Positions 1 through 64,000 of a stretch of 64,000 nucleotides of DNA are shown here, piece by piece. Source of the stretch: Mariprofundus ferrinatatus. GTDB lineage: Bacteria; Pseudomonadota; Zetaproteobacteria; Mariprofundales; Mariprofundaceae. The notes under the pieces are model-generated. The model was not told where the DNA came from and did no database searches. It was given only the letters and a program-made list of their open reading frames with translations. Location of the stretch: NCBI RefSeq assembly GCF_002795825.1, contig NZ_CP018800.1, positions 558,001 to 622,000 on the forward strand, read 5' to 3'. The translations under genes and the position numbers were made by a program. The number at the start of each line of letters is the position of its first letter. Position 1 is the first letter of the stretch.

Positions 1-1
1 T

Positions 2-586
2 CGAAAGCGCATGAGGAACGTGCGGGATCTGGTTGAAAGCATTATTGGTAATAAAGTAAAAGGCGACCTCATCGAAACCGGGGTTTGGCGAGGGGGAGCA
101 TGCATCATGATGCGTGCTGTGCTTAAAGCCTATGGTGTGACAGACCGCACGGTCTGGCTGGCTGATTCCTTCGAGGGATTGCCTAAACCGAACGTGGAAG
201 ATTATCCGGCCGATGCAGGTGAGACTTTCCATGAATACGAAGAGCTATCGGTATCGATCGATCGGGTTCAGGAAAACTTCAGAAGATATGGGCTTCTTGA
301 TGAGCAAGTTAAGTTTATCAAGGGTTGGTTCAAAGATACATTGCCCGGAGCCCCGATTGATAAGTTGGCGTTGATCAGACTGGATGGTGACCTGTATGAG
401 TCAACGATACAGCCTCTGGATGCCCTTTATGACAAGTTATCCGTTGGTGGCTATGTGATTGTCGATGATTATCACGTGGTTAAGGGATGTAAGGCCGCCA
501 TTCATGATTTCTTCAAAAAAAGGGATATCAATCCTCAGCTTGTTGAGATTGATGGTGTCGGCGTCTACTGGAAAAAAGAGCAATAA
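2..586 (+). CDS. TylF-type O-methyltransferase, 5' end outside window
   Basis: The C-terminal part of a TylF/macrocin O-methyltransferase-family protein that probably methylates a hydroxyl on a surface sugar. The frame is open from the first bases of the window. The family normally has about 50 more N-terminal residues, so the ATG at position 11 is likely internal. Visible motifs are GDLIETGVWRGGA (SAM-binding loop), ADSFEGLP and the acidic LIRLDGDLYEST followed by VIVDDY, which are typical of TylF. It precedes another methyltransferase by 58 nt in the same direction and belongs to the polysaccharide locus. The target sugar cannot be told from the sequence. Confidence 0.85.
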   Translation, partial: RKRMRNVRDLVESIIGNKVKGDLIETGVWRGGACIMMRAVLKAYGVTDRTVWLADSFEGLPKPNVEDYPADAGETFHEYEELSVSIDRVQENFRRYGLLDEQVKFIKGWFKDTLPGAPIDKLALIRLDGDLYESTIQPLDALYDKLSVGGYVIVDDYHVVKGCKAAIHDFFKKRDINPQLVEIDGVGVYWKKEQ

Positions 587-644
587 GCATGGTGCGTGGC
601 CTGTGTGCTCACAAGTGTGCTGGAAAAGTTTAAGGGGACTGTGC

Positions 645-1481
645 ATGAGTCAGGAAAATAGGCACAACTACGAATATGATGTTGACTTGGCGGGTCCGAC
701 GGCACCTGCACGCGTGGTGCGACTGGTCGGCAATAACAAGCGGGTGCTGGAGGTTGGTGCGGGTCCCGGCTCGATCACCAAAATGCTCAAGGGTGCAGGC
801 AATTGCCGGGTGACGGGACTGGAAATTGATGATACGGCAATCGTGAAGCTCAAAGAGTTCTGCGAGAGCGTTTACAAGGCGGACCTCAACGATCCGGCAT
901 GGCCCGAACTGCTCGCCGACGAGGCTCCCTATGATGTTATTGTCGCGGCCGATGTGCTGGAGCATGTCTACAACCCGCTGGCCGTGCTCAAGGGAATGGC
1001 CGGTATCGCAGACAATCATGGCGAAGTGGTGATCTCGCTGCCGCATGTCGGTCATAACGCCATTATTGCCTGTCTGCTGGATGAGGATTTCCAGTATCGT
1101 GACTGGGGTCTGCTGGATCGCACCCATATCCGTTTCTTCGGCCTGAAGAACATGCAGCAGCTGTTTACGGATGCCGGCCTCAAGATCGTTGAAGCGCAAT
1201 TCGTGATCACTCGTCCCGAGGATAGCGAGTTCGCTAACAAGTGGAGCGGGCTGGCAGCCAATGTAAGAGCGGCGCTGGCCGGCAATAAACATGGTGAGGT
1301 CTATCAGGTGGTGGTCCGGGCGGTCGCCGCGACACGGGCCGATGCGGCTGTTGATCTGATGTCCATTCCTGTCGAAAGAAGTGCAGGTGTGACCGATGCC
1401 GGTGGTTTGGCGCGGCGACTGGCGCGGCGCTTTCTGAGCGAGGGAGCGCGGCAGAAGATTCGCTCCATGATGGGCAAGTAA
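645..1481 (+). CDS. Class I SAM-dependent methyltransferase
   Basis: A 278-residue methyltransferase with the glycine-rich SAM motif VLEVGAGPGSITKML near residues 32-46, then GLEIDD and VIVAADVLEHVYNPL, typical of the Methyltransf_11/UbiG-like fold. The frame is open upstream, but the ATG at 645 is preferred: it follows an AAGGGG ribosome-binding site by a few bases and clears the upstream gene. The basic C-terminal tail (about 40 residues, Arg-rich) is not part of the fold. It probably modifies a glycan or nucleotide sugar of the surrounding locus; the substrate is unknown. Confidence 0.85.
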   Translation: MSQENRHNYEYDVDLAGPTAPARVVRLVGNNKRVLEVGAGPGSITKMLKGAGNCRVTGLEIDDTAIVKLKEFCESVYKADLNDPAWPELLADEAPYDVIVAADVLEHVYNPLAVLKGMAGIADNHGEVVISLPHVGHNAIIACLLDEDFQYRDWGLLDRTHIRFFGLKNMQQLFTDAGLKIVEAQFVITRPEDSEFANKWSGLAANVRAALAGNKHGEVYQVVVRAVAATRADAAVDLMSIPVERSAGVTDAGGLARRLARRFLSEGARQKIRSMMGK

Positions 1482-1519
1482 CAGGCGATTTGAATAGATA
1501 GGAACAAAAGGTTGATATT

Positions 1520-2659
1520 ATGAGTGATTTGAAGGCAAAGCTGATTGCGATGTATTTTCCGCAGTTGCATGCCATTCCCGAAAATAACGAGTGGTGGGGC
1601 GAAGGCTTTACCGACTGGGTGAATGTGCAGGCTGCCACTCCAATCTTTGATGGCCACAATCAGCCCAGAGTGCCACTAAATAGGAACTACTACGATCAGT
1701 CGCAGATTGAGACGCTCTACTGGCAGATTGAGATGGCCCGGTCGCATGGCGTCTACGGATTCTGCCACTACCACTACTGGTTCGACGGCAAACAGTTACT
1801 GGAAACCCCGACCAATCTCATGTTGCAGCACAAGGACATGGAGATTCCATTTTGTCTCTCATGGGCCAATGAAACCTGGTCTAAGCGTTGGGATGGCCGC
1901 GATCATCATATTCTCGTCAAGCAAACCCATCCGCCGGTCAAGACGCGCTGGAAACTGCATTTTGATTATCTGATCAAGGCCTGGTCGGACGATCGATCCA
2001 TCAAGGTTGATGGCAAGCCGGTGTTCGTGATCTATCGTCCGCATCGTATCGACAAGGTGGACCAGATGCTCGATTACTGGCGTGAACTGGCACATCAGGC
2101 GGGCTTGAAAGGGCTCTATTTTATGGCCCAGAAACAGTATGAGTTTCCCAATCGAGAGTGCCTGAGAGGGTTCGATGGACTATTCCAATTTCAGCCGTTC
2201 GAATCGATCTACTCGCCCTCTTTCGACAGGACTTCGATCAAGCATTCTCCCTGGTTCAGATTTGTCCGGGCACTTCCCGAGTCGGTTCAGGACATGTTGC
2301 GGGCACTGCGCGCCAAGTTTGTGAACGAGTTAACCTTCTATGATTATGAGAGGGTTTGGAGCGCAATCACTGAAATCAGGAATGATCCGACTCTGGCAAC
2401 CTATCCGGGCGTCTTCGTGGATTGGGACAATACGGCCCGATACAAAAACCGGGCCACTATTTTTACCGGTGCCAGCCCAGAACGCTTTGAACACTGGCTG
2501 GGCAGAATGGTGGAAACGATGGATCAACGCGATTTGCCGGAGCCGTTCATTTTCCTAAACGCATGGAATGAGTGGGCGGAAGGCACCTACCTAGAGCCGG
2601 ATGAAAAAAACGGTTTCGGTTATTTAGACGCGGTAAAAAGAGTTCTCGTAAATGGATAA
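1520..2659 (+). CDS. WbsX-family glycosyltransferase-like protein (GH99-like)
   Basis: A 379-residue member of the Glyco_transf_WbsX family, found in O-antigen and capsule clusters and structurally related to GH99-type TIM barrels. Diagnostic segments are AMYFPQLHAIPENNEWWGEG then FTDWVNV near the N-terminus, a central CLSWANETWSKRWDG and the C-terminal FLNAWNEWAEGTYLEPD. The family is usually annotated as lipopolysaccharide biosynthesis, but its exact reaction is not well established. It overlaps the next gene (sulfotransferase) by 8 nt, so the two are probably co-transcribed. Confidence 0.85.
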   Translation: MSDLKAKLIAMYFPQLHAIPENNEWWGEGFTDWVNVQAATPIFDGHNQPRVPLNRNYYDQSQIETLYWQIEMARSHGVYGFCHYHYWFDGKQLLETPTNLMLQHKDMEIPFCLSWANETWSKRWDGRDHHILVKQTHPPVKTRWKLHFDYLIKAWSDDRSIKVDGKPVFVIYRPHRIDKVDQMLDYWRELAHQAGLKGLYFMAQKQYEFPNRECLRGFDGLFQFQPFESIYSPSFDRTSIKHSPWFRFVRALPESVQDMLRALRAKFVNELTFYDYERVWSAITEIRNDPTLATYPGVFVDWDNTARYKNRATIFTGASPERFEHWLGRMVETMDQRDLPEPFIFLNAWNEWAEGTYLEPDEKNGFGYLDAVKRVLVNG

Positions 2660-3401
2660 ATTTATCGAGGCTGGGAAATCTTTAGCAAATCTGTTTTTGA
2701 ATAAGCGCGCTCCGAAGGGGCTTTTTCTTCATATTCAGAAAACTGCTGGGACTTCAATAATACATATAGCACAATCTTATTATCGCTTCGGTATGATTAG
2801 TCATGGAGATCATGTGGGAAAGCCTCCTAAAGCGTTTCGGAATTTAAAATTTGTCTCTGGCCATTTTGGTTATGATTTTGCTCAACAACTTATGGGTGAT
2901 CGCTATTCTTTCACGTTTCTAAGAAACCCAGAAAGTCGTATTCTTTCTATGTATTATTTTTTAAGAGGCCAGAAAGAGAATCTTTTCCCCATGTATAAGC
3001 TTGCGAAAGAGCTTTCTCTGACTGAGTTTCTCAGAGCTGGTTTGACTGATCCTATGGTTAAACAGCGCATATGGAATAATCAGGTTTGGCAGTTGGCTCA
3101 TGGATGGGCTAACAGAGATGGTAAAAAGGTGGAGGACTTTGAGCCTAATCAACTGCTTGATTTAGCACTTACCCATATCGAATGCTTTAATCACGTGGGA
3201 ATTACAGAAACATTTGAAAAAGATAGGGATATCATCTTAAATGCTCTACATCTTCCTCTACCAGAAGAGAAAGTTGTTTCCAATGTCAGTAGTCGCGATT
3301 CAAAGCCATTATCTGAAGAGCAGGCAATGTTACTTAAAGAGTTGACTGTATTGGACTGGCAACTGTACAAAGTGGTTTGTGATAGGCATGGGCGCGGTTA
3401 A
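2652..3401 (+). CDS. Sulfotransferase-family protein, AT-rich
   Basis: A 249-residue cytoplasmic sulfotransferase. The 5'-phosphosulfate loop appears as FLHIQKTAGTSII near residues 25-37 and the 3'-phosphate region as FTFLRNPESRILSMYYF near 87-103, both as in PAPS-dependent carbohydrate sulfotransferases. It probably adds sulfate to a glycan of this locus. Base composition drops to about 40% GC in stretches I counted by eye (2701-2820), clearly below the neighbours, which suggests recent acquisition. The start overlaps the end of the WbsX-like gene. Confidence 0.8.
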   Translation: MDKFIEAGKSLANLFLNKRAPKGLFLHIQKTAGTSIIHIAQSYYRFGMISHGDHVGKPPKAFRNLKFVSGHFGYDFAQQLMGDRYSFTFLRNPESRILSMYYFLRGQKENLFPMYKLAKELSLTEFLRAGLTDPMVKQRIWNNQVWQLAHGWANRDGKKVEDFEPNQLLDLALTHIECFNHVGITETFEKDRDIILNALHLPLPEEKVVSNVSSRDSKPLSEEQAMLLKELTVLDWQLYKVVCDRHGRG

Positions 3402-3427
3402 TACTGAATGGGTATTAATTTAATCAA

Positions 3428-4012
3428 ATGAGAAACGAACCAGATAGAAAAGAATATTTTAATTACCTTCAAAACCGTTCAATAATTGGAAAGCTATATC
3501 GAAACTACATGCTTTATCCGCGGTTAGCCTCCTGCCTTAATGATAGGGTTCTTGATTTTGGTTGTGGAATCGGTGATTTTCTGGTCTTTCGTCAGGGCAC
3601 AACGGGGGTGGATATCAATCCTCATAATGTCGAGTACTGCCGTTCTCTAGGGTTGGCGGCTGAGGTCATTGAAAATGGTGTGATTCCGTTTGCAGATCAC
3701 TCCTTCGATTCACTGATTATGGATAATGTGCTGGAGCATATCCCGGAGCCGGAAGTCAATGCTGTTCTCAACGAAGTGTTGCGGGTGCTCAGGCCAGGCG
3801 GACGGCTTCTCATTGGCGTGCCAGGGCCTAAAGGCTATGAGTCTGATCCTGATCATTGCTGTTTCTATAGCGAGCCCGATCTCGTTGCACTATTTCAAGG
3901 AGTAAACTGCCGGTTACTTGAACTCTTCCATATGCCTGTAAACATCACCTGGCTGGAAAGCCGAATCTCCCAATACTGCGTCTACGCCCTGTTTGAGAGT
4001 CCACCCCTTTGA
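3428..4012 (+). CDS. SAM-dependent methyltransferase (Methyltransf_11 type)
   Basis: A 194-residue methyltransferase with VLDFGCGIGDFLVF (SAM loop), GVDINPHNVEYC (acidic end of strand 2) and LIMDNVLEHIPEPE, followed by the common LRPGGRLLIGVPG segment. Only a weak ribosome-binding site is visible before the ATG in an AT-rich leader. It lies 26 nt after the sulfotransferase gene and shares part of its AT-rich character at the 5' end. It is likely a glycan-modifying enzyme; the substrate is unknown. Confidence 0.85.
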   Translation: MRNEPDRKEYFNYLQNRSIIGKLYRNYMLYPRLASCLNDRVLDFGCGIGDFLVFRQGTTGVDINPHNVEYCRSLGLAAEVIENGVIPFADHSFDSLIMDNVLEHIPEPEVNAVLNEVLRVLRPGGRLLIGVPGPKGYESDPDHCCFYSEPDLVALFQGVNCRLLELFHMPVNITWLESRISQYCVYALFESPPL

Positions 4013-4049
4013 GCCCCGTGCTGATGTATGCCCCGCCAGTCAAGCAGGT

Positions 4050-5111
4050 ATGAAGCCGACTGATATCAAGCCGGCGAGCCTCCACGAGCGTAATAACTTT
4101 GATCTCTTGCGCCTGCTGCTGGCTGCAACTGTGGCAGGCTTTCATCTGTGGGCATTGACCAGCGATCCGGCCTTCTCATTGATGGGAAGATGGATGGATG
4201 CCAGCCTGGCTGTGGACGGTTTTTTTGTTGTCAGTGGTTTTCTGGTGGCAATGAGTTATGAAAACTCGACATCGCTGAAGCGCTACGTTGTGAAAAGGGC
4301 ACGTAGAATCTATCCCGCATACTTAGCTGTCATCTCGCTTTCAGCATTATTGCTGGTGCTTGTTTCATCTGCTCCGTTGGAAGCCTACTTCGATGGGGAT
4401 TGGCTATATTACCTGCTCTCTAACCTTCTGTTTCTTAACTTTCTGGCACCTGAATTGCCAGGAGTATTTGAGAATAATCGGCTGCACGAGGTGAATGGAG
4501 CCTTGTGGACGATCAAGATTGAAGTGATGTTCTATCTGGTTCTGCCTCTGCTTGTCCTGTTTATGCGAAAGATTGGGCATTGGCGTGCAATTGCCCTGAT
4601 CTATATTGCATCTGTTCTCTATTCGATGGTGATGCAGTGGATAGCCAAGCATGGTGGCGGGGCTCTCTATCTTGCCTTGGAGAGACAGCTGCCGGGTCAA
4701 CTTGCCTTTTTTATGGCCGGCACATTACTGTTTTATTACTTCGATCAGTTTAGAAGCAAGCACATATGGATATTGCTCACTGCCGCCACTGTTTTTTTTG
4801 CGGCTCGGGAATGGTCTTTCTTGTACCCGTTCTATCCATTGGCGCTGGCTGTTCTGATTATCTGGGTCGCAACTGTGATGCCCTGTTTGGGCCGCTGGGG
4901 GCGCTGGGGTGATTTTTCTTACGGCATATATATATGGCATTTTCCGCTAATTCAGCTTTTTGTCTCGACTGGCATGTTCGATAACGAACCGTATCTCGGG
5001 GCCTTGATGTGGGTTGCTTCCCTATCCGTATGTGCGTTCCTCTCCTGGCACCTTGTCGAGAGACCCATGTTGGGTCGGTCTTCACATTACCGTCGTGCTG
5101 AGATGAACTAA
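4050..5111 (+). CDS. Acyltransferase 3 family membrane protein (O-acetyltransferase)
   Basis: A 353-residue polytopic protein of the acyltransferase 3 (OafA/NodX-like) family that would O-acetylate an O-antigen or exopolysaccharide sugar at the inner membrane. It begins with the family signature NNFDLLRLLLAATVAGFHL and continues with VDGFFVVSGFLVAMSYE, KRARRIYPAYLAV and GALWTIKIEVMFYL. About ten hydrophobic segments follow, ending in ERPMLGR. The frame extends back to a TTG at 3993 that overlaps the preceding methyltransferase. The ATG at 4050 is preferred because family homology begins shortly after it; the ribosome-binding site is weak. Confidence 0.88.
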   Translation: MKPTDIKPASLHERNNFDLLRLLLAATVAGFHLWALTSDPAFSLMGRWMDASLAVDGFFVVSGFLVAMSYENSTSLKRYVVKRARRIYPAYLAVISLSALLLVLVSSAPLEAYFDGDWLYYLLSNLLFLNFLAPELPGVFENNRLHEVNGALWTIKIEVMFYLVLPLLVLFMRKIGHWRAIALIYIASVLYSMVMQWIAKHGGGALYLALERQLPGQLAFFMAGTLLFYYFDQFRSKHIWILLTAATVFFAAREWSFLYPFYPLALAVLIIWVATVMPCLGRWGRWGDFSYGIYIWHFPLIQLFVSTGMFDNEPYLGALMWVASLSVCAFLSWHLVERPMLGRSSHYRRAEMN

Positions 5112-5163
5112 AGGTGGGATGCCACTTGGCCAACGTTACAGGTGCAAGTAGCGTGGCGAACCT

Positions 5164-6042
5164 ATGAGTCAGATGACTGTTTCTGTGATCATCGTTAACT
5201 ATAACTGTGGGGCACTTCTTACCGATTGTGTTTGCTCTGTTCTGGCTTCATCCGTGCCGGTTGAAGTGTTTGTATCTGATAATGGCAGTACAGATGGCAG
5301 TATTGAGCACCTTCGGAACAGGATCGAAGACGATCGGCTGCACATAATTTCCAACAACCAAAACCTCGGGTTTGCAACCGCCTCGAACATTCCCTTGGTG
5401 ACGGCCACGGGGAATTATCTCCTTTTCCTTAATCCTGATTGCATTATTGAATCGGAAACCATTGAAAGAATGATGGTGGAGATGCAGAAACGGGAAGAGG
5501 TGGGAATGGCCGGACCTCTGATTCTGAACTCGAATGGAAGTGAACAGGCAGGATGCCGTCGTAGAGTTCCAACTCCAGCGCGTACACTGATACGGATTTT
5601 GCACCTTGATAAGCCGTTCCCTTTTCTGCGTGAGAAGGGGATACAGCTTCTGGATGAACCGTTGCCAGATCACCCGGTTGAAATGGAGGCGATATCAGGT
5701 GCCTTCATGATGGTTAAAAGAGATGCATTGGAATTGATTGGCCCTATGGATGAGAACTATTTTCTTCATTGCGAGGACCTTGATTGGTGCATGCGCTTCA
5801 GACAGAAAGGGCGGAAGATTCTTTTTGTTCCCGATGTGGAGATTACCCATAAAAAGGGGGGATGCTCCGAAGGCAGGGCCGTTTTCGTTGAATGGCACAA
5901 GCACAAGGGTATGGTGCGATTCTACCGGAAATTTTTCCGGCATCAGTATCCGACAATTCTGATGTGGTTAGTGGTTGCGGCTGTCTGGGTTCGTTTCGCA
6001 TTGCTGGCAGTTCTGATATCAGTCAAAAGGGTGTTTAGTTGA
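5164..6042 (+). CDS. GT2 glycosyltransferase, rhamnosyltransferase-like
   Basis: A 292-residue family 2 glycosyltransferase resembling WbbL-type rhamnosyltransferases. Visible are VSVIIVNYNCG at the N-terminus, VSDNGSTDGS (nucleotide-sugar site), NPDC (DxD-like) and the acceptor-region SGAFMMVKRDAL ... ENYFLHCEDLDWCMR. One hydrophobic segment at the C-terminus (residues about 262-283) suggests membrane association. It probably adds a sugar to the lipid-linked repeat unit. The stop codon overlaps the TTG start of the next gene, indicating translational coupling. Confidence 0.88.
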   Translation: MSQMTVSVIIVNYNCGALLTDCVCSVLASSVPVEVFVSDNGSTDGSIEHLRNRIEDDRLHIISNNQNLGFATASNIPLVTATGNYLLFLNPDCIIESETIERMMVEMQKREEVGMAGPLILNSNGSEQAGCRRRVPTPARTLIRILHLDKPFPFLREKGIQLLDEPLPDHPVEMEAISGAFMMVKRDALELIGPMDENYFLHCEDLDWCMRFRQKGRKILFVPDVEITHKKGGCSEGRAVFVEWHKHKGMVRFYRKFFRHQYPTILMWLVVAAVWVRFALLAVLISVKRVFS

Positions 6043-6899
6043 GGGTTCTTGTAACAGGTGCCACAGGACAGATTGGCTGTTTTTTGTTGGTTAGACTTCA
6101 GGATATCGGAATGGATGTGGTCGCAGTTAGTCGCAATGCTTATTCAAGCGAACACAGTGAAGTCTGGGTCGTACGTGACCTTCAAACAGATGATCCCTTC
6201 ATGGATCAGGAGTCGTTTGATTACTGGATTCATGCGGGCTTTTTATCGTTGGTGCCCCGATGGCTGGAGTCTGCTAAAAAAGCCGGAGTTAAGCGGGTGG
6301 TTACCTTCAGCTCCACCAGTGTTTTCACCAAGCAGGATTCATCGAGCCCTTATGAGCGGACGATTATCAGAAGTTTGATTGAGGCAGAGGAAGAACTCTC
6401 AAGGCAATGTGAAGTATTGGGGATTGATTGGACACTTCTGCGTCCGACCATGATCTACGGTGCCGGAAGAGATAAGAATGTCTCATTTGTTCAGTCGATG
6501 ATCCGACGATTCGGGCTGTTCCCGCTGGTTGGAGGCGGGAAGGGCAAGCGCATGCCGGTGCATGCCGATGATTTGGCCCAGGCGGCGGTTGCCGCTATGC
6601 AAAGCGATGCAGCCGTAAATCGTAGCTACAACCTCGGCGGAGGAGAAACGCTGACATATCGGGAGTTCGTGGAGCGGATTTTTACATTGGAGAACAGAAA
6701 TCCTCGGTTCATCAATATTCCTCTGGTTGTTGCCAGATTGCTGGTGCATCTGGTCCGTCTGTTGCCCGCTTTCAGGCATGTTACGCCTGCCATGTTCGAG
6801 CGGATGAGTATCGATCTTGTTTTCGACTATAGCGATGCGGCAAGGGATTTGGATTATTGCCCGCGTCCATTCACATTCGAGTCCAATGCATGTGTGTGA
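6039..6899 (+). CDS. NAD-dependent epimerase/dehydratase-like SDR, catalytic Tyr/Lys missing
   Basis: A 286-residue extended short-chain dehydrogenase fold with the N-terminal cofactor loop VTGATGQIG and the typical LRPTMIYG and VHADDLAQA segments. The usual active-site YxxxK is not present: the place aligned with YGRSKxEAE reads IIRSLIEAE after FSSTSVF. Activity is therefore uncertain, and it may bind a nucleotide sugar without oxidising it. It starts at TTG overlapping the stop of the preceding glycosyltransferase gene. The C-terminal part (VVARLLVHLVRLLPAF) is hydrophobic. Confidence 0.8.
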   Translation: MRVLVTGATGQIGCFLLVRLQDIGMDVVAVSRNAYSSEHSEVWVVRDLQTDDPFMDQESFDYWIHAGFLSLVPRWLESAKKAGVKRVVTFSSTSVFTKQDSSSPYERTIIRSLIEAEEELSRQCEVLGIDWTLLRPTMIYGAGRDKNVSFVQSMIRRFGLFPLVGGGKGKRMPVHADDLAQAAVAAMQSDAAVNRSYNLGGGETLTYREFVERIFTLENRNPRFINIPLVVARLLVHLVRLLPAFRHVTPAMFERMSIDLVFDYSDAARDLDYCPRPFTFESNACV

Positions 6900-7054
6900 T
6901 CTACGGTATGATGCTTCCTGGAATGAGAATAAAAATTATTGCGGATACTCAGGCTTAGACCTTCCACTCTGGTTCACTTTGGCTGCATGGGCGGTTATTG
7001 TTGAGAATCGTTGATTAAGACGTGCAACAGAGGCGATGAAACTTACGGGGAAGT

Positions 7055-7687
7055 ATGAGACTAAAGCTCGATACATCAATTACTCAGATGGCAGTAAACG
7101 CCTGGCTACGTGTCGGGCGATTTCGCTGGCAGGGTGTGTTTCTTGGTCGCGGAACAAGGATTAAATGCCGGTTCTCCGCCGGGAATGGGACGGGTATCGG
7201 CAACGGTTTTGCCTGTCGGGGAAGCGGCAGGCTGGAAATAGGCCGCTACTGCGCGATCGGTGAGGCAGTGCGTGTCGTAACCAGTAACCACGACATGAAC
7301 AGGGTCACAACCAACTTCTTTCTCCAGAGCAGGGTGCTCGGCAGGACAATTGAGTCAGGGAAGCGCGATGTGACGATCGGCAACGATGTCTGGATTGGCG
7401 ATGGCGCGATTATTCTTGCCGGTGTTGAAATCGGAGACGGGACCGTGATTGGAGCAGGTTCAGTGGTTACCCGCTCGCTTCCTCCCTACAAAGTGGCGGG
7501 CGGAAACCCTGCTCGCATCATTCGGGATCGATTCCCTCCTGAAGTGGTCGGGCGCATTGCCGCATTAAAGTGGTGGGAGTGGTCCGAATCGGAGCAGGCC
7601 AGGCATGCCCGGCTTTTTGCAGCTGCCTGTGATGATGTCGAAGCAGTTGCTGCTCTACTTGCTGAAGACGGCGCTGGCGAACGTTGA
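7055..7687 (+). CDS. Left-handed beta-helix (hexapeptide) acyltransferase
   Basis: A 210-residue hexapeptide-repeat acyltransferase of the WcaF/maltose-O-acetyltransferase type. Hexapeptide turns (IGNGFACRGSGRLEIG, VTIGNDVWIGDGAIILAGVEIGDG, TVIGAGSVVTRSLP) build the parallel beta helix, and TSNHDMN contains the probable catalytic His. It would transfer acetyl from acetyl-CoA to a sugar. An ACGGGGAAG ribosome-binding site precedes the ATG. The 155 nt before it contain no convincing gene. The next gene starts directly after its stop codon. Confidence 0.85.
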   Translation: MRLKLDTSITQMAVNAWLRVGRFRWQGVFLGRGTRIKCRFSAGNGTGIGNGFACRGSGRLEIGRYCAIGEAVRVVTSNHDMNRVTTNFFLQSRVLGRTIESGKRDVTIGNDVWIGDGAIILAGVEIGDGTVIGAGSVVTRSLPPYKVAGGNPARIIRDRFPPEVVGRIAALKWWEWSESEQARHARLFAAACDDVEAVAALLAEDGAGER

Positions 7688-9043
7688 ATGCAATCCGGTG
7701 ATTTGCTGAACAGATCAAGCATAAGTAACCTTTTTGCCAGAGATGCCATCGGAGCTCTTCTTGTTCAGGGTGCAGGGGCCATGCTGATTCTCCTCTCTGA
7801 AATCGTTCTGGCCAGAGTGATGGGGGTATCACAGTTCGGCCTGTATGCGACAGTCACAGCATGGATGTTTGTTTTTGTGCTGATTGCCACGCTGGGCTTT
7901 AATCATGCGCTGCTTCGTTATGTTCCCACCTATATCGCCAGGGAGTCATGGGGTGCGCTGCGCGGGGTGTTACAGCGTACCAATGCTTGGTCTCTTCTTG
8001 CAGCCCTGTTGTTGGCCGCCGTTGTTGGCAGCGTTGTATGGCTGTTTCAGGCACAGTGGGGGTCTGCGGTGGCCATAGCATTTACAGTGGCTATTGTCGG
8101 GCTGCCGCTACAGGTGCTTGGCGGACTTCGCCAGGCAACATTAAGAGGGTTACAGCAGATCATCCGGGCACTCTCTCCTGAGCTCATTATTCGGCCACTG
8201 CTTTTGCTGGCACTGCTTGGTGGCCTGTTTCTGCTTTCATCGACGGGAGTCGATGCCGCAACCGCTCTGGCACTGAATGTGGTCGCGATTCTGGCGGCAT
8301 TCCTCATCGGAGTGTTCTGGCAGCGCAGATTTATGCCTTCAGAGGTTTCCTCAAACCGGCCACTTTACCTTGATCGCGAGTGGATTGGCGTTGCATGGCC
8401 GCTTTTTATTCTGGTTGCACTTCAGGCTGTCGATGGCGGGAGGATCGATATCATGCTGCTTGGTATGATGGTCGATACGGAATCTGCCGGCATCTATGCC
8501 GCCGCTAACCGGCTGGCCGAAATTGTCCTGTTTATTATTGCATCGGCCAATGCTGCGGCCGCGTCGATGATGGTCCGTATGTATGCAACCGGCGACAATG
8601 CCGGTCTGCAGAAGCTTGTTACGATGGCGACAGGAGGCGTGCTGCTGCTCGCCCTGCCGGTAACCGTGGTTCTGATTCTGTTCGGACAGGAGGTTCTTGG
8701 TTTTTTCGGTGCTGAGTTTTCAGAGGGATATATGCCTTTGATGGGACTTCTCGCAGCGCAAATGGTTGTTGCCATGGCAGGCTCGGTCATGCTGCTGCTG
8801 ACGCTTACCGGATACCAGATGGAAGCGGCAAGGTACATGGCGATCGGGGTGACTGTAAAACTGCTGCTGGCGCTATTGCTTATCCCGGCTTTCGGCATGG
8901 CAGGCGCGGCTTTTGCCACGCTATCCGGTGCGGTTATCTGGAATCTCCTTATGCTTGCATGTGTCAAACGGGTTATCGGAGTGGATCCTTCGGTGGTCCG
9001 GTTGTTCAACCTGATTGTTCGCAGAGGAAGTGTCGAACCGTGA
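7688..9043 (+). CDS. Polysaccharide flippase (Wzx / MATE-like)
   Basis: A 451-residue polytopic inner-membrane protein with 12-14 predicted hydrophobic segments. It begins LLVQGAGAMLILLSEIVLARVMG, which matches the N-terminal helix of the polysaccharide biosynthesis/Wzx family. It likely flips the undecaprenyl-linked repeat unit to the periplasm for the ligase genes further downstream. The ATG abuts the stop codon of the acyltransferase gene, and the end overlaps the GTG start of the following glycosyltransferase by four bases (GTGA). Confidence 0.88.
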   Translation: MQSGDLLNRSSISNLFARDAIGALLVQGAGAMLILLSEIVLARVMGVSQFGLYATVTAWMFVFVLIATLGFNHALLRYVPTYIARESWGALRGVLQRTNAWSLLAALLLAAVVGSVVWLFQAQWGSAVAIAFTVAIVGLPLQVLGGLRQATLRGLQQIIRALSPELIIRPLLLLALLGGLFLLSSTGVDAATALALNVVAILAAFLIGVFWQRRFMPSEVSSNRPLYLDREWIGVAWPLFILVALQAVDGGRIDIMLLGMMVDTESAGIYAAANRLAEIVLFIIASANAAAASMMVRMYATGDNAGLQKLVTMATGGVLLLALPVTVVLILFGQEVLGFFGAEFSEGYMPLMGLLAAQMVVAMAGSVMLLLTLTGYQMEAARYMAIGVTVKLLLALLLIPAFGMAGAAFATLSGAVIWNLLMLACVKRVIGVDPSVVRLFNLIVRRGSVEP

Positions 9044-10239
9044 GGGTGCTGCAGGTCGTGAAGACTGTCGATGGTGCTCGCTGGGCTGTCGACCAGGTGC
9101 GGGAACTTGTTTCACATGGCATTGAAGTGCATGTGGTGCTTCCCTCGATGCATGGCCGGTTTATCGAGCAGTGGCGGCAAACCGGTGCGCAGTTGCATGA
9201 ACTGGCGATGGATCTGCCTGTTCGCAGGCCATGGAAGCTTTCTGGTCTGTTGCGATCGGTCAGGCGATTGGTGGAAACGGTCAGACCGGATGTTATCCAT
9301 AGTCATTTCTTTGGAACGTCACTGGTCCTGCGCTACGCCCTCGGAAGCGAGCATACGACGCCCCGTATTTTTCAGGTTCCGGGGCCGTTGCATCTGGAAC
9401 ACACGTTGTTCCGCAACTGGGAACTCTCGACGGCAGGCAGCAGCGATTTCTGGATCGGATCGAGTCGCTGTATTATCGATCACTATCTCAAGGCTGGCAT
9501 CGACAGGGAGCGGCTCTTTCTGAGTTACTACGGTAATTGTCTGCAGCCGGTTCGCTCTAAGCGGGGAGCCCTGCGTTCCCGTCTTGGTATCGGTCACGAT
9601 GTGAAGGTAATCGGCAATATCAACTATCTCTACCCGCCCAAGCGCCACTTGGGGCAGAGCAGAGGTCTAAAGCGACACGAGGATGTTATTGAGGCGCTGG
9701 GAAGGGTGCTATCGGCAAGGGATGACGTTGTTGGCCTGTTGATAGGCAGCCAGTGGGGAGGCGGCCACAGTTATGAAGAACGACTGAAAAAAATGGCTGA
9801 CAGGATTGGGGGCGGTCGAATCCTGATGCCCGGTCATATGGCTTCCGAAGAGGTGCTGGCCGCATGGGAGGACTTCGATCTGGCTGTACATGTGCCCGCT
9901 TCAGAGAATTGCGGCGGCGTGGTTGAGCCGCTGCAGGCAGGGATTCCGGTGATTGCTGCACGTGTAGGCGGCCTGCCTGAGGTTGTCATTGATGGCGTTA
10001 CCGGATTGCTGGTGGACGGAGGCGATATAGACCAGTTGGCAGAAGCCATGAATCGTACGCTGGATCATCCGGATGAGCTTAGAGTGATGGCCCGAAGAGG
10101 TCAGAAACTTGTAACACATATGTTTGATGTTCACCGGACCGCTGCTGAGGTGGTCGGGATTTACCGCCATCTGCTTGAGGGTAGTGAGGCGCCGGCGTTC
10201 TTTGATTCGAACGCTTATGCACGGGAGATGGTGGCATGA
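9040..10239 (+). CDS. GT4-family glycosyltransferase (GT-B fold)
   Basis: A 399-residue GT-B glycosyltransferase. The N-terminal Rossmann half starts MRVLQVVKTVDGARWAVDQV, and the C-terminal half has the retaining-enzyme donor site VVEPLQAGIPVIAARVGG then LPEVVIDGVTGLLV. The start is the GTG at 9040 that overlaps the flippase stop (GTGA); the frame is open further upstream, but that part only shadows the flippase gene. The end overlaps the start of the PglC-like gene (ATGA). It probably adds a sugar in repeat-unit assembly; donor and acceptor are unknown. Confidence 0.88.
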   Translation: MRVLQVVKTVDGARWAVDQVRELVSHGIEVHVVLPSMHGRFIEQWRQTGAQLHELAMDLPVRRPWKLSGLLRSVRRLVETVRPDVIHSHFFGTSLVLRYALGSEHTTPRIFQVPGPLHLEHTLFRNWELSTAGSSDFWIGSSRCIIDHYLKAGIDRERLFLSYYGNCLQPVRSKRGALRSRLGIGHDVKVIGNINYLYPPKRHLGQSRGLKRHEDVIEALGRVLSARDDVVGLLIGSQWGGGHSYEERLKKMADRIGGGRILMPGHMASEEVLAAWEDFDLAVHVPASENCGGVVEPLQAGIPVIAARVGGLPEVVIDGVTGLLVDGGDIDQLAEAMNRTLDHPDELRVMARRGQKLVTHMFDVHRTAAEVVGIYRHLLEGSEAPAFFDSNAYAREMVA

Positions 10240-10826
10240 AGCGTCTTTTCGATCTTGTTGTAGCGCTCTCTCTGCTAGTGTTTGTCTGGCCGCTTCTGCT
10301 GGCCGGTATGCTGCTGGTGCGGCTTGCGATAGGATCGCCGGTCATGTTCATTCAGCTTCGTCCGGGTCTGCGTGGAGAGCCGTTCAGGTTGTATAAACTG
10401 CGCACGATGAGCGGCCAGCAGGATGTCGATGGAAATCCGCTGCCGGACGAACAGCGCCTCGGGCGGGTCGGAGCCTGGCTGCGAAGGTTGAGTATTGACG
10501 AACTGCCGCAGCTGTTCAATGTCGTTAAAGGTGATATGAGCATGGTGGGTCCGAGACCGCTGTTGATGGAGTATCTTCCGCTCTACTCGCCCGAGCAGGC
10601 GCGGCGCCATGAGGTCAGGCCAGGCATTACCGGTTGGGCACAGGTCAACGGTCGTAATGCCATTAGTTGGAAAGATAAATTCAAATATGATGTCTGGTAT
10701 GTAGATAATCATTCATTTTTTCTCGATTTGAAGATAATGTGGATGACTGTGAAGAAGGTATTTCGTTCAGAAGGGGTTGCCCAGTCAGGGCACGTGACCA
10801 TGGAAAGGTTCAGAGGAAACGAATGA
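10236..10826 (+). CDS. pglC: PglC-like monotopic phosphoglycosyl transferase
   Basis: A 196-residue short bacterial sugar transferase of the PglC type. It would start glycan assembly by moving a phosphosugar, probably diacetylbacillosamine phosphate, from UDP to undecaprenyl phosphate. It begins MKRLFDLVVALSLLV (re-entrant membrane helix), then YKLRTM, the catalytic pair in LSIDELPQLFNVV, and GDMSMVGPRPLL ... RPGITGWAQVNGRN. The length matches the minimal catalytic form without the WcaJ membrane domain. It is followed directly by PglD- and PglE-like genes, which supports the bacillosamine assignment. Confidence 0.85.
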   Translation: MKRLFDLVVALSLLVFVWPLLLAGMLLVRLAIGSPVMFIQLRPGLRGEPFRLYKLRTMSGQQDVDGNPLPDEQRLGRVGAWLRRLSIDELPQLFNVVKGDMSMVGPRPLLMEYLPLYSPEQARRHEVRPGITGWAQVNGRNAISWKDKFKYDVWYVDNHSFFLDLKIMWMTVKKVFRSEGVAQSGHVTMERFRGNE

Positions 10827-11458
10827 GACAGTTGCTGATTCTGGGTGCCGGCGGGCATGGCAAGGTCGTCGCTGAGATTGCGGAAGCAACGGGAGGGTGG
10901 CAGGCCATCGCCTTTCTCGATGACAGGCATGAAGTACTGAACGGCACGCTGCGCTGGCCAGTGGTTGATGGTGTCAGGCATGCCAGACGGCTGGTCGATT
11001 CCTACTCGCATGCGATTGTCGCCGTGGGGGACAGCACGATGCGACTGGGCTGGCTCTCGATGCTCGCTGCGCAGGGATTCGAGATTCCTTGTTTGATTCA
11101 TCCGACGGCATGGGTAAGTCCATCGGCAACGGTCGGAGCCGGAACGGTGGTGATGGCCAACGCCACGATTCAGGCAGATGCCAGAATCGGTCAGGGCTGC
11201 ATCATCAATACCGCTGCCAGTATCGACCATGACTGTACGATCGGCGATGGTGTACATGTCTGCCCGGGGGCACATCTCGGAGGCGATGTTCGAGTGGGGA
11301 ATAGCAGTTGGCTCGGAATCGGCTGTTCGGTGATTCACGGCATTGAAATAGGTGGCCGGGTGACTGTCGGAGCGGGTGCAGCAGTCATAAATCCCGTAGC
11401 TGACGGCCTGACAGTTGTCGGTGTGCCTGCCAGAGGTATTTCAGGAGGTTTGGAGTAG
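10823..11458 (+). CDS. pglD: PglD-like sugar N-acetyltransferase
   Basis: A 211-residue NeuD/PglD-family acetyltransferase. The N-terminal nucleotide-binding part starts QLLILGAGGHGKVVAEI. The C-terminal left-handed beta helix includes NTAASIDHDCTIGDGVHVCP, containing the probable catalytic His of SIDHDC, and ends GVPARGI. In the bacillosamine pathway it acetylates the amino group made by PglE. The start at 10823 overlaps the PglC stop by four bases; the open frame upstream only shadows pglC. The stop shares one base with the next start. Confidence 0.87.
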   Translation: MRQLLILGAGGHGKVVAEIAEATGGWQAIAFLDDRHEVLNGTLRWPVVDGVRHARRLVDSYSHAIVAVGDSTMRLGWLSMLAAQGFEIPCLIHPTAWVSPSATVGAGTVVMANATIQADARIGQGCIINTAASIDHDCTIGDGVHVCPGAHLGGDVRVGNSSWLGIGCSVIHGIEIGGRVTVGAGAAVINPVADGLTVVGVPARGISGGLE

Positions 11459-12630
11459 TGAAGGATTTTCCCGAGTGGCCCAGATACAGTGAGGAGGAGA
11501 TCTCAGCAGTCGGAGCGGTACTGCGATCCGGCAAGGTGAACTACTGGACGGGAGAGCAGGGAAAGCTGTTCGAGGCTGAGTATGCCTCCTATGTCGGCGT
11601 GCCGTATGCGATTGCGCTGGCCAATGGAACCGTAGCGCTCGAGTTGGCACTGCATGCATTTGGGATCGGCCATGGAGATGAGGTGATTGTTCCGTGCCGC
11701 ACCTTTATTGCGACCGCCAGCAGTGTCGTGATGCGTGGCGGCCAGCCGGTCTTCGTCGATATCGATCCGGAGACGCAAAATATCGATCCTGAAAAAATTG
11801 AAGCTGCGATTACCCCGAAAACAAAAGCGATCATCGTCGTGCATCTTGGCGGTTGGCCTTGCGAGATGGAGCAAATTGCTGAAATCGCCCGATGCCACAA
11901 CCTGCGACTGATCGAGGACTGCGCCCAGGCACACGGCGCCGCCTACAACGGCAAGCCGGTGGGCTCCTTCGGCGATGCCGCAGCCTTCTCATTTTGTCAG
12001 GATAAAATCATGACAACCGGCGGTGAAGGCGGGATGCTGCTGCTGAAGGAAGAGGCGGCATGGCGCAGGGCATGGGCCTACAAGGATCACGGAAAGGATT
12101 ATAATCTGGTTCACCGCCATGATCACCCTCCGGGGCACCGCTGGCTGCACTCAAGCTTCGGCACCAACTGGCGCATGACCGAGATGCAGGCCGCGATCGG
12201 TCGCATCCAACTGAGAAATCTGGATGAGACCCAGGCAAGGCGCCAGCAGAATGCCGACTATCTTTCCGGGAAATTGAGAAAGGTTCACGGCCTGTATGTC
12301 CCGGGACTTCCCTCGCATATCCGGCATGCCTGGTACCGGCTCTATGTGGTACTGCGCCAGGAATGTCTGTGTGAGGTATGGGATCAGAATAGAATCGTCG
12401 AAGCAATTCTGGCCGAAGGCGTGCCGGTATTTCATGGCAGCTGCAGTGAGATTTACAGGGAGAGGGCCTTCGAGACTATCGGTTGGCCGGATGGGTTGCG
12501 TCTACCGAAAGCAAAGCTTGCCGGTGAGCGCAGCCTCTCTTTTCTGCTTCACCCGACTCTCGGAGAGTCTGAGCTGGATCTGGTAGCCAGTGCAGTTGAA
12601 AAGGTGATGCGTGTTGCCGCAGCTGGCTGA
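11458..12630 (+). CDS. pglE: DegT/DnrJ/EryC1-family aminotransferase (PglE-like)
   Basis: A 390-residue PLP-dependent sugar aminotransferase. Hallmarks are ANGTVALELALHAFGIG (cofactor phosphate site), IVVHLGG, IEDCAQAHGA and SFCQDKIMTTGGEGG, with Lys183 as the expected Schiff-base lysine. It would aminate the 4-keto sugar made by the dehydratase encoded at 16599. The GTG start follows a good AGGAGG site inside the end of the pglD gene. The end overlaps the next gene (GTG at 12611) by 20 nt. Confidence 0.87.
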   Translation: MKDFPEWPRYSEEEISAVGAVLRSGKVNYWTGEQGKLFEAEYASYVGVPYAIALANGTVALELALHAFGIGHGDEVIVPCRTFIATASSVVMRGGQPVFVDIDPETQNIDPEKIEAAITPKTKAIIVVHLGGWPCEMEQIAEIARCHNLRLIEDCAQAHGAAYNGKPVGSFGDAAAFSFCQDKIMTTGGEGGMLLLKEEAAWRRAWAYKDHGKDYNLVHRHDHPPGHRWLHSSFGTNWRMTEMQAAIGRIQLRNLDETQARRQQNADYLSGKLRKVHGLYVPGLPSHIRHAWYRLYVVLRQECLCEVWDQNRIVEAILAEGVPVFHGSCSEIYRERAFETIGWPDGLRLPKAKLAGERSLSFLLHPTLGESELDLVASAVEKVMRVAAAG

Positions 12631-13852
12631 AAAAGCCCTGCCAATTGTTGGAGCTGTGCTATGTCTGGGGGCACTGGCGTTTCCCTATTCTGTAGCCATG
12701 ACCAATGTGATGTTGGGAATAGCCCTGGGGCTGGGAATGCTGTCGGGGTTGCTCTGGCAGGGTTTGTTAGAGCTGTGGCGATCGCACCGTAACCTGGCTG
12801 GCTGGATGGCCGCTTACTTTCTGCTGCTGGTTTCAGGGGTTCTGTGGAGTCTGAACATGCAGTTCGGACTGGAAACGGCGGCACATTACTGGTTCTGGCT
12901 ATTATTACCTCTGATGCTGGCGGTGATGCGCGATGGAGTTTGGCATCGGCGCTTTGGTCTTGCGTTATCGGTAGCCCTTACCCTGAATCTTGTGCTCTGC
13001 GTGCTACAACGTTTTGGCCTCTATGTGGTTGAGAACAGCGGCTCGTGGACCGAGAATGCGACCGGCCACATCGGCCATATCGGATTCGGTCTTATTTACG
13101 GCATCTGGGCTGCCTGGCTGCTGCACCGGGGTTGGCAGAGAAGAGGAGCACTGCGCTGGCTGGCTTGGGGCCTGGCAGGTTGGTCGTGGGTGATGGTTTT
13201 TGCCGCCCAGGGACGGGCCGGTTACATTGTTACCGTAGCTCTGATTTTCATAGTGGTGGCCAAGCATACCCGTCTGTCACTGCGTACCTTGCTGCTGGCC
13301 GGTATTTCTGTGCTGCTTCTCGGGCTGGTTGCTGTTTCCTCCGATGCCGGAAAAGCCCGAATGCAGGACACCTTCGAGAAAGTGCAGGGTGTTATGGAGG
13401 GGGATGTGCAGAAGGCGGATCCGCGCTGGTCGTTCTGGTTGATTGGTTGGGAGGCATGGAAGCAGCACCCTGTTCTTGGCGTTGGAACAGGTGGATATGC
13501 TGAGGCTTCTGCCAGACTGTATGAACAGAGGCCGGATCTGGTTTATTCAGGTCTTGAGAAATACCCACCATCGCATCCGCACAACATGTATGTGCAGGTA
13601 TTTAGCAGCTGGGGTCCGGCAGGGCTGATTGTGCTGGCTGGCTGGCTGTTAAGCTGGATACGGTGTGGAATGAGAATGGAACTGGAGGGGCAGAGGCATG
13701 CTATAGTGGTTACCCTGAGCGGCGTCGCCTTTGCTGTGGATAGCATCTTTTCACCTACACCGGAGCAGCACTTTTCAGGCATATTCCTGGCCATGATGCT
13801 CGCGTTTGGTATGGCCAGAACAGAGATGGACGTCAAAGGGGAGAAGGAGTGA
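12611..13852 (+). CDS. O-antigen ligase family protein, copy 1
   Basis: A 413-residue polytopic inner-membrane protein of the WaaL/Wzy_C family. It has about ten hydrophobic segments and a large periplasmic loop containing the conserved GVGTGGYAEA and SHPHNMYVQVFSSWGPAGL stretch with the functional His. It would attach lipid-linked glycan to lipid A core or to another acceptor, perhaps a protein. It is clearly paralogous to the gene at 14823: both contain ATGHIGHIGFG followed by YG and WAAWL. The start codon is GTG; the stop overlaps the next start (GTGA). Confidence 0.85.
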   Translation: MLPQLAEKALPIVGAVLCLGALAFPYSVAMTNVMLGIALGLGMLSGLLWQGLLELWRSHRNLAGWMAAYFLLLVSGVLWSLNMQFGLETAAHYWFWLLLPLMLAVMRDGVWHRRFGLALSVALTLNLVLCVLQRFGLYVVENSGSWTENATGHIGHIGFGLIYGIWAAWLLHRGWQRRGALRWLAWGLAGWSWVMVFAAQGRAGYIVTVALIFIVVAKHTRLSLRTLLLAGISVLLLGLVAVSSDAGKARMQDTFEKVQGVMEGDVQKADPRWSFWLIGWEAWKQHPVLGVGTGGYAEASARLYEQRPDLVYSGLEKYPPSHPHNMYVQVFSSWGPAGLIVLAGWLLSWIRCGMRMELEGQRHAIVVTLSGVAFAVDSIFSPTPEQHFSGIFLAMMLAFGMARTEMDVKGEKE

Positions 13853-14826
13853 TTGCGTTACTGCTATCGTTAGTCGTTGCGGGGGCCATGACATGGTGGA
13901 TGGTTTCAGGCCGCAATTTCCTGATGATTCTTGATTATCCCAATGAGAGATCACTGCATACCAATGCCGTGCCACGTTGCGGTGGCATAGCAATATTGCT
14001 GGGAGTGACTGCAGGCTGGGGAGTCGTGCTTGGCCAGTATGGAATGCCCGAAGGTTTCATCTGGGTCTCTGCGGCAGCTTTCATTGTTGCGATGGTGTCG
14101 CTGCTGGATGACCTCTTTGAACTCCCTGTGCGGATACGCTTGATGGTACACCTGGCCGCTGCAGCCATGATCCTGGCGGGCGGTTTTGTCTTGCCGTGGG
14201 GCTGGGTTGGATTGATTGCAAGTTTCCTCGCGATTGTCTGGATGCTTAATCTGTACAATTTTATGGACGGCATGGATGGATTTGCCGGTGGCATGGCATC
14301 TATCGGTTTTGGATTCCTGGGTTTGGTCGGCTGGTTATCAGGCGTAGAGGTCTATGCCCTGCTCTGCTGGACTGTTTCTGTAAGCGCATTGGGATTCCTG
14401 TTATTTAATTTTCCGCCTGCTCGCATCTTTATGGGCGATACCGGATCAACCACCCTGGGCCTGCTGGCTGCAGCACTGTCGCTCTGGGGGATCAAGCTGC
14501 AGCTGTTTCCGATCTGGCTTCCGATAATGGTTTTTTCACCGTTCATCGTCGATGCCACCGTAACGCTTGGCCGGCGTATCATAAATCGTGAGCGCATATG
14601 GGAAGCGCACTGCTCCCATTACTACCAGCGTCTTGTCCGTCTGGGCTGGGGGCATAAGAGAACCGTTCTGTTCGAATATGGCCTGATGCTGGCAGCAGGA
14701 AGCACCGCACTGCTGGCCCATGGGATCGGTCACCCTGCTGTAAGCGTGATCAATCTGTTCGTGTGGACTGGGGTATATGTCGGCGTAGGCTTTTTTGTCA
14801 GTCAGCTGGAGTCAGGAATTAGATGA
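13849..14826 (+). CDS. Polytopic phosphoglycosyl transferase (WecA/WbpL/MraY superfamily)
   Basis: A 325-residue membrane enzyme with about ten helices and the superfamily's aspartate motifs: LLDDLFELPVRIRL, LYNFMDGMDGFAGG and PPARIFMGDTGSTTLG. It transfers a HexNAc-1-phosphate to undecaprenyl phosphate. It is the second initiating enzyme in this locus besides the PglC-like protein and lies exactly between the two ligase paralogues, overlapping each neighbour by four bases. The sugar used cannot be read from sequence; WbpL-like enzymes take UDP-FucNAc or GlcNAc. Confidence 0.88.
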   Translation: MIALLLSLVVAGAMTWWMVSGRNFLMILDYPNERSLHTNAVPRCGGIAILLGVTAGWGVVLGQYGMPEGFIWVSAAAFIVAMVSLLDDLFELPVRIRLMVHLAAAAMILAGGFVLPWGWVGLIASFLAIVWMLNLYNFMDGMDGFAGGMASIGFGFLGLVGWLSGVEVYALLCWTVSVSALGFLLFNFPPARIFMGDTGSTTLGLLAAALSLWGIKLQLFPIWLPIMVFSPFIVDATVTLGRRIINRERIWEAHCSHYYQRLVRLGWGHKRTVLFEYGLMLAAGSTALLAHGIGHPAVSVINLFVWTGVYVGVGFFVSQLESGIR

Positions 14827-16055
14827 ACCGCTTGCTGGTTACAAATGGGTTCCTTTGTATCGCTGGGTTAACATTTCCTTTTTCCGTTGCAGCCTCCAAT
14901 GGCGCCTTGGCCTTTGCTCTGGCCGCAGGGATTGTATCCGGCTTATGGTGGCAGGGGGCGAAAGAGTGCTGGAGCCAGCATCGCTCTCTAACACTGGTTC
15001 TGTGTGCATACGTTTCTCTTCTTCTACTTGGCCTGCTGTGGAGCGAGGACATCCAGTGGGGGGGGCATATTGTCGGGCGCCACTGGTTCTGGATGCTGCT
15101 TCCGGTCGTTATCGCATCGCTGGCGGAACAAAAGTGGCGCAACTATTTTCTTATTGCCCTTTCAGCCGGCCTGACACTTCACCTGTTTTACTGTGTAATG
15201 CAATCATTCGGCTACGTGCATGTGACAACCGTCGGTTCCAGTGCTGATAATGCAACCGGTCATATCGGCCATATCGGTTTTGGCTTTGTCTACGGCGTTT
15301 GGGCTGCTTGGTTGATCATTGCAGGCTGGAGTTCTCGGGGCAGGTTGCGCGGACTCTTCTGGATTCTTGCCGCCTGGTCCTATGTAATGATTTTTGCAGC
15401 ACAGGGGCGAAGTGGTTACCTGATTGCCTTCCTGCTTACCGTGGCTGTCATCATTAAATATCTGATCAGGCAGGGGAGCTGGAAGCAGATGGTGATGCTG
15501 ATATCAGCATTGGTTGTGGTGATTGGCACGATATTGTCTATTGGCCCAGCCGAAGAGAGGGTGATTGGAACCTGGAAGCTTATCATTGGTCAAGAAAAAG
15601 AAGCTTCAGGGTTCTGGCAGAAGAACGCTGTAAAGGCTGCGGATGAGCGACTGCAGATGTGGGAGGCAAGCCTCGATATCTATCTGGAAAGCCCGGTGCT
15701 TGGCGTCGGAACTGGGGGATTTCCAAGCGCACTTGAGAATCTGAGAGAAAAGGGAAGGACATTATTGCGGCCAACAGCGCATCCGCATAACCAGTATCTG
15801 CTGGCACTGGTCCGCTGGGGTCCGGCAGGCGTTATGATGTTAGTGATGCTGCTCTACATCTGGATGCGTGAGGGGTGGCGGGCTGACTGGCGTGAAAACA
15901 GCCAGGCATCGCTTGTGTTTCTTCCCGCACTGGCGCTCGCTGTTCACGGATTCACCTCCACCTCTTTGGAAGAGCATTTCTCTGCCATCCTGGCTGTCCT
16001 TCTGCTGGGTGCAGGGTTGTCCGGATTGCGCGGGAAGAGCGACGCTCAAGGGTAA
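14823..16055 (+). CDS. O-antigen ligase family protein, copy 2
   Basis: A 410-residue polytopic paralogue of the ligase encoded at 12611, with the same order of motifs (ATGHIGHIGFG, FAAQGRSGYL, LGVGTGGFPSAL, AHPHNQYLLALVRWGPAG). It differs mainly in the periplasmic loop, which may set acceptor or donor specificity. The start overlaps the preceding gene (ATGA). It is the last gene of the tightly overlapping run; 170 nt of non-coding DNA follow. Confidence 0.85.
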   Translation: MNRLLVTNGFLCIAGLTFPFSVAASNGALAFALAAGIVSGLWWQGAKECWSQHRSLTLVLCAYVSLLLLGLLWSEDIQWGGHIVGRHWFWMLLPVVIASLAEQKWRNYFLIALSAGLTLHLFYCVMQSFGYVHVTTVGSSADNATGHIGHIGFGFVYGVWAAWLIIAGWSSRGRLRGLFWILAAWSYVMIFAAQGRSGYLIAFLLTVAVIIKYLIRQGSWKQMVMLISALVVVIGTILSIGPAEERVIGTWKLIIGQEKEASGFWQKNAVKAADERLQMWEASLDIYLESPVLGVGTGGFPSALENLREKGRTLLRPTAHPHNQYLLALVRWGPAGVMMLVMLLYIWMREGWRADWRENSQASLVFLPALALAVHGFTSTSLEEHFSAILAVLLLGAGLSGLRGKSDAQG

Positions 16056-16139
16056 GCCTGTTCAACTAAAACGGTACTGAATTTTGCCACTCCATCCTTA
16101 TAAATTCGTTCGCTGGAAGCTACACCATTAGCTAGCTGG

Positions 16140-16163
16140 CAGGATAAAATATCCTGCTATACT
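16140..16163 (+). promoter_or_regulatory. Extended -10 promoter with overlapping palindrome, upstream of comEA
   Basis: TGCTATACT (the hexamer TATACT at 16158-16163) is an extended -10 element; no good -35 is visible. A perfect 7-bp-arm inverted repeat, CAGGATA-AAA-TATCCTG at 16140-16156, lies in the spacer and touches the TG of the extended -10. A protein bound there would block RNA polymerase, so it looks like an operator. The regulator is unknown. Confidence 0.5.
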
Positions 16164-16225
16164 GATAGATACTTGCCTGGAACAGGATTGTCCGGCAACA
16201 GAGAAATTCTAGAAGGAGGTAACTA

Positions 16226-16522
16226 ATGAAACTAAAAAATATTCTAGTATCTCTGTTTGTTGCTGTTTTCATGCTGGCCGCGCCGGTATATGCCGGTGAT
16301 GCGGTCAATCTCAACACAGCCAATGTGGAGCAACTTACGGCTGTGAAAGGAATTGGCGAGAAGACAGCTGCGGCCATTGTCGCGTACCGTGATGAACACG
16401 GGGCATTTGCCAAAGTGGATGATCTGCTCAATGTCAAAGGAATTGGTGAGAAAAAACTGGCCACCATCCGTGATGCCGTTGCAGTTGGCGGAACGGATGC
16501 GGAGGAAAAGGCCGCGCATTAG
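16226..16522 (+). CDS. comEA: ComEA-like helix-hairpin-helix DNA-binding protein
   Basis: A 98-residue secreted protein. It has an N-terminal signal peptide (hydrophobic residues about 5-22, then PVYAGDAVN) followed by the ComEA helix-hairpin-helix pair: VNLNTANVEQLTAVKGIGEK and VDDLLNVKGIGEKKL. Such proteins bind double-stranded DNA in the periplasm, often for natural transformation. The very strong AAGGAGG site precedes the ATG. It sits alone between polysaccharide genes, with its own promoter and terminator, so it is probably independent of them. It lacks the N-terminal SLBB domain of Gram-positive ComEA, which is usual in Proteobacteria. Confidence 0.9.
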   Translation: MKLKNILVSLFVAVFMLAAPVYAGDAVNLNTANVEQLTAVKGIGEKTAAAIVAYRDEHGAFAKVDDLLNVKGIGEKKLATIRDAVAVGGTDAEEKAAH

Positions 16523-16538
16523 TAGACAGGGATTCAAG

Positions 16539-16583
16539 TGGCGCGGCGGTTTCACGGATAGAGATTGCCGCGCCATCTTTTTT
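16539..16583 (+). terminator. Rho-independent terminator after comEA
   Basis: TGGCGCGGC (16539-16547) pairs perfectly with GCCGCGCCA (16567-16575) around a 19-nt loop and is followed by TCTTTTTT. This would end the comEA transcript. It lies only about 16 nt before the next start codon, which is notable. Confidence 0.8.
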
Positions 16584-16598
16584 GTGAAGCATGGCCGC

Positions 16599-18464
16599 AT
16601 GAGCAAATTCAGGGCTTTACGGAATCCTCTGCTGGTGATGGCACACGATCTTGTGTGGATTCCTGTAGCTGTGTGGTTCGCTTACTGGCTACGGTTTAAT
16701 CTCGGTGATATTCCGGTCGAATATGTCCGCACCTCCCAATTGATGATTATTGTCGGCCTGCCGGCGCATGCGCTGGCCTACTGGTTCTTCGGTCTTTATC
16801 GCGGCATCTGGCGTTTTGCATCCTTGCCCGATCTGCTTCGTATTTTCAAGGCGGTCGTTGTCGGCGTGCTTATCAACTTTGTGGTGCTATTTATTCTCCT
16901 CCGCCTTGAAGGTGTGCCGAGGAGTGTTCTGGTTCTCTACCCCTCGATCTTGATCATCGGGTTGGCCGGATCCAGGCTTCTGTATCGCTGGATTAAGGAC
17001 AGGAGCCTTAATATTACCAGTTATGAGAAGAAGCGGGCGCTGCTTATCGGCGCTGGCGAGGCGGGCGAACTTCTGGTTCGCGATCTGCTTAAATCCGGCC
17101 CCTATGAGCCGGCAGGGTTTCTCGATGATTCCGAACGCAGGCAGGGGCAGGAGATCCATGGTGTTCGTGTCATCGGAACAATATCCAGACTGGCGGAGGT
17201 CATTGAGGATCGCGACATAGAGGTGGTTCTGTTGGCATTGCCTTCGGCCTCTCAGCAGCTGATCAAACAGGTTGTGATACAGTGCCAGAATTGCAATATA
17301 CCCTGTCGTACGCTTCCTTCGGTCGCCGACCTCGCCGATGGCAAGGTGGAGGTGTCCAGTCTCAGGCAGGTTCAGATTGAGGATCTGCTGGGCCGAGACC
17401 CCGTTGTGCTCGATTATTCCGGAATCCATCAACTGCTGACCGGTCGCTCTGTCCTTGTGACAGGGTCCGGAGGCTCGATCGGTTCAGAACTGTGCCGTCA
17501 GATCATCAGGCACAAGCCGGCGCTCCTGATCCTGCTCGATCACGGAGAGTTCAACCTCTACACCATCGAACAGGAGATTCGAGGGGTGTTGCCGGATGGA
17601 TGCGAACTGCACGGAGTTCTGGGCGATATCCGCGATCAATCACGCATGCGGTGGATTTTCGATCATTTCAGACCGGATCTGGTGTTTAATGCTGCCGCCT
17701 ATAAACATGTGCCGCTGGTTGAGGAGAACCCGGCAGAAGGGGTGAAGACCAATGTCTTCGGCACCTGCCAGCTTGCAGATATGGCAGTCGAATTCGGCGT
17801 GAAGAAGTTTGTCCAGGTATCTACCGACAAAGCGGTCAATCCGACCAATGTCATGGGGGCGACCAAGCGTACGGCCGAGATCTACTGTCAGAATCTCAAT
17901 CGTCGCAGCGGATCAACTGCCTTTATTACTACCCGGTTCGGTAATGTGCTCGGCTCGGCCGGCTCCGTGGTGCCGCTGTTTCGCAAGCAGATTGAGGCGG
18001 GCGGCCCGGTTACAGTCACGCATCCCGATATCACCCGCTACTTTATGACCATTCCCGAGGCGGTAAGCCTGATCCTGCAGGCTGGAAGCATGGGCGAGGG
18101 GGGCGAAATCTTCGTGCTGGATATGGGTGAGCCGGTGAAGATTGTCGATCTGGCCGAGCAGATGATCCGCCTTGCTGGCCTTGAGCCGGGCCGTGATATC
18201 GAAATCAAATTTACTGGCTTGAGGCCAGGAGAGAAGCTCTATGAGGAGCTGTTCCATGAGTCTGAGGCGCTGGCACCAACCACCCATCCTAAGGTTATGC
18301 TCTCGGCAAGCCGCGAGGTGGATTGGGAAGCGATGAACAGGGTGATGGCGGAACTTCGAGAAGCCTGCGACAAACGGGATGTGCACCTGATCTATAACGA
18401 GCTGAAACAGCTTGTGCCGGAGGCGGATTTTACGCAATCATTGGGGAATGAGCCCGCAGCCTGA
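16599..18464 (+). CDS. pglF: Membrane-bound UDP-HexNAc 4,6-dehydratase (PglF/WbpM-like)
   Basis: A 621-residue protein of the CapD/WbpM/PglF family. Four N-terminal membrane helices (residues about 10-120) are followed by a first Rossmann domain (LIGAGEAGE near 147-155) and the catalytic SDR domain with VTGSGGSIGSELC from about residue 287. As in this family, the SDR Tyr is replaced by Met: M419-x3-K423 within VMGATKRTAE. The product, a UDP-4-keto-6-deoxy-HexNAc, is the substrate expected for the PglE-like enzyme, completing a bacillosamine-type pathway. An in-frame GTG at 16584 is an alternative start. An intrinsic terminator ends just upstream. Confidence 0.88.
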   Translation: MSKFRALRNPLLVMAHDLVWIPVAVWFAYWLRFNLGDIPVEYVRTSQLMIIVGLPAHALAYWFFGLYRGIWRFASLPDLLRIFKAVVVGVLINFVVLFILLRLEGVPRSVLVLYPSILIIGLAGSRLLYRWIKDRSLNITSYEKKRALLIGAGEAGELLVRDLLKSGPYEPAGFLDDSERRQGQEIHGVRVIGTISRLAEVIEDRDIEVVLLALPSASQQLIKQVVIQCQNCNIPCRTLPSVADLADGKVEVSSLRQVQIEDLLGRDPVVLDYSGIHQLLTGRSVLVTGSGGSIGSELCRQIIRHKPALLILLDHGEFNLYTIEQEIRGVLPDGCELHGVLGDIRDQSRMRWIFDHFRPDLVFNAAAYKHVPLVEENPAEGVKTNVFGTCQLADMAVEFGVKKFVQVSTDKAVNPTNVMGATKRTAEIYCQNLNRRSGSTAFITTRFGNVLGSAGSVVPLFRKQIEAGGPVTVTHPDITRYFMTIPEAVSLILQAGSMGEGGEIFVLDMGEPVKIVDLAEQMIRLAGLEPGRDIEIKFTGLRPGEKLYEELFHESEALAPTTHPKVMLSASREVDWEAMNRVMAELREACDKRDVHLIYNELKQLVPEADFTQSLGNEPAA

Positions 18465-20616
18465 CCCGGAGTCACCCGATCAACATCTCGCTGTAGAAGT
18501 CGCGGTCTTTTCACCGCTGCCCGGCAGCTTTACCTATCTCTGGCCGAAGTCTCTCGGCAAGCCTCTGAAAGGAGTTCGTGTTCAGGTTCCGTTCGGTAAG
18601 GGAAGCCGCTTCGGGCTTGTTCTTGAGATCACGGCCGTTCCGGACGACATGGCTCCGGATTACAAACCTGTGGCTGACCGCCTCGATGCGGTGCCGCTAC
18701 TCGATGCTGCGCGGCTGGCCTGGCTGGAGCGGGTAGGGCGCTACTATCTCGCCTCGCCTGGTGAGCTCTGGAGTACAGCGCTCGGCTGGGCACTGCAGGA
18801 TGATCTGCGCCGTTTCCGCTGCGGTGATCCGGCCAAGCTTTCCGACGACCCCCTGCTCTTGGCACTGTTTCCAACCCGGGCAGCAGTAACCCTGAAAACT
18901 GTACTGAAACGCGCTGCTGCTGCCGGCTACAAAACAGCCGTTCGCCACCTCCTTTCTCTGGCAGTGAAAGATGGCCTTGTGGAGGAGGTTAAAGCAGAGC
19001 CGTTCCATCCTTGCAGCGAGGAAAGCCTGTCCCGTGAACTGACTGCAACCACAGGTCAGCAGCGGGCTATTGATGCGCTCACTGGCAAGCCCGACATCTT
19101 TAATCCCTGCCTGCTTTTCGGCCGCACCGGTTCGGGCAAGACCGAGGTTTATCTTAAGGCGGCCGAATCGGTTGTGGCAAACGGTGGCCAGGTGCTGGTA
19201 CTGGTGCCGGAGATCGGATTGACACCGATGTGGCTGGCCAGACTCACCTCCCGCTTTCCGCGGGTTGCCACATGGCACTCCGCTTTGACAGGGGCTGAAC
19301 GGTTACGGATTCGCCAGCATCTCGATTCCACCGATGTGTTGATCGGTACCCGCTCAGCGCTATTCCTGCCGCTGCCGAAGCTGAAGATGATCGTCGTCGA
19401 CGAGGAGCATGATGCCAGTTTCAAGCAGCAGGAGGGGATGACCTATTCGGCGCGCGACATGGCCCTGCTGCTGGCGCAGGAGCTCGATATCCCTGTAGTG
19501 CTGGGCTCCGCCACCCCGAGCCTGGAGAGCTGGCGGCAGGTGAAGGCAGGAAATTATAAGCGGCTCGATCTTCCAGATCGGATCGCCAAACACGCCTCTG
19601 TCCGCTCCGAAACCGTCGATATGCGCGGCGTTGATGCTCCGGTCTCCGATGCACTGCTCGCAGCCTTAAATGAAACGAAAGAGGCGGGCGACCAGTCGAT
19701 CCTCTTCCTCAATCGGCGCGGCTATGCACCGGCGCTGCAGTGTACCGCCTGCGGCGATGTGCCGGAGTGTCCCGGTTGTTCGATACGCTTGACGCTGCAC
19801 CGAAGGGCGGGCCAGCTCCGCTGCCATACATGCGGTTTCAGGCGCAGGGTGCCGAAAACCTGCGAATCTTGTGGCGAGGATGCCCTGATGCCGCTCGGCG
19901 AGGGGATGGAGAAGCTGGAGGAGTGGTTGAATGAGCATCTTCCCGAACTCCGCTTCGAGCGTTTCGACCGCGATGTGATCACCAGCCACTCCAGGCTTGA
20001 GAATACGCTCTCTTTATTTGAGAGCGGGGAGCTTGATTGCCTGATCGGTACACAGATGCTTGTGAAGGGGCACGATTTTCCCAATGTGACACTGGTCGGC
20101 GTGGTCAATGCCGATCTGGGTGTCAGCCTGCCCGATTTCAGGGCCGGCGAGCGCTGGTGGCAGCAGATGACGCAGGTGACAGGCCGCGCAGGGCGCAGCG
20201 AGAAGCGCGGCCGCGTGATTATCCAGACGCGCATGCCCGAGGCCGGATGGCTATCGCGCATCTCCGAGGATGAGGCGATCGCCACGCTCGACGAGGAACT
20301 CAGCCTGCGCGAGATGCTGCACTATCCCCCCTATGCGCGCTGGGTGCGGCTGGTATTCTCATCGAACAAGATCGAACGGGCCACCGAGGTGGCCAGCCAG
20401 TTTGCGCGTCACTGCGAGAAATTTGATGGCATTAACATCACAGGCCCGATGCCCTGTCCGATGGAGCGGGTGGCCGGTAAGTTCCGTATTGAGGTACTGC
20501 TGCGCGATGCCTCACGGAAGCTGCTGCCATGGAAGCTGCAACCGCTGCTCTCGGGTATGCAGCCGCCACGCGACGTCCGCATCCGTGTCGATGTCGATCC
20601 TCAAGATATGATGTAG
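18448..20616 (+). CDS. priA: Primosomal protein N' (replication restart helicase)
   Basis: A 722-residue PriA, the 3'-5' DNA helicase that reloads the replisome at stalled forks. Visible are Walker A FGRTGSGKTEVYL, the DEEH box VVDEEHDASFKQQEG, and a zinc-binding block with eight cysteines (CTACGDVPECPGCS ... CHTCGF ... CESCGE) between helicase lobes. VKGHDFPNVTLVGV and QVTGRAGRSEK form helicase motifs V and VI. The ATG at 18448 overlaps the end of the dehydratase gene by 17 nt. Length is normal for the family. Confidence 0.95.
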   Translation: MSPQPDPESPDQHLAVEVAVFSPLPGSFTYLWPKSLGKPLKGVRVQVPFGKGSRFGLVLEITAVPDDMAPDYKPVADRLDAVPLLDAARLAWLERVGRYYLASPGELWSTALGWALQDDLRRFRCGDPAKLSDDPLLLALFPTRAAVTLKTVLKRAAAAGYKTAVRHLLSLAVKDGLVEEVKAEPFHPCSEESLSRELTATTGQQRAIDALTGKPDIFNPCLLFGRTGSGKTEVYLKAAESVVANGGQVLVLVPEIGLTPMWLARLTSRFPRVATWHSALTGAERLRIRQHLDSTDVLIGTRSALFLPLPKLKMIVVDEEHDASFKQQEGMTYSARDMALLLAQELDIPVVLGSATPSLESWRQVKAGNYKRLDLPDRIAKHASVRSETVDMRGVDAPVSDALLAALNETKEAGDQSILFLNRRGYAPALQCTACGDVPECPGCSIRLTLHRRAGQLRCHTCGFRRRVPKTCESCGEDALMPLGEGMEKLEEWLNEHLPELRFERFDRDVITSHSRLENTLSLFESGELDCLIGTQMLVKGHDFPNVTLVGVVNADLGVSLPDFRAGERWWQQMTQVTGRAGRSEKRGRVIIQTRMPEAGWLSRISEDEAIATLDEELSLREMLHYPPYARWVRLVFSSNKIERATEVASQFARHCEKFDGINITGPMPCPMERVAGKFRIEVLLRDASRKLLPWKLQPLLSGMQPPRDVRIRVDVDPQDMM

Positions 20617-20642
20617 GCACATCCTGTACCTACACCCTTCGG

Positions 20643-20686
20643 GGGCGTGCCTTTGGCACGTCCAATTTCTCTATCCTGAGAAATTG
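20643..20686. other. Two adjacent perfect hairpins between priA and uvrA
   Basis: The first inverted repeat is CGTGCC-TTT-GGCACG (20646-20660), extendable to 20643-20663 with one G-U pair. The second is CAATTTCTC-TATCCT-GAGAAATTG (20663-20686). Neither is directly followed by a T-run, though a long one lies at about 20717-20728. They may end the priA transcript, or be a dispersed palindromic repeat. Confidence 0.5.
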
Positions 20687-20775
20687 TGGTGTGATACTTC
20701 CTCACGAACAAGCGTTTCTTTTTTTTTTATTGCTTCATAGAGTGGTTCGTCAATGAGCAGGAGTCGTGAACTGAG

Positions 20776-23586
20776 ATGAGTAAACCGGTCATTCGCGTTG
20801 AAGGTGCGCGGGTACATAACCTGAAAAATATCAGTCTTGAGATGCCGCGCGACAAGCTGGTGGTGATCACCGGCGTATCCGGTTCCGGAAAATCATCACT
20901 CGCCTTTGATACCCTCTACGCCGAAGGGCAGAGGCGTTATGTCGAATCGCTCTCGGCCTATGCGCGTCAGTTCCTCGGTATGATGGAACGCCCCGATGTC
21001 GATGCCATCGAGGGGCTCTCTCCTGCGATCTCCATCGAGCAGAAGACCACCAGTCGCAACCCCCGCTCCACCGTCGGCACCATCACCGAGGTGTACGACT
21101 ACCTGCGTCTGCTTTTCGCCCGCATCGGCCAGCCCTACTGCCATGGTTGCGGTAAACCGATCACATCCCAGCCGGCCAGTGTGATTATCGACCAGCTGGA
21201 GAAACTGGAAGAGGGAACGAAGCTGCAGCTGCTCGCCCCGATTGCGCGCGGCAAGAAGGGTGAGTTCAGGAAAGAGCTTGAGAAAGCGGGCAAGGACGGC
21301 TTTGTGCGTGTGCGCATCGATGGCGAGGTGATGCCGCTCGAGGATGCGCCTCAGCTTGAGAAGAACATCAAGCACAATATCGAACTGGTGGTGGATCGGC
21401 TGGTGATGCGCGATGGTATCCGTACACGCCTGGCCGACTCGGTGGAGACGGCACTGCGCTATGGCGAAGGCATGATGATCGCATTGATCGGGGCGGAGGA
21501 GCAGCTCTTCTCCGAGCGCTTTGCCTGTCCCGACTGCAATATCTCCTATCCCGATATCGAGCCGCGCCTCTTCTCATTCAACTCGCCGGTCGGCGCCTGC
21601 CCAGCCTGCGATGGCCTTGGCTCCAAGACCGTATTCGATCCCGACCTGGTGGTGCCCGATGCCGGACTCTCCGTGGCAGCTGGCGCCATCGAGCCGTGGG
21701 CAGGGCGTGAAACCTTCATGTACCGCCAGACGCTGGAGGCGGTGGCAGCCCATGCCGATGTCTCCATGGATATGCCGTTTGGTGAACTTCCGGAGTCTGC
21801 GCGTAACGCCTTTCTCTACGGCAGTGGCCGCGAGAAGATCCGTTTTGTTTATGAAACACCGGGTCAGAACCGGGTGATTGAGCGCCCCTTCGAGGGGGTG
21901 ATCCCCAACCTCGAGCGGCGCTGGCGCGAATCCTCGTCCGATGATGTGCGCGAGGCGCTGGAAAAGTACATCAATACCATCGACTGCCCGGGTTGCAACG
22001 GTTCGCGGCTGACGAAGGCTGCGCGCCATGTGCGCATCAACGATGTGAGTCTGCCCGAGGTTGTGGCGATGCCGCTGCGCGAGGCCGTGGCATGGGTGAA
22101 AGGGCTGAAGCTAAGCGACCAGCAGCAGGCAATTGCCGACAAGGTAGTCGAAGAGATCTCGGCAAGACTCGGATTTATGATCGAGGTGGGGCTTGATTAC
22201 CTGAGTTTGGAGCGCACCTCCGGAACCCTTTCCGGCGGTGAGGCGCAGCGTATCCGGCTGGCGACCCAGATCGGTTCAGCACTGGTCGGCGTGCTCTACA
22301 TCCTTGATGAGCCCTCAATCGGTCTGCACCAGCGCGATAACGACCGCCTGCTGGCAACGCTCAGGAGGCTTCGTGATCTCGGTAACTCGGTGCTGGTGGT
22401 CGAGCATGACGAGGATGCGATCCGCAGCGCCGACTGGATTATCGATATGGGGCCGCTGGCCGGTGAGCACGGCGGTGAGGTGGTCGCGCAGGGCACGCTG
22501 AAGGATATCCTGAAATCGAAAACGCTTACCTCCGACTATCTCTCTGGCCGCAAAAAGATCGTGGTTCCGAAGCGGCGTAAGGTTCCCAGTAAACATCCGG
22601 TAATCGGGGTTGAAGGAGCATGCGAGCATAACCTGCAGCAGGTGACCGCCGAGTTCCCGGTCTCCCGCTTCTCATGTGTCACCGGCGTGTCCGGTTCCGG
22701 CAAATCGACATTGACCAACGACACGCTGTTTCGCGGATTTGCCCGTGCCAAGGGACTGAAGAGTGAGCGGGTGGGGGCGCATGGGCGGCTTATCGGCTCT
22801 GATCTGGTCGATAAAATCATCGATATCGACCAGAGCCCGATCGGGCGTACCCCGCGCTCCAATCCGGCCACCTATACCGGCCTGTTTACGCCGATCCGCG
22901 AACTCTTCGCGCAGGTGCCTGAATCACGCGCGCGCGGATACAAACCGGGCCGCTTCTCATTTAATGTCAAAGGAGGGCGCTGCGAGGCGTGCCAGGGCGA
23001 TGGCATCATCAAGGTGGAGATGCATTTCCTGCCCGATGTCTATGTGCACTGCGAATCGTGTCAGGGCAAACGCTACAACCGCGAAACGCTCGATATCCGC
23101 TATAAGGGCAAAACAATCGACGAGGTGCTGCATATGACGGTGGAGGAGGCGCTCGAATTTTTTGCCGCCATTCCGCCACTGAAAAACCGGTTGATGACGC
23201 TCTCGCAGGTGGGGCTCGGGTATATCCAGCTTGGCCAGTCCGCCACCACGCTCTCGGGAGGGGAAGCGCAGCGTGTGAAGCTCTCCAGGGAGCTGGCCCG
23301 CCGCGCTACCGGCGACACCCTCTATATCCTTGATGAGCCGACAACCGGTCTCCACTTCCACGATGTCGCCAAGCTGCTCGATGTGCTGCATGCCCTTGTC
23401 GACCGTGGCAACACGGTGATTGTCATTGAACACAATCTCGATGTGATCAAAACCGCCGACTGGATTGTCGATATGGGCCCCGAAGGCGGCGACAGGGGTG
23501 GTACTGTTGTGGTTGCCGGAACCCCTGAACAGGTTGCTGCCTGTAAGGCGTCACATACCGGCCATTATCTCAAAGGCTGTCTGTAA
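20776..23586 (+). CDS. uvrA: Excinuclease ABC subunit A
   Basis: A 936-residue UvrA, the damage-sensing ATPase of nucleotide excision repair. Two ABC modules are visible: Walker [12 protein letters not shown] with signature [12 protein letters not shown], and [11 protein letters not shown] with [12 protein letters not shown]. Zinc fingers include CPDCN ... CPACDGLG and [18 protein letters not shown] then [10 protein letters not shown]. The length is typical. The leader (20687-20775) holds a weak match to a Gram-positive-type SOS box at 20705-20718, too poor to call. Confidence 0.97.
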
Positions 23587-23628
23587 TTCCGGATGGATTG
23601 CATAAAGGCTCGCTGTTAGGTTGCTGGC

Positions 23629-24780
23629 ATGGGTGATCTGGAAGAAAAACTGAACGAATTACGCATCGCCATCGATGCCGTCGATGACGAGGTGCTGGAC
23701 CTGATCCGTAAGCGCGCACAGTTGGCTGCGCAGGTGGGTGAGGCGAAGCAGAACAAGGGCAATGCGCCGTTTTATGTGCCGAGCCGTGAGGCCTCGATTA
23801 TCCGCAGGCTGCTGGCACGCAATGCCGATGCAGCCCATGCATCGCACGAAACGAAGATATCCGATGAGGCGATCCACGGTATCTACCGCGAGATCATCGG
23901 GGCCTGTCTGGCGCTTGAGCACCCGATGACCATCGCCTATCTAGGCCCTGAGGGAACCTTCAGTCATACGGCAGCCACCCGTCAGTTCGGAGCAACACCG
24001 AAATATCTTCCCTGCAGTTCACTGGAGCTGGTGTTTGATGAGGTTGAGGCGGGACGCGCCACCTATGGTGTCGTGCCTGTTGAGAACGCTTTCGAAGGGG
24101 CTGTAACGCCGACGCTCGATCTTTTCGCTGATATGGAGCGCGATGTCTATATCTGCGCCGAGGTGCAGCTATCCATTCATCATCATCTCTTCACATATGC
24201 GGAGAGCCTTGAAGATATCGACGTGGTAATTTCACACCCTCAGCCTCTGGGTCAGTGCCGCGACTGGCTGGCTTCTCATCTGCCGAATGCGCAGCTGATG
24301 GAGTCATCCTCGACCATTCGCGGCGCCCAGATTGTCGAAGAGGCAAAGGCCAGCGGGTCGGGCGCACTGGACTGGCAAAAATGTGCCGTGATCGGCCCCT
24401 ACTCGATTGTTGACCAGTCCGATCTGCCGTTGGTACAGCGTAACATCGAAGATTTCCACGATAATACCACCCGCTTTTTCGTAATCGGCAAGCACGATTC
24501 GCCTGCCTCGGGTGAGGATAAAACCTCAATGGTGATGTCGATCAAGGATGAGCCGGGCGTACTGCACAACCTGATTTCATCGTTTGCCACGCGTGGCATC
24601 GGTCTGACCCGAATCGAGTCGCGTCCGTCGAAGAAGAAGCTCTGGGAGTATGTCTTCTTTGTCGATGTGCAGGGGCACCGGGACGATGCTGAAGTCGCAG
24701 CGGCGATTGCCGAGATTCAGGCCAAGCCGGGCGGATTCATCAAGGTGCTGGGTTCCTATCCGGTATCCAAGCCACTTTAA
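23629..24780 (+). CDS. pheA: Bifunctional chorismate mutase / prephenate dehydratase
   Basis: A 383-residue P-protein committing chorismate to phenylalanine. Residues about 1-90 form an AroQ chorismate mutase (LRIAIDAVDDEVLDLIRKRA). Residues about 102-285 are prephenate dehydratase with IAYLGPEGTFSHTAA and the catalytic DNTTRFFVIG. The C-terminal ACT domain (from DEPGVLHNLIS to ESRPSKKKLWEYVF) gives phenylalanine feedback control. It heads the aromatic supercluster; hisC follows after 9 nt. No leader peptide or attenuator is visible in the 42-nt gap after uvrA. Confidence 0.95.
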   Translation: MGDLEEKLNELRIAIDAVDDEVLDLIRKRAQLAAQVGEAKQNKGNAPFYVPSREASIIRRLLARNADAAHASHETKISDEAIHGIYREIIGACLALEHPMTIAYLGPEGTFSHTAATRQFGATPKYLPCSSLELVFDEVEAGRATYGVVPVENAFEGAVTPTLDLFADMERDVYICAEVQLSIHHHLFTYAESLEDIDVVISHPQPLGQCRDWLASHLPNAQLMESSSTIRGAQIVEEAKASGSGALDWQKCAVIGPYSIVDQSDLPLVQRNIEDFHDNTTRFFVIGKHDSPASGEDKTSMVMSIKDEPGVLHNLISSFATRGIGLTRIESRPSKKKLWEYVFFVDVQGHRDDAEVAAAIAEIQAKPGGFIKVLGSYPVSKPL

Positions 24781-24789
24781 GGACAGGAT

Positions 24790-25896
24790 ATGAGCGTAAA
24801 ATGGCTGGCACGTGCAGTGCCGCAAACCTCGGGGTTGTACCCTTATGTACCGGGCAAACCGGTGGAGACACTGCTGCGCGAAAAGGGGCTAACGCGCGCC
24901 ATCAAACTTGCTTCCAACGAAAACCCCTATGGACCTTCGCCGAAAGCGGTGGCCGCGATTGGTGCAGCGGCAGCTGGCGTGCATCGCTATCCGGATGGCG
25001 ATGCCAATGCCCTGAAAGAGAAGCTTGCGAAAATACATAACGTGGATCGTGACCGTCTCCTGCTCGGCAACGGTTCCAACGAGGTGCTGGAGCTGCTGAT
25101 CCGTACCTTTGCAGGTAACGGCGATGAGGTGGTTTTTTCAAGCCGCGCCTTTATTGTCTATGCACTTGCCGCTCAGGCAGCCGGGGCAACGCCAGTTGCC
25201 GTGCCGGAGGCTGATGGCCTGAGTCATGACCTTGAGGCCATGGCGGCAGCAGTGAACAGTAAGACCAAAGTGGTCTGTATCGCCAACCCGAACAATCCGA
25301 CCGGCACCCTGCACGACAACAGTGCTATCCAGACATTTCTCGATCGTTTGCCGCGCGATGTGCTGGTGATTATCGATGAGGCCTATTATGAATTTGTTGC
25401 CGACCGGCTTGGCGATTCTGTACAGGACCTTGCACATCCCGGCCTTGTAATCAGCCGCACCTTTTCCAAAGCCTATGGTCTGGCCGGATGCCGAATCGGA
25501 TATGCGGTAGCAGATGCCGTGATTGTCGGACTGGTGAACCGGTTCCGAGAACCGTTCAACCTGAACCTGCTGGGGCAGGTGGCGGCGGTGGCCGCACTCG
25601 ATGATCGTGACTGGGTGATGGCGCGTGTGGCTGACAACAACAGCGAGCGGGCGCGCCTGGAGTCTGCGCTTGAGGCAGAGGGGCTTCTCGGTGGTCGCTG
25701 TTTCGGCAACTTTGTGCTGCTCAAGCACAGCAACTGCCCTGAAATTTTGCGCCGGCTGGAGGATCGCGGCATTATCCCACGCCCGCTGGCTCCGTACGGT
25801 ATGGCGGACTATCTGCGGATTTCGGTAGGCAGCGCGGCAGAGAACGGTGAGTTCCTGCATGCGCTGAATGAAATTATAGCAGCGCTCCAGGAGTAG
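24790..25896 (+). CDS. hisC: Histidinol-phosphate / aromatic aminotransferase
   Basis: A 368-residue class I/II PLP aminotransferase of the HisC family. It has LASNENPYGPSPKAV, the PLP site SRTFSKAYGLAGCRIGY with Lys227, and NPNNPTGT. Placed between pheA and tyrA, it may transaminate aromatic keto acids as well as imidazole-acetol phosphate, as reported for broad-specificity HisC proteins. The aromatic role is inferred from context. A GGACAGGAT site precedes the ATG. Confidence 0.92.
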   Translation: MSVKWLARAVPQTSGLYPYVPGKPVETLLREKGLTRAIKLASNENPYGPSPKAVAAIGAAAAGVHRYPDGDANALKEKLAKIHNVDRDRLLLGNGSNEVLELLIRTFAGNGDEVVFSSRAFIVYALAAQAAGATPVAVPEADGLSHDLEAMAAAVNSKTKVVCIANPNNPTGTLHDNSAIQTFLDRLPRDVLVIIDEAYYEFVADRLGDSVQDLAHPGLVISRTFSKAYGLAGCRIGYAVADAVIVGLVNRFREPFNLNLLGQVAAVAALDDRDWVMARVADNNSERARLESALEAEGLLGGRCFGNFVLLKHSNCPEILRRLEDRGIIPRPLAPYGMADYLRISVGSAAENGEFLHALNEIIAALQE

Positions 25897-25900
25897 TTGA

Positions 25901-26797
25901 GTGTCAGCCACTGCAAAACCATCCATCGGCCACTTGGTCATTGTCGGCGTCGGTCTTATCGGCGGTTCATTCAGTCTTGCCTTGAAAAGGGCGGGGCTGG
26001 TCGGGCGGGTGACCGGAGTCGGCCGCAGTCGCGATAACCTCGAACTGGCCCAAAGACTGGGTATTGTCGATGCGTGGACGCATGATGTTGGTGAAGCGGT
26101 TCGTGATGCTGATGTGGTGCTGCTGGCCGTTCCGATGAGTGCCTTCGAGTCGGTGTTTGCTGATATGGCAGCGAGCCTGTCAGATCATGCCGTCGTCACC
26201 GATGCCGGTAGCACCAAACAGTCGGCAATTGCCGCGGCCAGAAAGTTTCTTCCGAACCCTTCCCGCTTTATTGCTGCGCACCCGATTGCCGGAACTGAGC
26301 AGTCCGGGGCGGGAGCTGCTTTTGCCGAGTTGTTTGAGAAGCGTCTCTGTGTACTTGCGCCTGATCCCGATTCCGACCCCGATGCGCTGGCGCTTGTTAA
26401 GGCGCTCTGGCATCAGGTGGGCAGCCGGGTGGTCTGCATGGGTGCCGCTGAGCATGACGATTTTCTTGCGGCAGTGAGCCATCTGCCGCATCTGGCCGCT
26501 TTTGCACTGGTTAATGCAGTGCGCAGGCAGAGTTATGAAGGGCACGATCCGTTCCGGTTTGCTGCCGGCGGGTTCCGTGATTTTACCCGTATCGCCTCCT
26601 CATCACCTGAGATGTGGCGCGATATTGCCCTCTGCAACAGCGATGCGCTGGTGAAACAGATAGATGCCTTTCAAGCAGAGCTGAGCGGGCTGCGTGAAGC
26701 ACTGATGGCCGCCGACGGTGAATCAATAATGAATGAATTCAAGGCTGCCAAAGAGGCGCGTGAGAAGTGGCTGGCTGAACATGGAGATGGATTGTAA
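25901..26797 (+). CDS. tyrA: Prephenate (arogenate) dehydrogenase
   Basis: A 298-residue TyrA dehydrogenase for tyrosine synthesis. The NAD(P)-binding loop is VGVGLIGGSFSLAL; further family motifs are VTDAGSTK, FIAAHPIAGTEQSG and AVSHLPHLAAFAL. There is no fused chorismate mutase or ACT domain, so feedback control must differ from pheA. The start is GTG, four bases after the hisC stop. Whether it prefers prephenate or arogenate cannot be read here. Confidence 0.93.
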   Translation: MSATAKPSIGHLVIVGVGLIGGSFSLALKRAGLVGRVTGVGRSRDNLELAQRLGIVDAWTHDVGEAVRDADVVLLAVPMSAFESVFADMAASLSDHAVVTDAGSTKQSAIAAARKFLPNPSRFIAAHPIAGTEQSGAGAAFAELFEKRLCVLAPDPDSDPDALALVKALWHQVGSRVVCMGAAEHDDFLAAVSHLPHLAAFALVNAVRRQSYEGHDPFRFAAGGFRDFTRIASSSPEMWRDIALCNSDALVKQIDAFQAELSGLREALMAADGESIMNEFKAAKEAREKWLAEHGDGL

Positions 26798-26813
26798 TGG
26801 GAGAAGAGTGGTA

Positions 26814-28157
26814 ATGGATGTGGGCGGAACACTGATTGCAGGGCCGGCCATGGGGCCGCTGAACGGGACTATTACCGTACCCGGTGATAAATCGATGTCA
26901 CACCGATCTGTCATGCTGGCTTCACTCGCCGATGGCGTTACCGAGATACGCGGGTTTTTGCCGGGTGACGACAATGTGGCGACCGCCCGTATGTTTATTG
27001 ATATGGGCGTGGATATTGAGTGGCTTAACGATGAGAAAACCAGCTTGCGCGTACATGGCGTGGGGCTGCATGGCCTGAAGCAGCCTGCAAAGATGCTCGA
27101 TGCCGGGAACTCCGGAACCTGTGTACGCCTTATGACCGGCATTCTGGCAGGGCAGCCATTCGAATCGACGATGACCGGCGATGCGTCGCTCTGCAAACGG
27201 CCTATGAAGCGGGTGGTCGATCCGGTGCGACGCATGGGGGCAACGGTATCCGGTCCCGATGGCGGCAATCTGCTGCCGATTACCATTTCGGGTGGCAGGC
27301 TCAAGGCGATTCATCATATCTCCGAGGTGGCCAGTGCGCAGGTCAAATCGTGTGTGCTTCTTGCCGGTCTCTATGCCGACGGCATCACCCGCGTGAACGA
27401 GCCGAAGCCGACGCGCGATCATACCGAGCGCATGCTGCCGCTTTTCGGGCAGCCTGTGGAAGCAGCTGCAGACGGCACCATCTCGATCAACCCCTCTGAC
27501 CGGCTGACTGCACCATCATGTGTGGTGGATATTCCAGCCGATCCATCCTCCGCCTGTTTCTTTGCCGTGGCGGCAAGCCTGGTTGAGGGCTCCGATGTCA
27601 CCCTTAAATCGATCGGTATCAATCCGCGGCGGGATGGCTGGCGTCGGGTTATGAATGGCATGGGGGTAAGGCTGACGCTTGAGCATGAGGGTAAGGTGGG
27701 CGAGGAGCCGGTGGCTGATGTGCGGGTGAGATCCGGCGGTCTTCACGGCATGCGAGTGGATCCCGATGATGTGCCGGATGCGATCGATGAATTTCCTGTG
27801 CTGTTTGCGGCTGCAGCGCTGGCTGATGGCGAGTTTCTGCTTGAAGAGGCAGAGGAGCTGAGGGTAAAGGAGTCCGATCGTATCAGTGCGATGGCGGATG
27901 CACTGCGTGCCGCCGGTGCCGATATCGAAGAGCGACCGGATGGAGCGGTGATTCGCGGCCTGAATAACCTCAAGGGTGGCGCTGAGGTTGATGCGCTGGG
28001 CGATCACCGTATCGCCATGGCTATGGCCGTAGCGGCCCAGCGTGCCGATGGTGAGATTACCATTCGCAATGCTGCCGCCATTGCCACCAGTTTCCCGAAT
28101 TTTGTGCCACTGGCACAGAGCATCGGCATGAACGTGCGCTGGCAGGATGAGGAGTAA
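26814..28157 (+). CDS. aroA: 3-phosphoshikimate 1-carboxyvinyltransferase (EPSP synthase)
   Basis: A 447-residue EPSP synthase that joins PEP to shikimate-3-phosphate. Signatures are VPGDKSMSHRSVMLASLADG near the N-terminus, DAGNSGTCVRLMTG, and LRVKESDRISAM with GDHRIAMAMAVA near the C-terminus. The open frame continues upstream inside tyrA, but the ATG at 26814 follows GGGAGAAG and gives a normal N-terminus; the GTG at 26808 is an alternative. It is part of the pheA-hisC-tyrA-aroA-cmk run. Confidence 0.95.
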   Translation: MDVGGTLIAGPAMGPLNGTITVPGDKSMSHRSVMLASLADGVTEIRGFLPGDDNVATARMFIDMGVDIEWLNDEKTSLRVHGVGLHGLKQPAKMLDAGNSGTCVRLMTGILAGQPFESTMTGDASLCKRPMKRVVDPVRRMGATVSGPDGGNLLPITISGGRLKAIHHISEVASAQVKSCVLLAGLYADGITRVNEPKPTRDHTERMLPLFGQPVEAAADGTISINPSDRLTAPSCVVDIPADPSSACFFAVAASLVEGSDVTLKSIGINPRRDGWRRVMNGMGVRLTLEHEGKVGEEPVADVRVRSGGLHGMRVDPDDVPDAIDEFPVLFAAAALADGEFLLEEAEELRVKESDRISAMADALRAAGADIEERPDGAVIRGLNNLKGGAEVDALGDHRIAMAMAVAAQRADGEITIRNAAAIATSFPNFVPLAQSIGMNVRWQDEE

Positions 28158-28160
28158 GCC

Positions 28161-28850
28161 ATGAGCAGGTGGAAGCCGGTGGACGGGCTGCAGGTCGCTA
28201 TAGACGGGCCCTCGGGGTCCGGCAAAGGCACTGCGGCCAAGATGCTGGCGAAAGAGATCGGTTTGCCCGTACTTGATACAGGACTGCTCTACCGCCTGAT
28301 CGGCGGCCTCGCAATTGAGCGTGCAATCGCCCTCGATGAGAGCGAGTCACTTGTGGCGTTGGCCAACGAGATGCTGGAGTCCGTTGCATGGACAGTGGAT
28401 GGCATCACGTTTGACGGGGAGAACTGGACAGACCGGCTGCGCAGTGAAGCGGTGGGCAACGCAGCTTCAAAGGTGGCATCGCAGCCAGAGGTGCGTGAAT
28501 GTTTGCTGGGATTGCAGAGGAAGATTGCCGAATCCGGCTGTGTGATGGACGGACGCGATATCGGCACGGTGGTGCTGCCAGGGGCGCAGGCCAAGTTTTT
28601 TCTGACAGCATCTGTTCGTGAACGGGCAAGGCGTCGCTGGATACAGCTGAAAGAGCAGGGTGGAAGCTCTCTGGAAGCGGTGGTTGAGGAGCTTAAAATG
28701 CGTGACCAACGAGACCAGGAACGTCAGCATGCGCCCCTGCTTCAGGCGGAGGATGCGATTGCCATCGATTCAACAACCATGAGGGTTGATGATGTGGTGG
28801 ATCGAATGACTGGAGTGCTGGAGCGACGTGGTTTGATCGTCGTCTCCTGA
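28161..28850 (+). CDS. cmk: Cytidylate kinase
   Basis: A 229-residue (d)CMP kinase. The P-loop DGPSGSGKGTAAKMLA, the substrate-binding LDTGLLYRLIG and VMDGRDIGTVVLPGAQAKFFL match Cmk closely, and the lid region RERARRRWIQLKEQG follows. It starts three bases after aroA stops and precedes rpsA, the conserved proteobacterial order. Confidence 0.96.
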   Translation: MSRWKPVDGLQVAIDGPSGSGKGTAAKMLAKEIGLPVLDTGLLYRLIGGLAIERAIALDESESLVALANEMLESVAWTVDGITFDGENWTDRLRSEAVGNAASKVASQPEVRECLLGLQRKIAESGCVMDGRDIGTVVLPGAQAKFFLTASVRERARRRWIQLKEQGGSSLEAVVEELKMRDQRDQERQHAPLLQAEDAIAIDSTTMRVDDVVDRMTGVLERRGLIVVS

Positions 28851-28900
28851 ACAGGAAAGAACACAAAACTGAATAACAATTCGCAAGAGTTGAACTTAGG

Positions 28901-30640
28901 ATGGATATCGATATGAGTGAAGCCAAGAAATTGGATGATGTGAAAGAAGTGCAGGATGCAGTCGTGGAAGAGGAATCTTTCAAGCAACTATTTGAGGCTT
29001 CACTGAAAGAGCAGACCGAAGTTCGCCGCGGCGAAATGGTGGATGGCATGGTGGTCGGTATTAATTCCGATGCCGTTATTATTGACGTGGGTGCCAAGGC
29101 TGAAGGTTCAATCCCGCTGGCTGAATTTGCAGATGCCGGTCTGGAAACACCGAAAGTGGGCGACATGGTGCATGCGATGGTTCAGTCCGTCGGCGGTTCC
29201 GCAGGCGTCAAACTCTCCGTGCTGGCGGCAAGGAAGAACGAGTCCTGGGCTGCGATCGAGGCCGCTGTTGAAAGCGGTGAGCCGGTGGATGCAGTGATCA
29301 CATCGGAAGTGAAGGGCGGCTACCGTGTAAACCTGAACGGACTTTCAGCATTCATGCCTCGCTCTGAAGCCGACACCGATATGCATGTTAAGTCCGACAC
29401 CCTGGTAGGCACCTCTTGCAAAGTGGCCATCCTTGAAGCGCGCCGCAAGCCTGAAAATGTTGTGGTCTCCCGCAAGAAGCCGATGGCAGTTGAAGTGGAT
29501 GCACAGCGCGCCAAGTTCTTTGAGGCGCGCGCCGTTGGCGACAAGGTTTCCGGCGTGGTTCGCCGCATGGCTGATTTCGGTGCGTTTGTGGACCTTGGCG
29601 GAGTCGATGCGCTGCTGCATGTCTCCGATATCTCCTGGCGCCGCATCCAGAAGCCGTCTGAGATGCTTTCAGTGGGCCAGCATGTGACCGTGGAGATCGT
29701 CAAGATGAATGCCGAAACGGGCAAGGTTTCCGTTTCCATGAAAGCGCTGCAGGCCGACCCGTGGGGGAATGTGGCCAACACCTATGAGGCAGGCATGCGC
29801 CTGACCGGAACCGTTCGCAGGCTTCTTGATTTTGGCGCTGTAGTTGAGCTTGAGCCCGGCATTGAAGGTATGATTCATCGTTCCGAGATGAGCTGGACCA
29901 AGAAAGATGTCAAACCTGCCCAGCTGCTTTCCGAGGGCGATGTCGTTGACGTTGCAGTGCTTGAAGTTGAGGCGGAAGAGCGCCGTATTCGTTTGAGTCT
30001 GAAAGCGGTAAGCGACAACCCGTGGCAGAGCTGGCTGGCCGATCATCCGATTGGCTCACATGTGAAAGGCAAGATCAAAAATGTAACCGATTTCGGATTT
30101 TTTGTACCTGTAGGCGATGATCTGGACGGTCTGGTGCATATGGAGAATCTCTCATGGGAGAAGCATGGCTCTGAAGCACTGGCTGAGTACAAGAAAGGCC
30201 AGGATGTAGAGTGCGTTGTCCTCGGTGTGGATGTTGACAAACAGCGTATTTCACTCGGCATCAAACAGCTTTCCAGCGATCCGTTTGAGCTCTTCATGGA
30301 GAACGTCAAACGTGGCGACAGCGTGAATGGCAAGGTGTTCGAGGTGAAGCCTGCAGGCGCAGTGGTGGAACTCGCTGAAAGCGTACACGCCTTCCTCTCG
30401 CGTCGTGAGATTCCACGCGAGTTCGAGGAGCTGAAAGAGGGCGTCGAGATCGAGGCGAAGGTTATCGAGGTGAACCGTAAACGCAGGCAGGTGGAGCTGT
30501 CGATTCGCCAGCAGTTGCGTGATGAGGAGCGTGATGCGGTCCGCAGTTATTCGCAGCAGGCCGCCAGAGATGCCACGCCATCTGCTCTGGCTCTGGAGCT
30601 GCAGAAGAAAGTGCTGGGGAAAAAAGCCTCAAAAAAGTAA
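28901..30640 (+). CDS. rpsA: 30S ribosomal protein S1
   Basis: A 579-residue S1 with six S1/OB-fold repeats, spaced about 87 residues. The third to sixth are clearest: SGVVRRMADFGAFVDLGGVD, TGTVRRLLDFGAVVELEPGI, KGKIKNVTDFGFFVPVGDDL and NGKVFEVKPAGAVVELAESV. It unwinds and docks mRNA on the 30S subunit. It is slightly longer than E. coli S1 (557). The ATG at 28913 is an alternative start, since the AGGAT sequence sits too close to the ATG at 28901. The 50-nt leader shows no strong promoter. Confidence 0.96.
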   Translation: MDIDMSEAKKLDDVKEVQDAVVEEESFKQLFEASLKEQTEVRRGEMVDGMVVGINSDAVIIDVGAKAEGSIPLAEFADAGLETPKVGDMVHAMVQSVGGSAGVKLSVLAARKNESWAAIEAAVESGEPVDAVITSEVKGGYRVNLNGLSAFMPRSEADTDMHVKSDTLVGTSCKVAILEARRKPENVVVSRKKPMAVEVDAQRAKFFEARAVGDKVSGVVRRMADFGAFVDLGGVDALLHVSDISWRRIQKPSEMLSVGQHVTVEIVKMNAETGKVSVSMKALQADPWGNVANTYEAGMRLTGTVRRLLDFGAVVELEPGIEGMIHRSEMSWTKKDVKPAQLLSEGDVVDVAVLEVEAEERRIRLSLKAVSDNPWQSWLADHPIGSHVKGKIKNVTDFGFFVPVGDDLDGLVHMENLSWEKHGSEALAEYKKGQDVECVVLGVDVDKQRISLGIKQLSSDPFELFMENVKRGDSVNGKVFEVKPAGAVVELAESVHAFLSRREIPREFEELKEGVEIEAKVIEVNRKRRQVELSIRQQLRDEERDAVRSYSQQAARDATPSALALELQKKVLGKKASKK

Positions 30641-30658
30641 GTACCCCAAAAAGGAAGC

Positions 30659-30686
30659 TTGCGAAGCGCTGATGATCACCTATGCT
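30659..30686 (+). promoter_or_regulatory. Candidate sigma70 promoter for ihfB
   Basis: TTGCGA (30659-30664), a 16-nt spacer and TATGCT (30681-30686) lie between rpsA and ihfB and would allow ihfB transcription apart from rpsA. The match is moderate. Confidence 0.4.
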
Positions 30687-30709
30687 AATGGGTTCAATCG
30701 GAGGGTGTT

Positions 30710-30994
30710 ATGACGAAGTCGGAGCTGGTAGAGATTATTGCTGAAAAACAGGGTGGAATTACCCGCCGTGAGGCTGAGGTTGTTGTGAACACCATTCTTT
30801 CGGTGATTGGCGATGCTCTGGCCGAAGGAGGTCATGTCGAACTCAGGGGTTTCGGGAGCTTCAGCACCAAGCAGCGCAATGCGCGTCTTGGCAGGAATCC
30901 GAAAACCGGTGATTCGGTCATGGTGCCTGCCAAAACCGTACCCCACTTCAAGCCGGGAAAAGAACTGCGTGAACGGGTAGGAAGCGCCTCCTGA
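30710..30994 (+). CDS. ihfB: Integration host factor subunit beta
   Basis: A 94-residue HU/IHF-family DNA-bending protein. It begins MTKSELVEIIAEKQGGI and contains the family signature GFGSFSTKQRNARLGRNPKT with the minor-groove-inserting Pro segment. Its place after rpsA is the usual one for ihfB, which supports this over HU. A GGAGGG site precedes the ATG. Confidence 0.93.
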   Translation: MTKSELVEIIAEKQGGITRREAEVVVNTILSVIGDALAEGGHVELRGFGSFSTKQRNARLGRNPKTGDSVMVPAKTVPHFKPGKELRERVGSAS

Positions 30995-31008
30995 AGATCG
31001 ATTTGAAC

Positions 31009-31320
31009 ATGCACGGTTTCAACTCTGTGAACTGGATCAACGTGCTGCTGGTGATTGTGCTGACGTCGTTTGCAACGATGTTTGCCATGGCGAATCTGAT
31101 GACGATCCAGATCCATTTCCTTGGCGTCAGCAGCGGCCCGATTCCCCTTTATATCCCGGTGTTTTTCGCTTTCATGCTCGGTTTTTTCGGCGGTGTGCTT
31201 GCGCTCTCATTTTCGCGACGCAAACACAAGCAGGAGATCGCATATCTCAAGCAGGAGAATGAGCGTTTGCAGCGTGAAGTGGACAACCTGCGGAATATCC
31301 CGCTACAAGACGACGTATGA
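31009..31320 (+). CDS. lapA: LapA-family (DUF1049) membrane protein
   Basis: A small inner-membrane protein (103 residues from the ATG at 31009; a TTG at 31003 is possible). Two hydrophobic helices (about 7-29 and 42-65, including YIPVFFAFMLGFFGGVLALS) precede a basic, coiled-coil tail (QEIAYLKQENERLQREVDNL). LapA works with LapB in lipopolysaccharide assembly, and lapB follows with a four-base overlap. Confidence 0.88.
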   Translation: MHGFNSVNWINVLLVIVLTSFATMFAMANLMTIQIHFLGVSSGPIPLYIPVFFAFMLGFFGGVLALSFSRRKHKQEIAYLKQENERLQREVDNLRNIPLQDDV

Positions 31321-32456
31321 ATACCATCCTTCTTGCCATTACCGCCATTGCCCTGGTGGTTCTTGTCGCACTTGTGCTTCGGCCGGTGCAGGAGCAGGGG
31401 CAGCCCCAGAAAGAGGAGGATGAACGGATATCGCCGCTGTTGCGCGGCATCAATTATCTGCTCTCCGATGAGCCTGATCTGGCGCTGCAGGAGATGGTTC
31501 AGGTTGCCCGACTGCGTTCGGAGGCTGCCGATGTCTACATGGCACTGGGCGAGATGTTCCGTTCCAAGGGCGAGATCGGGCGAGCGGTACGTATTCATCA
31601 GAACCTGCTTGCGCGCCCCGATCTGCCGCGCGAACTTCATCTGCAAGCACATCTGGCGCTTGCGCTTGATTTTCAGACAGGAGGCCTCCTGGACCGGGCA
31701 TTGACGCAGTACCAGAAGGCGCTCGATATCCGTTCCGATCATGCCGGCGCGCTTGAGTCCAGTCTCCGAATCAGGGAACAGAGCAGTGAATGGCTGCTGG
31801 CTGAGGAGCTGCTGTCACGACTTGAGCGGGTGCGTAATGAATCCTACGGCTCACACCGCGCATATCTTTTTTCCGAGATGGCTCGACAGTGCTGCAAGGA
31901 GGGGGACCGGGATGCTGCCTCTGAATACGCATTGCGGGCGATCGAACTGGATTCCGCCTGTGCACCTGCCCGCATGGTTGAGGTTGAGCTGGCACTGCAG
32001 GTGAATGATAGTGAGTCGGCTTTAAGCGCCATCAGGGCGTTAAGGGAAAAATCACGAGAGCACTTTCCGCTTGTCATCGCGCTGCTGGTTCGTCATCAGG
32101 AGTTCTATGAGAGCAGAGGCTATGAGCTGTTGACTGAGTTTGCCCGGCAGGAACGGGATGCGGAACTTGTGCTGGCATGGCTTGAGGTTGTCGCCTCTGC
32201 TCATGGACGAAAGGAGGCTGCCGCTCTGTGCGACAGGCTTGGTTTTGTTCCAGCAACGTTGCGGGAGTCGTTACGACTGCAGGCGGTGATCGGTGATGAT
32301 TCTGACGCGCACGCGAAGTTTTCCAGGAAGTGGCGATTGACGGCGAAGAATTACAGTTGCGAGCAATGTGGTGTAGAGGTGGCAGAGGTTCGCTGGCAGT
32401 GCCCGCAGTGCCACGCCTGGGGTACATTGCATCCGAAGCAGGAGGAGAAGGTTTGA
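31317..32456 (+). CDS. lapB: Lipopolysaccharide assembly protein B (YciM)
   Basis: A 379-residue LapB with an N-terminal membrane anchor (residues 2-21), several TPR units (for example LRSEAADVYMALGEMFRSKG and ALTQYQKALDIRSDHAGALE) and a C-terminal rubredoxin-like metal knuckle, CEQCGV then CPQCHAWGTLHP. LapB adjusts lipid A synthesis through LpxC turnover in E. coli and organises LPS assembly. The lapA-lapB-pyrF order is the one seen in many gammaproteobacteria. Confidence 0.93.
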   Translation: MNTILLAITAIALVVLVALVLRPVQEQGQPQKEEDERISPLLRGINYLLSDEPDLALQEMVQVARLRSEAADVYMALGEMFRSKGEIGRAVRIHQNLLARPDLPRELHLQAHLALALDFQTGGLLDRALTQYQKALDIRSDHAGALESSLRIREQSSEWLLAEELLSRLERVRNESYGSHRAYLFSEMARQCCKEGDRDAASEYALRAIELDSACAPARMVEVELALQVNDSESALSAIRALREKSREHFPLVIALLVRHQEFYESRGYELLTEFARQERDAELVLAWLEVVASAHGRKEAAALCDRLGFVPATLRESLRLQAVIGDDSDAHAKFSRKWRLTAKNYSCEQCGVEVAEVRWQCPQCHAWGTLHPKQEEKV

Positions 32457-33145
32457 TGCGGGATAGATCTATGCAGCAGAGACTGATGGTGGCGCTCGAT
32501 GTGGATAGCCGGAAAAAGGCGCTGGCGATGCGCGATGCCGTGGGGGATTCGGTTGGTTGGCTGAAGGTTGGGTTGCGCCTGTTTGTCGCTGAAGGACCTG
32601 ATCTGGTGCGCGAACTGAAGTGGGGTCACAAGCTGTTCCTTGACCTTAAGTTCCACGATATCCCCAATACCGTGGCACAGGCGATCGAGAGCGCAGGCAG
32701 CCTCGGTGTGGATATGGTTAATGTACATGCCGGAGGCGGTGAGGAGATGCTGGCTGCTGCCGCCAATGCCGCCAAAGCTTTCCCGAACATGAAACTGATT
32801 GCTGTGACGGTACTGACCAGTGATCCGATGCCGAAAGAGCAGGCGCGTGAAGTGGCCTTGATGCGAGCCAGGATGGCGCAGCAGGCAGGGCTCGATGGTG
32901 TCGTTTGCAGTGTACACGAAGCGGCTGCCATTAAAGAACTTTGCGGTAATGATTTTATTACTGTGACGCCGGGTATTCGCTGGGGTGGACAGGATGTTCA
33001 GGATCAGAAGCGTATAGCCGACCCTGCATCAGCAATAGCCAACGGTTCGGATTATCTCGTGGTCGGGCGCCCCATTCTGCAGGCTCCCGATCCTGCTGCA
33101 GCTGCTGATGAAGCGGTGAAAATGATGGAATCTGTTGCGACCTGA
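32456..33145 (+). CDS. pyrF: Orotidine 5'-phosphate decarboxylase
   Basis: A 229-residue PyrF making UMP from OMP. The catalytic LDLKFHDIPNTVA motif, the N-terminal LMVALDVDS and the C-terminal VTPGIRWGGQDVQDQKR then DYLVVGRPI phosphate site are all present. The start at 32456 shares one base with the lapB stop; an ATG at 32471 is a possible alternative. Confidence 0.94.
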   Translation: MRDRSMQQRLMVALDVDSRKKALAMRDAVGDSVGWLKVGLRLFVAEGPDLVRELKWGHKLFLDLKFHDIPNTVAQAIESAGSLGVDMVNVHAGGGEEMLAAAANAAKAFPNMKLIAVTVLTSDPMPKEQAREVALMRARMAQQAGLDGVVCSVHEAAAIKELCGNDFITVTPGIRWGGQDVQDQKRIADPASAIANGSDYLVVGRPILQAPDPAAAADEAVKMMESVAT

Positions 33146-33149
33146 TCGC

Positions 33150-34322
33150 GTGAATCTTTCCGATTACGAATCGATACTTGCGCCATACGCCTGTCGCAGC
33201 AGTTATTCACGCGGCCGGGTGCATGACGAGCCGGAATCGCCGCACAGGAATGCTTACCAGCGAGACCGCGACAGAATTATCCACTCTACGGCTTTTCGCA
33301 GGCTCGAATACAAAACCCAGGTGTTTGTTAACCATGAGGGTGATCACTATCGCACCCGTCTGACCCATTCGATTGAGGTGGCACAGATTGCCCGTTCGAT
33401 CTGCCGCTCGATGCGCCTGCACGAGGATTTGGCAGAGGCAGTGGCGCTGGCCCATGATCTCGGTCATACACCGTTCGGCCACTCCGGGCAGGATGCGCTT
33501 GATGATGTCATGAAACCCTATGGGGGCTTTGAGCACAATCGCCAGTCACTGCGGGTGGTTGAAACGCTGGAACACAAATATGCCGCATTTCCCGGGCTTA
33601 ATCTCAGTTATGAAACACGGGAAGGGATCGTCAAACATCACTCGGCATACGATACTCCAAAAAATCGCGATCTTGCCCACTTCAACCTGCATGAGCAGCC
33701 GCCACTGGAGTCGCAAATCGGCAATCTGGCCGATGAGATTGCCTACAACAATCACGATATTGATGACGGTTATCGCGCCGGCATGTTGCGTGTCGATGGA
33801 TTGATGCAGCTTGAGTTGTTTCGGATCCACTATGAGCAGGTGGAGAGACAATTTTCCGGTGTCAGCGAGCGCCTGAAAGTGAACGAGACCGTTCGCCAGA
33901 TGATCAATTTCCTGATTGTTGATGTGATCAGTGAAACCGAGCGCAGGATTGGCGAAATGGGTGTGGCCACTTTCGAAGATGTGCGGGATGCCAGCAAGCC
34001 GCTGGTGGGGTTAAGTGCTCCGGTTCGACGCATGAACGGAGAGATGAAGAAGTTTCTCTACAAACATATGTATCGTCACTACCGGGTGGCGCGTATGGCC
34101 AATAAGGCGGAGCGGGTTATCCGGGAGCTCTTCACTGTCTATATGGAGCACCCCGCCATGCTTCCGGATAATCAGCAGCTGGAACTGGAGATTGCGAAAT
34201 CCGGCACTGATCTGACGGATGAGAAGCAGGCCAGAATTATCGCCGATTATATTGCCGGCATGACCGACCGATATGCGCTTGAAGAGCATGAAAAGCTGTT
34301 CAACGTCAGTGCCCGCCCCTGA
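33150..34322 (+). CDS. dgt: Deoxyguanosinetriphosphate triphosphohydrolase-like protein
   Basis: An HD-domain dNTPase of about 390 residues that cleaves dNTPs to nucleoside and tripolyphosphate. Metal ligands are seen in RTRLTHSIEVAQIARSI and LAHDLGHTPFGHSGQD, with a later NLADEIAYNNHDIDDG. The GTG at 33150 is preferred as start because the family begins near YESILAPYACRSS; a TTG at 33135 inside pyrF is possible. It ends four bases before the convergent phosphatase gene. Confidence 0.88.
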   Translation: MNLSDYESILAPYACRSSYSRGRVHDEPESPHRNAYQRDRDRIIHSTAFRRLEYKTQVFVNHEGDHYRTRLTHSIEVAQIARSICRSMRLHEDLAEAVALAHDLGHTPFGHSGQDALDDVMKPYGGFEHNRQSLRVVETLEHKYAAFPGLNLSYETREGIVKHHSAYDTPKNRDLAHFNLHEQPPLESQIGNLADEIAYNNHDIDDGYRAGMLRVDGLMQLELFRIHYEQVERQFSGVSERLKVNETVRQMINFLIVDVISETERRIGEMGVATFEDVRDASKPLVGLSAPVRRMNGEMKKFLYKHMYRHYRVARMANKAERVIRELFTVYMEHPAMLPDNQQLELEIAKSGTDLTDEKQARIIADYIAGMTDRYALEEHEKLFNVSARP

Positions 34323-34326
34323 CTTT

Positions 34327-35124
34327 TTAACCTCTGCCGGTCAGCCTTGAGAAGAGACCTGCCTTTCTTGCCTGAATAAGTATAACCGAAATATTATCGG
34401 GGCCACCCGCTGCATTGGCGATACGGATCAGCTCAGAAGCGGCCCCATTCAGGTCGCCAGCATAACTTGTCAGTGTCTGGCTAATGGCTTCATCGGATAC
34501 TACATCGGTAAGGCCATCGGAACTCATCAGATAGATGTCGCCCGGCATCACCATCTCTTCGACAATATCCGGGTCGACTTTCGGGTGTATGCCAAGGGCG
34601 CGTGTAACAAGATTCTTGATCATCGAGTTGCGTGCGTCTGCTGCGGTCACAAGTCCTCGCCGTACCTGTTCATGGATCAGCGAGTGGTCTTCGGTGACAT
34701 GGCTGAGCAGACCATCACGTTGCCTGTACATGCGTGAATCTCCGACATGTGCTGCGGTGATCCGGTCTTTGTAAAACAGGGCGATCAGGGCGGTGGTCCC
34801 CATGCCTTCGCAACCGGGTCTGTTCTTGGCTGCACTATATATCGAACTGTTTGCAAAATTGATGGCATTGCGAACCAGCATTGATTCGCCTGTGAAGCCG
34901 GTTGTTTCGTCAATCTTCAGAGGCTGGATATCATGAACCTTTTTCCTGATCTGATCGGTAATAATCTCAACTGCCATTGCGCTGGCAACTTCACCTGCAT
35001 TGTATCCGCCCATGCCATCGGCAAGAACGGCGATGCCGTGCGACGGTGAGATGCCAACGCAATCTTCGTTATGGCTTCTCCTGATGCCGGTATCGGTCAT
35101 GGCGACCATCTTCAGTCGGATCAT
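34327..35124 (-). CDS. PP2C-family protein phosphatase
   Basis: A 265-residue soluble Ser/Thr phosphatase (PPM/PP2C, PrpC/Stp-like). Metal-binding motifs are HNEDCVG, LADGMGGYNAGEVAS, AAHVGDSRMYRQRDG, SDGLTDVVSDEAI and GGPDNISVIL. Its start overlaps the stop of the kinase gene by four bases (ATGA), so the two form a kinase/phosphatase pair that is translated together. Confidence 0.93.
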   Translation of the reverse strand: MIRLKMVAMTDTGIRRSHNEDCVGISPSHGIAVLADGMGGYNAGEVASAMAVEIITDQIRKKVHDIQPLKIDETTGFTGESMLVRNAINFANSSIYSAAKNRPGCEGMGTTALIALFYKDRITAAHVGDSRMYRQRDGLLSHVTEDHSLIHEQVRRGLVTAADARNSMIKNLVTRALGIHPKVDPDIVEEMVMPGDIYLMSSDGLTDVVSDEAISQTLTSYAGDLNGAASELIRIANAAGGPDNISVILIQARKAGLFSRLTGRG

Positions 35125-37511
35125 TGTCTGGGTTCACTGCCTTGCAGGCATTGGTGAATGGCATCAAGTACTTCCTTTGCAGTAGCTGGCCGCTCTTCCG
35201 GCTGTTTGGAGAGCAGGCGATTGATCAGTTCGGCGACACCTTCCGGAAGTTCAGGGTTTAACTTGCGAACATCCAGGTGTGATGATTTGGCAATCTTGAA
35301 CATCAGTTTGGAGATCGATTCCGCCAGAAACGGACGTACTCCGGTGACCATTTCGTAGAGCATTACACCGAGGGAGAACAGGTCGGAGCGCCCGTCGATC
35401 TTTTTACCAGAGAGCTGTTCAGGCGACATATAGGATGGGGTTCCGAGCACAATGCCGGCTTTGGTTTTCCCCGATTCCGAAATATGGGCGATACCGAAGT
35501 CAGTCACTTTCACGCTCTTGTTTTTCAGAATCATGATGTTGGCCGGTTTGATATCCCGATGGATAACACCGTGACTGTGGGCGTACTGTAGCGCTTCTGC
35601 CACCTTGCCAACAATTTTCAGCGTCGTAGTCAGAGGCAGGGTGCTCCCTTTTTTGGTGTAACCGGTGAGATTCACGCCATCAAGATACTCCATGGCAATG
35701 TAGGCGAGGTCATGTTCGGCACCGGCGTCGAAAATAGTGACGATGTTAGGGTGGTTGAGCATGCCTGCGATCTCCGCTTCATGGAAGAATCGCTCCTTGA
35801 CCTCTTTGAGCTGGTTGGGTTCAAACTCTTTGGAGAGGGCGAGTGTTTTAATGGCAACCTGCCGGTTGATCTGAGGATCCCGGCCAAGATAGACCGTGCC
35901 CATGGCGCCTTTACCCAGTTCGCTGATGATTTCGTAACGGCCCAGGGTTGTGACTTCGCCGCTTGCCAGCAGGCTTGAGATGCCGTCGTTGGCGCCTTTT
36001 TCAGAAATGTTTTCAATGGCATTGGTGGCATTGATGATGCGCGCCTGAATATCCCGGAATTCACTGTTCTGGCTGCCCATGTGTTGATAAACGTCAATGG
36101 CCATCTGAAACTGGCGCTTACGCTCAAAGGCATTGCCCAGGTCATACAGGATTGAGAGCATCTCCTCATCAAGGGGGCATGCAAGAAATTTCGCGAATGC
36201 CTCCTCCAGCATGCCCTGGCTGAGAAAAGAGAGCCCAAGGGCCTTGTTGGTTGCATTCGGATTGCTGGCAGGGGTTGGTTTTTTCTCTTTCACGGCCAGA
36301 TATTGTCTGATACCGACAGCGATATTCCCGGCGATCAGGAGCAGAGTGGCTAGGCCGGTCTGAATCCAGATGGAAAATTCGGAGATCAGCAGGAAACCCG
36401 CCATGGTCACTGCAAGAACAAGCATCGCTGTCAGTGCCATGCCGGCAACAGGGGATACGCGGGGGAGCAGCAGGCTCAGATAGAGGCCTGCGATCAGCAG
36501 CAGCATAAACTCAAGATACGCCCCCCAGGCAGGGCGAACCACATACTCCTCTTTCAGGATGCTTTGCAGGCTATGGGCAATGAATTCGGTGCGTGACATC
36601 TGCTCCTTCAGCGGTGTTGCGAAGCTGTTGGGTTTGCCCTCTGCAGAAGAGCCGATAAGTATGATTTTGTCTTCAAACAGCGATGCCGGGGTGGTTGCAG
36701 AAAACAGCTCGGAAAGTTTGTAATGGTCGTAGCTGTCACTGCCACTGTCAGGGTGAAAAGCAGTATAAATATGGCTGCTCCGGTTGGTGATAATGTTCAG
36801 AGGGCCAAGTTCAATGTCTTTGCCAATGTTGATGCGCAAGTCACCAGACGGAATATTCATCACGCCTGCGGCGAGTGTGAGTGCTATGGAGGGATAATAT
36901 TGCCCGGCAAACTCAACGATCAGTGGCAGTGAGCGAACAGTGCCATCGGAGTCTGCAATCAGGTTGAAATGGCCGAATCCGAAGGCTCCTTCCGACAGGC
37001 TGTTGTAGGGGTGGCTGAGCAGGAAGGCGCTGTCAGGTGATGCATCGTCGCTGCTCTGGTTGATCTGCCTGATGGCTGAGCGCGTGATATAGTTTGGCAG
37101 CAGGAGGTTGCCCTGCCTTGCTTCAGAGCCAAACTCAAAATAGAGCGGAAGCAGAACATTGCCGGCAAGGCGTACATTCTCAGCCAGCGGGTCAAGTTGT
37201 GTTTCGTCTGGCTGGACGCCAGAGGCGGGTTCGGATTCGCTGTATAGCATATCCAGTGCGATCAGCTTGGCACCTGCATCAGACAGCTTCTCTATTGCGG
37301 TTGCAACAGAAGCCTGGCTTTGCTGGCCATCAACTTCGATAAGCGTGATGCGACTGTCCGCCTGGAGTGTATTTGCGCGCAAAGAGATGTCGTAGAGGAG
37401 GTGGTCGATGCTTTTTAAAGAGGGAATTTGAAGGCTGAATGCAATCAGGGCCAGCAGTGTGGCGATGGTGCCGATTAACCGTTGCGATTTCCAGATGGCA
37501 CCAATGTTCAA
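35121..37511 (-). CDS. CHASE2-domain transmembrane Ser/Thr protein kinase
   Basis: A 796-residue membrane sensor kinase. One N-terminal helix (about 12-28) leads to a periplasmic CHASE2 domain (to about 325), then three helices (about 330-400), a TPR-like segment (about 420-490) and a C-terminal Hanks-type kinase from about residue 525. Kinase motifs are GKGAMGTVYLG, VAIKTL, HRDIKPANIMI, DFGIAH and GTPSYMSPEQLSGKKIDGRS. It probably senses an envelope or small-molecule signal. The start is a TTG with a GAGGGG ribosome-binding site. Confidence 0.93.
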   Translation of the reverse strand: MNIGAIWKSQRLIGTIATLLALIAFSLQIPSLKSIDHLLYDISLRANTLQADSRITLIEVDGQQSQASVATAIEKLSDAGAKLIALDMLYSESEPASGVQPDETQLDPLAENVRLAGNVLLPLYFEFGSEARQGNLLLPNYITRSAIRQINQSSDDASPDSAFLLSHPYNSLSEGAFGFGHFNLIADSDGTVRSLPLIVEFAGQYYPSIALTLAAGVMNIPSGDLRINIGKDIELGPLNIITNRSSHIYTAFHPDSGSDSYDHYKLSELFSATTPASLFEDKIILIGSSAEGKPNSFATPLKEQMSRTEFIAHSLQSILKEEYVVRPAWGAYLEFMLLLIAGLYLSLLLPRVSPVAGMALTAMLVLAVTMAGFLLISEFSIWIQTGLATLLLIAGNIAVGIRQYLAVKEKKPTPASNPNATNKALGLSFLSQGMLEEAFAKFLACPLDEEMLSILYDLGNAFERKRQFQMAIDVYQHMGSQNSEFRDIQARIINATNAIENISEKGANDGISSLLASGEVTTLGRYEIISELGKGAMGTVYLGRDPQINRQVAIKTLALSKEFEPNQLKEVKERFFHEAEIAGMLNHPNIVTIFDAGAEHDLAYIAMEYLDGVNLTGYTKKGSTLPLTTTLKIVGKVAEALQYAHSHGVIHRDIKPANIMILKNKSVKVTDFGIAHISESGKTKAGIVLGTPSYMSPEQLSGKKIDGRSDLFSLGVMLYEMVTGVRPFLAESISKLMFKIAKSSHLDVRKLNPELPEGVAELINRLLSKQPEERPATAKEVLDAIHQCLQGSEPRQ

Positions 37512-37627
37512 AAGCTTATTCCCCTCGACTGAAGCAATGCAGAGCTATCAGGTATATTGGCAACAACGACGAGTTGATGCAATAGCAGAGCGTTTCAACA
37601 GGGTGGAATTGGAACGCCGAAAGGCTG

Positions 37628-37656
37628 TTGACAGGGAAGGTGTCGCTCACTACGGT
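37628..37656 (+). promoter_or_regulatory. Promoter for tRNA-Asn
   Basis: A consensus TTGACA (37628-37633) is followed after 17 nt by TACGGT (37651-37656), 14 bases before the mature tRNA. The -10 is poor but the position and the GC-rich discriminator (TCGCGC) fit a stable-RNA promoter. Confidence 0.55.
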
Positions 37657-37669
37657 TCGCGCACTTTTT

Positions 37670-37745
37670 TCCCCGATAGTTCAGTTGGTAGAACGGTGGA
37701 CTGTTAATCCATATGTCGCAGGTTCGAGTCCTGCTCGGGGAGCCA
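37670..37745 (+). tRNA. tRNA-Asn (anticodon GTT)
   Basis: A complete 76-nt tRNA. The acceptor stem TCCCCGA (37670-37676) pairs with TCGGGGA (37735-37741), followed by the discriminator G and an encoded CCA. The anticodon loop CTGTTAATC carries GTT, and the T-arm GGTTCGAGTCC is standard. The sequence closely resembles E. coli tRNA-Asn. Confidence 0.97.
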
Positions 37746-37765
37746 GTTTATGGATTTCAGAAAAG

Positions 37766-37789
37766 GGCGCCCTCGAGGCGCCTTTTTTT
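37766..37789 (+). terminator. Rho-independent terminator after tRNA-Asn
   Basis: GGCGCC (37766-37771), loop CTCGA, GGCGCC (37777-37782), then seven T. Preceding A residues make it partly symmetrical, but no minus-strand gene needs it. Confidence 0.88.
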
Positions 37790-37863
37790 GTGCCCAAGAC
37801 TCTCAATCATCCCCATTAACAAGATGTTCGGCAGGATCGGTCGACATATATGGCTACCTAGCC

Positions 37864-37891
37864 TTGCATCTAGGAAATAGTGTGCTATAAA
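37864..37891 (+). promoter_or_regulatory. Candidate promoter P1 upstream of the exopolysaccharide operon
   Basis: TTGCAT (37864-37869), 16-nt spacer, TATAAA (37886-37891), with GTGTGC before the -10. The motif GTGTGCTATAA is repeated exactly at P2, 131 bp downstream. The 469 nt from 37746 to 38214 contain no gene I can support. Confidence 0.5.
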
Positions 37892-37978
37892 AATCTTCAT
37901 GTGCGCGCTTTTCAGGATGAGGGGTGATGATGGTCAAGCCGGAATGCTTGCTATAACAATAAATTACACAGTTGCTGT

Positions 37979-37996
37979 AAGGTGATAAGTCACCTT
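37979..37996. promoter_or_regulatory. Palindromic operator candidate overlapping P2
   Basis: AAGGTGA-TAAG-TCACCTT, perfect 7-bp arms with a 4-nt centre, whose last two bases are the first two of the P2 -35 element. A bound regulator would therefore control P2. The protein is unknown. Confidence 0.5.
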
Positions 37997-38022
37997 GCGC
38001 TCGGGTAAAAGTGTGCTATAAG
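37995..38022 (+). promoter_or_regulatory. Candidate promoter P2
   Basis: TTGCGC (37995-38000), 16-nt spacer, TATAAG (38017-38022), preceded by the same GTGTGC as P1. Confidence 0.5.
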
Positions 38023-38122
38023 AACTTGAACTGGGTTGGTAGGGGCAAGGTTTGACGCTTGAGAAGAGAGACGGGCTTTGCCGGTGAGTGCTTTTGACGC
38101 AGGGAATATATATCGGATTTTC

Positions 38123-38151
38123 TTGCGGGTGAAAAAATACGCGTCTATAGT
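38123..38151 (+). promoter_or_regulatory. Candidate promoter P3, best match, nearest to the operon
   Basis: TTGCGG (38123-38128), 17-nt spacer, TATAGT (38146-38151). This is the strongest sigma70-like match in the region and would give a leader of about 55 nt before the GTG at 38215, AT-rich near its end. Confidence 0.6.
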
Positions 38152-38214
38152 CGGCGCGGGATTTGGGTTTATTAAATTATATTAATGTTTCATTATATAG
38201 GTGGGGGAATAACA

Positions 38215-40569
38215 GTGATAAATAATATATATCATTTCATGACGAAGTTTGCATTTCTGGCGCTAGCGGTTTTGCTGCTTGGTGCGCAGGCGGAAGCCAG
38301 GATTGGTGACAACCTGAAAATTGCCGGTACGTCGGCGACGGTTTACTCAGGGCCAAACGTATCGTCTACTAAAGTTTTGACTGCTGACGGTAAAATGAAG
38401 CTGATCGAGATGGAGCGGCAGGCAGGCTGGGTTCTTGTTACCGTGCGTCCATCCGGCGTGCAGGGCTGGGTTCGCGAAAAAGAGCTCAGGATTGCAAGCA
38501 GCCAGAGCGAGGTGGCATCCTCTCCTGCTTCGGCGCGCAAGGCGCTGAATGCGCTCGGTCCGGTTCGTACTATTACGCTGGATGACATGGGCTTTAAGAA
38601 GGGTCATATTTTCCGTGGTTCGCAGAGTGGTCATTCACAGGACTTCTATTTTGAAACCCCAATGGATTCCAGTGTCAGGGGCGGCGTTTTCCGTATCTCC
38701 TACCGTGCATCAAACATGCTGCACTCCCTCTCCAATATCAGGGTTTTTGCCAACGATGTCCCCCTGGCGCAGGCAAATGCCATATCGGACGGGCTGGTTC
38801 ATGAGATGGCAATTGTGCTGCCAGGTTCCATGTTCCGCGACGGCATGGTGAAAATCAGTGTCGAGTCCGGCACCTTGGTTGATGAGAATCGCTGTCTCGA
38901 TATTCGTTCCGGTGGTGGCTTCCTCCATATCCTGCCGAGCTCTGCTCTGGATATCACCTACAGCTCGATCGACCGTTCGATCCGTGATGCATGGCGCATG
39001 CTGCCCCACAAGGTCACTGTAACCCTTCCTGCCGGCAAGCTGGAGGCTTCTCAGTTCGCCGCAGCCATGTCAGTGATGGAGTTGCTGGCCAATTCCGGTC
39101 GTGAGGTGATGATCAAGCGCATGCCTGAAATGGGTGATGTGGTGATTGCCCAGAAGGGTGAAATCGTTTCCGTGCTGAATCAGCGCGGTAAGCAGCTGAC
39201 CAAGGGCTTTGTCGAGCTTAAGAGTAACGACGTGTTCCAGACCCCCGCAGACAACATTAACCTGATCAAATCAGGCAACAGTGTCTCCGTTGCAGTTTCG
39301 GAGCCTTATGATGTTCAACCCCTTTATCTTGTTGATGAGCGTTGGGAGCTGCTGACCGCAGGCCGCCACTACGACATCAACAGGCCTGATCGCTTCTACT
39401 CTCTGAGGGCTCTGCCTAAAGATTCGGGCAGTGATCACTTCTCTCTGCCGCTCTATCAGCTGGACACTTCTCCGCATTACGTGGCAACCGAGACTGTATG
39501 GGCGACCACCCTTTCTCCGCGTGATCTGCCATCGGGAACCCGTCTGGATATGCTCAGCCTGAGCATCATTGCACCCGTTCGCTGGGAGGCTGATCCTACC
39601 TATGAGCTCTATGCATTCCTGAATGATGTACTGGTGTTCTCAAAGCGCCTTGAGAATGACGGTCTGAAGCATAATTACTCTGTGCCGCTGCCGGTTGAAT
39701 ATCAGCAGCAGTACAACAACCTGCGCTTTGTTGTGCAGCATGATGTGGTTTCAGGCGACTGCTACGGCATTATGCCTACCGACTTCGTTCAGATTACTCC
39801 GGACACCTCGATCATTGTTAAGAAGACTGATGAAGAGCCGAAGAAGTTCTCCGGTCTTTCACAGTACTTCTCGTCCGGTTTCGATATGTTCATTGCTGAT
39901 AAATACCTGAGTAACCCTGAGAATGCACTCTACCTGATTTCCCGTGTAGCAGCTGATCTCCCGATCGTGATGGATTACTCAAAAATCCGTTTCCTGAAAG
40001 AGAGTGATCAGCTGGATCCGAACGGGCCATTTGTCGCATTCGGCAATTTCAACCAGGAGGGCCTCAATGCACCGCTTCGCACGGATCAGGGCAAGGTCGA
40101 GATCAGGGACAGGGATGGTCAGTCATTCTTCAGTGTAAATGCGCTGCCGAATATCACTATCGCTGAAATTGTGGGAGACTCATCCGGCCACGGCCTGCTG
40201 GTGATCCCGTCCGATCAGATCATGCACGACTTCAGCAAGAAGCTGCGCCTGATCGAAGGCGATGTAGCATTCATCGATACGCACGGTGTGCTGCTTAACG
40301 TTGACAGCAAACAGCCAACGCTGGCTGAGGTCTACTATCCGGATACGAAGGATTGGTTCGCAGTGCTTGGCGAGTACCGTTTCTGGCTGCTCGGCCTGCT
40401 CTGGTTCCTGCTCAGTCTGGCTATCGTCTACGTATTCCGTATGACTCGCCGCCAGCAGGTGGAAGACCACGATGTTGAGATGCCGACCTCTGATGATCTG
40501 CACTCACAGCGGGCACACCACACCAATATCAACATTGAGGATGATGACCTTCCAAGCTCAAGTAAGTGA
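38215..40569 (+). CDS. BcsB-like exopolysaccharide synthase periplasmic subunit with SH3b domain
   Basis: A 784-residue envelope protein. A signal peptide (FAFLALAVLLLGAQAEA) is followed by a bacterial SH3 domain (about 28-92, ending VQGWVREKEL), a long BcsB-like beta-rich region with GHSQDFYFETPMDS and LDIRSGGGFLHILP, and a single C-terminal helix (about 722-742) with a basic cytoplasmic tail. BcsB guides cellulose through the periplasm and holds the synthase; the same role with the GT2 encoded next is inferred. The SH3b part is not normal for BcsB and may contact peptidoglycan. The GTG at 38215 follows GTGGGGGAA; ATG codons at 38185 and 38239 are alternatives. Confidence 0.8.
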   Translation: MINNIYHFMTKFAFLALAVLLLGAQAEARIGDNLKIAGTSATVYSGPNVSSTKVLTADGKMKLIEMERQAGWVLVTVRPSGVQGWVREKELRIASSQSEVASSPASARKALNALGPVRTITLDDMGFKKGHIFRGSQSGHSQDFYFETPMDSSVRGGVFRISYRASNMLHSLSNIRVFANDVPLAQANAISDGLVHEMAIVLPGSMFRDGMVKISVESGTLVDENRCLDIRSGGGFLHILPSSALDITYSSIDRSIRDAWRMLPHKVTVTLPAGKLEASQFAAAMSVMELLANSGREVMIKRMPEMGDVVIAQKGEIVSVLNQRGKQLTKGFVELKSNDVFQTPADNINLIKSGNSVSVAVSEPYDVQPLYLVDERWELLTAGRHYDINRPDRFYSLRALPKDSGSDHFSLPLYQLDTSPHYVATETVWATTLSPRDLPSGTRLDMLSLSIIAPVRWEADPTYELYAFLNDVLVFSKRLENDGLKHNYSVPLPVEYQQQYNNLRFVVQHDVVSGDCYGIMPTDFVQITPDTSIIVKKTDEEPKKFSGLSQYFSSGFDMFIADKYLSNPENALYLISRVAADLPIVMDYSKIRFLKESDQLDPNGPFVAFGNFNQEGLNAPLRTDQGKVEIRDRDGQSFFSVNALPNITIAEIVGDSSGHGLLVIPSDQIMHDFSKKLRLIEGDVAFIDTHGVLLNVDSKQPTLAEVYYPDTKDWFAVLGEYRFWLLGLLWFLLSLAIVYVFRMTRRQQVEDHDVEMPTSDDLHSQRAHHTNINIEDDDLPSSSK

Positions 40570-40583
40570 ATTGAAGGGCTGTC

Positions 40584-42656
40584 ATGACTCAGATGGAGAA
40601 ACCACAACCTCGTAGGATTGGTGACTGCTTACTTGAAAAGAAGCTGATCACCGATGAGCAGCTGGCCGAAGCCCTTGCGATGCAGCAAGGGCAAGGCCTG
40701 CGCCTTGGAGAGGTGATTCTGGCAAAGGGCTGGATCACCGCTTCAGAGCTTTACGATGCATTGACCGACCACTTCAGAAAGGGGCGCATTGGCGATCTGC
40801 TGGTGGAGAGAGGGCTGTTAACTCACGAGCAGCTTGAAGAAGCGATTGGCATGCAGAAGAAGTGGGGAACCAGGGTAGGTGATATTATCCTGTCCAAGGC
40901 TTGGGTGCGCCCCTTCCTCTTCTATCAGGTTCTGGCTGAGCATTTTGACAAGCCGTTCGTCAACCTCATTGATAATGCGCCGGATCTGTCACTTATCGAC
41001 ACCAAGCATTATCACATCTATTCGGAGAAGCTGTTTATTCCGTGGCGGAAGGAGCATGGCCTGACCAAGGTTGCTGTTGCCGATCTGGATGCCGAGGTGA
41101 TGAGTGAGATCGAGAAGGTGGTCGATGGCCCTGTCGATTTTGTTGTAACCTCCAAGTTCGACATTGTCTGGACACTGCAGAAATATGGAAATGAGTTTTT
41201 CAGTGAGAAATCAGTTCATGAGTTAAGAAGGGATCAGCCGCAGTACTCAGCCAGTACGGTATTTACTGACAGACAGCTGCTTTTTGTCGGCATCCTTATG
41301 ACACTGACTATGCTTTCTCTTGCGATCTGGCCGATCGGCACGCTGATCGCGATCAATGCGTTTATTACCGTGTTTCTGATCCTGAACTTCGGGCTGCGTG
41401 TACTCTTTACCTGGGTTGGTGGTGACAGGCGTTTTGATAACTATATTACCGATGCGGAGGTAGAGGCACTCAACGATGCCGAGCTTCCTACCTACACAGT
41501 GCTTGTGCCGATGTACAAGGAGTCCGAATCGCTGCCGCATCTTGCGGAAGCGCTGAGGAATCTTGATTACCCGCTCTCCAAGCTTGATATCAAGATTATC
41601 CTCGAAGAGGATGATGAAGAGACAATTCAGACTGCAAAGGATCTTGCTCTGGAGGGAATCTTTGAAATTATCAGGGTTCCTGACTCCTTGCCGAAAACAA
41701 AACCAAAGGCGTGCAACTATGCGCTGAATTTCTCACGAGGTGAGTTGGTTACCATTTATGACGGTGAGGATGCTCCTGAGGCTGATCAGCTCAAAAAGGT
41801 GGTTCTGGCATTCAGAAAGTCTTCATCGAATACGGCAGTAATCCAGGCAAGGCTCAACTACTTCAACGTGACAGAGAACTGGCTGACGCGCATGTTTACC
41901 ATGGAGTATTCGCTCTGGTTTGATTTCTATCTGCCCGCACTTGATGCGCTGAAGATCCCGATCCCTCTCGGGGGAACCTCCAACCACTTTAAAATGAAGG
42001 TGCTAAGAGAGCTGCAGGGTTGGGATCCGTACAATGTGACAGAGGATTGTGACCTTGGGGTTCGCCTGACTCAGCGTGAGTACCGTGTGGGTGTTGTGAA
42101 CTCCACGACCTACGAAGAGGCCAATAATGATCTTCACAACTGGATTCGTCAGCGCTCACGCTGGCTGAAAGGGTATATGCAGACCTACCTGGTACATATG
42201 CGTAATCCTATCCATTTTTACAGGACGCTTGGCCATGTCGGCTTCTGGGGTTTCCAGTTCTTTATCGGCGGCACCATTGTCAGTGCCCTGGTCATGCCGA
42301 TTCTGCTGTTGGTATTCTTCTCCTGGCTGGTTTCCCAGACAGTTCTGTTCGATCAGATTTATCCTGCTGCCCTGCTTTATATCAATTTGATAAATCTTCT
42401 GGTGGGTAATGGATTTCTGGTTTATCTCTTCATGCTTAGCGGATTCAAGCGCCACTACTATGCGCTGATGCCCTGGGCCATGACGGTTCCGGTCTACTGG
42501 ATCATGATGTCTTGGGCTGGATTTAAGGGTCTGTGGCAGTTGATCTTCAACCCGTTTTACTGGGAGAAGACACACCATGGCCTGACCAGCTTTGCGACCA
42601 CCAGTGATGTGGGTGAGCACACGATGCAAGCGGAGAAAAAGGGGGCTAATAAATGA
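40584..42656 (+). CDS. GT2 polymer synthase with two N-terminal MshEN-type domains
   Basis: A 690-residue membrane glycosyltransferase. Residues 11-63 and 68-120 each form a pair of 24-residue MshEN/GspE-N motifs separated by five residues (RIGDCLLE..., RLGEVILA..., RIGDLLVE..., RVGDIILS...). MshEN domains bind c-di-GMP in pilus and secretion ATPases. Two helices (about 229-275) precede a processive-type GT2 domain (about 300-530) with LEEDDEE, YDGEDAPE, TEDCDLG and the QxxRW-like RQRSRWLKG. Several helices follow. There is no PilZ domain. It is probably the catalytic subunit making the polymer that the BcsB-like protein receives. A GAAGGG site precedes the ATG. Confidence 0.85.
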   Translation: MTQMEKPQPRRIGDCLLEKKLITDEQLAEALAMQQGQGLRLGEVILAKGWITASELYDALTDHFRKGRIGDLLVERGLLTHEQLEEAIGMQKKWGTRVGDIILSKAWVRPFLFYQVLAEHFDKPFVNLIDNAPDLSLIDTKHYHIYSEKLFIPWRKEHGLTKVAVADLDAEVMSEIEKVVDGPVDFVVTSKFDIVWTLQKYGNEFFSEKSVHELRRDQPQYSASTVFTDRQLLFVGILMTLTMLSLAIWPIGTLIAINAFITVFLILNFGLRVLFTWVGGDRRFDNYITDAEVEALNDAELPTYTVLVPMYKESESLPHLAEALRNLDYPLSKLDIKIILEEDDEETIQTAKDLALEGIFEIIRVPDSLPKTKPKACNYALNFSRGELVTIYDGEDAPEADQLKKVVLAFRKSSSNTAVIQARLNYFNVTENWLTRMFTMEYSLWFDFYLPALDALKIPIPLGGTSNHFKMKVLRELQGWDPYNVTEDCDLGVRLTQREYRVGVVNSTTYEEANNDLHNWIRQRSRWLKGYMQTYLVHMRNPIHFYRTLGHVGFWGFQFFIGGTIVSALVMPILLLVFFSWLVSQTVLFDQIYPAALLYINLINLLVGNGFLVYLFMLSGFKRHYYALMPWAMTVPVYWIMMSWAGFKGLWQLIFNPFYWEKTHHGLTSFATTSDVGEHTMQAEKKGANK

Positions 42657-44152
42657 AGGCCTTTCTGATGCATCAGCGAAACAGGGATAACGTCATTATT
42701 GTTGTTATGTCGGTAATCGCCCTCTCTGCTTTGACCGCATGGCTGCTTTCGCATGGCTTCATGTTTGACGGTGCCTCCCATCGCTGGGCAAAGGTGCTGG
42801 GTGTGTTGGGGTCTGAGGATGTTCGCCTCGAAAATCTGAGCATGCTCTACCCGCATCTGCCGCTTTATGCACTGGTGCCGTTTTACTATCTGCCCGGTAC
42901 AGGCTATGGCGCTGTCCCCTATTTTGTGTCGGTTCTGTTTGCCGGTGGGTTAATCGGACTCTTCCTCTGGCATATGCGCCACCTTGATGTGGTTGCCTAC
43001 AAGCGGCTGCTGATCGTGTTCCTTCTGGTTGTCCACCCGGCATTCCTCTGGGGTGCGACGAACGGAAGTCAGCTGGCCATGAGCATGCTGATGTTCTATC
43101 TGCTCTACCATGCATGTCAGAACATGATTGCAGAGCATGATGTGCACGCCTACATCTCCCTCAGTATCATTCTTGCAGTATTCTTCTTCGTGGATGGTTC
43201 CGCAGTATTCCTCTTCGTGGCTCTGCTGCCGATGCTGGCCGTTGTGGCTCCGAGAAGGCTGCTGATGGCATCGCCTGCGAGTATCTACTTTATTCTGTCG
43301 GTACCATTCTTCTTCTCTGTGCTGGCCTGGGCCTGGTTGAACTGGATCTTTGAATCTGACTTCCTCTACTTTGTTCAGGATCCGGAATCAACCTATCTGG
43401 GTGGATACATGGAGATGTTCAAGTACCCCTGGCTGGTCGATTTCGGCGGCGAGTTTTTCCAGGCGCTGATTGCAGCAACCGGCTATATGCTGGTGGCCTA
43501 TCCGATCATTATCTACTTCCTGTTCAGTACCTGGGACGAGGGGCTTCGATTCAGGGCGAGCTTCGTACTTTTTGTCCACCCGCTGCTGGCCATTGCGCTG
43601 GCAACCGATCAGTACTACCTGAGTCATCCGATGGAGATTCTGGTGTTGATCAACGCCAGTATTCTGGCAGAGATCACCTTCCTGGATATGGCGCGAAAGC
43701 GTGTCTACTGGAGTGTTATCTCCTTCCTCGTAGTGAGTCTTGTCGGTGGCTGGTGGATATTTATGGAGTCTGCCGACCCGAACATGAACCGGTGGGTTGA
43801 TTCGTTCAGAACAGAGCGTGTGATGATTGCTGACGAAGACGGATCGCTGAAGCTTGGACGCTGGTTAAACGAGAACCGCCGGGTAACCCTGATAGATGAG
43901 AGAAGCGGTTATAAAGCGATGGTGGCGCGAGGCGATGCCGAGGGGCTATACCTCTCCTTCACGAGTAAATTCAAGATTGCGCTGAACCACGAGTTTCCCG
44001 ATGTTGATCAGATTGTGGTTCCGGACCCGGACAGCGAAACCGGCAAAAAGGATAAGATTAGTCAGCGATACCCTCTGTTGTACAAAGAGGGAATGAAGGG
44101 CTACAGGCTGGTATACAAAGATAATATCTGGCGTGTCTACAGGAAGGTTTGA
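42653..44152 (+). CDS. Polytopic membrane protein of unknown function in exopolysaccharide operon
   Basis: A 499-residue inner-membrane protein with about ten hydrophobic segments over residues 15-370 and a soluble C-terminal part of about 130 residues. The layout, with an early periplasmic loop and a C-terminal periplasmic domain, recalls GT-C-type or PMT-like enzymes, but I see no decisive motif, so no reaction is assigned. It overlaps the synthase gene by four bases and the next gene by one, so it is surely part of the same operon. It may help polymerise, modify or translocate the glycan. Confidence 0.7.
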   Translation: MKAFLMHQRNRDNVIIVVMSVIALSALTAWLLSHGFMFDGASHRWAKVLGVLGSEDVRLENLSMLYPHLPLYALVPFYYLPGTGYGAVPYFVSVLFAGGLIGLFLWHMRHLDVVAYKRLLIVFLLVVHPAFLWGATNGSQLAMSMLMFYLLYHACQNMIAEHDVHAYISLSIILAVFFFVDGSAVFLFVALLPMLAVVAPRRLLMASPASIYFILSVPFFFSVLAWAWLNWIFESDFLYFVQDPESTYLGGYMEMFKYPWLVDFGGEFFQALIAATGYMLVAYPIIIYFLFSTWDEGLRFRASFVLFVHPLLAIALATDQYYLSHPMEILVLINASILAEITFLDMARKRVYWSVISFLVVSLVGGWWIFMESADPNMNRWVDSFRTERVMIADEDGSLKLGRWLNENRRVTLIDERSGYKAMVARGDAEGLYLSFTSKFKIALNHEFPDVDQIVVPDPDSETGKKDKISQRYPLLYKEGMKGYRLVYKDNIWRVYRKV

Positions 44153-45261
44153 TGGCGAAGCTGGCCTTTCTTCTTGGAGTGCTGATGGCATTGGGGGGCT
44201 GCGCTGTTAAAGAGGGCGGGCAAACTGCCAGCGCTCACCAGGCAAAGGCTACTGGGCAGTCGGAAGCATCTGAAATCTTTAAGAAGCGCAAGCAGGCCAG
44301 GCGCAGCTCATTCGGCAGAGATGAACTTACTCCGTGGCGGGGGTTCAATGCACTGCAGACATCAAGGGTTGCCTGGGACTCTTCAGCGGCAAGAAGATCG
44401 CTTATGCGCATGGGGGCGGTTGGAGCCAACGCTGTCGCCCTGATCCCGTTTGTGAGGCAGAGCAGTCCCTATTCGACGGCTGTCATGGGCGCTAATAATG
44501 TGACCGATGCGCAGTTGATCGCAGCTATAAAGAGCGCACACGAGCTGGGAATGAAGGTGGTTGTAAAGCCTCAGATTCTTGTGACCGGATCATGGGCAGG
44601 AGAGATCAGTTTCACTGACAGCGGGCAGCGCGATCGCTGGTTCGATAGCTACTCGGCGCATATCATCAGGTATGCCAGGCTGTCGCAGAGCATGGGTGTC
44701 GAGGCATTTGCTATCGGTACCGAACTGTCGAAAATCGCCAAGGATCTGCCGTGGCCAAGGCTGATTTCGCAGCTGCGCCGAGAGTTCAGGGGTGTCCTGA
44801 CCTACGCCGCTCACAACGTTGAGGGAGTGGAAAGGTTCCCTTACTGGGACAAACTGGATGTGATCGGTATTTCATCCTACCCATCGCTTGGCGACATGGG
44901 CGAGTATGATGAGATGCTGGCCCACATTGAGCTCAACCTCTACAAGCTCAGTCAGGCCGTTAAGGCGAACAGGCGTAAGCCTGTATGGCTTCTTGAGGTT
45001 GGTATTCCCTCGGCTGAAGGTGCCTCGAGCCAGCCATGGGAGTGGAGGTCGCTGGGAAAAGGCGGCCAGCGTACGGATCTGACGATGCAGACCGCCGCCG
45101 TGGCAGCCTGGCTCAACGCGATCAAGCGGCTGCAATATGTGGACGGTGTTTTCCTCTGGTGCTGGTACAGTGACCCGCAGGCCGGAGGCGAGGAAAATAT
45201 TGATTATACTGTACAAAATAAACCGTCAGAAATAGTTATCAGGCAATACTGGAGAAATTAA
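44152..45261 (+). CDS. GH113-like glycoside hydrolase lipoprotein
   Basis: A 369-residue lipoprotein: the signal peptide ends in a lipobox (MALGGC, Cys about 17). The body is a TIM barrel like GH113 and related clan GH-A proteins. The expected acid/base is Glu191 in FAIGTEL, and the expected nucleophile is Glu282 in WLLEVG; KVVVKPQI and DVIGISSYPS are further barrel strands. Polysaccharide operons often carry such a hydrolase to trim or release polymer (compare BcsZ). A +2 residue of Ala suggests the outer membrane. The TTG at 44149 is a less likely start. Confidence 0.78.
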   Translation: MAKLAFLLGVLMALGGCAVKEGGQTASAHQAKATGQSEASEIFKKRKQARRSSFGRDELTPWRGFNALQTSRVAWDSSAARRSLMRMGAVGANAVALIPFVRQSSPYSTAVMGANNVTDAQLIAAIKSAHELGMKVVVKPQILVTGSWAGEISFTDSGQRDRWFDSYSAHIIRYARLSQSMGVEAFAIGTELSKIAKDLPWPRLISQLRREFRGVLTYAAHNVEGVERFPYWDKLDVIGISSYPSLGDMGEYDEMLAHIELNLYKLSQAVKANRRKPVWLLEVGIPSAEGASSQPWEWRSLGKGGQRTDLTMQTAAVAAWLNAIKRLQYVDGVFLWCWYSDPQAGGEENIDYTVQNKPSEIVIRQYWRN

Positions 45262-45274
45262 GGAAGGGGAAGGT

Positions 45275-46138
45275 ATGAATATGAAGAATTTTCTAAGCAG
45301 GACAGCAGCATCTTTTATTGTTGCCGGTGGTTTGGTTGCCGCCGGTTCGGTCACAGCCCAGGCAAGCGCCTACATGCTCTCTGAAGGTCAGAACATGTAT
45401 ACGACCGGATTTACCTATTCCACAGCGACTGACTGGTTCAATCAGAACAGGAACCGGGTACCGCAGGGTTGTACTTCCAAAGATTACAGCTGGAACAACT
45501 CTTACACCTACGGCTACTCCTATTATACCAACCTGTTCGCCAGCGCATCTCTGGCCAATCAGGCGTGTGGAGCGGGTGCCAAATCGACCGGTTTAGGGGA
45601 TGTTACCCTGGGCATTCGGGGCCGCCTTGATATCACCCGTAACGGCAGAACGTGGGAGCTGGCAGCGATCATTCCAACCGGCTATGACGCTCAGAGGATC
45701 AACCGCCTTGGATACGGAAAGTTCGGTCTCTGGGGTGGTGTGGCATTTTCATCACAGAACACCGGCTGGGAAGAGAAGGCGCCCTCCTACTGGGAAGTCG
45801 GAACAGGTCTCAACTACTGGTTTGGCTCACCTGCCACACAGTGGAAGAGCTATGCGAAATGGTCCTGGCGCCTGGATGAAGATGGTGTGAACCGTATCGT
45901 TCTTAAGGGAACGCTCAAGCTTTCACTAAGGGATCATACGCCAGAGCCTATTCCTGCAGCCGGTGGCTTTTTCCGTAACTCAGGTGACTATGACGCGGGA
46001 GTTATCCAGGCTTCCTATGCGCGCAGGGTCTCTGATCAGTGGACAGTGGGTTTTGGCGTAGGTGAAACTATCTGGGGCCGCAATGTCAGTGCTTCGCGTT
46101 TTGCTGATATCTCGTTTACATACAGTTGGGATGACTGA
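45275..46138 (+). CDS. Outer-membrane beta-barrel protein
   Basis: A 287-residue exported protein. A clear signal peptide (TAASFIVAGGLVAAGSVTAQ then ASA) precedes alternating polar and aromatic strands such as YMLSEGQNMYTTGFTYS, FGLWGGVAFS and YWEVGTGLNYWFG. The C-terminus (FADISFTYSWDD) has the aromatic strand pattern, though not the ideal final Phe. It may be the pore that lets the polymer out, as no BcsC/AlgE-like gene is present; that is inferred from context only. An AAGGAAGGGGAAGG site precedes the ATG. Confidence 0.65.
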   Translation: MNMKNFLSRTAASFIVAGGLVAAGSVTAQASAYMLSEGQNMYTTGFTYSTATDWFNQNRNRVPQGCTSKDYSWNNSYTYGYSYYTNLFASASLANQACGAGAKSTGLGDVTLGIRGRLDITRNGRTWELAAIIPTGYDAQRINRLGYGKFGLWGGVAFSSQNTGWEEKAPSYWEVGTGLNYWFGSPATQWKSYAKWSWRLDEDGVNRIVLKGTLKLSLRDHTPEPIPAAGGFFRNSGDYDAGVIQASYARRVSDQWTVGFGVGETIWGRNVSASRFADISFTYSWDD

Positions 46139-46145
46139 GGTGACT

Positions 46146-48125
46146 ATGCTAAAACATAAATTGATCCGTCTGGCTGCAACAGCGTGTGCTGTGATGCTTG
46201 CTCCCATGATCGCTTACTCTGCAACTGATCATGAATTTAAAGAGGGGCACTTCCACTACTCTGATGAGGCGCTCGCCAATGCCAGAAAAGATGTCAAGAT
46301 GGTGGATATCAATGTATCCATGAATGGTACCGACGCCAGAGTGCTTTTCCTCAAGGATCCCAACGACAAATCGACTTTTGCTGCCGACTTTTCGATTGAG
46401 GGTGAGCGCTTTGAGGGAAGAATCAAGTCGTTCGGCAGCTCCACCCGCGCCATGAAGAAGAAGTCGATCATCCTGAAGATCAAGGGTGAGAAGTGGAAGG
46501 GTTACAAGAACATCTCTCTCAACTCTATGGGGTCTGACGGTTCGATGATGCGGGCCTGGATGGCGTGGGAACTGATGCGCGATATGGGTATGGTGGTGCC
46601 AGAAACCTACTATGCCCGGTTGAATATCAACGGTGAGTTTATCGGTTATTTCCTCTATATCGAGTGGTTGGGTGGTCGTTTTCTTGAGCGCAACGGTTAT
46701 GGCGCAGCCACGGAATTCTACCAGGCAACCGACGCCACCTATTGCGGAGATTTCAGGCACAGCCATGAGGTCGACAACTGCTGGACGAAGCTGGCTCCAC
46801 AAGGGGACGACAAATCCTCAATGAAGTCATTTGCCAGTGCCGTGCGTTCAGCTCCAATGGAGACATTCGATAAGTTTGTTGCGCAGAACTTCGATGATGA
46901 TTCACTGGTCAACTGGATTGTGACCAACACGCTGGTAAGTAATGGCGACACCTATAACAAAAATTATTTCATGGCCAAATCGGATAAAACCAAGAAGTGG
47001 CGGGTAATCCCATGGGATTATGATCTGACCTTCGGACAATCGTTCGATATGTTCGTGAAGTTTCCCGAGAGCCTTTTCAACGAGCGCTTCCAGTATTACT
47101 ACACCCCGGATCTGGGCGTCTTTAATCCGATGAAGGCCAAGACGCTGCTCAATGAGACGCTGAAGGCCCAGTTTTATGCGAAACTCAAACATCTGATCGG
47201 CAAGGAGAAAAACGGCCCTGAGAAGACCTTCGGCTGGTTCTCGCCAACCGTGATGCACGCCCGTGTTGAAAACCTTGCCCATGTGCTTGAAGCAGGGCAG
47301 GTCAAGCAGAAGTATGGTGCCCGTTCGCCTGAATCATATGACGAACAGTACGATGCCGTTTCGCACTTCGGACTTGCAAGACCATTCTACCTCGAGTCCA
47401 ATCTCTTCAGCACATTCGAGTGGTCCTATCGCAATACGGAGCAGATGAAGGAGTATGTGGCCTTTACACAGGGCAAGGATCTCTTCCCGGGATATCTTGA
47501 GAAAAAGGCAGATGAGGCACCGTCATCGAAGCTTGCCAAGGCCTCTGATGTTAAAAAGATCAAGGCTGATATCGCACCGGTTGGTGAGGCCAAGAAGGGG
47601 CTCGACGAGCATGAGTTCATGGCCAAGCTGCTCGAGAAGCCATTTACCGGCCGAAACGCATCTGTATCTTCCGATGACTCATTGGTGGTATTCGACCCGG
47701 GTTACGGTTATTTCCTGACGCGTCTTGATTTCAAGTCAAGTTACAAAGTGGCTGATTTTCAGGCAGAGGCTGAAGGTTTTAAGCCGCCGACTTACATTTT
47801 CGAAGGCACCTCTCCCGATCAGTGTATCCAGCGCTCATGGGTGCTCTTCTCGAGGATTCCTTCACTAAATATCAAAGCGGATATCATGCTGGAGTATTTT
47901 GATGAGCATTCGCAGAAAAATGAGCTGGGCGGCATTAAGAATGAGCATGCAGTCAACCTCTGGGTACATAAGGGTGAAGCATGGATGCCGCTGATGACTG
48001 AAGTGAACCAGAAGTCGAACACCCTGAAAACTTACGATTTCAACCTGCAGGCAGGAAGGATTTACCGTTTTATCGCCTGTGCAGCTCCGGAATCCAAGCT
48101 CTACAGCAAGCCAGTGGGCAGGTGA
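46146..48125 (+). CDS. CotH-family kinase-like secreted protein
   Basis: A 659-residue exported protein. A signal peptide (LIRLAATACAVMLAPMIAYSA) is followed by a CotH kinase-like domain: FEGRIKSFGSSTRAMKKKSI (Lys-rich nucleotide loop region), YKNISLNSMGSDGSMMR, and VIPWDYDLTFG with acidic residues Asp291 and Asp293 in the catalytic position. CotH proteins phosphorylate spore-coat proteins in Bacillus and have related extracellular kinase members elsewhere. The last 200 residues have no recognised domain. The ATG at 46146 gives the signal peptide; it lies seven bases after the preceding stop and the gene ends the operon. Confidence 0.82.
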   Translation: MLKHKLIRLAATACAVMLAPMIAYSATDHEFKEGHFHYSDEALANARKDVKMVDINVSMNGTDARVLFLKDPNDKSTFAADFSIEGERFEGRIKSFGSSTRAMKKKSIILKIKGEKWKGYKNISLNSMGSDGSMMRAWMAWELMRDMGMVVPETYYARLNINGEFIGYFLYIEWLGGRFLERNGYGAATEFYQATDATYCGDFRHSHEVDNCWTKLAPQGDDKSSMKSFASAVRSAPMETFDKFVAQNFDDDSLVNWIVTNTLVSNGDTYNKNYFMAKSDKTKKWRVIPWDYDLTFGQSFDMFVKFPESLFNERFQYYYTPDLGVFNPMKAKTLLNETLKAQFYAKLKHLIGKEKNGPEKTFGWFSPTVMHARVENLAHVLEAGQVKQKYGARSPESYDEQYDAVSHFGLARPFYLESNLFSTFEWSYRNTEQMKEYVAFTQGKDLFPGYLEKKADEAPSSKLAKASDVKKIKADIAPVGEAKKGLDEHEFMAKLLEKPFTGRNASVSSDDSLVVFDPGYGYFLTRLDFKSSYKVADFQAEAEGFKPPTYIFEGTSPDQCIQRSWVLFSRIPSLNIKADIMLEYFDEHSQKNELGGIKNEHAVNLWVHKGEAWMPLMTEVNQKSNTLKTYDFNLQAGRIYRFIACAAPESKLYSKPVGR

Positions 48126-48171
48126 TAGCTTCTAGCGGTATATAGTCTTCCGGCGTATGCCTGTAATAACA

Positions 48172-48209
48172 GGGGACCCCGGCTTGATCGGGGTTCCCCT
48201 TTGTTTTTT
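48172..48209 (+). terminator. Rho-independent terminator of the exopolysaccharide operon
   Basis: GGGGACCCCG (48172-48181) pairs with CGGGGTTCCCC (48189-48199) with one bulged T, then TTTGTTTTTT. It marks the end of the operon starting at 38215. The rest up to 48350 holds nothing else I can support. Confidence 0.88.
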
Positions 48210-48350
48210 AATGGCACCGGCGCAATTTTGAGTAGCCATCTGTTCCGGGGGATGAAATCTTATCGGATCGGGATTAGTGTCAGGGAGAGGGAGTTGCTGC
48301 GAATTGAGAGATATGTTTTTTCACAAAAGGCCTTACGGCGATGGTGCTGA

Positions 48351-49622
48351 ATGACGAATCTGATCGCTAGAGCGTGGGCGGATTTTCGCAGCCCGGAGGG
48401 TGTTGCGACCCTGCGCTTTGCCATTCGCCTGTTTCTGATCCTTCTGGCCTACTATCTGCTGAAACCGGTTCGTGAGGAGCTGATTCTCGATGGCGGCAGC
48501 GCCGAGATCCGTAGCTATGCACTGGCCGGACAGGCGGCACTGCTGCTGATACTCGTGCCATTCTACAGTCAGATCATCAAACACCTGCATGGTGACAAGC
48601 TGTTCCATATCGTCACCCTCTTTCTGGCAGCCAATATCGGGGTCTTCTACCTGCTCGGCTCGTCTGGTATGGATATCGGTGTGCCGTTCTTTATCTGGCT
48701 CGGCATATTCTCCGTCGTGCAGATCTCCCAGTTCTGGACCATGGTCAGCGATTATCACTGCGTGGAGAAGGGCAAGCGACTGACCTCCTACATAGCGATT
48801 GGTGGTTCGCTCGGTGCCATGATCGGGGCGATGATTGCCAAAACGCTCTATCTTGAACTCGGGGCCTTCGGCCTGATGCTTCTGGCGATCGGCATGCTGG
48901 TGGTGGCTGTGGTTTTGCCGGGCGCCAATGTGGAGATGCGCAAAGATCATCATGATGAATCGAATGATGAGTCGATCAGGCATATGCTGGGCGGCCTGAA
49001 AAGGGTAATGGATGTTCCCTACCTGCGCTGGATTGCTGCCTCCGTGGTGCTGCTCAACCTGATCAACTCAACCGGCGAGTATATTCTCGCCGACTTTGTA
49101 ACAGCTGAGAAAAGCGGCAAGGAGATCGGCGAGTTTTACTCTACGTTCTACCTCTATGTGAACATTGCCACGCTGGTTCTGCAGGCATTTGTCGTGCGGC
49201 CTCTGTATCAGGTGATCGGAGTGGGAGGGGCTTTGATCAGTCTGGCAGTGTTCAATCTTTCGATGTACCTCTCTGTACTCGCCTTCCCGGTTCTGGCCTG
49301 GTTTGCGATCGTGAAGATGGCCGATAACAGTATTGATTACTCGGTTGCTAATACGACCAAACAGATTCTTTTTCTTCCGCTGGACAGGTTTACCCGTTAC
49401 GAGGGAATGCTCGCCGTAAATACCTTTTTTACACGTTTTGGAGACCTGATTCAGGGTGGTATTATTTTCTTAGTCATCTCCGTTTTGGCCCTGCCAACCA
49501 TGTTTCTGGTCGGCAGCAATATCGTGCTCTGTCTGCTGTGGCTGTTTGTGACATTCAATGTCAGCAAGCGCTTTAAAAAGTGGAGTAAAGAGTCCGATGG
49601 CTTAGAGGAGCCGGCAGCATGA
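48351..49622 (+). CDS. NTP/NDP exchange (TLC) translocase-like membrane protein
   Basis: A 423-residue protein with about 12 helices. It carries the N-terminal YYLLKPVREELILDGG seen in TLC/Npt nucleotide translocase relatives of free-living bacteria, followed by ISQFWTMVSDY and GSLGAMIGAMIAK. In obligate intracellular bacteria this family swaps ATP for ADP, but free-living members have no settled role. It follows the exopolysaccharide operon after a terminator and precedes manC by 21 nt. A role in precursor or polymer export is only a contextual guess. Confidence 0.75.
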   Translation: MTNLIARAWADFRSPEGVATLRFAIRLFLILLAYYLLKPVREELILDGGSAEIRSYALAGQAALLLILVPFYSQIIKHLHGDKLFHIVTLFLAANIGVFYLLGSSGMDIGVPFFIWLGIFSVVQISQFWTMVSDYHCVEKGKRLTSYIAIGGSLGAMIGAMIAKTLYLELGAFGLMLLAIGMLVVAVVLPGANVEMRKDHHDESNDESIRHMLGGLKRVMDVPYLRWIAASVVLLNLINSTGEYILADFVTAEKSGKEIGEFYSTFYLYVNIATLVLQAFVVRPLYQVIGVGGALISLAVFNLSMYLSVLAFPVLAWFAIVKMADNSIDYSVANTTKQILFLPLDRFTRYEGMLAVNTFFTRFGDLIQGGIIFLVISVLALPTMFLVGSNIVLCLLWLFVTFNVSKRFKKWSKESDGLEEPAA

Positions 49623-49643
49623 ACAATTTTGTGGGGGAGCATT

Positions 49644-51056
49644 ATGGCAACATCAGTTAAGGGAATCATTCTTGCAGGCGGATCAGGCAGTCGCCTCTGG
49701 CCCCTATCAAGGCAGCAGCTTCCCAAGCAGTTTCTCAATATCGGCGGGGCTAGCAGCATGCTCAGCGCAACCATTGAGCGCCTTGACCCCCTGGTGGGCC
49801 ATGATGATATCTGGGTCGTTACGGGGGAAACGCATGCGACCGGTGAGGCGTTCTCTGAGCTGGAGGGGCTGAACCAGATTCTTGAGCCGTGTGGCCGTAA
49901 TACAGCGCCCGCTATCGCCATTGCTGCAGCACTGATGCAGGACCTCAGCGGCGAGGATCCGGTTATGGTGGTGCTCCCGGCCGACCATATCGTGGCCAAC
50001 AAGGAGGCCTTTCAGGCATGCCTGAGCAAGGCGATTGAGGTGGCCCAGGAGGATCGGCTGGTCACTTTCGGCATTGTGCCCAACGCACCAGAAACCGGGT
50101 TTGGTTATATTCAGGCTGATGCGGCCGGCGGAGACGGTGTCCGAAAAGTGCTGCGCTTCGTGGAGAAACCCGATATCCAGAATGCTCAGCGCATGTTGGA
50201 TGACGGTAATTACTACTGGAACTCCGGCATGTTTGTCTGGAAGGCATCTGTAATTATCGAAGAGGTGGAGAAATACATTCCTGAGATGGCGGCGCTGCTG
50301 AATGAGATGAGGAGTCGCTGGAACGGCAAAGAGAAATGGCAGGAGGTGATTCGCAGCAGTTTTGAGAAGATGCCCGACATTTCGATCGACTACGGCATCA
50401 TGGAACGGTCAGAACGGGTCTCTCTGGTGCCTGCTGAGATCGGCTGGTCCGATGTTGGAAGCTGGGATGCGGTCCATGAAATGGCGAAACATGATGCTGA
50501 TGGTAATGAGATGAGCGGTAATGTGATGGCAATCGATTGCCGCAACACCCTGCTTCGAAGTGAGAAGGCGCTGATCGCCGCGGTAGGGATTGAAGACATT
50601 ATTGCCGTTGAAACACCCGATGCGATTCTGCTCTGCAAGGCGGGGCAGAGTCAGCGAGTGAAGGAGATTGTCGACAACCTGAAAGAGGGTGAGGGACGTT
50701 ACCATGTCGAGCATGTCACGGTGCGCAGGCCCTGGGGAAGCTATACGGTACTGGAGGCTCGCGGTGATGGCTATCAGATCAAGCGGATTGAGGTGAAACC
50801 GGGCGCTCGTCTGAGCATGCAGTCGCACCAGCACAGAACCGAGCACTGGGTCGTGGTTGCGGGAACTGCGACTGTTACCTGCGGCAATCTGGTTAAAACC
50901 GTGTCCAAAAATGAAAGCGCCTATATTCGAATCGGTGAGGTCCATCGCCTGGAAAATCGCGGCAAGATTCCCGTACAGCTGATCGAAGTTCAGGTGGGCG
51001 ATTATCTCGGCGAGGATGATATTGAACGTTTTGAGGATATGTACGGCCGCACCTGA
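49644..51056 (+). CDS. manC: Mannose-1-phosphate guanylyltransferase / mannose-6-phosphate isomerase
   Basis: A 470-residue bifunctional enzyme of the ManC/AlgA type that provides GDP-mannose. The N-terminal nucleotidyltransferase shows ILAGGSGSRLWPLSRQQLPK and FVEKPD. The C-terminal cupin isomerase has RPWGSYTVLEARGDGYQIKR and SMQSHQHRTEHWVVVAG with metal-binding His residues. The ATG at 49644 follows GTGGGGGAGC. Location after the polymer operon suggests mannose or a derived sugar in the product. Confidence 0.93.
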   Translation: MATSVKGIILAGGSGSRLWPLSRQQLPKQFLNIGGASSMLSATIERLDPLVGHDDIWVVTGETHATGEAFSELEGLNQILEPCGRNTAPAIAIAAALMQDLSGEDPVMVVLPADHIVANKEAFQACLSKAIEVAQEDRLVTFGIVPNAPETGFGYIQADAAGGDGVRKVLRFVEKPDIQNAQRMLDDGNYYWNSGMFVWKASVIIEEVEKYIPEMAALLNEMRSRWNGKEKWQEVIRSSFEKMPDISIDYGIMERSERVSLVPAEIGWSDVGSWDAVHEMAKHDADGNEMSGNVMAIDCRNTLLRSEKALIAAVGIEDIIAVETPDAILLCKAGQSQRVKEIVDNLKEGEGRYHVEHVTVRRPWGSYTVLEARGDGYQIKRIEVKPGARLSMQSHQHRTEHWVVVAGTATVTCGNLVKTVSKNESAYIRIGEVHRLENRGKIPVQLIEVQVGDYLGEDDIERFEDMYGRT

Positions 51057-51163
51057 TCTGATGTGGCGGGTTAATCCTCAAGGGTTTCCGTGTTCCTGAG
51101 TCGATTCTGATGTATGCGCCTTGCCCTTGCAAAGCTGGCCTTTGCAGGGAGTATTGGCATACG

Positions 51164-52393
51164 ATGAAGTCGATCAGGGTCATATCTGGCATTGTTGCAC
51201 TGTTGCTTATGTCGCTCTCCTCTCAGGTGAGTGCAGTAGCTGGTGATGGCCTGGTTCGCGATGTGCGTCTCTGGACCGCCCCTGATCATTCGCGTCTGGT
51301 ATTCGACCTGAATCAGAAGATTGAATATAAAGTTTTTCCTCTTCATAACCCTGAGCGCATAGTTATTGATATGGAAAGGACCCAGCTGAAAGCGAATCTG
51401 AACAGCCTGCAGCTTCCGGATCCGGTTGTGCAGAGTATTCGCCATGGAAAACCGACTTCCGGCACACTACGCGTGGTGATGGATGTGAAGGAGAGGGTGC
51501 AGCCGCGCACATTCCTGCTCAAGCCGATGCAGGGGAAACCTTACCGTCTGGTGGTGGATCTCTCTCGCCCTGAACAGGCGAAACAGGCAGCCATGCGATC
51601 CGGTGAATCCAGGGCGAAAAAGGGGCTGGTGATTGCGATTGATGCCGGCCACGGGGGTGAAGACCCGGGAGCGATCGGTCCTCGTAAGTTATACGAGAAA
51701 ACAGTGACGCTGGCGGTAGCAAAAGAGCTTGCCAAGATCGTGGATGCGACACCGGGTATGAATGCGGTGCTGATTCGAAACGGTGACTATTTTGTACCGT
51801 TGAAGAAGAGGGTTTATCTGGCACGCAAGGCCAAGGCAGACATGATGATCAGTATCCATGCTGATGCGGTTCGTCAGCGTAATGTTGAAGGCTCAAGTGT
51901 CTATACGCTCTCTGAACGTGGGGCCACACAGGATCGGGCCGCAAGGGCGCTGGCCGCAAAAGAGAATGCCGCTGATGAGGTGGGAGGAGTCGAGTTTGAT
52001 ACGGTGGATGATCCGATGGTGACACAGATTCTTGGTGACATGTTCCGTCGCGACAGCCTCAACAGCTCGCAAATCCTCGCAGAGTCAATTATCGGCAAGC
52101 TCAAACATGCCGGACCGGTCAAATACAGTGCCCCGAAACGGGCGCGCTTTTTCGTACTGGGTGCTATGGAGATTCCAAGTGTGCTGGTCGAGCTGGATTA
52201 TATCTCCAATCCAGCCCGGGAGAAGAAACTGAAAAGCAGGGACCACCAGAAGAAGCTGGCATCCGCACTGTTCAACGCCAGCGTAAGTTTTTTCCAGAAG
52301 ATGGGGCGGCTTAAGAGCACACCTGATCAGGCAATGCTTCCTGCCGATTCAGCAACTGCCTTGCAGTATGCTGTGAGCGAGCAGGGGCTCTGA
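51164..52393 (+). CDS. amiC: N-acetylmuramoyl-L-alanine amidase (AmiC type)
   Basis: A 409-residue periplasmic zinc amidase that splits septal peptidoglycan. A signal peptide (ISGIVALLLMSLSSQVSA) leads to an AMIN domain (about 25-130) and an Amidase_3 domain (about 155-385) with IDAGHGGEDPGAIG, SIHADA and the catalytic Glu in LVELDYISN. The ATG at 51164 yields a proper signal peptide; the upstream frame does not. It is followed by msbA. Confidence 0.93.
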   Translation: MKSIRVISGIVALLLMSLSSQVSAVAGDGLVRDVRLWTAPDHSRLVFDLNQKIEYKVFPLHNPERIVIDMERTQLKANLNSLQLPDPVVQSIRHGKPTSGTLRVVMDVKERVQPRTFLLKPMQGKPYRLVVDLSRPEQAKQAAMRSGESRAKKGLVIAIDAGHGGEDPGAIGPRKLYEKTVTLAVAKELAKIVDATPGMNAVLIRNGDYFVPLKKRVYLARKAKADMMISIHADAVRQRNVEGSSVYTLSERGATQDRAARALAAKENAADEVGGVEFDTVDDPMVTQILGDMFRRDSLNSSQILAESIIGKLKHAGPVKYSAPKRARFFVLGAMEIPSVLVELDYISNPAREKKLKSRDHQKKLASALFNASVSFFQKMGRLKSTPDQAMLPADSATALQYAVSEQGL

Positions 52394-52394
52394 G

Positions 52395-54170
52395 ATGGAA
52401 GGGTCGACTGAACTCTATCGACGACTTCTGGCATTTCTCTTCCCTTACAAGGGACGCCTAACCCTTGCCACACTCTGTATGGTGGTACTCGCCGCCTGTA
52501 CGGCTGCCATGGCCTGGATGCTCAAGCCTGTGCTGGATGAAGCACTTGGTGGCCAGAACCGAGACCTGATCTACCTGATTCCGCTGTTGATTATAGGCCT
52601 CTACGTTCTTAAGGGCGGAGCCTATTTCGGCCAGGCATATTTGATGGGCTATATCGGTCAGCGTGTCATCTATGATATCCGGAACCTGCTCTATGAACGG
52701 TTGACGGCCCAGTCCCTGGCCTTTTTTTCCCACCGCAAGACAGGCGAGTTGCTGGCCAGACTCTCCTACGATGTGACGCTGGTTCAGTCAGCGGTGAGTA
52801 CAGCAGTAACGGCGCTGATGCGTGACGCGATTTCAATCATATTCCTGCTGGCCGTTGTCTTTATACAGGACTGGCTGCTTGCTTTGATCGCCATGCTGGT
52901 CTTTCCGGCCGTGATCTATCCGATTGCCCGTTTCGGTCGCAAAATGCGCCGTGCCACACTGGATGGACAGGCCTCGATGGGAGACCTGACCAGCCTGCTG
53001 GAGGAGACAGTCGGTGGCATACGGGTGGTCAAGGCCTTTGGGATGGAGGAGTACGAGCGCAGCCGTTTCCGCAAGTTTACCGGCGATTTCCTTGCTCACC
53101 AGCTCAAGGTATTCCGGGTACATGCACTCTCATTTCCGATTATGGAGCTGCTTGCCGGCTTCGGTATCGCCGGTGTGCTCTTTTACGGCGGTATGCGGGT
53201 GGCATCGGGCGAAACTACTGCCGGTACGCTGGTCTCATTCCTGGCTGCGGTGATCATGCTCTACGAGCCGGTTAAAAGGCTTTCGCGTGCCAATAACGAG
53301 ATCCAGCAGGGACTCGCCGCAGCCGAACGCATTTTCGAGGTGGTCGATGAGCCGATTCAGGTTTACGACCTGGATGACGCGAAAGAGCTGGCGTCCTTCT
53401 CCGATGCGATCGTCTTTGATGATGTCAGTCTCATCTATCCCGGAACGGAGAAAAGTGTACTGGAGCGGATCAGCTTCACCGTGCGGGCAGGGCAGGTCGT
53501 GGCGTTGGTCGGACGCAGCGGTGCCGGGAAATCCTCTCTGGCTAACCTCGTTCCCCGCTTTATCGATGTAACCGAAGGGAGTGTTCTGATTGATGGCCAC
53601 GACATCCGGAACGTCACACAGGCCTCACTGCGCAATCAGATTGCACTGGTGACACAGGAGATCATCCTGTTTAACGACACCATCCTCAACAACATCGCCT
53701 ACGGCCATGAGGATATTGATTTTCAGCGTGTGGAGGAGGTCGCCCGCGCCGCAAATGCACACGAATTTATTTCCCAGCTGCCGGATGGCTATAACACCCT
53801 GGTTGGTGAGCGCGGTGCGATACTCTCCGGCGGTCAGCGTCAGCGATTGTCACTGGCACGTGCACTGCTGAAGGATTCACCGATCCTCATTCTTGATGAG
53901 GCAACCAGCGCACTGGATACGGAGTCAGAACGACTTGTGCAGCAGGCGATCGACCTGCTGATGAAGAACCGTACTGTTATCGTGATTGCCCATCGGCTTT
54001 CCACCATCCGTGATGCCGACTGTATTGTTGTGCTTGATCAGGGGCGCGTGGTGCAGAGCGGCAGGCATGATGAACTGCTGGAGCAGGGTGGTATCTATGC
54101 CGAGCTGCACCAGATGCAGTTCCAGAACGGTTCAAGTGAAACTGCAGAGAATCCGGCAGTAGTGATTTAA
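52395..54170 (+). CDS. msbA: Lipid A export ABC transporter (MsbA)
   Basis: A 591-residue half transporter: six membrane helices fused to an ATPase domain. The latter has Walker A GRSGAGKSSLANLV, LSGGQRQRLSLARALL (signature) and ILILDEATSALD (Walker B). The N-terminal LYRRLLAFLFPYKGRL and length match MsbA. It flips lipid A core across the inner membrane. It starts one base after the amiC stop and ends one base from the convergent ppx/gppA gene. Confidence 0.9.
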   Translation: MEGSTELYRRLLAFLFPYKGRLTLATLCMVVLAACTAAMAWMLKPVLDEALGGQNRDLIYLIPLLIIGLYVLKGGAYFGQAYLMGYIGQRVIYDIRNLLYERLTAQSLAFFSHRKTGELLARLSYDVTLVQSAVSTAVTALMRDAISIIFLLAVVFIQDWLLALIAMLVFPAVIYPIARFGRKMRRATLDGQASMGDLTSLLEETVGGIRVVKAFGMEEYERSRFRKFTGDFLAHQLKVFRVHALSFPIMELLAGFGIAGVLFYGGMRVASGETTAGTLVSFLAAVIMLYEPVKRLSRANNEIQQGLAAAERIFEVVDEPIQVYDLDDAKELASFSDAIVFDDVSLIYPGTEKSVLERISFTVRAGQVVALVGRSGAGKSSLANLVPRFIDVTEGSVLIDGHDIRNVTQASLRNQIALVTQEIILFNDTILNNIAYGHEDIDFQRVEEVARAANAHEFISQLPDGYNTLVGERGAILSGGQRQRLSLARALLKDSPILILDEATSALDTESERLVQQAIDLLMKNRTVIVIAHRLSTIRDADCIVVLDQGRVVQSGRHDELLEQGGIYAELHQMQFQNGSSETAENPAVVI

Positions 54171-54171
54171 T

Positions 54172-55125
54172 TCAAGTGCGCTGCTGATCAGCAACCTCCA
54201 GCCAGAGGCCTTCCAGCAGACCTGCATCCACTGAGACCAGCGCATCGTAATTCCAGCGATCCATCACCGATTCGATAATAGCCAATCCTGCAATGATCAG
54301 ATCGGCTCGCCCCGCCTCGATGGTGCGAACGTTCAGGCGCTCTTCATGCGTCAATGCCAGCAGCCTGTCGCGCAGCGATAAAAAGGCATGGCGACTCATA
54401 CGATAATTGTTGATCTTTTCAGCGTCGTAGGGGAAAAGATCGAGTGCAGTGGCAGCCAGTGTGGTTACTGTGCCGGCAGTGCCGACGAGATGGGTCGGAG
54501 CAAGGCGGTCGGGCCAGAATGCTTCGACCTCTGTGAGATGCGCATCGGCTGCCTGTTTCAGGGCTGAATAATCCTCAGGTGAGGGAGGGTCGGAGTGAAG
54601 ATGCGCCTCCACCAGCCGCACCACGCCAAGCTTGCAGCTTATGTCATCGATCCGGACCATATTGCGGGCGCGGATAAATTCAGTGCTACCGCCGCCGATA
54701 TCGAAGAGCAGCATATCATCAAGCATGTTGGTATTAAGTGCCGAACAGGCACCATTGAGCGACATGCGCGCCTCATCTTCGCCGCTGATCACCCTGATCT
54801 CCAGACCGGTCTCAGACTTCACCTGTTCGCAGAATGCTTGCCCGTTTTCAGCTTCCCTGACTGCCGCTGTGGCAGCAGCAAAGGTGCGTTCGGCAGGAAC
54901 CCCGTGTTTCTGCAGCAGCAGAGCAAACTCGCGGTAAGCAGCGATGGCGCGCTGCATGCCGGCCTCGGAGAGGCGGCCTGTATGGTGCAGCCCCTCACCC
55001 AGACGGGTGATACGGTGGGCGTAGTCAATTTCACGCCAGGGTAGTCTCCCCTTTGAGGGTTCTGCTATCAGCAGCCGGAAGGTGTTGGAGCCGCTGTCGA
55101 TGGCGGCATATGCACTTTCAGACAC
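54172..55125 (-). CDS. Ppx/GppA-family phosphatase
   Basis: A 317-residue protein with the actin-like ASKHA fold: AAIDSGSNTFRLLIAEP (phosphate loop 1) and LLFDIGGGSTEFI (loop 2), plus GTAGTVTTLAA. Its length matches the short form lacking the C-terminal HD domain. It could degrade polyphosphate or pppGpp; the sequence does not tell which. The GTG start overlaps the preceding gene by 8 nt, so it closes the argC-led minus-strand operon. Confidence 0.9.
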   Translation of the reverse strand: MSESAYAAIDSGSNTFRLLIAEPSKGRLPWREIDYAHRITRLGEGLHHTGRLSEAGMQRAIAAYREFALLLQKHGVPAERTFAAATAAVREAENGQAFCEQVKSETGLEIRVISGEDEARMSLNGACSALNTNMLDDMLLFDIGGGSTEFIRARNMVRIDDISCKLGVVRLVEAHLHSDPPSPEDYSALKQAADAHLTEVEAFWPDRLAPTHLVGTAGTVTTLAATALDLFPYDAEKINNYRMSRHAFLSLRDRLLALTHEERLNVRTIEAGRADLIIAGLAIIESVMDRWNYDALVSVDAGLLEGLWLEVADQQRT

Positions 55126-55630
55126 TGGCCTGATGGTTGCGCGCTACCTCAACATAGTGCGCAGCGGCCCGGTTTAGAAAATCCTTCTCTTCATTGCTCA
55201 ACTCACGCCGCTCCTTCGCCGGGAAACCGGCATAGAGATAGCCACCCCGCAACACCTTTCGCTCGGTAACCAGTGAACCTGCAGCAAGAAAACAGCCCTC
55301 TTCAAGCACGGCCTGATCCATGATGGTCGAGCCCATGCCGACAAGGCAGCGATCCTGAATTTCGCAACCATGCAGGATCACACGGTGGCCGACTGTAACA
55401 TCATTGCCAACAACACAGGGGGAAACCCCTCCGCTGGTGTGCAGGATGCAGTGATCCTGAATATTGGAACGCTCACCGATTTCGATGTCGTGGACGTCGC
55501 CGCGCAATACTGCCTGATACCAGATGCTGGAATCGGCACCGATTTTAACGCGCCCGATCACATCGGCTGAATCAGCGATATAGGCCGATTCATCTATTAT
55601 CGGGTTCCAGTGCAGATAAGGTCTAATCAC
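55118..55630 (-). CDS. Gamma-carbonic anhydrase family protein
   Basis: A 170-residue left-handed beta-helix protein (YrdA/CaiE/PaaY family). Zinc-binding His residues are expected in IQDHCILHT and VGHRVILHGC, after the usual VLRGDVHDIEIGERSNIQD. The start is a GTG after AAGGAGAG; the open frame upstream shadows the preceding gene, and the two overlap by 8 nt. Family members hydrate CO2 or serve as acyltransferase-like proteins; activity here is not proven. Confidence 0.88.
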   Translation of the reverse strand: MIRPYLHWNPIIDESAYIADSADVIGRVKIGADSSIWYQAVLRGDVHDIEIGERSNIQDHCILHTSGGVSPCVVGNDVTVGHRVILHGCEIQDRCLVGMGSTIMDQAVLEEGCFLAAGSLVTERKVLRGGYLYAGFPAKERRELSNEEKDFLNRAAAHYVEVARNHQASV

Positions 55631-56372
55631 GTTCACTCTCCTTGTTTGCATCTGTAACAGCAGTGACATTTCCCAGAATCGGCACAGTTACTCTGCCTGT
55701 CTGTTTCCCCTTCTCGTTGAAGACGGTGATGATCAGCTGTTCAGGGCTCCAGCTGTTCGGTCCAAGCAGGGAGCCGTCGATAAACTCCTGGCCGGTCATT
55801 TCAAATTTCACCCTATCTTTGCCCTTCGGGCTGAGTAGCACGGTTTCGTTACCGTCAGCCGACAGGATTGAAAATTGCAGCCATCCATGTGCCCAACGCG
55901 GGTAGTTGTCACCCTTCACCAGAATCAGATTATAGCTGATCAGGTTGTTCTCCTGCTGGGCAGCCGATGGCCTGAGCAAGTGCACCCCTTTCACTTTTCG
56001 GGCGGCAAGGACATCATCGAACATGGTAAGGCGCTTCTGCATCGCTGAGTTCTTATGAACAAGCCGTTGCAGCTCCTGTTTCATGGCCTCTATCTGGGCA
56101 TTGCTTAAGGAGAGTAGTGCCTCTGTCTCGGCACTCTGTTTGCGCAGCTGCTCATGCTTGAGTTGTAACTCGCGGCTCTGCTGTTCCTGCAGATAATAGG
56201 CCTGCTTGTCCGAGGCCAGTGCGCTGATAATGATCACAGAGACAGTCACCACCAGCAGAACCGCCACAATCAACAGCACCACCGGATAGACGCGGAAGCT
56301 TAATGAGCGTCCTCCATCCTGAGTAAGCTTGAAATGTACAGGCAGGTTGAATGCCTCATACAATGATTTCAT
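55623..56372 (-). CDS. Membrane-anchored coiled-coil protein, DUF6776-like
   Basis: A 249-residue protein of unknown function. One helix (about 29-52, VVLLIVAVLLVVTVSVIIIS) is followed by a coiled coil (about 57-115, with heptad Leu and Glu/Gln) and a beta-rich C-terminal domain (about 140-245, including YPRWAHGWLQFSILS). The architecture resembles the DUF6776 family described in Proteobacteria, sometimes next to peptidoglycan genes. It lies 9 nt after argC and overlaps the carbonic anhydrase gene. Confidence 0.7.
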   Translation of the reverse strand: MKSLYEAFNLPVHFKLTQDGGRSLSFRVYPVVLLIVAVLLVVTVSVIIISALASDKQAYYLQEQQSRELQLKHEQLRKQSAETEALLSLSNAQIEAMKQELQRLVHKNSAMQKRLTMFDDVLAARKVKGVHLLRPSAAQQENNLISYNLILVKGDNYPRWAHGWLQFSILSADGNETVLLSPKGKDRVKFEMTGQEFIDGSLLGPNSWSPEQLIITVFNEKGKQTGRVTVPILGNVTAVTDANKESERD

Positions 56373-56381
56373 CAGGCGGGC

Positions 56382-57416
56382 CTAAGGCCAGAGAGCGTGG
56401 ATGGCCAATCCTTCAGTTTCTTCGATTGAGAACATCAGGTTGGCATTCTGCATTGCCTGACCTGCCGCGCCTTTGAGCAGGTTGTCGATGCAGCTGACAA
56501 TAACCGCTTCACTGTCACTGAGCTGGCAGATACCGATATCGCACCGGTTGCTGCCGGAAACCCCTGCAGTCGAAGGGAGTACGCCTTCGGGCAGTACTTT
56601 GACAAACGGTTCATCCTCATACCGCTGCATCAATGCGGCGTGCCATGAGCCTGTATCTTTGCCGCTCAGATGCAGTGTGGTCAGCATGCCCCGCGTCATC
56701 GGAAGAATATGCGGCACGAAACGCACGGAAATTTCAGCGCCGGAAAAGCCGCTGGCCCACTCTTCCATCTCCCAGGCATGCCGGTGTCGGGGCAGGCCGT
56801 AAGCCTTCACCGATTCATTGATTTCACAGTAGAGCAGGTCTGTCTTGGCACTCCTGCCGGCACCGGATGTGCCCGACTTCGAGTCAACAATGATTGATGA
56901 ACTGTCGAGCAGGCCTTTTTCAAGCAGCGGAACCAGAGGAAGCAGGGTCGATGTCGGATAACATCCAGGGTTGGCAATAAGTCGGGCGCTCTTTGCCGCC
57001 TCCCTGTTGAATTCGCAGAGTCCATACACAGCTTCATTGAACAGTTCAGGATGCGGGTGTTCGACACCATAGGCGGCCCGGTAAGTCTCATGCGTTTTAT
57101 GCCGGAAATCAGCCGAGAGATCGACAACCTTCTTGCCTGCTGCGAGGGCTGAATAAACGCTGCCTGCAGCAGCGCCATGCGGTAGCGCGGTAAATACCAG
57201 TTCGATATTATCTGCAAGCCGGGCATCGGCTGCCTTCAACTCCATACCGGCGACATCTCCGCCACATCCCGGCAGTACCTCGCCGGCAAATTTCCCGGCC
57301 TGTGAGTGGGCACCCAGATGGGCGATCTCAAAATGGGGGTGGGCTTCGATAAGCCGGATAAGTTCGGCACCGGTGTAACCGGTGGCTCCGAGAATGGCGA
57401 CAGGTATCTGTTTCAT
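56382..57416 (-). CDS. argC: N-acetyl-gamma-glutamyl-phosphate reductase
   Basis: A 344-residue ArgC of arginine synthesis. It has the NADP loop ILGATGYTGAELIRL, the catalytic Cys in LIANPGCYPTST, and HRHAWEMEEW. No Shine-Dalgarno sequence is visible before the ATG. A good -10 element ends only six bases upstream, suggesting a leaderless transcript. It heads a four-gene minus-strand run. Confidence 0.95.
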   Translation of the reverse strand: MKQIPVAILGATGYTGAELIRLIEAHPHFEIAHLGAHSQAGKFAGEVLPGCGGDVAGMELKAADARLADNIELVFTALPHGAAAGSVYSALAAGKKVVDLSADFRHKTHETYRAAYGVEHPHPELFNEAVYGLCEFNREAAKSARLIANPGCYPTSTLLPLVPLLEKGLLDSSSIIVDSKSGTSGAGRSAKTDLLYCEINESVKAYGLPRHRHAWEMEEWASGFSGAEISVRFVPHILPMTRGMLTTLHLSGKDTGSWHAALMQRYEDEPFVKVLPEGVLPSTAGVSGSNRCDIGICQLSDSEAVIVSCIDNLLKGAAGQAMQNANLMFSIEETEGLAIHALWP

Positions 57417-57422
57417 GCTGGC

Positions 57423-57450
57423 ATGATACGCAATGCAACGGTGCCATCAA
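57423..57450 (-). promoter_or_regulatory. Candidate promoter for argC, giving a leaderless mRNA
   Basis: On the minus strand, TTGATG (57450-57445), a 16-nt spacer and TATCAT (57428-57423) precede the ATG by six bases. Transcription would begin at or next to the start codon. Confidence 0.5.
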
Positions 57451-57477
57451 ATGATTTCGGGATATGGGATACACACA

Positions 57478-57503
57478 AGTAGAAACGGCGATATATTTCT
57501 ACT
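57478..57503. promoter_or_regulatory. Inverted repeat between divergent argC and DUF1538 operons
   Basis: AGTAGAAA (57478-57485) and TTTCTACT (57496-57503), perfect 8-bp arms with a 10-nt centre, lie between the two candidate promoters. It may be an operator; it does not match the E. coli ARG box. Confidence 0.4.
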
Positions 57504-57547
57504 GGAAAACCGGAACAGAAATACAGAGGTTTGCCGGAGTATGTGGG

Positions 57548-57576
57548 TTGCGGCAATGGCGTGCTTGCGATACGAT
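57548..57576 (+). promoter_or_regulatory. Promoter of the DUF1538/P-II operon
   Basis: TTGCGG (57548-57553), 17-nt spacer, TACGAT (57571-57576). It would give a short leader containing the small ORF at 57606. Confidence 0.55.
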
Positions 57577-57605
57577 ATGAAAGCATCTTTTGGTAAGGGG
57601 AGACC

Positions 57606-57638
57606 ATGATTCAGCAGCCATTTCGAGTTCGCCTGTGA
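57606..57638 (+). CDS. Ten-residue leader ORF overlapping the DUF1538 start
   Basis: ATG at 57606 follows a strong AAGGGGAG ribosome-binding site and encodes [10 protein letters not shown], stopping at TGA 57636-57638. The GTG start of the DUF1538 gene (57635) overlaps that stop as GTGA. The membrane-protein gene itself has no ribosome-binding site, so translation may depend on ribosomes finishing this ORF. It is too short to confirm by sequence alone. Confidence 0.45.
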
Positions 57639-58375
57639 ACCCTCGTATCCTGTTGGGTCTGTTCCGTCCGCTCTTCGAAGCGGCGCGCGACCTTGCCCCG
57701 ATTATTCTGGTCATTCTCTTTTTTCAGGAGCTGGTGTTAAAGCAGCCGATTCCCAACATGGAGGAGATGATCACCGGGCTGGTTATGGTGTTGCTGGGGC
57801 TGGCACTCTTTGTCAGGGGATTGGAGATCGGCCTCTTCCCGCTCGGTGAATCGATGGCCTTTGCCTTTGCAAAAAAGGGTAACGTGTTCTGGTTGCTTCT
57901 CTTCGCCTTTCTGCTCGGATTCGGTACCACGGTAGCAGAGCCTGCCCTGATCGCAGTGGCCGGCAAGGCAGCCGAAGTTGCCGCTGAGAGTGGCGTGATC
58001 GATGCCACGGAGGCGTCGATGGATGGCTATGCAAACTCGTTGCGAATGACAGTAGCTATGTCGGTTGGAACGGCCATTGTGCTCGGAGTCCTGCGTATTC
58101 TGAAAGGGTGGCCGCTCCACTTCTGTATTATTGGCGGCTATTTTATTGTGGTCGCCATGACCTATTTCGCACCACCGGAAATTATCGGTATCGCCTACGA
58201 TTCCGGTGGTGTGACTACATCAACAATTACCGTGCCGCTGGTTACCGCGCTCGGCGTTGGTCTTGCCACCGCTATCCGAGGCCGTAATCCGATGCTCGAT
58301 GGCTTCGGCCTGATTGCCTTTGCATCACTGTTGCCGATGATCTTCGTGATGCTGTTCGGGATTGTCACTGCATGA
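57635..58375 (+). CDS. DUF1538 family membrane protein, copy 1
   Basis: A polytopic inner-membrane protein (246 residues from the GTG at 57635) with about seven helices. Two striking conserved stretches sit in the membrane: [17 protein letters not shown] and [20 protein letters not shown], followed by [13 protein letters not shown]. The polar residues in these stretches suggest an ion or solute path. DUF1538 has no assigned function. The stop overlaps the start of the second copy (ATGA), and a P-II-like gene follows. A TTG at 57590 is an alternative start. Confidence 0.85.
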
Positions 58376-59166
58376 GCCATATTTCCCTGTTTCTCGAGAC
58401 GATGCAGTCGACGCTGCGCGATGTGCTGCCGATCGCAGCTGTTCTGCTCGGATTCCAGCTGTTTGTGTTGCGCGAGCGAATTGCCCACGTCTGGCGGGTA
58501 CTGCGCGGTTTTATCTATGTTCTGCTCGGGCTGGCGCTCTTTTTGATGGGTCTGGAGGAGGCGATATTCCCGCTTGGCGAGGTGATGGCGGCGCAATTAA
58601 CTAATCCCGTCTTTCTCTACGGCGATGGTATGCCGGTAGCAGATTCGGTTCACTGGATCGATTATGCCTGGGTTTATGTATTTGCGTTTGCTATCGGTCT
58701 TGCCACGACGCTTGCCGAGCCATCGCTGATCGCGGTTGGCATGAAAGCACAGCAGGTATCCGGTGGCGCAATCTCGGCGTGGGGGTTAAGGCTTGCCGTC
58801 TCACTCGGCGTGGCGCTTGGCGTCTCGCTTGGCTGTTACCGTATTGTCACAGGCACCGATCTCTGGATCTATATTGTGACAGCCTACATTGTCGTGATCG
58901 TGCAGACGATGCGTGCGCCTAAGATGATTATCCCGCTGGCCTATGACTCCGGTGGCGTTACCACTTCAACAGTTACAGTTCCGTTGCTTGCAGCCCTTGG
59001 GTTGGGGCTTGCGGCAACGATTCCGGGCCGAAGTCCGTTGATTGACGGTTTCGGTCTGATTGCGTTTGCCAGTGTCTTTCCAATCATGAGTGTGATGGGT
59101 TATGCCCAGATCAGTCGATGGCTGGAAATGCGCAGGCAGGTTACAGGAGGGAATGATGCGCTTTAA
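58372..59166 (+). CDS. DUF1538 family membrane protein, copy 2
   Basis: A 264-residue polytopic paralogue of the preceding protein with the same signatures: [17 protein letters not shown] and [20 protein letters not shown], then [15 protein letters not shown]. The two copies probably form a heterodimer with pseudo-twofold symmetry; in some genomes, as I recall, a single longer DUF1538 protein is found. It overlaps the P-II-like gene that follows by 11 nt. Confidence 0.87.
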
Positions 59167-59506
59167 ATTATTGATAGCATTGGTTTCAGACGAAAAAACG
59201 GATGAGATCATGCGCGTTGCAAGAGAGGCGGGCGCTACCGGAGCCACGGTCGTCGGCGATGCCCGCGGTGAGGGGCTCAACCCGAAGAAGACCTTCTTCG
59301 GTCTTACACTGGAGTCGCAGCGGGATATGCTGCTGTTTCTGGTGGAGGAGCATTTGAGCCGCAAAATACTGGAACGTATTGCTGAGGCGGCGGGCTTTGA
59401 AAAAAACCCCGGTTCAGGCGTAGCATTCCAGATAGATGTGGAGGATGCGATAGGTCTGGGAGGGCAGATCATGTGTCTTCTCGATGAGGTGGAGGACGAG
59501 CTATGA
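59156..59506 (+). CDS. P-II-like regulatory protein
   Basis: A 116-residue ferredoxin-like protein of the P-II superfamily. The first strand [20 protein letters not shown], the LESQRDMLLFLVEEH helix and GVAFQIDVEDAIGL fit the fold. The T-loop (GDARGEGLNPKKTFFG) lacks the Tyr51 that is uridylylated in GlnB/GlnK, so control by GlnD is unlikely. It probably binds a small ligand and gates the DUF1538 proteins, by analogy with GlnK-AmtB. The ATG at 59156 follows CAGGAGG at the best spacing. Confidence 0.85.
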   Translation: MRFKLLIALVSDEKTDEIMRVAREAGATGATVVGDARGEGLNPKKTFFGLTLESQRDMLLFLVEEHLSRKILERIAEAAGFEKNPGSGVAFQIDVEDAIGLGGQIMCLLDEVEDEL

Positions 59507-59907
59507 GCAAACAGGAACTGTTTACCGTTCGCGATGTGATGAAAGCGGACTACGACATGGTCGATGGGGTGGCAACGGTACGCCAGGCGCTGGAGGTGAT
59601 GCGTTTTGTCGAAACCAAGTGTCTGGTCGTGGACAAGCGTCATGAGCGTGATGAGTACGGCATCGTACTGCTCTCCGATATCGCTCGTGAGGTGCTTGCA
59701 ACCAAACGCTCTCCGGATCGTGTCAGTATCTATGAGGTGATGACCAAACCAGCTATCACGGTGCACCCCGATATGGATATCCGTTATGCCAGCGCGCTGT
59801 TTGCCCGTTTTCATATCTCGCGCGCACCGGTGGTCGAGAATGGCATGATTATCGGCATCATCAGCCATACCGATATGGTGATCAAGGGGTTGATGAATCT
59901 CACCTGA
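59503..59907 (+). CDS. CBS-domain pair protein
   Basis: A 134-residue soluble protein of two CBS motifs: VRDVMKADYDMVDGVATVRQ and IYEVMTKPAITVHPDMDIRY, the second ending APVVENGMIIGIISHTDMV. CBS pairs usually bind adenine nucleotides. Overlap with the P-II-like gene (ATGA) ties it to the same unit, probably as a second, energy-sensing input. Confidence 0.92.
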   Translation: MSKQELFTVRDVMKADYDMVDGVATVRQALEVMRFVETKCLVVDKRHERDEYGIVLLSDIAREVLATKRSPDRVSIYEVMTKPAITVHPDMDIRYASALFARFHISRAPVVENGMIIGIISHTDMVIKGLMNLT

Positions 59908-60686
59908 TGGAGTTGTTGTTCTCCAAATTACTGTCCCAGCTGATCCTGCCCCCGGGCGGACTGATTCTGCTGGCGCTTATCGGTCTGTTTTTCCACAGGC
60001 AACTTTTAGGCCGCTTGCTGATCTTCTTCTCACTCTTCTCATTCTGGGCCCTCTCCATGGAGCCGGTGCGAGATGTTCTGCTCATGCCGCTGGAGCAGGC
60101 CTCCCCTCCATTCAAACCTGATCAGTTACCCAGGCATGAACGGCTGGCGGTTGTTGTGCTGGGTGGTGGTGTTTATGAGCAGGCCCCGGAGTTTGGCAGT
60201 AGAGATGCTCTCAAGCCTCAAGCGATGATGCGCACCATCTATGCGGCCGAGTTGGCAAAGAGTACCGGCCTTGACGTCTATGCCTCGGGAGGTGTCGTGC
60301 TCACAGAGGGGGTCGAGCCCGAGGGCGTTGTGATGCAGCGCTGGCTCAAACGGTTCGGCGTGGCGGAAGAAAAAATCCATGTCGAAGCCTCATCAGGCAA
60401 CACATGGGAGAACGCTGCCAATCTTAAGAAGCTTCTTGCTGAGAACGATATCTCGACAGTGATTCTTGTAACTACGGCATGGCATATGCCGCGTTCGGTA
60501 TCATCATTCAGGGCGCACGGGCTGAAGGTGATTGCCGCACCCTGTGACTTCAAGGTAAGCCGCAGGGGTTATGATCTGCGCAGTGCCCTGCCGCGCTGGG
60601 ATGTCTTTGCTGAGAGCTGCGATGGCCTGCACGAATACCTCGGCATGCTCTGGTATCGATTGAAAGGGGTGGTTCGAGAAAAGTAA
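59907..60686 (+). CDS. YdcF/ElyC-family (DUF218) membrane protein
   Basis: A 259-residue inner-membrane protein with two N-terminal helices (about 8-30 and 33-50) and a DUF218 domain: AVVVLGGGVYE, HVEASSGNTWENAANLKKLL and VTTAWHMPRSVSSF. E. coli ElyC affects envelope and lipid-carrier metabolism. It shares one base with the CBS gene stop, but may have a function of its own. Confidence 0.88.
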   Translation: MELLFSKLLSQLILPPGGLILLALIGLFFHRQLLGRLLIFFSLFSFWALSMEPVRDVLLMPLEQASPPFKPDQLPRHERLAVVVLGGGVYEQAPEFGSRDALKPQAMMRTIYAAELAKSTGLDVYASGGVVLTEGVEPEGVVMQRWLKRFGVAEEKIHVEASSGNTWENAANLKKLLAENDISTVILVTTAWHMPRSVSSFRAHGLKVIAAPCDFKVSRRGYDLRSALPRWDVFAESCDGLHEYLGMLWYRLKGVVREK

Positions 60687-60693
60687 ACAGTAC

Positions 60694-60722
60694 TGGCCAA
60701 GTTACATGGACGGGTCTATAAA
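60694..60722 (+). promoter_or_regulatory. Candidate promoter of the suc operon
   Basis: TGGCCA (60694-60699), 17-nt spacer, TATAAA (60717-60722), about 46 nt before the GTG start of sucA. Confidence 0.5.
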
Positions 60723-60768
60723 TGGGTGTATCAGCAGGGTCCGCCACAGGGGCCCGAACGGAGGGTTT

Positions 60769-63645
60769 GTGAGTCAGCCAGAGGCAACCAGTGTCGCTAC
60801 TCAGGATGAGCTTTTCAGTGCGGGTAGCACATACCTTGAGCAGATGTATGAGCAGTACCTCAGAGACCCTGAATCGCTGGCGCCGCAGTGGGTCGACTAC
60901 TTCTCCGATATGGTGGCAGCAGGTGAGGCGTTACCGGAGACACACCAACAGATTCTAGCGAGGATGCGGCCGCTGCCACGCAGTGCCAAACACCATTTTG
61001 ATGATATTCCCTCACTCGCCCAGCATGGGGATATCGAGTATCCGTCACGCGCCATCCTGCTGATTCAGGCCTACCGGATGCATGGCCATCTTCACGCCGA
61101 CCTTGATCCGCTGCGCCTGAATCCGAGGCCGAGCAGTCCGGAGCTGGAGCTTGGCTATTATGGCCTATCCGAGTCCGATCTGGAGCAGGAGTTCCCGACC
61201 GGCGATCTCACCGGCGATCGCAAGATGGCACTTGGTGATATTGTTATGATGCTGCAGCGGACCTACTGCAGCCATATCGGCCCAGAGTTTGTACATATTA
61301 CCGATTCGGCACGTCGCCACTGGATTCAGTCACGTCTTGAGCGCATTCAGTCGCTGCCCGACTACGACGAAGATACACGCCGCCATATCTATGGCCGCAT
61401 CATGCATGCTGAAGAGCTTGAGCGCTTCCTGCATACCCGGTATCTGGGTCAGAAGCGCTTTTCACTGGAGGGGGGCGAGAGTCTGATTCCGATGCTTGAT
61501 GCGCTGGTGCAGCGGGCGGGAAGCGGCGGCACCCGGGAAATCATCATGGGTATGGCGCATCGCGGACGGCTCAATGTGCTGGCTAATATCATGGGCAAGT
61601 CGCTCTCCGACATCTTCTCCGAGTTTGAGGGTACCCAGTTTGAGGATGCGGCGCAGGGTCAGGGTGACGTGAAGTATCACAAGGGATTTTCATCGGATGT
61701 GCGCACGCCGTCCGGAATCGTGCACCTCTCGCTCGGCTTTAATCCATCGCATCTGGAGATTATCACACCGGTCGTGCTCGGCAGTGTGCGCGCTCGCCAG
61801 TGTCGTCGTAAGGATAAGAGCAAGGTCGAGGTGATGAGTGTGTTGATCCACGGCGATGCCGCTTTTGCTGGCCAGGGTGTGGTGGCTGAATCATTACAAC
61901 TCTCCAAGCTGCGTGGCTTCAGAATCGGCGGCACGATTCATATCGTGGTCAACAACCAGATAGGATTTACCGTCAACCCGTTCGATGCGCGCTCCACCAC
62001 CTACTGTACCGATATTGCCAAGATCGTTCAGGCGCCGATCCTGCATGTGAACGGAGATGACCCTGAGGCGTGCTGCCTGGCTGCAGAGATCGCAGTGGAG
62101 TATCGCAACACCTTTCATGAAGATATCGTCATCGACCTGATCTGCTATCGCAGACATGGTCATAATGAGGCCGATGCGCCCGAGGTGACGCAGCCAGAGA
62201 TGTATCGCCGTATTGGTGAGCATCCGACCGTGGGCACGTTGTATCGCGACAGGCTGATCAGGGACCATATCCTCAGCAACCAGGATTGCGATGAGATGAT
62301 AGCAGGTTACCGTGACAATCTGGAGACGGTGCGCCGGGCCAACAACCGCCGGGCGCCCAGTCCGGCTAACAGTCTGCAGGGTCGCTGGGAAGGTTTTGTC
62401 TTCGAAGGGGCTGAGGAGCCTGATACAGCAGTCAATGCCGACCTTCTTTCCGATCTGGCTCGCCGGGTGCATCGCCTGCCGTCAGGGTTTTCACTGCACC
62501 CCAAGGTGGAGGCAATCTACGAAAACCGCATTGAGATGATGGATGGCAAACAGCCGGTGGACTGGGGTTGTGGAGAAACAATGGCTTATGCCACGCTTGT
62601 GCATGAGGGTGGCTGGGTAAGGCTGACCGGCGAGGATTCCGGACGCAGTACCTTCTTCCATCGCCATGCAGTTGTTTACGATCAGAACAACGGCAAATCG
62701 ATGATTCCGCTCAGGCAGGTGGAGAACGGGCCGCTCTCCCATTTCATCGTGGTCGATTCGATGCTCTCCGAAATGGCGGTGATGGGTTACGAATACGGTT
62801 ATAGCGTGGCAGAGCCTCGTGCGCTGGTTATCTGGGAGGCACAGTACGGAGACTTTACCAATATCGGCCAGGTGGTGGTGGACCAGTTTATCGCGGCGGG
62901 AGAGACCAAGTGGAGCCGCATGTCGGGCCTGGTGCTCTGGCTTCCGCACGGATACGAGGGGCAGGGTGCCGAGCACTCGTCGGCGCGTCTGGAACGATTC
63001 CTGCAGCTCTGTGCCGAGAACAATATGCAGGTGGTCTATCCGACTACGCCGGCGCAGCTCTTTCATCTGTTCAGGCGGCAGCTGATGAGCCGGGTGCGCA
63101 AGCCACTGATCATGATGGGGCCGAAGAGTATGCTGCGCAACAAACTCTCCTTCTCGCCATTTGCTGATTTCACCGATGGGGCATTCCTGCCGGTGATGGG
63201 GGAGCGCCATCTTGCTACCGCAACCCCGCGCCGTGTCATCTTCTGTTCAGGCAAGGTCTATTACGACCTGCTCGCTGAACGCCAGAAACGTGAGATCGAG
63301 GATGTCGTGCTGTTGCGCATCGAGCGTCTCTATCCGTTCCCGGCAGATGAGCTGCGTGCGGAGATTGATCGTTACGCGGATACCCATGAGATATTCTGGG
63401 TGCAGGAGGAGCCGGCCAACCAGGGCGCATGGCTCTTTGTAAACAGTCCGATCCGGCAACTGCTGCTGCCCAACCAGAAGATTTTCGGTGTTACCCGACC
63501 TGAGTCGGCAGCACCTGCCGTAGGTTCGGCCAAACGGCACAAACAGGAGCTGGAGGCGCTGCTCAATGCCGCCTTCGCGGAGGGTGTCGACGGATGCCTG
63601 GCCGACAGACACAGGTTTGATGCACCTTATGAAGGGAGTAAGTGA
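60769..63645 (+). CDS. sucA: 2-oxoglutarate dehydrogenase E1 component
   Basis: A 958-residue thiamine-diphosphate-dependent dehydrogenase of the TCA cycle. The N-terminal helix (STYLEQMYEQYLRDPESLAP) binds E2. MGMAHRGRLNVLANIMGKS, HGDAAFAGQGVV and VVNNQIGFT form the active and ThDP-Mg sites, and SSARLERFLQL and EEPANQGAW lie in the C-terminal half. The GTG at 60769 follows GGAGGG; the ATG at 60706 is a less likely start. It presumes a complete oxidative TCA cycle. Confidence 0.95.
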   Translation: MSQPEATSVATQDELFSAGSTYLEQMYEQYLRDPESLAPQWVDYFSDMVAAGEALPETHQQILARMRPLPRSAKHHFDDIPSLAQHGDIEYPSRAILLIQAYRMHGHLHADLDPLRLNPRPSSPELELGYYGLSESDLEQEFPTGDLTGDRKMALGDIVMMLQRTYCSHIGPEFVHITDSARRHWIQSRLERIQSLPDYDEDTRRHIYGRIMHAEELERFLHTRYLGQKRFSLEGGESLIPMLDALVQRAGSGGTREIIMGMAHRGRLNVLANIMGKSLSDIFSEFEGTQFEDAAQGQGDVKYHKGFSSDVRTPSGIVHLSLGFNPSHLEIITPVVLGSVRARQCRRKDKSKVEVMSVLIHGDAAFAGQGVVAESLQLSKLRGFRIGGTIHIVVNNQIGFTVNPFDARSTTYCTDIAKIVQAPILHVNGDDPEACCLAAEIAVEYRNTFHEDIVIDLICYRRHGHNEADAPEVTQPEMYRRIGEHPTVGTLYRDRLIRDHILSNQDCDEMIAGYRDNLETVRRANNRRAPSPANSLQGRWEGFVFEGAEEPDTAVNADLLSDLARRVHRLPSGFSLHPKVEAIYENRIEMMDGKQPVDWGCGETMAYATLVHEGGWVRLTGEDSGRSTFFHRHAVVYDQNNGKSMIPLRQVENGPLSHFIVVDSMLSEMAVMGYEYGYSVAEPRALVIWEAQYGDFTNIGQVVVDQFIAAGETKWSRMSGLVLWLPHGYEGQGAEHSSARLERFLQLCAENNMQVVYPTTPAQLFHLFRRQLMSRVRKPLIMMGPKSMLRNKLSFSPFADFTDGAFLPVMGERHLATATPRRVIFCSGKVYYDLLAERQKREIEDVVLLRIERLYPFPADELRAEIDRYADTHEIFWVQEEPANQGAWLFVNSPIRQLLLPNQKIFGVTRPESAAPAVGSAKRHKQELEALLNAAFAEGVDGCLADRHRFDAPYEGSK

Positions 63646-64000
63646 TGGAAATTGAGATCAAGGTACCCAGTCTCGGAGAGTCGGAGACCGAAGCGACACT
63701 GATCGCATGGCTGAAGCAGGAGGGTGAAGCGGTGGCGGTTGATGACGTGCTGGCCGAGATCGAGAGCGACAAAATCACCATGGAGATCACCGCTCTCGAT
63801 GCCGGCGTGTTGACCCGGCTGTTGAAAAAGTCTGATGATGTTGTCGCACCCGGCGAGGTGATCGGATATATCGATGACAGCGCACAACCATCAGCAACAA
63901 CACCTCTGTCTGCTCAGCCCGAAGCAGTTGCAGAAGCTGAAGTCGAAGCGGCACCGCTTCAGCAGCCGGAACCGGAAGTGAAACCTGCTGTTAACGAAAG
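63645..64000 (+). CDS. sucB: Dihydrolipoamide succinyltransferase (E2), 3' end outside window
   Basis: The first 118 codons of E2. Residues 1-76 form a lipoyl domain (IEIKVPSLGESETEATLIAW) with the lipoylation site Lys in EIESDKITMEI. A Pro/Ala/Gln/Glu-rich linker then begins. The ATG shares one base with the sucA stop. The catalytic domain lies beyond the window. Confidence 0.93.
   Translation, partial: MEIEIKVPSLGESETEATLIAWLKQEGEAVAVDDVLAEIESDKITMEITALDAGVLTRLLKKSDDVVAPGEVIGYIDDSAQPSATTPLSAQPEAVAEAEVEAAPLQQPEPEVKPAVNE

Follow-up and report, generated by a model that had tools for sequence, protein, structure and literature searches.

A D-type paralog of the sfz cluster in the dread-forming Mariprofundus ferrinatatus CP-8, a putative c-di-GMP-gated exopolysaccharide machine

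The six co-directional open reading frames at 38185-48125 (+) of the Mariprofundus ferrinatatus CP-8 DNA analysed here (64,000 nucleotides; hereafter the window) are sfz1-sfz6 and form a real operon. In our reading, in which we place about even confidence, this operon is a D-type sfz paralog encoding a c-di-GMP-gated exopolysaccharide machine, whose polymer would probably be the organic core of the iron-coated dreads. The gene set itself is already published: Koeksoy et al. 2021 described sfz1-sfz6 with the same predicted functions as candidate genes for making twisted stalks, adjoined by a cassette of tlc, PMI, amidase and MsbA genes, and reported less conserved homologs (<40% identity) in the dread-formers CP-5 and CP-8 (PMC8250860). 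The window shares with that cluster the six genes in order and the tlc/PMI/amidase/MsbA cassette, and is, as judged by sequence, its divergent, non-stalk form. The elements that appear to be new here are a split into two cassette types (D and S), the presence of both types in M. micogutta ET2, and a difference in the SH3 content of Sfz6; the main text of PMC8250860 makes no mention of a second sfz cluster in ET2.

An earlier note on this DNA had proposed a tight six-gene operon, and this is confirmed by the spacing of the genes from sfz1 to sfz6 (14, -4, -4, 13 and about 1-7 nt, that is, 4-base overlaps or short gaps; Table 1). Chance is excluded because the same six genes recur in the same order in Mariprofundus and in unrelated genera. 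In gene order, the Pfam and NCBIfam searches gave BcsB-like, MshEN plus GT2, no match, GH113, no match and CotH, which agrees with the four family calls made previously from the sequence (1.7e-10 for BcsB, 3e-21 for GT2, 1.7e-49 for GH113 and 3e-42 for CotH). Of the proposed operon limits, the strong terminator stands and is the strongest of the region (stem 48172-48198, 11 pairs followed by CTTTGTTTTT), but the promoter region was not borne out, since the promoter scan detected no sigma-70-like site on the plus strand around 38000-38185. No riboswitch was found upstream of the operon, where the tRNA alone scored. The reading frame of Sfz1 is given from 38185, but its true start may be at 38215 (GTG) or a later ATG. 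The GC content of the window is 54.3%.

Table 1. Features of the D-type sfz locus and its surroundings (positions in the window)
Feature	Position	Strand	Description
tRNA-Asn(gtt)	37670..37745	+	ARAGORN, Rfam; upstream edge of the site holding an S or D cassette
sfz1	38185..40569	+	794 aa; predicted BcsB-like periplasmic protein; Pfam BcsB 1.7e-10
sfz2	40584..42656	+	690 aa; putative c-di-GMP-sensing GT2 polysaccharide synthase, xagB homolog
First MshEN_N motif pair of Sfz2	40614..40772	+	residues 11-63; 24+5+24, complete
Second MshEN_N motif pair of Sfz2	40785..40943	+	residues 68-120; 24+5+24, complete
sfz3	42653..44152	+	499 aa; polytopic membrane protein, predicted GT-C fold, xagC homolog
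sfz4	44149..45261	+	370 aa; GH113-type glycoside hydrolase lipoprotein, xagD homolog
sfz5	45275..46138	+	287 aa; predicted 12-stranded outer-membrane beta-barrel, candidate export pore
sfz6, D-type	46140/46146..48125	+	about 660 aa; start GTG 46140 or ATG 46146; ORF opens 46062
Intrinsic terminator	48172..48208	+	11-pair stem, 8 GC, T-rich tail
tlc	48351..49622	+	TLC/NTT-like ATP/ADP-translocase-family transporter; PF03219 7.2e-9
GMP/PMI bifunctional enzyme	49629..51056	+	GDP-mannose supply; TIGR01479 1.6e-166
AMIN-amidase and MsbA-like ABC exporter	51110..54170	+	Pfam; remaining members of the cassette that adjoins sfz in PMC8250860

The synthase was surveyed in 78 Zetaproteobacteria genomes, 23 of them Mariprofundus, and Sfz2 was found in 19 of these 23 and, beyond them, in a single genome from a different family. 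The Mariprofundus copies include group D (the window, CP-5, L024, L025, L026 and L055; Sfz2 79-89% identical to that of the window) and group S (PV-1, P3, EBB-1, KV and others; 63-68%), the genome nearest to the window being that of CP-5 (Sfz2 89%). Both groups are recovered in a quick tree of Sfz2 (SH-aLRT = 99 for D and 99 for S, joined at 100) and in a tree of Sfz1, Sfz3, Sfz4 and Sfz5 combined (support of 100 for each), and D and S are, on these phylogenies, sister paralogous cassettes that evolve separately. Complete D and S cassettes occur side by side in the genomes of M. micogutta ET2 (L055 and L028, respectively) and of the MAG OFTM123 (L024 and L029), and D-type genes are also present in L026 and G055. 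In the rpoB tree the D-only and S-only genomes are intermingled; for instance, the S-only KV and G053 group with CP-8 and CP-5 with full support. One Mariprofundus MAG (G061; C69 and C165) has two extra, very divergent rpoB-like ORFs of 969 and 1528 aa, which are perhaps derived from phage or contamination.

The flanks of the window operon (PP2C, kinase and tRNA-Asn on one side, tlc and PMI on the other) are the same as those of the S cassette of KV in DNA comparison, and D and S are therefore alternative occupants of one site. Moreover, the tRNA-Asn spot of the window shows 87-94% DNA identity to the sequence upstream of four S cassettes (L035, L028, L034 and L029). The tRNA-Asn/tlc site is occupied by an S cassette not only in KV but also in ET2, EBB-1 and OFTM123, and in the two genomes with both types the S copy lies beside tlc and the D copy elsewhere. 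This pattern fits an ancient duplication followed by differential loss or exchange. The PP2C phosphatase and its neighbour, a CHASE2-domain Ser/Thr kinase, are encoded divergently from the operon (34327-37511, -) and keep their place upstream of the cassette, whether S or D, in several Mariprofundus genomes; they are a possible regulatory pair.

The sfz and xag-like genes named in the earlier note match all six genes one to one, and its extracellular fibre remains a fair reading, but the stalk that it also considered does not. The hosts of the published cluster form stalks (PMC8250860), whereas M. ferrinatatus CP-8 is described with dreads only, short structures never >10 um (Chiu et al. 2017, PMC5513912); the term "stalk operon" hence does not hold for the host strain. 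A strict stalk operon in a strain able to make twisted stalks under other conditions would agree with the presence of all six sfz genes in the same neighbourhood, yet we regard it as very unlikely given the report of dreads alone, the separate S copy retained by ET2, and the low identity of the window proteins to those of stalk-formers (Sfz1 43-50%, Sfz3 46-51% and Sfz5 24-28%, with Sfz2 at 63-68%). The 50-70% identity level of Table 2 in PMC8250860 is not reached by window Sfz1, Sfz3 and Sfz5, while the 63-68% measured for Sfz2 differs from the <40% published for CP-5 and CP-8. Sfz6 also argues against a strict stalk operon, as the window copy has no SH3 array and carries PWDYD where 12 of 12 complete S-type copies have PWDYN.

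Window Sfz6 contains a CotH domain (PF08757, 3.3e-42) and no other domain in Pfam, matches Bacillus cereus CotH (5jd9, 2.8e-19) with the motifs NGDTYNKNY and IPWDYD, and starts with a signal peptide as judged by eye; it is probably a secreted CotH-family kinase-like protein and a putative kinase. Published Sfz6 proteins combine one or more N-terminal SH3 domains with CotH over 1415-2270 aa (PMC8250860), and the S-type copies examined here have 1491-2175 aa, with 4, 11 and 6 SH3_3 stretches before CotH in the three that were scanned. In contrast, the D-type copies (675-887 aa, and about 660 aa in the window) and the outgroup copies consist of CotH alone, without SH3, and carry PWDYD or PWDFD. 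Inactivity of S-type Sfz6 through the change of PWDYD to PWDYN was considered and dropped: the altered residue is the second Asp in the alignment with 5jd9, which we take not to be the catalytic one, and no claim of inactivity is made for this reason. OFTM123 possesses a third CotH gene (G057, C24:1368-2336; 675 aa) beyond its S- and D-cassette copies.

In all, 24 loci combine tlc with sfz6, and tlc is present at 0 of 57 loci lacking sfz6; where sfz6 occurs without tlc, the locus is the additional D copy of ET2 or of OFTM123, or its sequence stops short. Across the Zetaproteobacteria, the set of genomes with CotH is essentially that with the cluster-type tlc, apart from incomplete assemblies (for example G059 and G065). 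A general requirement of CotH proteins for a TLC transporter was rejected from a survey of 397 Pseudomonadota genomes, as CotH outside the sfz set was identified in 8 of the 397 sampled, and a TLC protein of any kind is encoded in only one of these 8, on a separate contig. The CotH/TLC pairing is therefore specific to the sfz cassette, and this limitation weakens the idea that the transporter supplies ATP. The host genome also encodes a second, distant TLC-family transporter (G000:C1:1477367-1478503; 27% identity), as do several relatives.

The putative synthase Sfz2 joins an MshEN region (Pfam 3.6e-8; NF053729, an MshE-related c-di-GMP domain in NCBIfam, 3e-32) to a BcsA-like GT2 domain (Glyco_trans_2_3, 3.3e-21) with TED and QxxRW motifs, and its matches in the structure database are BcsA (4hg6) and MshE (5htl). 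Two motif pairs, RIG...Q and RLG...H in the first and RIG...Q and RVG...H in the second, each with 5 residues between the motifs, agree with the published MshEN consensus of 24-residue motifs and a 5-residue spacer, and Sfz2 is thus a likely c-di-GMP receptor through both pairs. Koeksoy et al. 2021 read the N-terminal region of Sfz2 as EpsE-like and assigned c-di-GMP binding to Sfz1 (PMC8250860). We reject the published binding through RxxD/RxxxR in Sfz1 because this protein, with an N-terminal signal or transmembrane segment and a C-terminal transmembrane segment, is predicted to be periplasmic. The SH3b domain previously noted on the BcsB-like protein recurs at the same position in several relatives, but it scores below the Pfam cut-off (residues 50-99; SH3_3 0.0056; 17.3 vs 27 bits). 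No relatives of Sfz2 were found among viral contigs.

The GT2 exopolysaccharide synthase of Escherichia coli NfrA/NfrB is switched on by c-di-GMP through an MshEN domain (PMC8669469). Sfz2 gives a weak match to the NCBIfam NfrB profile (2.7e-13), in which MshEN lies C-terminally, so that the domain order is reversed relative to Sfz2. We know of no BcsB, GH113, GT-C or CotH partner in NfrA/NfrB as described. With BcsA/BcsB the window shares the GT2 core and the BcsB-like partner, and a divergent cellulose (bcs) operon could be proposed from Sfz1 and from the TED and QxxRW motifs of the BcsA-like domain. We find this highly improbable: there is no PilZ sensor domain, no BcsC-type TPR barrel and no BcsZ, GH113 stands in place of GH8, a GT-C protein is added, and the barrel has 12 rather than 16 strands. 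The domain search with Pfam found no PilZ, BcsC, TPR or deacetylase gene in the cluster, and so the earlier exclusion of cellulose, alginate, Pel and Pga operons is upheld. Nor can dreads here be ascribed to bcs genes, as has been proposed for Ferriphaselus (PMC4643136), since there is no PilZ-GT2 fusion across the whole host genome.

Pfam gave no useful match for the Sfz3 and Sfz5 families, and structure models were informative for both. The AF2 model of Sfz3 (pLDDT 90.3, pTM 0.90) matches ArnT (5ezm; Z 18.7, rmsd 5.3, 413 residues aligned); the matches span the whole length, with ArnT first and then OST, PMT, ALG and Emb enzymes, and the first 49 rows of the fold search are all GT-C or GPI-transamidase members. 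On this model Sfz3, which was formerly without a function, carries a GT-C glycosyltransferase fold; the "unknown polytopic protein" of the first description is indeed polytopic but need no longer be called unknown. Two acidic residues of the family, E60 (26 of 28) and D181 (27 of 28), are predicted to face the periplasm. GT-C enzymes conserve an acidic residue where their first periplasmic loop begins; most Sfz3 members have D or E at position 39, but PV-1 has A there. Sfz5 had been proposed as an outer-membrane barrel, which is supported by its AF2 model (pLDDT 80.9) with 12 strands; it shares this fold with the COG4313 channel 4rl8 (Z 24.4, rmsd 2.4) and FapF (5o65, Z 22.0) at about 10% identity.

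Sfz4 carries an LGGC lipobox and matches a beta-mannanase (5ylh, 9e-29), E192 and E283 aligning with both catalytic Glu residues. The GMP/PMI gene lies beside the cluster in Mariprofundus, in Gallionella (L043) and at five alphaproteobacterial loci (L063, L068, L071, L074 and L086). Its position and the GH113 assignment of Sfz4 suggest that the polymer contains mannose; this is a lead only, because GMP/PMI is missing at most other loci.

The six-gene order, complete or nearly so, is also found in MAGs of Gammaproteobacteria (L036, L038, L039, L041, L045 and L048; MAG taxonomy taken as given), in Azoarcus (L044) and in a MAG of Gallionella sp. STF1_75 (L043; 7887-17486), where all six genes including CotH are present. 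In Thiobacillus (L037) the order is kept but sfz4 was not detected, Ferriphaselus (L046) has sfz1-4 only, and Xanthomonas retains the sfz2-4 core. Two of the loci (L039 and L045) have about 1 kb of additional sequence between sfz4 and sfz5, probably an extra gene. In the literature sfz5 and sfz6 are said to be missing in Betaproteobacteria, and the Gallionella and Azoarcus loci indicate that this does not apply to all of them. The expectation that the whole set would occur only in stalk formers failed, as it is present in CP-8, in CP-5 and in several unrelated Proteobacteria; hence the sfz genes are not stalk-specific.

The first four genes had been called bcsB and xag-like in Ferriphaselus (Kato et al. 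2015, PMC4643136), and xagBCD of Xanthomonas have the same order as Sfz2, Sfz3 and Sfz4, with profile matches at L054 to L094; the BcsB-like gene is common to the window and to Ferriphaselus sfb1-4 / CDS9-12 (PMC4643136; PMC3609779). These xagABCD/sfb relatives lack a CotH gene and tlc, and in them the first MshEN pair, corresponding to residues 11-63, is weak or absent. As for xagA, the Sfz5 profile gave weak matches (1e-5 to 1e-9) to an ORF upstream of sfz2/xagB, at L059, L060, L064, L097 and L100 only.

The distribution bears on another explanation, in which the cassette makes a general polysaccharide for biofilm, flocs or attachment like Xanthomonas xag and dreads arise by another route. 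xagABCD supports biofilm, with xagA and xagB acting in that of Xanthomonas oryzae; bacteria for which neither stalks nor dreads are known carry homologous core genes and in some cases all six genes; and the CP strains are pelagic floc formers that possess Wsp and Tad attachment systems (PMC5513912), so the polymer could be floc or holdfast glue. However, in the small number of Mariprofundus isolates with names, the D/S type agrees with the kind of biomineral described for them, and the genes are absent from stalk-less Zetaproteobacteria outside Mariprofundus, except G002. We consider such a general role a serious possibility, although somewhat improbable.

The dread would, on our preferred reading, be the product of the D-type operon. 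Binding of c-di-GMP to the two MshEN pairs of Sfz2 would allow its GT2 domain to polymerise and extrude a beta-glycan, with Sfz1 as periplasmic partner by analogy with BcsAB. Sfz3 may add sugars from a polyprenyl-phosphate donor at the periplasmic face, as its modelled fold suggests; Sfz4 may trim the chain with the aligned active-site Glu residues; Sfz5 would be the outer-membrane pore for the chain; and Sfz6 might modify or anchor the fibre. A mannose-containing polymer, made from the GDP-mannose of the adjoining GMP/PMI, is the favoured guess. In favour of this reading, the S copy is present in PV-1, P3 and EBB-1, and both cassettes occur in ET2, which forms thin filaments unlike stalks, with stalks produced by a minority of cells, a phenotype that is ambiguous (PMC8250860). 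Against it count Ferriphaselus, in which one sfz1-4 cluster and bcs genes accompany the formation of both dreads and stalks, and position 39 of Sfz3, which is not acidic in PV-1. A joint scheme can be drawn, in which the D or S cassette carried or expressed would set dread or stalk, the SH3 array of Sfz6 would decide bundling, and ATP exported by TLC would let the kinase phosphorylate the fibre outside the cytoplasm and create an iron-nucleating polymer; we think it quite unlikely.

Twisted stalks and dreads both serve as biosignatures of microbial iron oxidation, and a builder gene has been shown for neither. The occurrence of the whole set outside the iron oxidisers calls for caution in using sfz genes alone as a metagenomic marker of stalks. 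Four of the six parts are now more sharply assigned, and with the folds of Sfz3 and Sfz5 and the MshEN sensors, hypothetical proteins would become a machine with testable parts. The D/S split is itself testable, since ET2 carries both types and close relatives carry either one at the same site, and the idea that the cassettes shape the fibre can be tested because one cultured species holds both.
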